In this document: positions 1 through 34,926 of the stretch, in pieces
Position numbering within the stretch: position 1 is the stretch's first letter
How the letters are laid out: each line of letters opens with the position of its first letter
NCBI GenBank assembly: GCA_026415675.1
Contig: JAOAGQ010000015.1
Location: forward strand, 1-34,926
Direction of reading: 5' to 3'
Source: Syntrophorhabdaceae bacterium
GTDB taxonomy: Bacteria; Desulfobacterota; Syntrophorhabdia; Syntrophorhabdales; Syntrophorhabdaceae
Length of the DNA: 34,926 nucleotides
The notes under the pieces: model-generated
Databases searched by the model: none
The model's input: the letters and a program-made list of their open reading frames with translations, nothing else
What the model was told of the DNA's origin: nothing
Made by a program: the position numbers and the translations under genes

Positions 1-123
1 AGGACAGCGATACACTTTAAAAAAGAGGATGACCCCGAAAGGGCGGTCGAGATCGAAAAAAGGGCAATGGCGGAGGGGCTTGATACCGGCGCCTTCGTTG
101 TTGCGTGCTGGCAGAAACCTTGA
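1..123 (+). CDS. 3' end of an unrecognised protein (partial)
   Basis: An open frame runs from the first base to TGA at 121-123 and gives the last 40 residues of a protein that begins outside the window. The tail is charged, then ends in a short hydrophobic strand (VVACWQKP). The reading frame has the AGG/GAG-rich codon use of the neighbouring genes, which is the main reason to accept it as coding. I do not recognise the family from so short a piece. A gap of 135 bp and a candidate promoter separate it from the next gene, so it probably belongs to a different transcription unit. Confidence 0.5.
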   Translation, partial: RTAIHFKKEDDPERAVEIEKRAMAEGLDTGAFVVACWQKP

Positions 124-181
124 AAAAATCCATCCTCTCCAACAATCTTTAACACTTCAAAATTAAAGGATAATATTTAGC

Positions 182-209
182 TTGAAATAAAATTCACATG
201 TGCTATAGA
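182..209 (+). promoter_or_regulatory. Candidate sigma70-type promoter for ligase gene 1
   Basis: TTGAAA (182-187) and TATAGA (204-209) are separated by 16 bp in an AT-rich gap and lie about 50 bp before the ligase start. This is a pattern match only; no operator is obvious. Confidence 0.35.
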
Positions 210-258
210 GTAATTTTATGGACCTTAATAATTGAAATTTTACACAGGGAGGGCGTAT

Positions 259-1908
259 ATGGCGATAGAGGGTTTTATAGAATACGCAAAAGAGGACAGG
301 GAAAAATATAACAGGTTGAGATGGTGGCTCGGAATGACATGGGGGGATCTGCTCGACAAGGCAACGGACCTATACCCTGACAGGATTGGCCTTGTTGATG
401 GGGTAAAGAGAATGACATACAGGGAGCTAAGGGAAAAGGTCGACAGGTTTGCGATCGGCCTTATGGAACTCGGGATAAAACCCAAAGATTGGGTTATGCT
501 ACAGTTCCCGAACTGGCATGAATACATGATAGCCTTCTTTGCCGTGCAGAAGATAGGGGCCTTGACTCTACTGCTTATTCCAAGGCATAACCAGTCTGAG
601 ATAAACCATCTATCGAGCCTCACAAAGCCCGTTGCGTGGATTCTCCCAATGAAGTACGGTAAGATAGATTACAAACCCATAATTGATGAGGTGAAAAAGG
701 AGAACCCCCAGCTTAAACATATAATCTCCGTGAGAAGTGGTGGGGATGGGGATTATCCCGCTATGGAGGAGATCATAGACAGGGTGAGTCTCAACGAGAA
801 AAACCTCTCCGCCCTTGCGGATAGAAGACCCGATCCTGATGAGGTATCCCACATCATGCCCACAGGGGGTACAACAGGTCTCCCAAAGGCAAGCGTGAGG
901 ACGCACAACTCATATATAACAAACATCGAGTACCATTCGAGGGCGTGGGAGATCACATCCCACGATACGATAATGGTTATTACCCCTGTTGGCCACAGCA
1001 TGGCCATGCACTGGGGTATAGGGGCTGCCCTTTTTAATTACGCGAAACTCGTGTTACTCGATTCAACAAAGGCAGAGGATATATGTGAGTGGATAGAGAA
1101 GGAGAGGGTGACGGCAATACCATCGGTTCCTGCATTGATCACAAGGGTTCTGGAGATGGAGGGTATTGAGAGATACGACCTGTCGAGCCTTAAAAAGATA
1201 TGCCTCGGTGGTGCCCCGAGTACCCCCGAACTCTTAAAGAACGCCTATGAAAAATTGAAGTGTATAGTGATAAACGCCTTCGGCTCATCCGAGGGGACAA
1301 ATATGTCAACGAGAATCGGGGACCCAATCGATGTAATCTTAAATACTGTAGGGAGGCCTACCTGCCCCTATGACAGGATTATCGTGATCGATGAGAACGG
1401 AAAGGAGTTGCCCCCAGGGGAAGAAGGGGAACTTGTATCAAAAGGTCCCGGGGTATTCACCGGATATTTCAAATCCCCGGAGGAGAATAGCCAGATTTTT
1501 ACAAAGGATGGTTTTTTTAAGACAGGGGACAGGGCAAAGAAGGATGCCCATGGAAACATAACCATAACGGGGAGGATAAAGGACATAATAAACAGAGGGG
1601 GAGAGAAGATAAGTGCCCTCGAGATAGAGAGAAGACTCGATGAACACCCCCAGATCCGCCAGTCCGCGGTTGTCGGTATGCCCGATAAGATTCTCGGGGA
1701 GAGGATATGCGCCTATGTGGTTACAGACCCAGGTTCTGCCTTAACATTCGAGGAGATCATAGGATTTTTGAAACAAAGGGGCGCCTCTGTGCAACAGCTT
1801 CCGGAGAAAATAGTCTTCATCGATGAACTGCCCATGACTAAAGTGGGTAAGGTCGATAAAAAGGTGCTGAGGGAGGATATAGTGCGCCGCCTTGAGGGGA
1901 ACGGATAG
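259..1908 (+). CDS. Acyl/aryl-AMP ligase (adenylate-forming, DhbE/EntE-like), probable aromatic acid-CoA ligase 1
   Basis: A member of the ANL superfamily. It should activate a carboxylic acid with ATP to an acyl-adenylate and pass it to CoA in the cytoplasm. In the 549-residue product the P-loop TGGTTGLPK is at 202-210, FGSSEG at 341-346, TGD at 422-424, and the A10 region LPMTKVGKVDKK contains catalytic Lys531. An upstream in-frame TTG at 232 is possible, but ATG 259 has a GGGAGGG ribosome site at the right distance and makes the N-terminus align exactly with the second ligase at 8135. The closest named relatives by motif are 2,3-dihydroxybenzoate-AMP ligases. No siderophore genes are nearby, and the molybdenum hydroxylase context suggests a benzoate-type substrate. 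Family certain, substrate not known. Confidence 0.88.
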   Translation: MAIEGFIEYAKEDREKYNRLRWWLGMTWGDLLDKATDLYPDRIGLVDGVKRMTYRELREKVDRFAIGLMELGIKPKDWVMLQFPNWHEYMIAFFAVQKIGALTLLLIPRHNQSEINHLSSLTKPVAWILPMKYGKIDYKPIIDEVKKENPQLKHIISVRSGGDGDYPAMEEIIDRVSLNEKNLSALADRRPDPDEVSHIMPTGGTTGLPKASVRTHNSYITNIEYHSRAWEITSHDTIMVITPVGHSMAMHWGIGAALFNYAKLVLLDSTKAEDICEWIEKERVTAIPSVPALITRVLEMEGIERYDLSSLKKICLGGAPSTPELLKNAYEKLKCIVINAFGSSEGTNMSTRIGDPIDVILNTVGRPTCPYDRIIVIDENGKELPPGEEGELVSKGPGVFTGYFKSPEENSQIFTKDGFFKTGDRAKKDAHGNITITGRIKDIINRGGEKISALEIERRLDEHPQIRQSAVVGMPDKILGERICAYVVTDPGSALTFEEIIGFLKQRGASVQQLPEKIVFIDELPMTKVGKVDKKVLREDIVRRLEGNG

Positions 1909-1985
1909 GGCTTGAGACTTAAAAAGGAAGAACTGACCTTCATATAATAACTGTAACCGACCGAAAAAATTAAAATAAATTTTTC

Positions 1986-2015
1986 TTGACATTTTTTAGA
2001 GGGTGAGGGTATTAT
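1986..2015 (+). promoter_or_regulatory. Strong candidate sigma70 promoter for the iclR-molybdenum hydroxylase operon
   Basis: A perfect TTGACA (1986-1991) is followed after 18 bp by TATTAT (2010-2015). The predicted transcription start near 2022 lies only a few bases before the ATG at 2026, so the first gene may be translated from a very short or absent leader. Confidence 0.5.
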
Positions 2016-2024
2016 ATATAAAAC

Positions 2025-2048
2025 AATGGTTTTATATATTGAACCAAT
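2025..2048 (+). promoter_or_regulatory. Imperfect inverted repeat over the iclR start codon, candidate operator
   Basis: The arms TGGTT (2027-2031) and AACCA (2042-2046) flank a central ATATAT (2034-2039), with one more matching pair outside (2025/2048). The symmetry, its position just downstream of the promoter, and the TGG...CCA outer bases resemble palindromic operators of IclR-family proteins. It could serve as an autoregulatory site. It also overlaps coding sequence, so part of the symmetry may be chance. Confidence 0.3.
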
Positions 2049-2862
2049 TCAAGAACAAACGGATAACATTGAAGAAAAGCTCGATGACCGTTATATAGTG
2101 CCTGCCGTTGAACAGGCAGCTATAGTATTGTTTTTACTAGCCTCAAGCAATTCAACCCATCTTAGCCTCATAGACATATGTAAAAGTACAGGGATACCGA
2201 AGAGCAAGGCCTTTTCAATATTAAAGACGCTCCAGAAATATGCCCTTGTCCAGAGAAATATAGACGGGAAAGGCTATTCGTTAGGTCCTGGAATAATAAC
2301 ACTATCGAGAAGGGCCCTCGATAAGATGAGTGCCCCCCGTTTGGCGGATCCCATACTGAAAGAGCTTGCAGAAAAAACAGGGGGAACGGCAATTTTCGGT
2401 CTTATCGGTGAAAGGGGTGTTTTTGTTGCGGCAAAAAAAGAAGGGGAAAAGGATATAGGGGTTACGATAAGGATAGGGAGTTATTTTCCTCTGACGTATG
2501 GTTCCCACGGAAAGGCAATCGCAGCCTTTCTTCCGGACAACGAACTGGAAGAGATATTGAAAAAAGGAAACCTTTATTTCCACGGTTCTCCTGAGAAATT
2601 CGACAGAAAAAGGTTTGAGGAGGAGATAGAGAAGTGCAGAGAGCAGTGGTTTGCGGTAGATATGGGAGAGATGAAGCAGGGTGTAAATACCGTTGCAACC
2701 CCTGTTTTCGGGGCAGGAGGTACCCCTGTGGGGTATATCGTTGTTATATCCCTTGCCTCACAGGAGGTAGTTTCGGGATATGGACCCATCGTTGTTGAGG
2801 CAGGTAAAAGATTGTCTGAGCAACTGGGGGCTGATTTAAAAAGGATTAAGAACAGGTTTTAA
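2026..2862 (+). CDS. IclR-family transcriptional regulator
   Basis: The 278-residue protein has the two-domain IclR layout: an N-terminal winged helix-turn-helix at about 23-85 (SLIDICKSTGIPKSKAFSIL as the HTH) and a C-terminal effector-binding domain at about 100-270, with the family-typical stretch PLTYGSHGKAIAAFLP. IclR proteins often control aromatic acid catabolism and bind a small carboxylate or CoA ester. It is the first gene of a co-directional run; only 28 bp separate it from the hydroxylase small subunit, so it probably regulates its own operon. Length is normal for the family. There is no good ribosome site at proper spacing: GAGGGTGAGGG ends 16 bp upstream of the ATG. This fits either leaderless translation or an unrecognised start. 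Confidence 0.9.
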   Translation: MVLYIEPIQEQTDNIEEKLDDRYIVPAVEQAAIVLFLLASSNSTHLSLIDICKSTGIPKSKAFSILKTLQKYALVQRNIDGKGYSLGPGIITLSRRALDKMSAPRLADPILKELAEKTGGTAIFGLIGERGVFVAAKKEGEKDIGVTIRIGSYFPLTYGSHGKAIAAFLPDNELEEILKKGNLYFHGSPEKFDRKRFEEEIEKCREQWFAVDMGEMKQGVNTVATPVFGAGGTPVGYIVVISLASQEVVSGYGPIVVEAGKRLSEQLGADLKRIKNRF

Positions 2863-2890
2863 AGAAATACATAATTTTGGAGGAAACGAT

Positions 2891-3421
2891 ATGGAAAAAA
2901 AGAGAAAAGAGGGTGTAAGGTCAGGGAAGAAGAAAAAGATAAAACTTTCTGTAAACGGAATCGGTTATGAACTGGAGATAGGGGATAAGCCCGGTGAGGT
3001 CGATTACGGCCATACACTGGCCCATACCTTAAGGGAAACCTTAAATCTAACAGGAACAAAGGTTGCCTGTGATCACGGGGCCTGTGGATGCTGTACGGTA
3101 CTTATGGACGGCAAGGCCGTTTTATCCTGCATGACCCTTACCGTAGAATGTGATGGTAAGAACATTACAACCATAGAGGGTTTAAAAGACAATAAAACTG
3201 GAGCCCTTGATCCAATCCAGCAGGCCTTTATCGAACACTCCGCCTTTCAGTGCGGATACTGCACCCCTGGTATCATTATGAGTGCCAAGGCCCTCCTCAT
3301 GGAAAACCCATCTCCATCGAAAGAGGAGATAAAAGAAGCCCTTTCCGGAAATTTCTGCCGCTGCATAAGTAATTATCAGGCGATAGATGCCGTTATTACA
3401 GCCTCAAACAGGGGGAGGTAA
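2891..3421 (+). CDS. Molybdenum hydroxylase small subunit, two [2Fe-2S] clusters
   Basis: The small iron-sulfur subunit of a xanthine dehydrogenase-family enzyme (CoxS/HcrC type), which carries electrons between the molybdenum centre and flavin. The plant-type ferredoxin cluster ligands are Cys60, Cys65, Cys68 and Cys80 (CDHGACGCC). The C-terminal helical cluster domain has Cys121, Cys124, Cys156 and Cys158 (CGYCTPG and FCRC). At 176 residues it is slightly longer than usual because of a Lys/Arg-rich N-terminal extension of about 17 residues. A GGAGG ribosome site precedes ATG 2891. The stop is directly followed by the large-subunit start, showing one operon. The extension does not resemble a Tat or Sec signal, so the complex is probably cytoplasmic. 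Confidence 0.95.
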   Translation: MEKKRKEGVRSGKKKKIKLSVNGIGYELEIGDKPGEVDYGHTLAHTLRETLNLTGTKVACDHGACGCCTVLMDGKAVLSCMTLTVECDGKNITTIEGLKDNKTGALDPIQQAFIEHSAFQCGYCTPGIIMSAKALLMENPSPSKEEIKEALSGNFCRCISNYQAIDAVITASNRGR

Positions 3422-3423
3422 TT

Positions 3424-5739
3424 ATGGGAGACGGATACAGATTTGTAGGAAAGCCGATCCCGAGGAACGATGCCGGTGACATCGTTACGGGGAAGACGAA
3501 GTTTCTGATCGATAGAAAAATGGTCGATATGCTCTACGGAAAGGTCAAGAGGAGTCCATACCCCCATGCGATTATAAAAAAGGTGGATAAAAAGAAGGCC
3601 TTTAAACTGAAAGGGGTGAAGGCTGTTCTCACATGGGAGGATGTACCTGACTGGAAGGGGGGTACCCCGAGATATACCCGTGTCCTCGACAGGAAGGTGA
3701 GGTTCGTTGGCGATGCCGTTGCCCTTGTGGCGGCAGAGACAGAAGAGATCGCCGAGGAGGCACTAGATTTAATAGATGTTGAATACGAGATACTCCCTGC
3801 GGTATTCGATATGGAAGAGGCCTTAAAACCCGATGCGCCCCAACTGTACGAAGAATTCCCGGGAAATATCGTGACCCCTGGTGTTCCCTTCTTCGGTCCG
3901 AAAAGTTTAAAGGAAGTGGTGATGGGAGATGTGGAAAAGGGGTTTGCCGAGGCGGATGTTATAACAGAAGGGACCTTTGGATACGAAGGCATACCAAACC
4001 CCATGCCCCCTGAGCCACCAGGGGCCATTGCCCTCTGGGAAGAACCGAATAAGCTTACCCTCTGGGTATCAAACCAGAGCCCCTATATGGATAAGATCCT
4101 CCTCTGGCATATTATGGGGAGAAAGGTTGAAATCCGTACATTCGGAGGACCCTGCGGTGGCAGCTATGGTTCAAAACAGATGTCATGGATTACCCAGTGT
4201 CATGCAGCCCTTTTAAGTAGGGCAACAGGTAGGCCTGTGAAGCTATACATGACAAAGGAGGAACACCTCGCCGCCTTTGTGATGAGGCCTGCATCGAGGA
4301 TGAAGGCGAGGGTGGGTATGAAAAAGGATGGAACCGTAACAGCCATAAAGGGTACATGGCTAATAGATACGGGATACTATTCCATGACAACCCAATCCCA
4401 GATTGCCGTAGGGTGTGGAGAGGTGCAGATAGCGGTCCATTGTGACAACTGGGACTTAAGACCTGTTATAGTATGTACGAATAGAAATGCCTCCGGTATA
4501 GTCAGAGGCTTTGGAGGGCAGGAGTTGAAGTGTTCCCTTCTACCTCTTATCAGCCTTGCCATGGAGAAACTCGGTCTTGACCCTTATGAGGTCTTGAAGA
4601 AGAATTTTGTCAAACCCGGTCAGGGCTATTTCTGGAGGGATGGTATCTGGTATGTCTATAGAGGAATAGACTATTCGAAGGCGATGGATGAAGGGGCGAA
4701 GGCCTTTGGATGGAAGGATAAATGGAAAGGATGGCTCATACCCACATCTATAAACGGTACCAAGAGAAGGGGTGTGGGCGTTGGGGTCCACGGGAATGCG
4801 GATATAGGAGAGGATGCCTCAGAGGCCCACGTCCGTCTTTTCAGGGATGGCACGGCCATGCTCTTTTCCTGTCTCTCCGAGCACGGTACAGGTCAGACCA
4901 CGAATTTCTTAAAGATGGTGGCAGAAACCCTAAAGCTTCCCCTAAACAGGGTTTCCCTTTCCCCTCCCGATTCTATGGTAAACCCCTACGAGTTCGGGCC
5001 TGCAGGTTCAAGGGGTACATACAGCATAGCGAGTGCTGCGATTAGGGCTGCGGAAGATGCATTAAAGAGGCTTTTTGAGCTCGGGGCACAGAAGCTCGGG
5101 GTTTCACCGTCGGATATGGATACAGAGGATGGCATGCTCTTTTCCAAACACGATCCTGAAAAGAGGATACCGTGGATTGCAGCGATGGGCCCCGATAGAA
5201 CGGTCACAGGTTACGGTCGTTTTGAGCCCGATTATACCCTTACGAACTGTATGATGACCTTTGTTGAGGTGGAGGTGGATGTTGAAACGGGAAAGGTTGA
5301 TCTTATAAGTGTGGTGAATACTTCCGATGCAGGGAAGATCGTTGACCCTAAAGGCCTTGAGGGGCAGTTAAACGGTTGTCTCGGTTCCGCCGGCATTGAT
5401 ACCGCGATCTTTGAAGAGACCGTCCTCGATAGAAGGACAGGGCATATATTAAACGCAAATATGATCGACTATAAGTGGAGGACGTTCTCAGAACTTCCGG
5501 AGATTAAAAATGTGATCCTTGAAACCCCGATGGAAAGCCACAGGTTTCATGCCGTTGGAATAGGGGAGATAGCCACATCCCCAGGACCATCGGCAGTCTT
5601 GATGGCCGTATCGAACGCCCTAGGGACATGGATACACGAATACCCTATAACTCCTGATAAGGTTTTAAAGGCCCTCGGGAAGATAAAAGGAGGGCAGAAA
5701 GAGAAAGATAGGGCGTTAGAGTTAGGAGGTGCGAGATGA
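3424..5739 (+). CDS. Molybdenum hydroxylase large (Mo-cofactor) subunit, 4-hydroxybenzoyl-CoA reductase-like
   Basis: The catalytic subunit of the CoxL/XdhB/HcrA family; 771 residues is close to 4-hydroxybenzoyl-CoA reductase alpha subunits. The N-terminal a/b hammerhead domain spans about 15-125. Molybdopterin-binding stretches follow: RTFGGPCGGSYGSKQ (238-252), RGFGGQE (361-367), SEHGTGQT (485-492) and GPAGSRGTYS (525-534). The likely catalytic Glu is Glu715 in VGIGEIATSPGPSA. The first loop departs from the usual GGGFGGK, so the substrate pocket may differ. It overlaps the next gene by four bases (ATGA), implying translational coupling. The reaction is either reductive dehydroxylation or hydroxylation of an aromatic/heterocyclic or CoA-bound substrate; the sequence does not decide which. 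Confidence 0.92.
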   Translation: MGDGYRFVGKPIPRNDAGDIVTGKTKFLIDRKMVDMLYGKVKRSPYPHAIIKKVDKKKAFKLKGVKAVLTWEDVPDWKGGTPRYTRVLDRKVRFVGDAVALVAAETEEIAEEALDLIDVEYEILPAVFDMEEALKPDAPQLYEEFPGNIVTPGVPFFGPKSLKEVVMGDVEKGFAEADVITEGTFGYEGIPNPMPPEPPGAIALWEEPNKLTLWVSNQSPYMDKILLWHIMGRKVEIRTFGGPCGGSYGSKQMSWITQCHAALLSRATGRPVKLYMTKEEHLAAFVMRPASRMKARVGMKKDGTVTAIKGTWLIDTGYYSMTTQSQIAVGCGEVQIAVHCDNWDLRPVIVCTNRNASGIVRGFGGQELKCSLLPLISLAMEKLGLDPYEVLKKNFVKPGQGYFWRDGIWYVYRGIDYSKAMDEGAKAFGWKDKWKGWLIPTSINGTKRRGVGVGVHGNADIGEDASEAHVRLFRDGTAMLFSCLSEHGTGQTTNFLKMVAETLKLPLNRVSLSPPDSMVNPYEFGPAGSRGTYSIASAAIRAAEDALKRLFELGAQKLGVSPSDMDTEDGMLFSKHDPEKRIPWIAAMGPDRTVTGYGRFEPDYTLTNCMMTFVEVEVDVETGKVDLISVVNTSDAGKIVDPKGLEGQLNGCLGSAGIDTAIFEETVLDRRTGHILNANMIDYKWRTFSELPEIKNVILETPMESHRFHAVGIGEIATSPGPSAVLMAVSNALGTWIHEYPITPDKVLKALGKIKGGQKEKDRALELGGAR

Positions 5740-8081
5740 AATCTTTTTCCCATTATAATCCAAAGTCTGTAGAGGAGGCGGTACAGGTACTATCAACATA
5801 CGATGGAAAGGCCAAACCTAACGCTGGAGGGACAGACCTCCTGGGAATTTTAAAGGAAAAATCCCTTCCCGAATATCCTGAGGCCATAGTGAACTTAAAG
5901 ACGATAGAGGGCTTAAGCTACATAAAGGAAGAGGAAGACTTTATCGCTATAGGGAGTCTGACGAAACTCTCGGAGATCGCAGGTTCTCAAATGGTCAGGG
6001 AGAAAATAAGCCTCCTTGCCGATGCGGCAAAGGAGGTGGCAACCCCCCAGATAAGAAATATGGCCACAGTAGGGGGCAACCTCGCCCAGGATGTGAGGTG
6101 CTGGTATTACAGATACCCCCATCACCTCGGAGGGAGGATAGTCTGTCTGAGAAAGGGCGGGACTTTATGCAATGCCTTAAGCGGGGATAACCGCTATCAC
6201 TCCATATTCGGGGTAGCCCCTATGGAAAAATACCCCTGTGCAGAAGGGTGTCCTGCAAAGACGGATATACCTTTCTATATGAGTTACATAAAGGAGGGTA
6301 AGATAGATGAGGCCGGGGAGATAATGATGAAATATAACCCAATCCCTGCCATTACAGGAAGGGTATGCCCTATCTTCTGCGAACCTAAATGTAACAGGAA
6401 ATCTTTTGATGAGCCTTTAGCGATCAGATGCGTAGAGAGGTATTTAGGCGACCAACTCCTCGAGAACAAGGAGAAGTTTTACAGAAAGCCCTGCAAGGAA
6501 AACGGCAGAAGTGTGGCGATAGTAGGTTCGGGTCCTGCAGGCTTAACCGCCGCCTACTATCTGAGAAAAAAGGGATATTCCGTTGTCGTTTATGAAAAGC
6601 TGAAAAACGCCGGGGGCATGCTGTATAACACCATACCATCTTACAGGCTTCCAAAGCCCGTGGTAAAGAGGCAGATAGAGGCCTTGGAGGAGATGGGTAT
6701 AAAGTTCAAGACAGGGGTTGAAGTCGGTGTGGATATAAGGCTGGAGGAGCTATCGGATAGATACAATGCGGTCTTCTTGGCTGCCGGGGCATGGAAAGAA
6801 AGGAAGATGGGGATAGAAGGGGAAGGATTTGCCATATCCGGTCTTTCCTTTTTGATGTCTAAAGAGGAACTTGCAGGGGATATAAAGGGCAAAAAAGTCG
6901 CTGTCATAGGGGGCGGGAATGTTGCCGTCGATGTGGCGAGGACCCTGCTCAGAATGGGGGCAACCCCTTCCGTCTTATACAGGAGGACAAAGGGAGAGAT
7001 GCCTGCCTTTGAAGAGGAGACGAGGAAGGCCCTGGAAGAGGGGGTGGAATTTAGTTTTCTTACACTGCCAAAAGCCATAAAAAAAGTGGATGGTAAGTTA
7101 GAACTTTCGTGTGTAAAGATGAGACTCTCAGGAAAGGATGAATCCGGTAGACCAAGACCGGTTCCTGTTAAAGGTTCTGAATTCACCATGTTGTTTGACT
7201 TTGTGATAAAGGCGACAGGGGAGGAGCCCGAATGGGAGATTATCCCCGGAGAGATCAAAAGGGACATAAGAAAAGAGCCCTCCGGGGCTTACAAACTGGA
7301 AGGGAACCTCTTTATCGGGGGAGATTTTGCAAATGGGCCATCTACGGTTATCGAGGCATCTGCATCGGGAAGGGCTGCCTTTACGCTTATCGATAAGTGG
7401 ATCAGAGGGGACAGGGAGGACTTTATAGACGAGATGGTAAAGCAAAGACCGAACACCTCTATATTTGTTGATATACCGAGGGTTTCCATCCCTGAGATAC
7501 CCCCTTCGGAGAGGATAAAGGTTCTTGAGGGAGAAGAGACCCCTGACGTAGGATGGAACGAGATTAAAAAAGAGGCGGAGAGATGTTTCAACTGTGGGTG
7601 TCTTGCGGTAAATCCCTCTGATATGGCTGTTGCCCTTATTGCCCTCGATGGAGAGATTGTGACCACAAAGAAGAGGGTGAGGGCGGAGGAGCTTTTTACA
7701 GATAGTGGTCTGGGGAAGGTCCTTCTCGATCCTGACGAGATCATAAAGGAGATAAGGATCCCGAAGCCAAAGGCCGGCTCCCATCAGAGGTTTTTAAAGT
7801 TCACATTGAGGAAGCCCGTTGATTTTGCGATAGCCAGTGTGGCCACCTCATTGGTTATAAAAGATGGTCTATGTGTTGATGCGAGGATTGTCCTTGGCTC
7901 TTTGGCACCGGTACCCTTAAGGGCAAAAAAGGCGGAAGAACTGCTGATCGGTAAACCCATAGACGAGTCTATCGCTTCTGTGGCAGCGTCTCTTGCCCTG
8001 TCCGATGCAAAGCCCTTGGGCATGAACGCCTACAAGGTAGAGATAGGAAAAACCCTTGTAAAAAGGAGCATTTTTGCATAA
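5736..8081 (+). CDS. Molybdenum hydroxylase FAD subunit (HcrB-like) with a nested GltD-like NAD(P)/FAD/Fe-S module
   Basis: A 781-residue mosaic. Residues 1-160 are the front of a CoxM/HcrB FAD subunit (AGGTDLL 30-36, ATVGGNLAQD 110-119). Residues about 163-615 are a complete GltD-like module: Fe-S N-domain (Cys168, 172, 211, 215, 219), FAD Rossmann motif VAIVGSGPAGL (260-270), NAD(P) Rossmann motif VAVIGGGNVAVD (388-399), and a second FAD contact GGDFANGPSTVIEA (528-541). Residues 617-781 resume the CoxM fold at CFNCGCLAVNPSDMA and finish with the C-terminal flavin domain. Cys122, Cys137 and Cys145 match the extra [4Fe-4S] ligands known in 4-hydroxybenzoyl-CoA reductase beta; the fourth lies beyond the insertion (probably Cys622). 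The module probably links the enzyme to NAD(P)H. The reading frame is unbroken, so this is not an assembly fusion. Confidence 0.92.
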   Translation: MKSFSHYNPKSVEEAVQVLSTYDGKAKPNAGGTDLLGILKEKSLPEYPEAIVNLKTIEGLSYIKEEEDFIAIGSLTKLSEIAGSQMVREKISLLADAAKEVATPQIRNMATVGGNLAQDVRCWYYRYPHHLGGRIVCLRKGGTLCNALSGDNRYHSIFGVAPMEKYPCAEGCPAKTDIPFYMSYIKEGKIDEAGEIMMKYNPIPAITGRVCPIFCEPKCNRKSFDEPLAIRCVERYLGDQLLENKEKFYRKPCKENGRSVAIVGSGPAGLTAAYYLRKKGYSVVVYEKLKNAGGMLYNTIPSYRLPKPVVKRQIEALEEMGIKFKTGVEVGVDIRLEELSDRYNAVFLAAGAWKERKMGIEGEGFAISGLSFLMSKEELAGDIKGKKVAVIGGGNVAVDVARTLLRMGATPSVLYRRTKGEMPAFEEETRKALEEGVEFSFLTLPKAIKKVDGKLELSCVKMRLSGKDESGRPRPVPVKGSEFTMLFDFVIKATGEEPEWEIIPGEIKRDIRKEPSGAYKLEGNLFIGGDFANGPSTVIEASASGRAAFTLIDKWIRGDREDFIDEMVKQRPNTSIFVDIPRVSIPEIPPSERIKVLEGEETPDVGWNEIKKEAERCFNCGCLAVNPSDMAVALIALDGEIVTTKKRVRAEELFTDSGLGKVLLDPDEIIKEIRIPKPKAGSHQRFLKFTLRKPVDFAIASVATSLVIKDGLCVDARIVLGSLAPVPLRAKKAEELLIGKPIDESIASVAASLALSDAKPLGMNAYKVEIGKTLVKRSIFA

Positions 8082-8134
8082 TATGAACGTAAGCTCTGTG
8101 GTAAGACATAAAAAACTTAAATTAAGGAGGGATT

Positions 8135-9790
8135 ATGCCGATAGATGGTTTCAACCCGTACAGGCCAGAGGATGTGGAAAAGTACACCAAACACAGATGG
8201 TGGCTCGGTATGACCTGGGGGGATCTCCTCGATAAGGGGAGCGACCTTTATCCGAGGAAAGAGATCCTTGTCGACGATACTTCAAGACTTACCTACAGGG
8301 AGCTGAGGGAGAAGGTCGATAGGTTTGCCATTGGATTGATCGAAATAGGGGTAAAACCGAAGGACTTTGTGCTCCTCCAGATGCCGAACTGGCACGAATT
8401 CGTAATAGCCTTTTATGCAATACATAAAGTTGGGGCCATAGTCGTCCTTCTCGTTGCCCGCCACGGGATTACAGAGATCGATTATCTGAGCAGCCTAACA
8501 AACCCCGTTGCATGGATAGGCCCCCCTCGATATAAAAAGACAGAGTATCTCCCCATGCTTAGCACGTTGAGGGAAAAACACGGTTCCCTAAAATACCTCA
8601 TCTCCGTGAGGGATCCAGAAGATAAAGACTTCATACCCATGGAGAGGCTCATAGAGGAGGCGAAACTTACAAACGTAACAAGGGAGGTATTAGCGGCAAG
8701 AAGACCGGATCCGTGTGAGGTCTCCATGATCCTCCCTACAGGCGGTACCACAGGCCTCCCAAAGGCGGTACCGAGGACACATAACGACTACATAGCGAGC
8801 GTCGAATACCACACAAAGGCATGGGAGATCACAAGCGAGGATACCCTTTTAACATCTGCGCCGATCGGCCATGCCCAGGCGATACACAACTGCGTCGGGG
8901 GAGCCTTTTTCAACTATGCGAAATATGTGATAACGGACTCTACAAATGCGGAAGACCTATGCAGGGTTATCGAGAGAGAGAAGGTGACGGCATTCCCCTG
9001 TGTCCCTTCCATTGCCCAGAGGATCGTGGAACTGCCGAACCTGAAAGATTTTGATCTGAGTTCTCTGAAGAAGCTGTATGCCGGAGGGGCACCGAGCACA
9101 CCGGAACTGGTGAAGAGCGTATATGAAAAACTCGGTTGCAAATACGTGAATACCCTCGGTTCTTCAGAGGGACCGAGTTGTATGACGAGGCTCGATGATG
9201 ACTTCGAGACCATAACGACAACGGTTGGAAGGCCCGATTGCCCATATGCAGAGGTCAGGATCATCGACCAGTATGGTAATGAGGTGCCTATCAACAAGGA
9301 AGGGGAATTGACTATGAAAGGCCCCAATATCTTTAACGGTTATTTTAAGTCGCCGGAGGATAATAAGAGGGTCTTCACCGCCGATGGTTTTTTCAGAACC
9401 GGGGACCTTGCAAAGAAGGATGAGAGGGGAAACATAACGATTACAGGGAGGATAAAGGAGACGATACTAAGAGGAGGGGAGACGATAAGTGCTATAGGTA
9501 TCGAGCATCTGATTAGTTCCCATCCTGCCGTTGCCGAGGTTGCGGTCATCGGTATGCCCGATAAGGCCTTAGGGGAGAGGATATGTGCGTATATAAAACT
9601 TAAACAGGGGGCGAGCTTAACATTCGATGAGCTTATCTCCTATATGAAAGGCATAGGCGCCTCTGTTCTCCAGTTGCCTGAGAGGGTTGAATTTATAGAA
9701 AACATGCCTTTGACGAACGTGGGGAAGATAGATAAGAAGATATTGAAAGAGGATATATCTAAAAAACTTGAGGGCGAAGGGAAGATATAA
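8135..9790 (+). CDS. Acyl/aryl-AMP ligase (DhbE/EntE-like), probable aromatic acid-CoA ligase 2
   Basis: A 551-residue paralogue of the ligase at 259-1908. The two align without gaps over the N-terminal half at least, sharing RWWLGMTWGDLLDK (21-34), TYRELREKVDRFAIGL (53-68) and TGGTTGLPK (202-210), and catalytic Lys531 in LTNVGKIDKK. The pocket region differs: GHAQAIHNCVGGAF here against GHSMAMHWGIGAAL in copy 1, and LGSSEGPSC against FGSSEGTNM. That suggests different substrates. AAGGAGGG just before ATG 8135 is a strong ribosome site. It follows the FAD subunit by 53 bp and precedes a hairpin terminator, so it is the last gene of the hydroxylase operon and probably supplies or recycles a CoA-thioester for that enzyme. 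Confidence 0.88.
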   Translation: MPIDGFNPYRPEDVEKYTKHRWWLGMTWGDLLDKGSDLYPRKEILVDDTSRLTYRELREKVDRFAIGLIEIGVKPKDFVLLQMPNWHEFVIAFYAIHKVGAIVVLLVARHGITEIDYLSSLTNPVAWIGPPRYKKTEYLPMLSTLREKHGSLKYLISVRDPEDKDFIPMERLIEEAKLTNVTREVLAARRPDPCEVSMILPTGGTTGLPKAVPRTHNDYIASVEYHTKAWEITSEDTLLTSAPIGHAQAIHNCVGGAFFNYAKYVITDSTNAEDLCRVIEREKVTAFPCVPSIAQRIVELPNLKDFDLSSLKKLYAGGAPSTPELVKSVYEKLGCKYVNTLGSSEGPSCMTRLDDDFETITTTVGRPDCPYAEVRIIDQYGNEVPINKEGELTMKGPNIFNGYFKSPEDNKRVFTADGFFRTGDLAKKDERGNITITGRIKETILRGGETISAIGIEHLISSHPAVAEVAVIGMPDKALGERICAYIKLKQGASLTFDELISYMKGIGASVLQLPERVEFIENMPLTNVGKIDKKILKEDISKKLEGEGKI

Positions 9791-9812
9791 TCGCAGGTTA
9801 AGTTACGAAGAT

Positions 9813-9846
9813 AAAGGGTAGGCCCAAATATAGGGGCTTACCCTTT
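9813..9846 (+). terminator. Hairpin terminator after ligase 2
   Basis: The left arm AAAGGGTAGGCCC (9813-9825) pairs with the right arm GGGGCTTACCCTTT (9833-9846) with one mismatch, leaving a short AT-rich loop. A pyrimidine-rich tail (CTTCTCTTC) follows rather than a clean T run. It sits just after the end of the operon. Confidence 0.65.
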
Positions 9847-9892
9847 CTTCTCTTCATGGGGGGAGTGGAATATATTTACCCGTAACGGTGTG

Positions 9893-11083
9893 ATGGATAA
9901 GAACCAGTATAGAAAAGTAATATTCGTCCTTGCCTCTATCTGTGCGATAGGGCCATTCTCCACGGATATGTACCTCCCCGGTTTTCCGGCTATCGCAAAG
10001 GGTCTTGCTGTAGATATATCGAAGGTGGGGTTTACACTCACGAGCTTTTTTATAGGTATATCTCTGGGTCAGCTCGCCTATGGCCCTTTGATGGACAGGT
10101 TTGGCAGAAAAAGACCGATCATATATGGGCTCATCATCTATATAGCGGCATCGATAGGGTGCGCCCTCACCCCGTCCATTCAATTTCTGGTAGCTATGAG
10201 GTTTCTCGCTGCGGTAGGGGGTTGTGTGGGTATGGTAGGGAGTAGGGCAATAGTCAGGGACCTATTCTCAGGAAAAGAGATGGCAAGGGTTTTATCGTTG
10301 CTCATGATGATATATGGTGTTGCCCCCATCGTTGCCCCTACCATAGGGGGACTTATAAACACATACCTTGGCTGGCGATACATTTTTCTCGTCCTTGCCA
10401 TAATAACAACCATCATACTGATTGGCCTTCAAAAGTTTTTGAAAGAGAGTAAGGGGCCCGATAGAACCATCTCCCTCATTCCGAAGAATATAATGGTCGA
10501 ATACATGGGTCTTTTTAAAAGCAGGATTTTTACCCTATACGGGATTACCTGTGCTACCGGAACAGGGGGTTTTTTTGCATACATCACAGGTTCCCCCTTT
10601 GTCTATATGAACCTTCTGGGTTTTACAGAAAGGGAGTTTGGATGGGTATACGGACTAAATGTTATGGGATTAATCACGGCAAATCAGATAAACAGGCTTC
10701 TCCTGAAGAGATTAAGTAGCGAAAACGTTTTATTCTTTATCGTTTCAGGCCAGTTATGCACGATAATCGTGCTCCTTTTACTCGTCTCTTTCGGTTTTTC
10801 CAGGAATATCGATGTTGTGATACTTATATTCCTCTTTCTCGTCTGTTTCGGGTTTGTGAATGCAAACGCGATAGCCCTTGCCTTACAGCCCTTTGACAGG
10901 AATGCAGGGGCTGCCTCGGCACTAATCGGTGGTATTCAGATGGTAACAGGGGCAATCTCCTCAGGTCTTGTAAGTACCTTCCATAACGGGACCATGTATC
11001 CCATGATAGGCATCATGTCTTTCTTTACCCTTATCGGACTTTTGTCTTTGATCGCCGCGAGGAGGGGAGAGAGGGGATACTGA
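9893..11083 (+). CDS. MFS transporter, Bcr/CflA drug-resistance subfamily
   Basis: A polytopic inner-membrane protein with about 12 hydrophobic segments over 396 residues. The opening STDMYLPGFPAI motif of the first helix is characteristic of the Bcr/CflA subfamily, and the cytoplasmic loop GPLMDRFGRKRP is MFS motif A. Family members are proton-driven exporters of drugs, dipeptides or small organic compounds. GTG 9890 directly precedes ATG 9893 in frame and neither has a clear ribosome site. The gene lies alone between a terminator and the next cluster. Export of an aromatic intermediate or inhibitor is possible from context but is not shown by the sequence. Confidence 0.85.
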   Translation: MDKNQYRKVIFVLASICAIGPFSTDMYLPGFPAIAKGLAVDISKVGFTLTSFFIGISLGQLAYGPLMDRFGRKRPIIYGLIIYIAASIGCALTPSIQFLVAMRFLAAVGGCVGMVGSRAIVRDLFSGKEMARVLSLLMMIYGVAPIVAPTIGGLINTYLGWRYIFLVLAIITTIILIGLQKFLKESKGPDRTISLIPKNIMVEYMGLFKSRIFTLYGITCATGTGGFFAYITGSPFVYMNLLGFTEREFGWVYGLNVMGLITANQINRLLLKRLSSENVLFFIVSGQLCTIIVLLLLVSFGFSRNIDVVILIFLFLVCFGFVNANAIALALQPFDRNAGAASALIGGIQMVTGAISSGLVSTFHNGTMYPMIGIMSFFTLIGLLSLIAARRGERGY

Positions 11084-11155
11084 TATATAGGGGCCGTCTT
11101 TCTCCATTCGGATAAATTCTTTATTTTTACCGTGAGAAAATGTATTATTCAGATA

Positions 11156-12169
11156 ATGAAAAATGGCTTCTCCTGTCCATCCTGCTATATTTTTTCCCTC
11201 ATTTTTTGTCTTTCCCTTTTCTTTTTGGCACCACCTGTAAGCTGGGCCGGGGATGTAAAACGGGCTTCTTTTATCCCCCAGTGGAGTCCCCAGGCGCAGT
11301 TTGCCGGGTATTATGTCGCCTATGATAAGGGATTCTACAAAAAACACGGGATTGAGCTTAACCTTATCGAGGGGGGTCCTGAAAGGGCTTCCGCTATGAT
11401 GCTTGAGAGAAAAGAGGTGGATTTCACAACCATCTGGTTATCCCAGGCCATAAAGCTCCGTTCAAGGGGGGTAAGGTTGATAAATGTTGGCCAGGTTATC
11501 CATAGATCCGCCCTTATGCTCGTTGCAAAGAAGGCAAGAGGTATTCTTTCACCAAAGGACATAAACGGAAAGAAGGTAGGTCTATGGAGGGAGGAGTTTC
11601 AACTCCAGCCCCTTGCGTTCTTTAAAAAATATGGACTTAAGGTTCAGGTTGTTCCCCAATCTTATTCTATAAATCTCTTTTTAAGGGACGGGGTGGATGT
11701 GGCATCCGCCATGTGGTACAACGAATACCATATGATTCTGAATGCGGGCTTAAACCCCGAGGAGTTGACCACATTCTTTTTTTATGATCATGGCCTTAAT
11801 TTTCCCGAGGATGGTATATATACCATGGAAAAGACATGGAGAGAAGACAGGGAGCTGGTGAGGTCCTTTGTAAAAGCCTCCCTTGAGGGCTGGCTCTATG
11901 CGATCAACCATCAGGAAGAGACGTTGAAGATCATTATGAAGTATATGCATAAGGCGAATGTACCTGCGAATATCGTTCACCAGAGATGGATGCTTGCAAG
12001 GATGAAAGACCTGTTAATCCCCGATGAAAAAGATGGGTCCTTCCCGTTTATCTTGAATAGAAACGATTTTTCAAGGGTATGTGGTATCCTAAAGGAAAGC
12101 AATCTGGTCAAGAATCTCCCCGATTATAATGATTTCTATATTAATGTGATGAAACATGTTGATAAATAA
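11156..12169 (+). CDS. Periplasmic binding protein, NMT1/THI5 (SsuA/ThiY) family
   Basis: A 337-residue secreted solute-binding protein. Residues 1-31 are a Sec signal peptide (hydrophobic core FSLIFCLSLFFLAPP, likely cleavage after VSWA). The mature part begins with FIPQWSPQAQFAGYYVAYDKG, the classic NMT1/THI5 opening, and is of normal length. An in-frame GTG at 11132 would add eight residues before the signal peptide; ATG 11156 gives a more natural signal. Relatives bind pyrimidines, thiamine precursors, sulfonates or nitrate. No permease or ATPase gene is adjacent. Instead the gene overlaps a membrane sensor-phosphatase gene by 14 bp, suggesting that the protein presents its ligand to a receptor rather than to an ABC transporter. 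Confidence 0.85.
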   Translation: MKNGFSCPSCYIFSLIFCLSLFFLAPPVSWAGDVKRASFIPQWSPQAQFAGYYVAYDKGFYKKHGIELNLIEGGPERASAMMLERKEVDFTTIWLSQAIKLRSRGVRLINVGQVIHRSALMLVAKKARGILSPKDINGKKVGLWREEFQLQPLAFFKKYGLKVQVVPQSYSINLFLRDGVDVASAMWYNEYHMILNAGLNPEELTTFFFYDHGLNFPEDGIYTMEKTWREDRELVRSFVKASLEGWLYAINHQEETLKIIMKYMHKANVPANIVHQRWMLARMKDLLIPDEKDGSFPFILNRNDFSRVCGILKESNLVKNLPDYNDFYINVMKHVDK

Positions 12170-14132
12170 AGGAATCGCCTTCAAACTTGTACTCTTTTTC
12201 TCCTCCTGCACCATCCTTATTTTTTCGGTTATTTTTTTATACAGCTATATCGTCTCCAGGAAGACGATTGAAAAGGGTATAAGCGAGAATTCCAAAAACC
12301 TCGTGATGACCTCTATAAACAAGATCGAGGCGATTCTCGCGGCAACACAGAAGATACCGGAGAATATATCCTATTTTCTCGAAAACAGTTCTAATACAGA
12401 AGGAGAAATATACCAGGTTTTATATTCTGTTGTAGAGAAAAACCCAGAAATATACGGTGCTGCCATTGCCTATGAACCCTATATGTTCACAAGGGAGAAG
12501 AAGGCGTTTGCCCCTTATTTCTATAAGGAACGGTGGGGTATAAACTTTAAATACCTCGAAAAGTACTATGACTACTTTTTGTCAGACTGGTACCAGATAC
12601 CAAAGGAGATAGGGCGGCCGGAATGGACAGAACCTTATTTTGGTATCGGTGGAAATGTCCTCATGTGTTCCTATAGCGTGCCTTTCTATAAAAAAATGGG
12701 GGATAAGAGAATCCATGCAGGGGTGGTGGTTGTGGATATCTCCATAGAGAAACTCGTAGAGATCGTCTCATCTCTAAAGATTTTGAATACAGGATATGGA
12801 TTTCTGATATCGAAAAACGGTACGTTTGTGACCCATCCGATAAAAGAGTATATAATGAACGAGACGATCTTTTCCATAGCAGAGGCGACAGAGGACAGGG
12901 ATTTAAGGGAAGTGGGTAGGAAAATGATAAAAGGGGGCATAGGTTTTGAACCATTCAAGATTAAGAATCCAGTTACAGGGGCTTTATGCCTTATGACTTA
13001 CGTACCCATCGTCTCTAACGGATGGTCCCTGGCTATCGTTTTCCCCCAGGAAGAACTCATGGAGGATATCACAAGGCTCAATAAGGTTATTATATTTCTT
13101 GGCTGTCTCGGTATTGCCTTACTCTCCGTTGCGATAGTTTACATATCAAGGTCTATCACAAGGCCCTTAAGGGATATGGCCCATGCCACGGAGAGGATAG
13201 GTTCAGGGGAGTTCGATATAGAGCTTCCCCCGATCAAATCTAATGACGAGGTGGGTAGACTAACAGAGGCCTTTGAGATCATGAGGAAGTCCTTGAAGAC
13301 CTATATCACCCAGCTTAAAGAGACGACCGCCATAAAGGAGAGGGTGGAGAGTGAACTAAAAGTCGCCCACGATATTCAGATGAGTTTCCTCCCGAAGGAG
13401 TTTCCCTCATATGAGGAGAGGGATGCATTCGACATTTATGCAACCTTAAGACCTGCAAAAGAGGTAGGGGGCGACCTCTATGATTTTTTTCTGATCGACA
13501 GAAACCGTCTCTGTATAGTGGTAGGTGATGTATCGGGGAAGGGGATCCCCGCAGCCCTTTTCATGGCAATGACAAAGACACTTATAAAATCAAAGGCTAC
13601 CCTTGGGTTTAGCCCCGATAAGATACTGGATAAGGTGAACAATGAGCTTTCATCCGGAAACAGTGCGAATATGTTTGTTACATTATTCTGCGGGATCCTT
13701 GATTTAGAGGGGGGAAGACTCGAATATTCGATCGGTGGCCATAATCCCCCTTATTTAATAAAAAGTGATGGACGGATAGAGACCCTTTCAGGCCAGGTAG
13801 GGCTTGTGGTAGGTATCATGGAGGATGCCTGCTACGGACTGGAAAGGGTTGAACTCTCCCCGGGAGACACGCTATTTTTATATACCGACGGGGTCAATGA
13901 GGCGATGAACGATAAGGGGGAGATGTTTACCCTTAAACGCCTCGAGGAAGAACTAAAAGGGTTGACCGGAAAAGGGGTGAAGGAGATATTATCAGGGTTG
14001 GAGGAGGCGGTAGATGGGTTCTGTGGAGAGGCAGAGCAATCCGATGACATCACCATGATGGTGGTGAGATATTATGGAAGAGGCGAGAGTAAAGCCAAAA
14101 AAGAGGAGGACGGAGAATGGATGACGAATTAA
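12156..14132 (+). CDS. Membrane sensor phosphatase: dCache-HAMP-SpoIIE (PP2C-type)
   Basis: A 658-residue signalling protein. The order is TM1 (about 10-33), a periplasmic double-Cache-like domain (about 36-305), TM2 (310-331), HAMP (332-385), a short helical linker, and a SpoIIE/RsbU-type serine phosphatase (406-640). Phosphatase metal-site motifs are present: EVGGDLYD (436-443, Asp440), VVGDVSGKG (455-463, Asp458), LYTDGVNEA (575-583, Asp578) and QSDDITMMV (628-636). Such enzymes dephosphorylate anti-sigma antagonist (STAS) proteins in partner-switching pathways. No STAS or HPK-like anti-sigma gene lies in the window, so the partner is elsewhere. The start overlaps the preceding binding-protein gene and the end overlaps the next gene, so all three are probably co-translated. 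Confidence 0.92.
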   Translation: MLINKGIAFKLVLFFSSCTILIFSVIFLYSYIVSRKTIEKGISENSKNLVMTSINKIEAILAATQKIPENISYFLENSSNTEGEIYQVLYSVVEKNPEIYGAAIAYEPYMFTREKKAFAPYFYKERWGINFKYLEKYYDYFLSDWYQIPKEIGRPEWTEPYFGIGGNVLMCSYSVPFYKKMGDKRIHAGVVVVDISIEKLVEIVSSLKILNTGYGFLISKNGTFVTHPIKEYIMNETIFSIAEATEDRDLREVGRKMIKGGIGFEPFKIKNPVTGALCLMTYVPIVSNGWSLAIVFPQEELMEDITRLNKVIIFLGCLGIALLSVAIVYISRSITRPLRDMAHATERIGSGEFDIELPPIKSNDEVGRLTEAFEIMRKSLKTYITQLKETTAIKERVESELKVAHDIQMSFLPKEFPSYEERDAFDIYATLRPAKEVGGDLYDFFLIDRNRLCIVVGDVSGKGIPAALFMAMTKTLIKSKATLGFSPDKILDKVNNELSSGNSANMFVTLFCGILDLEGGRLEYSIGGHNPPYLIKSDGRIETLSGQVGLVVGIMEDACYGLERVELSPGDTLFLYTDGVNEAMNDKGEMFTLKRLEEELKGLTGKGVKEILSGLEEAVDGFCGEAEQSDDITMMVVRYYGRGESKAKKEEDGEWMTN

Positions 14133-14518
14133 GAAAAAGGACCCAGGAGACGGCAAAAAAACTCTTTGGAAAAGGTATTAAGATGGACCCTCCCTATCTG
14201 TTATGGAAGGAATTTGATAGGGAACTCGCAAACGATTTTTCCCTGTTTATAACGGGCAAGCTCTATTCAAGGGGGGTGCTCACCCTCCCTGAGAGGCAGA
14301 TGGTGGCCTGTGCGATGCTTGCGGCCCTCGGTGCCCATAAGGAACTAAAGCTCCACCTAAATGCCGCTTTGAATGTAGGTTGTGACCCCAAAAAACTCGC
14401 GGAGGTGATCTTTCAGCTTGCAACTTACGGGGGTATGCCGAAGGTAAATGATGCCCTTGAGGTATTAAGGGATGTGTTGAAAGAGAGGGGTGAGTGGGAG
14501 GCCTTTAAAAAAGGGTAA
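14117..14518 (+). CDS. Carboxymuconolactone decarboxylase (PcaC-like) family protein
   Basis: A small 133-residue all-helical protein. The segment from LPERQMVACAMLAALG (57-72) through KLHLNAALNVG (78-88) to EVIFQLATYGGMP (96-108) matches the CMD fold as found in 4-carboxymuconolactone decarboxylase, including a His at 80. The CxxC pair of AhpD-type peroxidases is absent (Cys65 and Cys89 stand alone), so a peroxiredoxin-reductase role is unlikely. The ATG at 14117 sits inside the end of the phosphatase gene and is preceded by GAGGAGG. The family contains decarboxylases, lactone isomerases and many uncharacterised members, so the reaction is open. Confidence 0.8.
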   Translation: MDDELRKRTQETAKKLFGKGIKMDPPYLLWKEFDRELANDFSLFITGKLYSRGVLTLPERQMVACAMLAALGAHKELKLHLNAALNVGCDPKKLAEVIFQLATYGGMPKVNDALEVLRDVLKERGEWEAFKKG

Positions 14519-14537
14519 AACCTCATTGAGAGTCTCG

Positions 14538-15203
14538 ATGGGTACGATAGACACAGGAAAAATAGAAGAGGCACTCGATGCCCTCCCCGAAGATGTGGGG
14601 CAGGTGATCCTCACCCTTGGTGAAAGAACGGACGCCTTTTATGCCATCGTATATCTTCTGGAGAGGTCCGATAGGGGATGGGATGTGTTATTAAGGGATA
14701 TTAAGGCCACAGTCGGTGCCTTAGGTTTTGTCCTTCCCTTCCAAAAAAGGGAGGGAGACAAAAAGACGCCAACGGGGGTATATCCCGTGGAGTTTGCCTT
14801 TGGTTATGAAAGGGAAGTTAAGACAAAGATGGAGTATATAGAGATGACGGAGAAAGACGTATGGGTGGATGATGTAACCTCGAGAGATTACAATAGATGG
14901 GTGAAGATAGAGGAAACGGATGGCAGAAGTTTTGAATTGATGAGAAGGATGGACGGGAAGTATAAGTACGGTCTTGTCATCGGTTATAACAGAAACCCTG
15001 TAATCCCTGGGATGGGAAGCGCTATATTCATCCATGTTTGGGATGGGGAAGAAGTACCCACAGAGGGATGCATCGCCTTATCCGAGGAAGATATCTTGAA
15101 GATTTTATCTTTACTTGACCCGAGAAAAAAACCTGTCGTTGTGATAGGCACGGTAGAAACGTTAGGTTATTTGAGTCTAAATGGGGGTACAGATGGGATA
15201 TGA
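14538..15203 (+). CDS. L,D-transpeptidase-fold (YkuD/ErfK) protein without evident signal peptide
   Basis: A YkuD catalytic domain fills the C-terminal two thirds: KKTPTGVYPV (75-84), then His166 and Cys178 in IHVWDGEEVPTEGCIAL, the HX(n)GC active-site signature. Such enzymes form 3-3 peptidoglycan cross-links or attach proteins to the wall, which takes place in the periplasm. Here neither the chosen start nor the longer in-frame GTG (14490) gives a hydrophobic leader, so location is puzzling. The start is uncertain: GTG 14490, TTG 14526 and ATG 14538 are all in frame and none has an ideal ribosome site. The gene runs past the start of glycogen phosphorylase by about 10 bp. Confidence 0.8.
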   Translation: MGTIDTGKIEEALDALPEDVGQVILTLGERTDAFYAIVYLLERSDRGWDVLLRDIKATVGALGFVLPFQKREGDKKTPTGVYPVEFAFGYEREVKTKMEYIEMTEKDVWVDDVTSRDYNRWVKIEETDGRSFELMRRMDGKYKYGLVIGYNRNPVIPGMGSAIFIHVWDGEEVPTEGCIALSEEDILKILSLLDPRKKPVVVIGTVETLGYLSLNGGTDGI

Positions 15204-17625
15204 CATAAATGCTTTACAGAAATCCCTTTTAAACAATCTCACATACGGACTTGCCAAGGACATGTACTCGGCGACATCGAGGGACAAATATAGCGCCCTT
15301 GTTCTGTCTGTAAGGGATATCATAGTGGAGAGGTGGATCAAGACACAGCAGAGATACTACGATGTGGACACGAAGAGGATATATTACCTCTCCCTTGAAT
15401 TCCTCCTTGGGAGGCTTTTAAAGAATTACATAATAAACCTCAATATGCTTGGTCTTTACGATGAAGCTTTAAATGTCCTCGGCATCACCTTAGAAGAAGC
15501 CCAGGAGCTTGAGTATGATGCAGGGCTCGGTAACGGCGGTCTGGGGAGGCTTGCCGCCTGTTTTCTTGACTCCATGGCAACCCTTAAATATCCCGGCTAT
15601 GGATACGGTATACGTTACGAATTTGGCATATTCTTTCAGAGGATAAAGGACGGATATCAGGTGGAGGCCCCGGATAACTGGTTGAGATACGGGAACCTTT
15701 GGGAGTTTCCAAGACCTGAACTCATCTACCCTGTGAGATTTTACGGTAAGGTGGATGTCTCAAAGACCTCGAGTTCGAGGATCAGGGTGAAATGGATAGG
15801 GGGGGATGAGGTGATGGCCATGGCCTATGATTATCCCGTCCCGGGATACAAAAATGAGACGGTAAATACCTTACGTCTCTGGGCTGCGAAGTCTACGAGG
15901 GATTTCGATCTCGAATATTTCAATAGTGGTGATTACGTAAAAGCCGTCCAGGACAAGAGTGAGAGCGAAAGTATATCAAAGGTGTTATACCCCAGTGACC
16001 AGTATATATCGGGAAAGGAGTTGAGATTAAAACAGCAGTATTTCTTTGTATGTGCCACACTGAAAGATATCATAAGGAGATACAAAAAATTCCACAATTC
16101 GTATAATCCCTTCCCTGAGAAGGTGGCCATGCAGTTAAACGATACCCACCCTTCTATCGCCATAGCGGAGCTCATGAGGATACTGATAGATGAGGAGGGT
16201 ATCTCCTGGGATGATGCCTGGGGGATTACGAAGAAGACCTTTGGTTATACAAACCACACGGTTCTACCGGAGGCCCTCGAGATATGGCCTGAGAGCCTTT
16301 TCTCAAACCTCCTGCCCCGCCATTTCCTGATTATAGAGGAGATAGATAGAAGGTTTTTGATACAGGTTGAAAAGGAATTCCCCGGGGACAAGGGCAGAAA
16401 GGAAAGGATGAGGATCTTAACGGGTAACAGTGAGAGGACTGTGAATATGGCGAGACTCGCCGTTATAGGGAGCCATACGGTAAACGGGGTCTCCGCCCTC
16501 CATACAGAGATATTGAAACAGACGATCTTCAGCGATTTCTATCAGATGGAGCCCGACAAGTTTCTAAACGTTACAAACGGCATTACCCAGAGAAGGTGGC
16601 TTCTTGAGGCGAACCCCCATCTATCATCCCTTATTAATGAAGCAATCGGTGATGGGTGGGTAAAAAGGCTTGATGAATTGAGGAGGCTCGAACCCCTCGC
16701 AGAGGATAGCGAATTTCGTTTCAAGTTTAGAAAGATAAAGGAGATGAACAAGGTTATCCTCTCCGATTATCTCTACAGGACCTACTGGCTCTCTATGGCC
16801 CCTGAGTTTATCCTCGACTGCCAGATAAAGAGGTTTCACGAGTATAAAAGGCAACTTTTAAACGTCCTCCATGTGATTACCCTGTACAACAGGATAAGGG
16901 AAGGGAGGGTCGACAGGGACATGACCCCGAGAACCGTACTCTTTGCAGGAAAATCTGCCCCGAGCTATTTGATCTGTAAGCTCATCATAAAGCTCATACA
17001 TAACGTTGCCGCCGCATGTGATGCAGACCCCTTTGTGAACGGCAGGCTTCAGGTTGTGTTTGTCCCAAACTACGATGTGAGCCTTGCCCAGAGGATCATC
17101 CCTGCCGCTGAGCTTTCGGAGCAGATCTCAACCGCTGGGTATGAGGCATCCGGTACGGGAAATATGAAATTTACCCTAAACGGTGCACTGACCATAGGCA
17201 CCTTAGACGGCGCAAATATCGAGATAAAGGAGGAGGTGGGAGAGGAGAACTTCTTTTGCTTCGGCCTAAAAAAGGAAGAGATAGAAGATCTTAGAAGCCG
17301 TTATAACCCGAGGAGATATTACGAGGAGAACAGGGAATTAAAACAGGCGATCGACCAGATAAAGGACGGTTATTTTTCCCCGGATGCACCACAACTCTTC
17401 CATCCTGTCATTAATCCTCTCCTTGAAAAGGACCACTATTTTGTCCTTGCCGACTATGAATCCTATGTAAAGTGTCAGGAAGAGGTGGATAGATACTATA
17501 GAGACAGGGATAGTTGGACAAAGATGGCTATATTGAATGTTGCCCGTTCGGGCAAATTCTCAAGCGACAGGGCCATTGAAGAGTATGCGGAGAAGATATG
17601 GAAGGTACACCCTGTCGATGTTTAG
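15193..17625 (+). CDS. glgP: Glycogen/starch/alpha-glucan phosphorylase
   Basis: A cytoplasmic PLP enzyme (EC 2.4.1.1) that releases glucose-1-phosphate from alpha-1,4-glucans. About 810 residues is the full family length. The pyridoxal site is EASGTGNMKFTLNGAL with Lys659, followed by GTLDGANIEI. The N-terminal YYLSLEFLLGR and the region ALGNGGLGRLAACF-like (DAGLGNGGLGRLAACF) are family hallmarks. Two ATGs are in frame (15181, 15193); the second has GGGGGT at good spacing. It is the last member of an overlapping gene run that begins with a sensor phosphatase. No other glycogen genes (glgA, glgB, glgC) are nearby, which is unusual. Confidence 0.95.
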   Translation: MGYDINALQKSLLNNLTYGLAKDMYSATSRDKYSALVLSVRDIIVERWIKTQQRYYDVDTKRIYYLSLEFLLGRLLKNYIINLNMLGLYDEALNVLGITLEEAQELEYDAGLGNGGLGRLAACFLDSMATLKYPGYGYGIRYEFGIFFQRIKDGYQVEAPDNWLRYGNLWEFPRPELIYPVRFYGKVDVSKTSSSRIRVKWIGGDEVMAMAYDYPVPGYKNETVNTLRLWAAKSTRDFDLEYFNSGDYVKAVQDKSESESISKVLYPSDQYISGKELRLKQQYFFVCATLKDIIRRYKKFHNSYNPFPEKVAMQLNDTHPSIAIAELMRILIDEEGISWDDAWGITKKTFGYTNHTVLPEALEIWPESLFSNLLPRHFLIIEEIDRRFLIQVEKEFPGDKGRKERMRILTGNSERTVNMARLAVIGSHTVNGVSALHTEILKQTIFSDFYQMEPDKFLNVTNGITQRRWLLEANPHLSSLINEAIGDGWVKRLDELRRLEPLAEDSEFRFKFRKIKEMNKVILSDYLYRTYWLSMAPEFILDCQIKRFHEYKRQLLNVLHVITLYNRIREGRVDRDMTPRTVLFAGKSAPSYLICKLIIKLIHNVAAACDADPFVNGRLQVVFVPNYDVSLAQRIIPAAELSEQISTAGYEASGTGNMKFTLNGALTIGTLDGANIEIKEEVGEENFFCFGLKKEEIEDLRSRYNPRRYYEENRELKQAIDQIKDGYFSPDAPQLFHPVINPLLEKDHYFVLADYESYVKCQEEVDRYYRDRDSWTKMAILNVARSGKFSSDRAIEEYAEKIWKVHPVDV

Positions 17626-17664
17626 ATAAGATGAACATATGGTGAAAAATAGAAAGGAGTCGAT

Positions 17665-18627
17665 ATGACAGAAAAAAAAGGTGTTAAAAGATTAGTAAAC
17701 TTACCTGAAGTCGAAAGGCTCACCCTGACCATCATAACGGACAACTATTTCGATGCGATAAGACCCGATGCACCAATCGGCAAACGTTACAGGGGAGGGC
17801 CAGGGGAATTGATACATGCGGAGCATGGAATTTCTTTCTATGCGGAGACATATGTAAATAAGAGATCATACAGGCTTATGTTCGATTACGGACCCGACGA
17901 CTATGTCCTTATGAACAACATGGAGAAGCTGAAGATAAACGTGAAAAAGATAGACACCTTCGGTTTGAGTCATGGCCATTTCGACCACTGGGGAGGACTC
18001 CCGGGGCTACTCAAAGAGAACAGGGACAGTATAAAAAAGCATACCCCTCTATATGTGGGGCATGAGACCTTTGCGCGGAGATTCTCTATAAATCCAAAGA
18101 CATCGGAGAAGACGGATCTAAAGCAACTGAAAAGAAAGGAGATAGAAGCCCTCGGCGTGATAGATATCGTGGAGATAAGGGAACCGAAGGAGGCTGTACC
18201 AGGTCTTTGGCTTACAGGAGATATAGAGAGGACAACAGAGTATGAAAAGGGGGCCCCATCCCTTTTCATAAAGAGAAAAGGGGGGCTCGAGAGAGACCTG
18301 ATGCCAGGAGAGCAGGCCTTGATGTGCCATGTAAAAGGTAAGGGCCTGGTCGTCATATCAGGCTGTGCCCATGCAGGTATAGTAAACACCGTAAGGCATG
18401 CCCAGAAGATAACAGGTGTTGAAAAGGTGTATGCTATCGTAGGGGGTTTCCACCTAGTGAACTCCGAGAAGGAGACGATAGAGAGAACCATATCGGACAT
18501 CGAGGCGATGAAGCCCGAATACGTGATCCCCACCCATTGTACAGGTTTTGAGGCACAGGTGATGTTCTCGGAGAGGATGGGGAAACAGTTTATTCTGAAT
18601 ACCGCAGGGACAACGTATACCTTCTGA
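17665..18627 (+). CDS. Metallo-beta-lactamase-fold hydrolase (COG1237-like)
   Basis: A 320-residue MBL-fold protein with a full metal-ligand set: His103, His105, Asp107, His108 (SHGHFDHWGG), His236 (SGCAHAGIVN), His263 (GGFHL) and His291 (PTHCTG). The SGCAHAGIVN and GGFHL motifs resemble the COG1237 group, often annotated as 7,8-dihydropterin-6-yl-methyl-4-aminobenzene 5'-phosphate synthase in relation to archaeal methanopterin synthesis. In bacteria that name is usually an over-annotation, so only hydrolase is claimed here. AAAGGAG precedes the ATG. It lies 39 bp after glgP and 99 bp before a new promoter, so it may be the tail of the preceding unit. Confidence 0.85.
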   Translation: MTEKKGVKRLVNLPEVERLTLTIITDNYFDAIRPDAPIGKRYRGGPGELIHAEHGISFYAETYVNKRSYRLMFDYGPDDYVLMNNMEKLKINVKKIDTFGLSHGHFDHWGGLPGLLKENRDSIKKHTPLYVGHETFARRFSINPKTSEKTDLKQLKRKEIEALGVIDIVEIREPKEAVPGLWLTGDIERTTEYEKGAPSLFIKRKGGLERDLMPGEQALMCHVKGKGLVVISGCAHAGIVNTVRHAQKITGVEKVYAIVGGFHLVNSEKETIERTISDIEAMKPEYVIPTHCTGFEAQVMFSERMGKQFILNTAGTTYTF

Positions 18628-18670
18628 TAAAGACAAAACGACTTATAAAAAGTAGTCAAAAAAAGTTTTA

Positions 18671-18698
18671 TTGATTTTTCCGAAAAATATGTTATCAT
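18671..18698 (+). promoter_or_regulatory. Candidate promoter of the GalB/RraA/Tct operon
   Basis: TTGATT (18671-18676) and TATCAT (18693-18698) are 16 bp apart in the AT-rich gap before the DUF6282 gene. The third gene of the operon encodes a GntR/FCD regulator that may act here, but I could not settle on a convincing operator palindrome. Confidence 0.4.
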
Positions 18699-18753
18699 TA
18701 ATGTTGAACAATTATGGTAAACATCAATGCTACCAAAAGTGGAGGCTATTAAA

Positions 18754-19638
18754 TTGAATACGTTAGAACTTATACGGGATGCGTATGATCTCCATGTCCA
18801 TTCGGCGCCGGATGTGCTTCCGAGAAAATTCGATGACCTTGAGATGGCGCAGAGGGTGATTGTGAAAGGTATGGGGGGCTATGCGATCAAGTCCCATTAT
18901 TTCTGTACCGCGGAGAGGGCAAAGCTGATAAAGAAGATATACCCCACCTGTGATGCGATAGGCACTATCACTTTAAACAGTGCTGTTGGGGGAATAAACC
19001 CCATGGCCGTAGAGATGGCAGGCAGGGCCGGGGCAAAAATCGTCTGGTTTCCCACGGTCGATTCGGAGCATGAACTAATGCATCTATCTAATACCCCTCA
19101 GGAGAAGCTCCCCTACTGGGCGAGGATAAAGAAGGAGATGGAGGCAGAAGGGATACAATCCCCAACGATAAACATCTTAAATGAGGGAAGGCTAAAAGAC
19201 GAAGTCTACGATACCCTTGATGTAATATCTCGATTCAATATGGTCCTCGCCACAAGCCACATTTCAAAGGCAGAGGCCTATGCCCTTGTAAAGGAGGCGA
19301 AGAATAGAAAGGTGGAGCGCATCATCATCACCCATGTCGATTTCCCCTCCACATTCTATTCCATTGAGGAGCAGAAGGAGTTGCTCAAATATGGGGCCTA
19401 TATGGAACACTGTTACACAACACCGGCAACTGGAAAGGTTTTGTGGGAGGTGGCACTGGAGCAGATCAAGGCGATAGGGCCTGCCCATGTAATTATAGGC
19501 ACGGATCTCGGTCAGGCAACGGGCATATTCCCCGATGAAGGGCTCCTCGAATATAGTAACAGGCTTCTGAATTACGGTTTTACAGAAGAGGATGTAAGGA
19601 CCATGCTCGTTGAAAACCCTTCATCCCTTATCAGATAG
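18754..19638 (+). CDS. DUF6282 amidohydrolase-like metal-dependent hydrolase
   Basis: A 294-residue protein matching the DUF6282 group. It carries a ligand series like that of the amidohydrolase superfamily: His14 and His16 (DLHVHSAPD), Lys46, His169, His194 (IITHVDFP) and Asp251 (IIGTDLGQ). The nearby GTITLNSAVGGINP and MEHCYTT segments are also typical. An in-frame ATG lies at 18727 with no ribosome site; TTG 18754 is preceded by GGAGG at 8 bp and gives the usual short N-terminus, so it is preferred. The group has no firmly established reaction. Because it heads an operon with an oxalomesaconate hydratase and an aldolase, a lactonase or hydrolase feeding that route (for example on a pyrone dicarboxylate) is my inference. 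Confidence 0.75.
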   Translation: MNTLELIRDAYDLHVHSAPDVLPRKFDDLEMAQRVIVKGMGGYAIKSHYFCTAERAKLIKKIYPTCDAIGTITLNSAVGGINPMAVEMAGRAGAKIVWFPTVDSEHELMHLSNTPQEKLPYWARIKKEMEAEGIQSPTINILNEGRLKDEVYDTLDVISRFNMVLATSHISKAEAYALVKEAKNRKVERIIITHVDFPSTFYSIEEQKELLKYGAYMEHCYTTPATGKVLWEVALEQIKAIGPAHVIIGTDLGQATGIFPDEGLLEYSNRLLNYGFTEEDVRTMLVENPSSLIR

Positions 19639-19648
19639 AGGGGTTAAT

Positions 19649-20356
19649 ATGGAGAGATACATAGTTAAAAACATTCCAAGGTGTGATGAGGAGATATGCG
19701 AGGAGTTTGCCCGTCTTGGTGTGGCTACTGTCTTTGAGGCCCAGGGGCAGATAGGTCTCATGGAGGAGAGGATAAAACCTATCCAGCAGGGGGTATCAGT
19801 ATGCGGCCCTGCTGTTACCGTTATCTGTCCTGCAGGGGATAATCTCATGATCCATGCGGCGGTAGAATGCTGTCAAAAAGGGGATATCCTCGTTGTCACT
19901 ACGATTGGAGAAGCGAATAAACACGGTATGGTAGGGGAGTTGCTTGTGAGTAGCTTTATGAAAAGGGGTGTTAGGGCCCTTATCATGGATGGGGGTGTCC
20001 GGGATACAATGGAGATTAAAAGGCTCAATTTCCCTGTCTGGACGACGGCTGTTATCTGCACCGGGACGACGAAGAATAAGGCAGGATGGGTAAATGCCCC
20101 TGCCGTGTGTGCCGGGGTGATCGTGGAACCGGGGGATCTCATCGTTGCTGATGATGATGGCGTGGTGGTGGTAAAGAGAGGAGAGATTAAGGAGGTCCTC
20201 GAGAAGTCGTTGGCGAGGAAGAAAAAGGAGGAGGGTACCGCAAAAAAGATTGAGGAAGGCCAGCTCGGTGTAGATTTTTACGGTTTCAGGGATGTATTGG
20301 CAAAACTGGGCGTGAAATACTATGAAACTTTAGAGGATGTGTCGAAAAAGGACTGA
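19649..20356 (+). CDS. RraA-fold class II pyruvate aldolase, probable 4-carboxy-4-hydroxy-2-oxoadipate aldolase
   Basis: A 235-residue RraA-family protein. RraA-type aldolases cleave 4-carboxy-4-hydroxy-2-oxoadipate to pyruvate and oxaloacetate (EC 4.1.3.17) and can decarboxylate oxaloacetate. The aldolase signature is an acidic residue, 20 residues, then Arg-Asp: Glu97 and Arg118-Asp119 (MDGGVRDTME) fit, with Glu in place of the more usual Asp. The end DDDGVVVVKRGE is a family hallmark. ATG 19649, 10 bp after the previous stop and after an AGAGGGG site, is preferred over upstream in-frame alternatives. Its pairing with a GalB-like hydratase two genes later strongly favours aldolase over ribonuclease E inhibitor function. 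Confidence 0.85.
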   Translation: MERYIVKNIPRCDEEICEEFARLGVATVFEAQGQIGLMEERIKPIQQGVSVCGPAVTVICPAGDNLMIHAAVECCQKGDILVVTTIGEANKHGMVGELLVSSFMKRGVRALIMDGGVRDTMEIKRLNFPVWTTAVICTGTTKNKAGWVNAPAVCAGVIVEPGDLIVADDDGVVVVKRGEIKEVLEKSLARKKKEEGTAKKIEEGQLGVDFYGFRDVLAKLGVKYYETLEDVSKKD

Positions 20357-20364
20357 AGAAAGAG

Positions 20365-21006
20365 ATGAGGGATCAGACAGGAAGGGTTTATCAGGAATTA
20401 AAACAGAGGATACTCGATGGTTTCTTCAAGCCTTCGGAGAGTTTGGTTGAGGTCTCCCTTGCCTCGGAATTAAAGGTAAGTCGGAACACCATAAGAAAGG
20501 CACTGCTTAAACTGGAGAGCGAAAACCTGATCGTGATAGAGGAAAACGGGAGGTCAAGGGTCAGGTATTTTACCGCAGAAGAGGTGATGGAATATCTTGA
20601 AGTCAGGGAGTTGCTCGAGGGATTTGTTATAAAGAAGGCAATAGCCCATCTTAAGGATAGCGATATCGATGAGATGCGCGCTATCTTCAGGGATATGGAG
20701 GAGTGCATAGAGAAGGGGGATCTGATCCTTTACTCTCAGAACAACTGGCGTTTCCACGATATCATCTACAGGGCCTGTCCCAATCGACCGGCGGTGGAGT
20801 TGATAACGATGATAAAAAACCAGCTAAAGAGGTACAACATCAAAACCATACTCGTAAAAGGCAGGGGAGAGGATTCCCTTGAAGAACATAGGCGAATCCT
20901 CTCGGCAATAGAGAAAAAGGACGGGAACATGGCGGAGTTGGAGCTTATGCGCCATATCGCCAATTTGAGGGATGTTTTACAGAAACATTTCGAACTGCTC
21001 CAGTAG
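20365..21006 (+). CDS. GntR-family transcriptional regulator (FadR/FCD subfamily)
   Basis: A 213-residue regulator with an N-terminal winged helix (about 5-68; SLASELKVSRNTIRKALLKL is the HTH) and a C-terminal helical FCD domain (about 75-205). Likely metal/ligand residues His131, His175 and His197 are present; the usual acidic first ligand position is Asn127. FCD proteins commonly sense carboxylates and repress the operon they sit in. Starts 9 bp after the aldolase gene, inside the operon. It is the obvious candidate regulator of the adjacent hydratase, aldolase and Tct importer genes. Confidence 0.9.
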   Translation: MRDQTGRVYQELKQRILDGFFKPSESLVEVSLASELKVSRNTIRKALLKLESENLIVIEENGRSRVRYFTAEEVMEYLEVRELLEGFVIKKAIAHLKDSDIDEMRAIFRDMEECIEKGDLILYSQNNWRFHDIIYRACPNRPAVELITMIKNQLKRYNIKTILVKGRGEDSLEEHRRILSAIEKKDGNMAELELMRHIANLRDVLQKHFELLQ

Positions 21007-21021
21007 GAAAAGGGAGGTAAG

Positions 21022-21750
21022 ATGGCAGAGGATAAAAATTATGCAGGACTCGTGATCAGTGCCCATTCAGGAGACTTTGTGTGGAGGGCAGGAGGGGCTA
21101 TTGCACTCTACGCCTCTCGGGGATGGAAGATGAAGATCATCTGCCTTTCCTACGGGGAGAGGGGAGAGTCCGCAAAGTTATGGAAAGAAGGGGGTGTAAC
21201 AATCGAGGAGGTAAAGGCAAAAAGGCATGAGGAGGCCCTTAAGGCCGCTTCAATCTTGGGTGGGGAGGTAGAGTTTTTCGACTGTGGAGACTATCCCATC
21301 GATTTTACAGAGCAACATATGGAAAGGCTCGTTGACATTTACAGGTCTTTGAAACCCCGTTTTATACTGACCCATTCCCTTGAAGACCCTTACAACTTTG
21401 ATCATCCCCTCGCATCAAAGATAGCGCAGAAGGCAAGGATCATAGCCCAGGCCCACGGACATAAGCCCGCAACCGGTGTAATTGGGGCGCCCCCGGTATT
21501 CCTCTTTGAGCCCCACCAGCCGGAACAGTGCAACTGGAAACCTAATCTCTTGCTCGACATCACCCCTGTCTGGGATAAAAAGAGGAAGGCCTTTGAGGTG
21601 CTGGAGGCACAGGAGTATCTCTGGGAATATTATACGAGGGTCGCATTGAACAGGGGTGTCCAGGCCGCAAGGAATTCGGAGTATAAGGATATAAAATACG
21701 CAGAGGCATACCAGCGTATCTTCCCAGAGGTTACCCACGAATTTAAATAG
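21022..21750 (+). CDS. galB: 4-oxalomesaconate hydratase (GalB-like, PIG-L/LmbE fold)
   Basis: A 242-residue PIG-L-fold protein. The usual deacetylase motif AHPDDE is replaced by SAHSGDFVWRAGG: Zn ligands His15 and Asp18 remain, but Gly17 replaces the Asp that acts as catalytic base in deacetylases. The third ligand is likely His128 in DPYNFDHPLA. Segments LSYGERGESAKLW (42-54), DPYNFDHPLA (122-131), FEPHQPEQCNW (162-172) and LWEYYTRVALNRGVQA (200-215) closely resemble GalB of Pseudomonas putida as I remember it. GalB hydrates 4-oxalomesaconate to 4-carboxy-4-hydroxy-2-oxoadipate (EC 4.2.1.83), the substrate of the RraA-type aldolase encoded upstream. GGGAGG precedes the ATG. Confidence 0.82.
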   Translation: MAEDKNYAGLVISAHSGDFVWRAGGAIALYASRGWKMKIICLSYGERGESAKLWKEGGVTIEEVKAKRHEEALKAASILGGEVEFFDCGDYPIDFTEQHMERLVDIYRSLKPRFILTHSLEDPYNFDHPLASKIAQKARIIAQAHGHKPATGVIGAPPVFLFEPHQPEQCNWKPNLLLDITPVWDKKRKAFEVLEAQEYLWEYYTRVALNRGVQAARNSEYKDIKYAEAYQRIFPEVTHEFK

Positions 21751-21773
21751 AAAAGAAAAAGGAGGAATTTACC

Positions 21774-22748
21774 GTGAGGAGAAGAACATTTTTAATCACC
21801 TTTTCAATCGTTACCATTCTGTTATGTTTCACAACATACGCTGCAGAACAGAACTACCCGACAAAACCTATAAGGGTAATCGTCGGTTTTGGGCCCGGAG
21901 GTGTCGCAGATCTTACTTTAAGGATCGTTGCCCAGAAACTGTCGGCCCAACTTGGACAGCAGATTCTTGTTGAAAATAGACCGAGTGCCGGGGGCATTGT
22001 GGCCGCAGATGCCGTAGCAAAGGCACAACCGGATGGTTATACCCTTCTACTTATGTCCAACGGGAATGCGGTGAGTGCATCTTTATTCAAATCCCTTCCA
22101 TACGATACGGTTAATGACTTTGCCCCTGTATCAACCCTCGGTTTTTTTGACATAGCGATGTTTGCAAAAGCAGATTCAAAATTCCAGACCGTAAAAGATG
22201 TGATCTCCTATGCGAAGGCGAACCCGGGGAAACTGAATATCGGGACGATAAACGTGGGGAGCACACAGAATCTCTCGGCAGAACTGTTTAAGGGGATGGC
22301 CGGGATAGAGGCAACGATAGTACCTTACAAAAATAGCCCCGATGTCCTCGTTGCGTTGAGGGGAAACGATGTCCAGATCGCCTTCGACATGCTTGCCCCT
22401 ATCATATCTCAGTACAAAAGCGGTGTTGTCCGCATCATTGCCATAACTTCGAACCGCCGTTTTTCACCCCTCCCTGACATACCAACGATAGCAGAGAGCG
22501 GTGTTCCCGGTTACCAGGCGTCCTCATGGAATGCGATAGCCGCCCCTGCGAAGACACCAAAAGCGATTATAGACAGGCTAAACAAAGAGATAAATATGGC
22601 CCTTTCCACGCAGGAGGTTAAGACTAAACTTCTCGAAATAGGTGTGACTGCCCAGGGAGGAACGCCGGAGGATCTAAAAAATCTTTTGATTTCCGATATA
22701 AAGAAATGGAGAGGGGTAATAGAGAGGGCAAACATCCCGAAACAGTAA
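21774..22748 (+). CDS. tctC: Tripartite tricarboxylate transporter substrate-binding protein (TctC/Bug family)
   Basis: A secreted 324-residue binding protein. Residues 1-24 form a signal peptide (twin Arg-Arg-Arg start, hydrophobic core, cleavage near TYAAE). The family-defining strand YPTKPIRVIVGFGPGGVADL follows at once, and IAAPAKTPKAIIDRL near the end is also standard. GTG 21774 has GGAGG at 8 bp and is the only sensible start for a signal peptide. Bug proteins bind di- and tricarboxylates, amides or aromatic acids. Lying between the hydratase gene and the two membrane subunits, it should deliver the operon's substrate to the importer. Confidence 0.93.
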   Translation: MRRRTFLITFSIVTILLCFTTYAAEQNYPTKPIRVIVGFGPGGVADLTLRIVAQKLSAQLGQQILVENRPSAGGIVAADAVAKAQPDGYTLLLMSNGNAVSASLFKSLPYDTVNDFAPVSTLGFFDIAMFAKADSKFQTVKDVISYAKANPGKLNIGTINVGSTQNLSAELFKGMAGIEATIVPYKNSPDVLVALRGNDVQIAFDMLAPIISQYKSGVVRIIAITSNRRFSPLPDIPTIAESGVPGYQASSWNAIAAPAKTPKAIIDRLNKEINMALSTQEVKTKLLEIGVTAQGGTPEDLKNLLISDIKKWRGVIERANIPKQ

Positions 22749-22763
22749 CAGGGCAGGGTGGAT

Positions 22764-23231
22764 ATGAAGAATTTAAGAGGAACATTAAGCTCAAAAGACC
22801 TGTGGTCAGGCCTTATCTTTTTTTTCTTCGGGGTGGTCTTTGTCTATTTTGGGAGAAATTACCAGATGGGTACCGCCATGCGTATGGGGCCTGCCTACTT
22901 CCCCACTCTCCTTGGGGCTCTCCTTACGTTTGTTGGGATCATCCTTATGGCAAAGACGTTTATAAAACCAGGGGATAAAGTGGAAAGTATGAGGTATAGC
23001 AAGGTGATATACATAACCTTGGCCAATCTCTTCTTTGCCTTTATGTTGAGGAGGATAGGGGTTGTCTTATCCATCGTACTCCTCGTCCTGATCGGTGCCT
23101 ATGCCAGTCAAAAATTCAAATGGTCATACGCCATGCCTCTCGCCTTAGGGCTTGCTATCGGCTCCGCAATCATATTTGTCCTTCTTCTCCATCTTCCTCT
23201 GCCCATATTGGGGCAGTGGTTCGGAGGTTGA
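22764..23231 (+). CDS. tctB: Tripartite tricarboxylate transporter small membrane subunit (TctB)
   Basis: A 155-residue membrane protein with hydrophobic segments at about 13-30, 44-63, 80-95, 99-114 and 124-144. The MGTAMRMGPAYFPTLLG stretch after the first helix is typical of TctB, the poorly conserved small subunit. ATG 22764 is chosen over GTG 22758 because AGGG lies at workable spacing. It sits directly between tctC and tctA, so the assignment is secure from both sequence and position. Confidence 0.9.
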   Translation: MKNLRGTLSSKDLWSGLIFFFFGVVFVYFGRNYQMGTAMRMGPAYFPTLLGALLTFVGIILMAKTFIKPGDKVESMRYSKVIYITLANLFFAFMLRRIGVVLSIVLLVLIGAYASQKFKWSYAMPLALGLAIGSAIIFVLLLHLPLPILGQWFGG

Positions 23232-23234
23232 TCG

Positions 23235-24737
23235 ATGGAGATATTAACAGGCCTCGCCACAGGTTTCCAAGCGGCTTTTACCCCTATGAACCTCCTCTAC
23301 TGCCTGATAGGGGTATTTATCGGAACACTGATAGGGGTCCTCCCAGGCTTAGGCCCCGCAGCAACGGTAGCCATGCTCATGCCCGCATCCTTTGTCCTGC
23401 CTCCGGTCTCCTCCCTTATCATGCTTGCAGGGATATACTACGGTGCCCAGTATGGAGGCTCAACGACCTCGATCCTCGTAAACCTTCCGGGGGAGGCCTC
23501 TTCTATTGTGACTACCCTTGATGGATACCAGATGGCCTTACAGGGTAGGGCAGGGGTTGCCCTTGCCACAGCGGCGATCGGTTCTTTCTTTGCAGGAACC
23601 TTTGCCACCGTTGTGATCGCCTTCTTCGCCCCTCCCCTTGCAAAGGTCGCCCTTAAGTTTGGTGCCCCCGAATATTTTTCCCTTATGGTACTGGGACTTA
23701 TTGCCTCCATAGTGCTTGCGAGGGGTTCTCTTTTAAAGGCAATAGGGATGATTATCCTCGGTTTACTCTTAGGCATTATTGGGACGGATGTAAATTCCGG
23801 TGTTCAGAGGTATACATTCGGTTTCAGGGAGTTGATGGACGGTATTGGTTTTGTCCCTGTGGCGATGGGGATGTTCGGCCTCGGGGAGATCATACTAAAC
23901 CTCGAGAGGGAAGGGGTGGCAAGACGGGTTATAAAGGAGATAAAAAACCTTATGCCCACAAGAGAGGACTGGAAAAGGATGGTTGCCCCTATTTTGAGGG
24001 GTACGGCCCTCGGCTCCTTCCTCGGCATCCTACCCGGTGGAGGGGCCCTTCTATCTTCTTTTGCCGCCTATTCCGTTGAAAAGAAGATGTCAAAACACGG
24101 GGATGAACTGGGTAGAGGGGCTATAGAAGGGGTAGCTGCCCCTGAATCGGCGAATAACGCAGGGGCCCAGACATCCTTCATACCCATGCTTACCCTCGGT
24201 ATCCCGACAAGTCCGGTAATGGCATTGATGATAGGGGCCATGGTGATCCAGGGGGTTCAGCCAGGCCCATCGGTGATGACGGAGCAACCTGCCCTCTTCT
24301 GGGGTGTCATTGTCTCTATGTGGATGGGCAATTTTTTTCTCCTTATCCTTAACCTCCCCATGATAGGACTATGGGTTAGGCTCTGTATGGTTCCCTACCA
24401 TCTTCTCTATCCGGCGATCCTCGTCTTCTGTGCGATCGGTGTCTTTACGTTGAGTAACAGCGAATTCGACGTATACCTTATGGCGATATTCGGTATACTC
24501 GGTTATATCTTTGCAAAACTCGATTGTGAGCCGGCCCCTATGCTCCTTGCCTTGATTTTAGGCCCAATGATGGAGGAGCACTTAAGGAGGGCCCTGGTGA
24601 TATCCCGGGGGGATCCCATGATCTTCCTTACAAGACCGATCAGTCTCGGTATACTGATCGTTGCAGCAATTGCCCTTGTAGTGGCGGTCTTACCGGCAAT
24701 AAGGATAAAAAGGGAAGAGGCGTTTAAAGGGGATTGA
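23235..24737 (+). CDS. tctA: Tripartite tricarboxylate transporter large permease subunit (TctA)
   Basis: The 500-residue channel-forming subunit with about 11-12 membrane helices. The N-terminal signature GTLIGVLPGLGPAATVAMLMP and the internal repeat LGILPGGGALLSSFAAYSVEKK are characteristic of TctA. Transport is a secondary, ion-gradient-driven import from the periplasm, with TctC delivering substrate. The start follows tctB by 3 bp with GGAGG at 7 bp. A perfect hairpin lies just after the stop, so this closes the operon. All three subunits are intact, which supports a working importer. Confidence 0.95.
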   Translation: MEILTGLATGFQAAFTPMNLLYCLIGVFIGTLIGVLPGLGPAATVAMLMPASFVLPPVSSLIMLAGIYYGAQYGGSTTSILVNLPGEASSIVTTLDGYQMALQGRAGVALATAAIGSFFAGTFATVVIAFFAPPLAKVALKFGAPEYFSLMVLGLIASIVLARGSLLKAIGMIILGLLLGIIGTDVNSGVQRYTFGFRELMDGIGFVPVAMGMFGLGEIILNLEREGVARRVIKEIKNLMPTREDWKRMVAPILRGTALGSFLGILPGGGALLSSFAAYSVEKKMSKHGDELGRGAIEGVAAPESANNAGAQTSFIPMLTLGIPTSPVMALMIGAMVIQGVQPGPSVMTEQPALFWGVIVSMWMGNFFLLILNLPMIGLWVRLCMVPYHLLYPAILVFCAIGVFTLSNSEFDVYLMAIFGILGYIFAKLDCEPAPMLLALILGPMMEEHLRRALVISRGDPMIFLTRPISLGILIVAAIALVVAVLPAIRIKREEAFKGD

Positions 24738-24742
24738 TGATC

Positions 24743-24775
24743 GTAAGAAGGGCCACCAGGGGTAGCCCTTCTTAC
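24743..24775. terminator. Perfect 11-bp hairpin between convergent operons
   Basis: GTAAGAAGGGC (24743-24753) pairs perfectly with GCCCTTCTTAC (24765-24775) around an 11-nt loop. It lies between tctA (plus) and the DUF35 gene (minus) and can end transcription from both sides, although a long T run is missing on either strand. Confidence 0.75.
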
Positions 24776-24786
24776 AGGATTTAGTT

Positions 24787-25200
24787 TTAAACTTTTACAA
24801 TCTCAAAGGAGAGTTGACCGTCGTCGTATTGAACAGGTCTTACCGAGACATCCATACCCACTTTTATATCTTCCGGTTTTAAATCGGAGGATAGACGGGC
24901 GAAGAGCTTCAGGTTATTCCCGAAATCGACAACCCCCATCGAATAAGGACAGTCCTTCTCAAAGCCGTAGGGAGCGTAATATGCGATGGTGAATGTCTCG
25001 AGACTACCTTTTTTTGGCATTTCAAACCAGTCCATGTCGCTGGAAAAACAGGCGGCGCAGTCTGCCCTTGGAGGGAAATATCTTGCCCCGCATTTCTTAC
25101 ATACCGTTCCCTCTACCTTTCCCTCACTGAGAAAATCCACAAATTTTCCAGTCTTTGTCATGCCTGTAAAGCTTTTTCTACCGAATTTTTCGAATCCCAT
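24787..25200 (-). CDS. Zn-ribbon/OB-fold protein (DUF35), thiolase partner
   Basis: A 137-residue DUF35 protein: N-terminal rubredoxin-like zinc ribbon with Cys34, Cys37, Cys48 and Cys51 (CKKCGARYFPPRADCAAC), then an OB fold from about 60 on. DUF35 proteins form complexes with thiolases and HMG-CoA synthase-like enzymes and are thought to help CoA-ester transfer. It begins 3 bp after the thiolase gene with a GGGAGG site and is clearly its partner. An independent regulatory role is not suggested by anything in the sequence. Confidence 0.9.
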   Translation of the reverse strand: MGFEKFGRKSFTGMTKTGKFVDFLSEGKVEGTVCKKCGARYFPPRADCAACFSSDMDWFEMPKKGSLETFTIAYYAPYGFEKDCPYSMGVVDFGNNLKLFARLSSDLKPEDIKVGMDVSVRPVQYDDGQLSFEIVKV

Positions 25201-25203
25201 TGT

Positions 25204-26385
25204 TTACCTCCCGAAAATTGTAACGTTACCGTATAGACCTACCCCGCCGACATTGTGAACAAGACCTATATCAGGTTCACCCGGTACCTGCATGGGTCCT
25301 GCCTCACCTCTTAGCTGCAGTACAATGGTTCTTATCTGGGAACCGCCTGTTGCGCCGATGGGATGTCCCTTGGATAAGAGTCCTCCATCGACATTCACAG
25401 GGATGGGACCTTCTTTATATGTGGCCTTTTCCCGGATCAACTGCTTCCCCTCTCCCATCGGGGCAAAACCGAGCCCTTCGTACGCCATGATCTCGGCGAT
25501 GGTAAAGCAGTCATGGACTTCTGCCACCTTTATATCCTTCGGTGTTACCCCTGCCATTTTGTACGCCTGCTCAGCGGCTTTATAGCCCACGCTGAGACCT
25601 TTTGAAAAATCAGGCCTTGAAGCCATATTTACGGCCTCTGAAGCAGCGCCAATACCGAGGATCCACACAGGTTTCTTCGAGAATATCTTTGCCTTCTCAG
25701 CATTTGCGAGTATCACACAGGAGCTACCATCCGCATTGGCACATGCATCGCCTACCCTTAAAGGCCAGGCAACGAGTCCTGCCATTCTTGCATCGGGGTT
25801 TTTGGGGTCGAAATCCTCCGGTTTCACCCCTTTACGGTATACGGCCCTCTCGTTGATCTGCCCGTACGTAGCAGATTTTAGGCGTACATTCATCAGGTCT
25901 TCATGGGTCAGGCCATTCTTTGCCATATACGCCTGGGCGTAAAGGGCATAATAGGCAGGCATCATGGTACCGAAGGGGGCCTCCCACTGGATGTCCGCCC
26001 CTCTACCCATCCTTTCCTGGGACTCGGCGGAGGTGATCTCAGACATCTTCTGGAAGCCGAGAACGACGACCACATCGTGGAGGCCTGACTTTATCATGCT
26101 GTAGGCTACTTTTACTCCTGTACTACTTGAGGAACAGACGGTCTCGATGTAGAAGGTGGGCTGTGGTATGAGACCCAAGTATTCGGCGAGCACACCGGCA
26201 GGGGACCTCTGTTTGTCATACTCAGGGGCCGAGCAGAATACGGATGCATCCACATCTTTGGTGGTAATCCCGGCATCCTGCATAGCCTCCCTGAATGCTT
26301 CAAAGGCCAGTTCCCTTATAGAGCCTTCATAGCCCCTGACAAAATAGCTCTGGCCAACTCCAATTACGGCAACATCTTTTGGCAT
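25204..26385 (-). CDS. Thiolase (SCP-x/acetyl-CoA acetyltransferase-like)
   Basis: A 393-residue thiolase-fold protein. The nucleophile is Cys84 (ETVCSSSSTG), with His291 (EVHDCFT) and His341 (KGHPIGATG) as further active-site residues. Position His377 (HNVGG) occupies the place where degradative thiolases carry a second Cys, as in the SCP-x-like group that pairs with DUF35 proteins. Two ATGs are in frame; the one at 26385 is preferred because GAGGAGGG abuts the first ATG (26391) and is properly spaced only from the second. It probably cleaves or forms a 3-oxoacyl-CoA; the substrate is unknown. It shares a transcript with mltG and ruvX. Confidence 0.9.
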   Translation of the reverse strand: MPKDVAVIGVGQSYFVRGYEGSIRELAFEAFREAMQDAGITTKDVDASVFCSAPEYDKQRSPAGVLAEYLGLIPQPTFYIETVCSSSSTGVKVAYSMIKSGLHDVVVVLGFQKMSEITSAESQERMGRGADIQWEAPFGTMMPAYYALYAQAYMAKNGLTHEDLMNVRLKSATYGQINERAVYRKGVKPEDFDPKNPDARMAGLVAWPLRVGDACANADGSSCVILANAEKAKIFSKKPVWILGIGAASEAVNMASRPDFSKGLSVGYKAAEQAYKMAGVTPKDIKVAEVHDCFTIAEIMAYEGLGFAPMGEGKQLIREKATYKEGPIPVNVDGGLLSKGHPIGATGGSQIRTIVLQLRGEAGPMQVPGEPDIGLVHNVGGVGLYGNVTIFGR

Positions 26386-26397
26386 AAACATCCCTCC

Positions 26398-27399
26398 TCA
26401 CTGTTTTTTTGTATTCCTTCTCTGATAGACGGTTACAAAACGTCTATGTGACGCTATATCCCGCGAAAAGATATGGGTACCATCGTTTTTTGAAACAAAG
26501 TACAGGAAATCCACATTCCCCGGATTGAGTGCTGCGAGTATCGAGTTTTTATCAGGATTGCATATGGGACCCTTTGGAAGCCCTTTGAAGGTATATGTGT
26601 TATAAGGGGTGGGGGAGGTGAGGTCCGTCTTTGTTATAGGTCTACTGAAACCCCCTGTTCCATATATTACCGTAGGGTCTGCATCAAGGGGCATATTTTT
26701 TTTAAGCCTATTATGGAATACCGCGGAAATGATAGGCTTCTCCTCTTTGATTTTCGCCTCCTTTTCTATTATGGAGGCAAGGGTCAGCACCTTGTGTATA
26801 TCCATGTTTAGTGTGTTGAGCCTCTCCTGCACCTCTTTCTTTTCAAAGAATTTGAATGTTCTCTGAACGATTTTTTCGATAAATTTCTCTATCTCTATCT
26901 CCTTACTGTAATGATACGTATCGGGGGCAAGGTAACCCTCAAGGGAGTCCCCTTTTATACCGAGTCTTTCCATAAACCCTTTATCCGTTGCGAGGGATAA
27001 AAAATCTTCTCTTTTCATAATGTTTGCCTTTTCCATCGTCTCGGCGACGTTATAGATATTATGGCCCTCGACAATCCTCAAAACGTATATGTTTCTCTCC
27101 CCTTTTATCATTTTCTTTATGATGTCCATGGTGGACATGTTCTTTTTGAATGTGTACTCCCCTGCTATTAACTTCCCCCCCTTTATATACGCAAAGAGGC
27201 CGAAGAGGGTGGAGGAGAAGATAAGACCCTCTTTCTTTAAAAGTCTTCCTATGCCGTTCAATGTCATACCGTTTTTAATGACAACCTGCACAGGTTCATC
27301 CTCTGCCCCCCTTGGTATATAGGCAGATATAATAAGTAGTGTGATAAAAAAGAGAGAAAAGGCAGAGATTATATAAATCCTATAGGCTTTTCTGTGCAT
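26398..27399 (-). CDS. mltG: Endolytic murein transglycosylase MltG
   Basis: An inner-membrane lytic transglycosylase that cuts nascent glycan strands. The 333-residue product has one N-terminal membrane anchor (about 8-27), then LysM-like and YceG domains. Conserved motifs include LEGYLAPDTYHY (153-164), LASIIEKEA (207-215, with Glu212 the likely catalytic acid), DADPTVIYG (239-247) and SPTPYNTYTFKGLPKGPI (262-279). In the first motif Ala158 replaces the usual Phe. TTG 27402 directly precedes ATG 27399; AAGGA is well spaced for the ATG. The gene overlaps the end of ruvX, a pairing seen in many bacteria. Confidence 0.93.
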   Translation of the reverse strand: MHRKAYRIYIISAFSLFFITLLIISAYIPRGAEDEPVQVVIKNGMTLNGIGRLLKKEGLIFSSTLFGLFAYIKGGKLIAGEYTFKKNMSTMDIIKKMIKGERNIYVLRIVEGHNIYNVAETMEKANIMKREDFLSLATDKGFMERLGIKGDSLEGYLAPDTYHYSKEIEIEKFIEKIVQRTFKFFEKKEVQERLNTLNMDIHKVLTLASIIEKEAKIKEEKPIISAVFHNRLKKNMPLDADPTVIYGTGGFSRPITKTDLTSPTPYNTYTFKGLPKGPICNPDKNSILAALNPGNVDFLYFVSKNDGTHIFSRDIASHRRFVTVYQRRNTKKQ

Positions 27400-27796
27400 C
27401 AAGGTATCCTTGAAGTATGATCTGGGCGGCCATCACATCGAGGTAGGGTTTTCTGTCTTTGTGTTTTATGTGGGCTAACTCAAAGATACGGTGGGCCTCG
27501 TTTGTACTGAAGCGCTCATCCCATAATACAATAGGGATGGAGATATATGCCTTTAATTCTTCAGAGAATGCTATGATCTCTTTCGCCTTTTTTCCAATAG
27601 CCCCATTTAAATCTTTTGGGAGACCGATAATCACGATTTTAGCATCGTATTCATTGATCAGATTCTTGATCGAGGAGATATCCTTCCTTTTTTCCGTTCT
27701 TTTATAGACCTTAACGCCCTGGGCAATGGTCCCCGTCGGGTCAGAGACAGAAATGCCTATTTTCTTTTCACCCACGTCAAGACATAGTACACGCAT
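27380..27796 (-). CDS. ruvX: Holliday junction resolvase-like YqgF/RuvX
   Basis: A 138-residue RNase H-fold protein of the YqgF family, involved in 16S rRNA 5' processing and implicated in recombination. The opening LCLDVGEKKIGISVSDP, the central VIIGLPKDLNGAIGKKA and the VLWDERFST motif are diagnostic; Asp7, Glu in DERFS and Asp119 form the usual acidic site. It is the first gene of a minus-strand unit (ruvX-mltG-thiolase-DUF35) with a strong promoter 15 bp upstream of the start. No clear ribosome site precedes the ATG. Confidence 0.93.
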   Translation of the reverse strand: MRVLCLDVGEKKIGISVSDPTGTIAQGVKVYKRTEKRKDISSIKNLINEYDAKIVIIGLPKDLNGAIGKKAKEIIAFSEELKAYISIPIVLWDERFSTNEAHRIFELAHIKHKDRKPYLDVMAAQIILQGYLDAQKSL

Positions 27797-27810
27797 CTGT
27801 ATATCGTTGT

Positions 27811-27839
27811 ATTATAGGTGGTTTTTATTGTATATGCAA
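27811..27839 (-). promoter_or_regulatory. Strong promoter for ruvX-mltG-thiolase-DUF35
   Basis: On the minus strand TTGCAT (plus 27834-27839) and a perfect TATAAT (plus 27811-27816) are 17 bp apart. The predicted transcript starts only about 8-10 bases before the ruvX ATG, so the leader is very short. Confidence 0.6.
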
Positions 27840-27860
27840 GTGTAAAAGTATAAGCATGTG

Positions 27861-27887
27861 AAAAAAAAGACAAAGTGGTTTTTTTGT
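27861..27887 (-). terminator. Possible weak terminator after livF
   Basis: On the minus strand a 5-bp stem ACAAA/TTTGT (plus 27883-27887 and 27870-27874) is followed by a run of eight T (plus 27861-27868). The stem is weak, but it sits just after the livF stop and before the ruvX promoter. Confidence 0.35.
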
Positions 27888-27890
27888 ACA

Positions 27891-28580
27891 CTACACCATG
27901 AGGTATCTTCTCTTTATCTCTTCATTTTCATCGAGTTCAGCCCGGGTGCCTTCAAATTTTATCCTTCCGTTATCTATCACATAGGCCCTTGAAACGAGCT
28001 TCATGGCGGATTTTATGTTCTGCTCGGAGAGGAGTATGCTGATCCCTGCCTCTTTCAACTTTAGGATCTGTTCCTCCAGATCCTTCACGATCAGGGGGGC
28101 AAGACCTTCTGTTGGTTCGTCGAGGAGGAGAAGTTCAGGGCTTCCCATGAGTGCCCTTGCGATCGTGAGCATCTGCTGTTCTCCTCCGCTTAAAAATCCT
28201 GCCTTTCTATTTTTTATCTCATAAAGGGCAGGGAAGAGGCTGTAGACCCTTTCCTTATTCCATGTTTCCTCTCTCCTGTAAACGATCTCAAGGTTGTCAT
28301 CGACGGTGAGGTCAGCAAACACCCTCCTGTCATCGGGGACATAACCTATGCCCTTTCTAAAGAGGATATAGGGTTTTTTTCCAGTTATGACTTCACCTTT
28401 GAAGATGATCTCCCCTTTCTTCGGCGGGGTAAGACCCATAATGCTTCTCATGGTTGTGCTTTTCCCTGCGCCGTTTCTACCGAGAAGCCCTACGATTTCC
28501 CCCTTCTCCACCCTGATAGAGACATCAAAGAGGATGTGGCTCAACCCGTAGTATGTGTCAATACCGTTTACACTGAGCAT
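27891..28580 (-). CDS. livF: Branched-chain amino acid-type ABC transporter ATPase LivF
   Basis: A 229-residue cytoplasmic ATPase. Walker A GRNGAGKS (34-41), signature LSGGEQQ (130-136), Walker B LLLLDEP (150-156) and the switch-like SEQN motif, in place of the usual His, mark the LivF branch. It pairs with LivG as a heterodimer under the LivH/LivM permeases. The start ATG lies inside the end of livG with GGAGGGG upstream. It is last in the operon. In the HAAT family such systems import branched-chain amino acids, but also amides, urea and aromatic acids. Confidence 0.93.
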   Translation of the reverse strand: MLSVNGIDTYYGLSHILFDVSIRVEKGEIVGLLGRNGAGKSTTMRSIMGLTPPKKGEIIFKGEVITGKKPYILFRKGIGYVPDDRRVFADLTVDDNLEIVYRREETWNKERVYSLFPALYEIKNRKAGFLSGGEQQMLTIARALMGSPELLLLDEPTEGLAPLIVKDLEEQILKLKEAGISILLSEQNIKSAMKLVSRAYVIDNGRIKFEGTRAELDENEEIKRRYLMV

Positions 28581-29317
28581 TCATCCCCTCCGCCTAAGTA
28601 TGCATCCTGAACGGCCTTATTGCATCTTACCTCTTCGCAACTACCCTGAATAATCGTTGAACCCCTGACCATAACCATGATCCTGTTTGCAATGCCGAAG
28701 ACGATCTCCATATCGTGTTCGCAGAAGAGTATGGTAAGACCCATTTTTTCCGAGAGATGCTTGATTAACTCTATACAACGGCTGGTCTCCTCAGGAGACA
28801 TCCCTGCTGTAGGTTCATCAAAGATGAGAAACTCTGGCTTTCCTCCCAGGGCAATGGCTATCTCGAGCACCTTCTGATCCCCATGGGAGAGAAGGGCACT
28901 TATACGGTTTCTTTTATCGATGAGGCCTACCCTTTCCAGTATCTCCTCCGTCTCCTCTATCGCAAATTTTTTGGAAGGGGAGAAAAGATTCCAGGTCTTG
29001 CCTTCCCTCGACAGAATGGCGATCTGCACATTCTCGAATACGCTTAGTCTTGGAAAGAGGTTGACCACCTGAAAAGAACGGGAGATCCTTTTTTTGAATA
29101 TCTCGTGGGGAGGAAGACCTGTTATGTCCTCTCCTTTAAAATAAACTTTCCCGTTATCGGGTTTTAAAACCCCGGTTATGAGGTTAAAAAGGGTTGTCTT
29201 TCCAGCGCCGTTTGGTCCTATGACGGCGACTATCTCCCCTTTCTCCACGTGGAGATTCGCATTATTTACCGCCTTGAAGCCCTCAAAGGATTTGCTTAAG
29301 GATTCTACCCTTAACAA
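28568..29317 (-). CDS. livG: Branched-chain amino acid-type ABC transporter ATPase LivG
   Basis: A 249-residue ATPase with Walker A GPNGAGKT (34-41), the LivG-typical signature LSHGDQK (143-149), Walker B FLIFDEP (163-169) and switch His in CEHDME. The ORF begins with TTG at 29317 (codons TTG TTA AGG), with GGGGGT upstream; no ATG or GTG lies close enough to keep the first strand of the fold. Overlaps livF by 13 bp and follows livM by 5 bp, so translation is coupled. Together with livF it powers the importer. Confidence 0.93.
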   Translation of the reverse strand: MLRVESLSKSFEGFKAVNNANLHVEKGEIVAVIGPNGAGKTTLFNLITGVLKPDNGKVYFKGEDITGLPPHEIFKKRISRSFQVVNLFPRLSVFENVQIAILSREGKTWNLFSPSKKFAIEETEEILERVGLIDKRNRISALLSHGDQKVLEIAIALGGKPEFLIFDEPTAGMSPEETSRCIELIKHLSEKMGLTILFCEHDMEIVFGIANRIMVMVRGSTIIQGSCEEVRCNKAVQDAYLGGGDECSV

Positions 29318-29322
29318 TCGAC

Positions 29323-30279
29323 CTACCCCCTATCGACGGACACTTCTGTACCTTTTTTAAATTTTTGTTCTATATATCCGAGAATGCCGTTCGGTAGAAA
29401 AAATATAACAAGGGTAAAGAGTATACCGAGGATTAAGGCCCAGTAGACCGTAAAAGAACTGACGAATGTTCTAAGGGCCACCAGCGCTGCCGCGCCGAGC
29501 ATCGGTCCAAAAAAGGTGAACCACCCCCCAAGGAGACACATGATCACAATCTCCATAGAAAGGGTCCAGAACAGCATGTCGGGAAATACCGTGTTATCCA
29601 CTACGACAAAAAGGGTTCCCGCAACCCCGGCAAAAAAACTCGCGATAACAAGGGTCATCAACTGATGACGCTTCACGTTTACCCCGATGATTCCGCTTCT
29701 TAGGGGGTTATCCCTGATGCCCTGCAAGACACTTCCAAAGGGGGACTTCAATATCCTGTACAAGACAAACATGGATAGACCTGTAATAAAGAGGGTGAAA
29801 TAGTAGGCGCCATTGGCGGAGGATAGTATCTCCGGCAGAGGGATGCCGTGTATCCCATCATCCCCGCCGGTAAAAGAATACCATCTATAAACGATCACCC
29901 ACACAAGGGAACCCAAGGAGACCTGGAGCATCCCGAAATATAGCTTGGAAAGCCGGATGCTTATGATACCCATGATAAGACCGATTATGGCGGAGACAAT
30001 AGGTCCTGCCGCAAAAGCGATCCAGGGGGATAGACTGCTCTTTGTGATTATAAGGGCCGCTGCATAGGCCCCTGCACCGTAAAAAACCGCATGGTGGAAT
30101 TGGTATATCCCTCCAAAACCGAGGGCGATATTACAACTCGAGGCGAGGAGCCCCGTGAGCAAGATGATCGATGTCATATAAATATAGAATCTCGGAAATA
30201 TAAAGGGAAGGATAAAAAGAAAAAGGATGATTATGACCCCTGTAAGTAAACCCTTTCTCCCTAAAAGATTTCCTTTCAT
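29323..30279 (-). CDS. livM: Branched-chain amino acid-type ABC transporter permease LivM
   Basis: A 318-residue inner-membrane permease with about nine hydrophobic helices. The segment NIALGFGGIYQFHHAVFYGAG follows the LivM pattern (usually G-Y-x-G-x-x-S-x-G-H-A-A-F-x-G-x-G), here with unusual Phe-His-His in place of Ser-Leu-Gly-His-like residues. The EAA-like cytoplasmic loop SPFGSVLQGIRDNPLRSGIIG contacts the ATPases. Length is normal. ATG 30279 is preceded by a GGGAT/GGAG site. It is co-transcribed with livH, 18 bp upstream. Confidence 0.92.
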   Translation of the reverse strand: MKGNLLGRKGLLTGVIIILFLFILPFIFPRFYIYMTSIILLTGLLASSCNIALGFGGIYQFHHAVFYGAGAYAAALIITKSSLSPWIAFAAGPIVSAIIGLIMGIISIRLSKLYFGMLQVSLGSLVWVIVYRWYSFTGGDDGIHGIPLPEILSSANGAYYFTLFITGLSMFVLYRILKSPFGSVLQGIRDNPLRSGIIGVNVKRHQLMTLVIASFFAGVAGTLFVVVDNTVFPDMLFWTLSMEIVIMCLLGGWFTFFGPMLGAAALVALRTFVSSFTVYWALILGILFTLVIFFLPNGILGYIEQKFKKGTEVSVDRG

Positions 30280-30297
30280 TCTATCCCATCTCCATAT

Positions 30298-31197
30298 TTA
30301 CCAGGTGGATTTAAGTAAACCCGTAGGCTTAATAAGTAAAACAACCACCACAGCCAGATAGGGGATAACTATACCAAACTTGGGCCAAAGTAGTATGCCG
30401 AGGGATTGAGACAGCCCGAAGATAAGGGCCCCGAGCAAGGCCCCCCAGATATTACCTAAGCCGCCAATTATCACTATAAGGAATGCCTCTATGATCAATG
30501 TATGGTCCATACCCAGGGTTACGCTAACCGTTGGGGCTACGAGGACACCACCGAGTCCGGCGAGAAGGCAACCGATCACAAAGACCGTAGCAAAGACCCA
30601 GCTAACATTTATACCAACGGCACCCACCATCTCCCTATCTACGGCGGCCGCCCTCGAAATTTTTCCAATCTTTGTCTTATTGACAATGAACCAGAGGATG
30701 AGGGCAACAACGGGTCCTACACAAAGAAGGAAAAGGTTGTATAGGGGGAATGGTATGCCCCCAAAAAGGGGTACAAAACCTTGAAACGCCCCTGGAACGG
30801 GGACCGATTTATATTCCACACCCCATATGAGTTTGACCAGGTCTCCGAAGACAAGGGAGAAGGCGAAGGTAAGTAGAAGGAGCATAAGATGTTCTCTCTC
30901 GTATAAGAACTGAAATACCCCTCTCTCCACCACAAAGCTTATAAGGGCGATCACAAAGGGTGTTATGAGGAGGGCCCACCAATAGCTTGAAGGCCCTCCC
31001 CCGAATAACTTGGCGATGGAGTATGATACGAATGCCCCTATCATATATAGAGAACCGTGGGCTACATTTGGTATCCTCAAGACCCCGAGAATCAAACTCA
31101 AACCCGATGCCACAATAAACAGGATCGTTGTCCTACTTAAACCCACGAGGACCTGGGACAAAAACTGAGGGGGCAGAACGGAATATACGATATCCAA
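30298..31197 (-). CDS. livH: Branched-chain amino acid-type ABC transporter permease LivH
   Basis: A 299-residue permease with eight or so hydrophobic helices. The N-terminal GLSLILGVLRIPNVAHGSLYMIGA is the LivH signature, and GKISRAAAVDREMVGAVGINV is the ATPase-contacting loop. The start codon is TTG at 31197 with AAGGGG six bases upstream. It forms the heterodimeric channel with LivM. The gene lies 10 bp after the binding protein gene in the same operon. Confidence 0.92.
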   Translation of the reverse strand: MDIVYSVLPPQFLSQVLVGLSRTTILFIVASGLSLILGVLRIPNVAHGSLYMIGAFVSYSIAKLFGGGPSSYWWALLITPFVIALISFVVERGVFQFLYEREHLMLLLLTFAFSLVFGDLVKLIWGVEYKSVPVPGAFQGFVPLFGGIPFPLYNLFLLCVGPVVALILWFIVNKTKIGKISRAAAVDREMVGAVGINVSWVFATVFVIGCLLAGLGGVLVAPTVSVTLGMDHTLIIEAFLIVIIGGLGNIWGALLGALIFGLSQSLGILLWPKFGIVIPYLAVVVVLLIKPTGLLKSTW

Positions 31198-31207
31198 AAT
31201 ATACCCC

Positions 31208-32422
31208 TTAATTCTTCCTCAACTTCAGAACCTCTTCGCATGTGGGCATAAAATCTTTGGGGGAGACGACTATATTGTCTCCTGATACGAGGAAATCATA
31301 TTTTGGGTCTTTCTTCGTGACCCCAAAATATGTGGGAAGCTCAAGCTGATGGTCGCATGCCCTTATGGATAATGGCCCTATAGGGCTATCAAGGGTCATA
31401 CCCTCGAGGGCCTTTATAAGGGCATCGGCATTGACTTTTCCTGCCTTCTTAAACCCTTCTGCGATAAACCTCCCTGTCATGTATCCCACAAGGGCACTTG
31501 CCTTCGGGTATCTCTTATAGGTCTTCATGAACTCATCGGAGAAGGCCTTATTTGCCGGGGTATCAGGAAAGTAGAAGAGATAATGGCTTGTACCGTATAC
31601 ACCTTCCGGTGCATCCTTCCCCTGGGGGAGAAGTGTTCCCAGTTCATTGGCGGTATGTTGATAGAAGGGTATCTTTGTATTGAGTCCTGTGGCCTTTGCC
31701 GCCTTCTGGAAATTTACCATTCCAGCACCGCCTGTTGCGACAATGATAAAGTCGGGATTTGCCCCCATAATCTGGGTGATATACGGTGCGAAATCGGCCT
31801 CACCTACCTTCCACCACGATTCCCCTATCTTCTGCACCTTTGGATTCAACCTCTGGAGGTTTTTCCAGGTAGCCTCTGCTATAGCATGGCCGTATTCGTA
31901 GTCATCCCCACATATCCAGTATTTTATATAAGGCTTTTTGGAGAGGACATAGGCCGCTGCCCTTCCTGCCATTTCCGTATTCTCGTTCATATTGAACACG
32001 TATTTGTGGCCCTTTTCCCCTATGATCTTTTCACTTTTCGCGTATGTGACAAAAAAGGGTATCTTCTCTTTCTTTGCCAGATCTGATACCGCAAGGGCGG
32101 TTCCACTATTTATGGTACCCATCAACACGTCCACCTTCTCTTTCATGACGAGTTCCTTTGCCATTGCAAGGCCTATATCGGGTTTGAATTTTTCATCCCT
32201 CGTTGTGTATTCTATCTTTCTCTTTAGAACACCCCCCTGGGCATTGACCTTGTCTATGGCGAGCTTAAAACCATCGAGGACATCCTGGGTATAGCTTGTG
32301 GCAGGACCTGTGTAAGTATCAACAATCCCTATCTTGATTTTACTGGCCCCGTATGATGGAAGAACAAAGATAAAGGTGGCAACAAAGCATAAAAATAATG
32401 CAAACAACCTTTGTATACACAT
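31208..32422 (-). CDS. Liv-type ABC transporter periplasmic binding protein
   Basis: A 404-residue type I periplasmic binding protein with a signal peptide (about 1-25, core LFALFLCFVATFIFVLP, cleavage near SYGAS). The mature protein starts with IKIGIVDTYTGPATSY and contains GGVLKRKIEYTTRDEK, typical of the LivJ/LivK/HAAT group. The extended C-terminal half places it nearer the amide/aromatic-acid binding members than the short leucine-specific proteins, but the ligand cannot be read from sequence. GAGGAGG gives a clear start at 32422. It heads the five-gene operon and is transcribed away from the sensor kinase gene. Confidence 0.9.
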   Translation of the reverse strand: MCIQRLFALFLCFVATFIFVLPSYGASKIKIGIVDTYTGPATSYTQDVLDGFKLAIDKVNAQGGVLKRKIEYTTRDEKFKPDIGLAMAKELVMKEKVDVLMGTINSGTALAVSDLAKKEKIPFFVTYAKSEKIIGEKGHKYVFNMNENTEMAGRAAAYVLSKKPYIKYWICGDDYEYGHAIAEATWKNLQRLNPKVQKIGESWWKVGEADFAPYITQIMGANPDFIIVATGGAGMVNFQKAAKATGLNTKIPFYQHTANELGTLLPQGKDAPEGVYGTSHYLFYFPDTPANKAFSDEFMKTYKRYPKASALVGYMTGRFIAEGFKKAGKVNADALIKALEGMTLDSPIGPLSIRACDHQLELPTYFGVTKKDPKYDFLVSGDNIVVSPKDFMPTCEEVLKLRKN

Positions 32423-32468
32423 GATAACCTCCTCACGCTATGTTGACTTGCATAACCCTTATAGAATT

Positions 32469-32496
32469 ATTATCATCTTTTTTATTCTTAAATCAA
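32469..32496 (-). promoter_or_regulatory. Candidate promoter of the liv operon
   Basis: On the minus strand TTGATT (plus 32491-32496) and GATAAT (plus 32469-32474) are 16 bp apart, about 45 bp before the binding-protein start. The 229-bp divergent gap (32423-32651) is very AT-rich; this and the opposite-strand promoter are all I can identify in it. Confidence 0.35.
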
Positions 32497-32597
32497 GAAA
32501 ACATTTTTTTAAAAATAAAGATCCCGATTTTTATCGTAAAAGGTGTTTTATGTTTTAAATATTTTTTTATCTTTATTTTGAACATCCCTTAATATCA

Positions 32598-32626
32598 TTG
32601 ACGAAATTATTTCAAGACGTTATAGT
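32598..32626 (+). promoter_or_regulatory. Candidate promoter of the sensor kinase gene
   Basis: TTGACG (32598-32603) and TATAGT (32621-32626) are separated by exactly 17 bp, 25 bp before the kinase ATG. The ribosome site GGAAG follows. Confidence 0.5.
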
Positions 32627-32651
32627 TTAATAAAATTCCTTTGGAAGCAAC

Positions 32652-34484
32652 ATGAAATATACAAGCTTTAATGGATTTTTTTTTAATATATCCCTATGCA
32701 TTTTCCTTTCCATTTTTTTTCCTTTCCATGTTTTTTCAGGTTATTTTGAGATTGAAGGTTTACACAGATTTAAAGTAGGCGATGATATTCAATGGTCATC
32801 CCCTTTATATGATGACAGTAACTGGGAAGAAATAAAAAAGACGACGAAATGGTCCTTTCATGGACTTAAGACGTTAAACGGTATCGTATGGCACAGGTTT
32901 CACTTTAGAGGAGAAATATTAAACGGTAAACCTTATTCCGGTATATATCTGGGTCGGATAGGGGATGCAGACGAGACGTTTTTAAATGGTGTGAAGATAG
33001 GAGGGGTAGGGGTTGTGGAGGATGAATTTATAGAAGCCCCGCACGCAAAGAGACTCTATAGGGTACCGGAAGGCTTTATGATACTTAACGGAGAAAATGT
33101 TTTGGCCATACGTATAATGAATACTTATCTCAAAGGTGGTCTTTTCGAGGCAGGGCCTTTAATCGGAGATTATAAGGATCTGTTGATCGAAAAAAAGTTA
33201 TCAGAACAAACACATAAAAATATAGAGATTACCCTTATTATGTTTATGTTTTTGTTTCTCATCTTTTTCCTCCTTGCCTTCATATCGGGCATGAAACAGA
33301 GGGAATACTTAAGCTTCGGTATCTTTTCTGCCTTTTACAGCATCTTGTACTTTTTTGATAGTGGTATCTTTTTCGATGCAGGATTAAAAACGCATACGAT
33401 CCAGAAAATCATATTTTTTCTCACTTCCCTTCTTGTCCCTGGATTTCTTGTCTTTTCCATGGAAACATTGAAAGAGAGATACGGAAACATCGAAAAGATT
33501 TTAATAGCTTTCTCTCTCATGATTTCCTTTGTTTTTCTTATAACTATGAGCTGGGAGAGATACAGGCTCCTTGTTTATCTGTGGATCGTTATGGGAGGTA
33601 TAGTATCAGGTTTGGTAGTCTTCCATTTAATTAAAGGATTTATCAAAAAAACATATGCTTCAAAGGAACTTATAAGTATCGTTTTAATATTGACCGTTGC
33701 CGTGGTGGTATGGTTAGGGGAAATTATTGGTGCCATACCTTCTGGTTATATAAACGGGTTTAGCCTATCTGAATTCGCCGTTCCCTTAGCAATGTTATTA
33801 TTTTTATATTCTGTATGTCTTAGGTTTTCAAAGACAATGGAGGAATTAAAGGTATTCTCAAGCAGAATATTTACTACCCATGAGATTGAAAGGAAGAGGA
33901 TCTCTCGGGATCTCCATGACGGCATCGGGCAATCCCTCTCTGCCATAAAACTTAAGCTCCAGATGTTAAACAGTTCGGTAAGCGAAGAAAATAAAAAAGA
34001 AAAAGAAATATTTAAGAGTCTTATTGAAAATATCTCATATTCCATAGAAGAACTGAGAAATGTTGCCATGGACATCAGACCCTCTTTTCTCGAAAATGTT
34101 GACCTCATAGAGGCATTAAAACTCCATGGAGACCGCTTTTACAAGCAGACAGGTATTGCCATCCATATAAAAATTCAATCGGGATGCTCTATGGGATTAG
34201 AGACAAGGTTAAGAGACAATTTATATCGTATATACCAGGAGGCTTTGAGTAATATCTTAAAACATTCTGAAGCAACGAGTGTGGATGTTTCATTAAAGAA
34301 GGAAGGAAATATATTGATAATGGAGATAGAGGATAATGGCAAGGGGTTTGAGCCCAAAATTCCCCACAAAGGCATCGGCCTTGAGAGCATGAGGGAGAGA
34401 GTGGCACTGCTCGATGGAGATTTTGAGATTAAAACCAGCCCCTTAAAAGGCACAAAGATCAAGGTTATGGTTCCTTTAAGATGA
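32652..34484 (+). CDS. 7TM-DISM sensor histidine kinase with N-terminal jelly-roll domain (HisKA_3 type)
   Basis: A 610-residue membrane kinase. It has a signal/anchor (about 8-29), an extracytoplasmic beta-rich domain (30-180) resembling galactose-binding/GH2 sugar-binding folds (LYDDSNWEEI, GIYLGRIGDADETFLNG), seven membrane helices (about 192-391), HisKA_3 with phosphoacceptor His422 (RISRDLHDGIGQSL), and a HATPase domain with EALSNILKHSEA (530-541), DNGKGF (561-566) and GIGLESM (574-580). The start follows GGAAG. It overlaps the response regulator by four bases (ATGA), so the pair is translationally coupled. Divergent orientation to the liv operon suggests control of uptake, but this is inference. 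Base composition is clearly more AT-rich than the genes to its left. Confidence 0.92.
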   Translation: MKYTSFNGFFFNISLCIFLSIFFPFHVFSGYFEIEGLHRFKVGDDIQWSSPLYDDSNWEEIKKTTKWSFHGLKTLNGIVWHRFHFRGEILNGKPYSGIYLGRIGDADETFLNGVKIGGVGVVEDEFIEAPHAKRLYRVPEGFMILNGENVLAIRIMNTYLKGGLFEAGPLIGDYKDLLIEKKLSEQTHKNIEITLIMFMFLFLIFFLLAFISGMKQREYLSFGIFSAFYSILYFFDSGIFFDAGLKTHTIQKIIFFLTSLLVPGFLVFSMETLKERYGNIEKILIAFSLMISFVFLITMSWERYRLLVYLWIVMGGIVSGLVVFHLIKGFIKKTYASKELISIVLILTVAVVVWLGEIIGAIPSGYINGFSLSEFAVPLAMLLFLYSVCLRFSKTMEELKVFSSRIFTTHEIERKRISRDLHDGIGQSLSAIKLKLQMLNSSVSEENKKEKEIFKSLIENISYSIEELRNVAMDIRPSFLENVDLIEALKLHGDRFYKQTGIAIHIKIQSGCSMGLETRLRDNLYRIYQEALSNILKHSEATSVDVSLKKEGNILIMEIEDNGKGFEPKIPHKGIGLESMRERVALLDGDFEIKTSPLKGTKIKVMVPLR

Positions 34485-34926
34485 TAACCATAGTAATTGC
34501 CGATGACCATGCAATCTTTAGAGAGGGCCTTGAGGCGCTCCTTGATAATCACCATGATTTAAAGGTTGTAGGGACTGTTCCCAATGGTGATGAAGCCCTT
34601 TCTCTGATCACGAAAAATAATCCTGATATAGCGATACTTGATGTTTCAATGCCAGGAAAAACGTGCCTTGAAATAGCAGGGGAGATTAAAAAACATGGCC
34701 TGGCAACAAAGATTTTAGTGCTTACCATGCACAGGGACTATAAGATGGCCCAGGATATCATAAAAGCAGGTGTATCTGGTTACATTCTCAAGGAAAATGC
34801 CTTTGATGATCTGATTTATGCTATAAAAACCATCCATTCCGGCAAGCTTTATATAAGTCCCTCCCTCACAGAAATAATGATCTCTTTGGAAGAAAAAGAA
34901 AAAGAGGATAAAACCATTATTTCTGA
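34481..34926 (+). CDS. NarL/FixJ-type response regulator (partial, cut by window end)
   Basis: The frame opens with ATG 34481 and is still open at the last base, giving 148 residues. The receiver domain is complete: acidic pocket Asp8-Asp9 (IADDHAIFREGL), phosphoacceptor Asp54 (AILDVSMPG), Thr82 (VLTMHRD) and Lys104 (YILKENA). This layout is typical of NarL/FixJ regulators, whose C-terminal LuxR-type HTH would lie beyond the window. Coupled by ATGA overlap to the HisKA_3 kinase, the standard partner type. Confidence 0.9.
   Translation, partial: MITIVIADDHAIFREGLEALLDNHHDLKVVGTVPNGDEALSLITKNNPDIAILDVSMPGKTCLEIAGEIKKHGLATKILVLTMHRDYKMAQDIIKAGVSGYILKENAFDDLIYAIKTIHSGKLYISPSLTEIMISLEEKEKEDKTIIS

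Follow-up and report, generated by a model that had tools for sequence, protein, structure and literature searches.

The window, a stretch of 34,926 nucleotides from a Syntrophorhabdaceae bacterium, carries the genes of a xanthine oxidase (XO)-family molybdenum enzyme, preceded by a regulator and bordered on both sides by genes for acyl-CoA ligases. The following genes were recognized:

232..1908, + strand: acyl-CoA ligase of the aryl-acid adenylate type (AMP-binding; top NCBIfam match DHB_AMP_lig, under its cut-off)
2026..2862, + strand: IclR-family regulator, also found beside the operon at several loci of both the fused and the plain kind
2891..3421, + strand: CoxS small subunit with two [2Fe-2S] domains (Pfam Fer2_2 and Fer2)
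3424..5739, + strand: CoxL catalytic subunit, molybdopterin-binding (Ald_Xan_dh_C, MoCoBD_1, MoCoBD_2)
5736..8081, + strand: CoxM::GltD nested fusion of 781 aa (open reading frame, Pfam, structure match and 24-protein alignment)
8135..9790, + strand: acyl-CoA ligase, directly downstream of the fusion

The start of the CoxM::GltD gene overlaps the CoxL stop (ATGA), and the two partners of an XO-family FAD subunit, CoxS and CoxL, are encoded immediately upstream. The gene order CoxS-CoxL-CoxM::GltD is kept across the fused loci, and both partners adjoin the fused CoxM in nearly all of those with enough flanking sequence (CoxS identity 45-71%). In another locus, L168, a ligase 74% identical to the one at 8135-9790 lies immediately 3' of a plain CoxM. 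Further along the window, at 18727-24737, genes for a DUF6282 protein, an RraA-like aldolase, a GntR/FCD regulator, a PIG-L deacetylase and a tripartite tricarboxylate transporter (TctC, TctB, TctA) appear to form a carboxylic acid catabolic locus of their own.

An oxidoreductase module nested in the FAD subunit

The reading frame at 5736-8081 on the forward strand comprises 781 open codons from ATG to stop, and its Pfam domains occur in the order FAD_binding_5 (residues 3-118), Fer4_20 (165-244), Pyr_redox_2 (259-545) and CO_deh_flav_C (688-778). The product is an XO-family CoxM with one domain nested inside another, and its parts are arranged as follows:

5736..6212, + strand: CoxM N-terminal part, residues 1-159, with the FAD domain and C122, C137 and C145 of the [4Fe-4S] loop (FAD_binding_5; 1rm6_B alignment via an uninterrupted relative)
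6213..7598, + strand: inserted GltD/NfnL-type NAD(P)H oxidoreductase module, residues 160-621 (Fer4_20, Pyr_redox_2 and model match; missing from orthologous plain CoxM)
6237..6437, + strand: ligands of the insert's Fe-S domain, C168, C172, C211, C215, C219 and E234 (invariant in 24 of 24)
6510..6875, + strand: FAD-binding Rossmann domain of the insert, residues 259-380 (GSGPAG glycines invariant)
6885..7235, + strand: NAD(P)-binding Rossmann domain of the insert, residues 384-500, with NADPH-like YRRT at 415-418
7584..7601, + strand: module end CFNCGC with C617, C620 and C622 (invariant in 24 of 24)
7599..8078, + strand: CoxM C-terminal part, residues 622-781, with the remaining FAD domain and CO_deh_flav_C

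In an AlphaFold2 model built from 30 sequences (mean pLDDT 80.7, pTM 0.64), residues 147-621 match the NfnA and StnC folds (9bov_A, Z 44.9; 8oh5_C, Z 43.3). Both ends of the model, compared as one discontinuous domain (1..781), match CoxM of CO dehydrogenase (1n60_C, Z 31.7, 271 of 286 residues) and the beta subunit of 4-hydroxybenzoyl-CoA reductase (1rm6_B, Z 31.4, 282 of 323 residues), and the CoxM fold does resume past the insert, as a previous sequence-only reading had stated. The model is poor precisely at the cluster loop (117-164) and at the re-entry point (621-627). The boundaries given by that reading are borne out as well: HSIFG occupies residues 155-159, LAVNPSDMA starts at 623, and the insert of about 462 residues extends from 160 to 621. 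The outer protein combines the FAD_binding_5 and CO_deh_flav_C fold with the AGGT and GGN FAD motifs of an XO-family FAD subunit, and the insert has the composition of a GltD/NfnL-type module, an Fe-S N-domain followed by Rossmann domains for FAD and for NAD(P).

Conservation was assessed in an alignment of 24 full-length fused proteins, the one of the window included, with pairwise identities of 41-92%. The two Rossmann motifs first read from the window sequence proved to be invariant at their glycines (G264, G266, G269 and G392-394). The Fe-S N-domain described at the same time is present, but it is unlike that of canonical GltD, since the N-terminal CxxC that provides distal-cluster ligands in NfnL and GltD is absent from the insert. 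In this respect the insert belongs with a StnC/NfnA-like subgroup, which carries a C-terminal RCxxCGC in place of the N-terminal CxxC. Accordingly, the RCxNCGC motif at 617-622 probably takes the place of the missing motif and, by analogy with the StnC/NfnA relatives, C617 and C620 would be the residues that stand in for CxxC.

The place of insertion can be defined with the help of uninterrupted homologues. When plain CoxM is aligned to 1rm6_B, its loop is found to carry the cysteines that bind the additional [4Fe-4S] cluster in 4-hydroxybenzoyl-CoA reductase; plain CoxM of orthologous loci reads, for example, HAIMGGRRCFAVCPSD at this place, and the loop is CLRKGSGPCLAVKGDNRYHAIMGGRRCFAVCPSDTAVAL in the plain locus L096 as against CLRKGGTLCNALSGDNRYHSIFG-[462 aa]-CLAVNPSDMAVAL in the fused protein of the window. 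The module is inserted between the third (C145) and the fourth cysteine of this HcrB-type loop, and C622, the last residue of the module motif RCFNCGC, occupies the place of the fourth cluster cysteine of CoxM, so that the four-cysteine loop of 4-hydroxybenzoyl-CoA reductase (C122, C137, C145, C622) is recovered through the alignment.

All 24 proteins share, without exception, eleven cysteines (122, 137, 145, 168, 172, 211, 215, 219, 617, 620 and 622) and E234; the two flavin motifs and the glycines for NAD(P) are likewise invariant, and cysteines 232 and 253 vary. The eleven cysteines and E234, twelve candidate ligands in all, are exactly enough for three [4Fe-4S] clusters, and the invariance of the FAD and Fe-S ligand motifs upholds the earlier view that at least two flavin sites and several clusters reside on one polypeptide. 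E234 aligns with E126, which is known to bind a cluster in Pyrococcus furiosus NfnL (PMC9503767), and with K170, a ligand of cluster C7 in StnC (PMC10482914). Most stand-alone relatives of the module have a lysine at this position.

Distribution and history of the fusion

A scan of 84,980 species genomes yielded eight relatives spanning the query from end to end (L021-L028), and further fused homologues came to light when relatives, the window's phylum and an acidobacterial phylum were surveyed; in the last of these, 3 of 297 genomes contain the fused form. The sources of the 24 aligned proteins are the family and order of the window, another family of its phylum, Desulfobacula, and the phylum of an Acidobacteria MAG, and the fused architecture therefore occurs in two phyla. 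An assembly artefact, which the sequence-only reading had named as the finding that would overturn it, is ruled out by the 23 further full-length homologues from many separate assemblies.

Several of these loci have peculiarities of their own. The fused CoxM at L028 (7899-10279), from a Desulfobacula MAG, is frameshifted, either by an assembly error or as a pseudogene. In two other Desulfobacula loci (L026, 567-3077; L027, 2085-4691) the fused CoxM adjoins CoxL, and as the CoxL of L026 is only 30% identical to that of the window, the fused subunit serves different catalytic partners. One contig (L122, 831-8452; G043:C265) carries two fused CoxM in tandem operons, the first with a YRR and the second with a CLE motif in the nucleotide-binding domain, and the same genome has a third fused copy, L118.

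When orthologous CoxL genes (55-78% identity) were traced to their CoxM neighbour, about one third of these neighbours were fused and about two thirds plain, the latter with some 325 aa. The plain loci L094, L096 and L098 keep CoxS (63-71%) and CoxL (58-79%), one of them also the IclR regulator, and no GltD homologue is present in their flanks (up to 8 kb). Given such plain orthologues of the whole operon, an ancestral fusion is unlikely. Both kinds are found together in some genomes (G007, G017). At L150/L167 (8085-9167; G345:C48) a CoxM that groups with the fused ones has a short stretch, HSIFGAAGFADSPSDFGRVRKGCFAVGPSD, in place of the 462-residue module, and no GltD homologue was detected within the 19 kb covered; the module has probably been lost there. 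At L169 (about 7105-7663; G018:C87), in a genome with a fused operon, a plain CoxM beside a 71% identical CoxL seems to have suffered a frameshift or decay close to its N-terminus.

In the Fe-S/FAD part of the module, the 22 fused sequences compared with 74 stand-alone relatives group as a single clade (SH-aLRT 99; 98 in a thinned set), as expected from a single origin of the insert. For the nucleotide domain, in contrast, a single clade is rejected (AU p = 0.0012), and in the subgroup with a CLE motif and a long loop the identity to the window is about 31% at residues 361-500 as against 52-62% in the adjoining FAD domain. The nucleotide-binding domain was exchanged within the insert, which suggests selection on nucleotide use. 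The operon as a whole does not follow one clean history together with the fusion, which is rejected by the trees of both subunits: the fused label changes at least five times on well-supported branches of the CoxL tree and three times in the CoxM tree, from which the loop was left out. The CoxL of the window is placed among mostly plain operons and its CoxM inside the fused clade, so that CoxM and its module have a history partly separate from that of CoxS-CoxL. A second group of five fused CoxM (L024, L131, L133, L026 and L027) sits among plain ones. Hence the fused CoxM part may have arisen once or twice, even though the insert forms a single clade in its Fe-S/FAD part.

Putative electron path and its direction

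Based on the conserved ligands and on the place of the insert, we consider it likely that the fusion constitutes a linear wire between NAD(P)H and molybdenum, in which a GltD/NfnL-type module inserted in the [4Fe-4S] loop of CoxM would replace soluble ferredoxin as the electron partner. From the same data we infer the cluster assignment and the path. NAD(P)(H) and the FAD of the module would exchange hydride, and this FAD would pass electrons one at a time to a proximal [4Fe-4S] cluster (three Cys and Glu234) and from there to a distal [4Fe-4S] cluster; they would then reach the loop cluster of CoxM (C122, C137, C145, C622), the FAD of CoxM, the two [2Fe-2S] clusters of CoxS and finally the Mo centre of CoxL. 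In principle the wire would be reversible. It is plausible because of two precedents: StnC, the subunit of StnABC in which electrons run from NADPH and FAD through [4Fe-4S] clusters (PMC10482914), and Ucdh, a dehydroxylase of the XO family, which accepts NADH (PMC12771579). The direct NAD(P)H connection put forward in the sequence-only reading likewise gains support from the FAD, NAD(P) and Fe-S motifs, which are invariant across the 24 proteins.

Eleven of the fused proteins, that of the window among them, have a YRR motif in the nucleotide-binding domain and the remainder of the 24 a CLE-type motif; nearly all stand-alone relatives carry YRR. As a rule, basic residues here contact the 2'-phosphate of NADPH and acidic residues the ribose of NADH. 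The difference thus points to a putative change between the two nucleotides: the enzyme of the window is predicted to use NADPH, and the CLE homologues probably use NADH.

With regard to the substrate, the top PDB sequence match of CoxL is the alpha subunit of 4-hydroxybenzoyl-CoA reductase (1rm6_A). Nevertheless, this identity, which had been implied for the enzyme at the outset, is to be rejected: CoxL reaches 344-347 bits against TIGR03194, where the cut-off is 994.55, and nine further CoxL paralogues encoded in the genome score higher. CoxM::GltD obtains 126.9 bits in two stretches against TIGR03195 (the beta subunit; cut-off 404.55), a score depressed by the insert. This genome (G000; 2.56 Mb) contains at least 11 XO-family CoxL genes (on contigs C10, C26, C31, C39, C48, C49, C59, C61, C62, C63 and C65), and none of the nine that outscore the CoxL of the window reaches the cut-off either. 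It also carries a gene over the cut-off of TIGR03200, 6-oxocyclohex-1-ene-1-carbonyl-CoA hydrolase, a marker of the benzoyl-CoA route, and this marker together with the adjoining ligases of the aryl-acid type makes an aryl-CoA a likely substrate.

We lean towards a flow of electrons to Mo, with reduction and dehydroxylation of an aryl-CoA, as the more likely of the two directions. The same wire may also run outwards, CoxL hydroxylating a (hetero)aromatic acyl-CoA or similar compound and the module reducing NADP+ or NAD+ where xanthine dehydrogenase would use its NAD+ site. This we regard as the less likely but still a serious alternative. It would be in keeping with a CoxL that is only distantly related to HcrA and has a conserved GIGE motif aligning with the GMGE/GIGE region of hydroxylases, and with the cysteine loops, similar to the present one, in the FAD subunits of aldehyde oxidases. 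The CoA ligases that flank the operon could be read in the same way, as such ligases flank known acyl-CoA-hydroxylating systems, for instance that of furoyl-CoA dehydrogenase. However, the benzoyl-CoA route marker renders dehydroxylation of an aryl-CoA plausible, and GltD-type modules are best known as oxidisers of NADPH.

Confurcation or bifurcation, which the sequence-only reading had thought the arrangement could support, appears very unlikely. The FAD of the module would in that case divide electrons between the branch to Mo and another partner such as ferredoxin or NAD+. Subunits of bifurcating complexes provide the nearest solved folds, and E234 corresponds to the site-differentiated Glu of bifurcating NfnL (PMC9503767), where StnC and most stand-alone relatives have Lys (PMC10482914); a Glu ligand on the cluster next to the FAD is, however, not known to be diagnostic of bifurcation. 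The twelve invariant ligands account for three clusters and leave no spare branch. Among the annotated neighbours of the operon, CoxS and CoxL are the constant partners, and no NfnS-like, thioredoxin-like [2Fe-2S] or ferredoxin gene, nor any other module for a second donor or acceptor, was seen conserved. Moreover, electrons are bifurcated in StnABC at the FMN of StnB, and the FAD in StnC, the GltD-type subunit and a close solved relative of the insert tested by mutation, does not bifurcate (PMC10482914). We therefore give little credence to a single polypeptide that would bifurcate or confurcate among NAD(P)H, a Mo (de)hydroxylase and a third carrier with the module FAD as the splitting site. 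We know of no bifurcating molybdenum hydroxylase so far, and this one would be the first.

A purely structural or regulatory role of the module, such as that of a nucleotide sensor or an interaction domain, is hardly credible at all, for even though uninterrupted orthologues evidently persist without it and the L150 lineage has apparently lost it, its FAD and NAD(P) motifs and all candidate ligands are invariant at 41-92% pairwise identity and its nucleotide domain has been swapped for another type, not lost.

Known systems and meaning of the fusion

The same GltD-type module is found in NfnL and in the large subunits of NfnABC and StnABC (NfnA, 9n5u and 9bov; StnC, 8oh5), with Z scores of 42-45 over about 445 residues. 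The insert shares with NfnA and StnC the N-domain with PCxxxCP / GRVCPxxCExxC, the FAD and NADPH Rossmann domains and the C-terminal RCxxCGC, and in StnC, likewise, the module lies between other domains, a [2Fe-2S] domain and further NuoG-like domains. In NfnA and StnC, though, it feeds NuoG/NuoF-like transhydrogenase subunits, whereas in the window it sits in the FAD subunit of a molybdenum hydroxylase and has the Glu of NfnL where StnC has Lys170. HcrABC (1rm6) resembles the present enzyme in its three-subunit XO-family layout and in the four-cysteine [4Fe-4S] loop of its FAD subunit, but has no insert and receives electrons from ferredoxin (PMC12771579). Ucdh, the urolithin C dehydroxylase of Enterocloster, is of the XO family and accepts NADH; no mention of a nested GltD module was met in the passages of its description that were consulted (PMC12771579). 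In Rhodopseudomonas palustris the Nfn-type protein AadN is needed for electron supply in anaerobic aromatic degradation, but it is a separate fused Nfn protein proposed to feed benzoyl-CoA reductase and not a domain within the acceptor (PMC9973337).

The third-best NCBIfam match of the insert is TIGR03315 (YgfK, putative selenate reductase subunit). YgfK adjoins XdhD/YgfM, a genetic link between a GltD-type module and molybdenum hydroxylases, but it is a polypeptide of its own and not nested in the FAD subunit. The genome of the window encodes other large multidomain proteins with GltD modules (L007, C70:15995-17407, frame of 1485 aa; L005, C30:13902-15320, frame of 1148 aa), which suggests that the module is in wide use as a plug-in electron entry. 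All parts of the fusion are known already; for their nesting at the cluster loop, no earlier description was found in the open-access literature covered.

The electron source or sink of the molybdenum hydroxylases and dehydroxylases of strict anaerobes is often unknown. Here, an electron partner has been built in at the very cluster through which ferredoxin is believed to reduce 4-hydroxybenzoyl-CoA reductase, and the fusion may serve as a template for constructing NAD(P)H-driven molybdenum hydroxylases. The plain, fused and apparently reverted orthologues, along with the NADPH-type and probable NADH-type versions, amount to a natural experiment on cofactor choice, in which the fused enzymes would probably exchange electrons directly with NADPH or NADH and dispense with a separate carrier protein.
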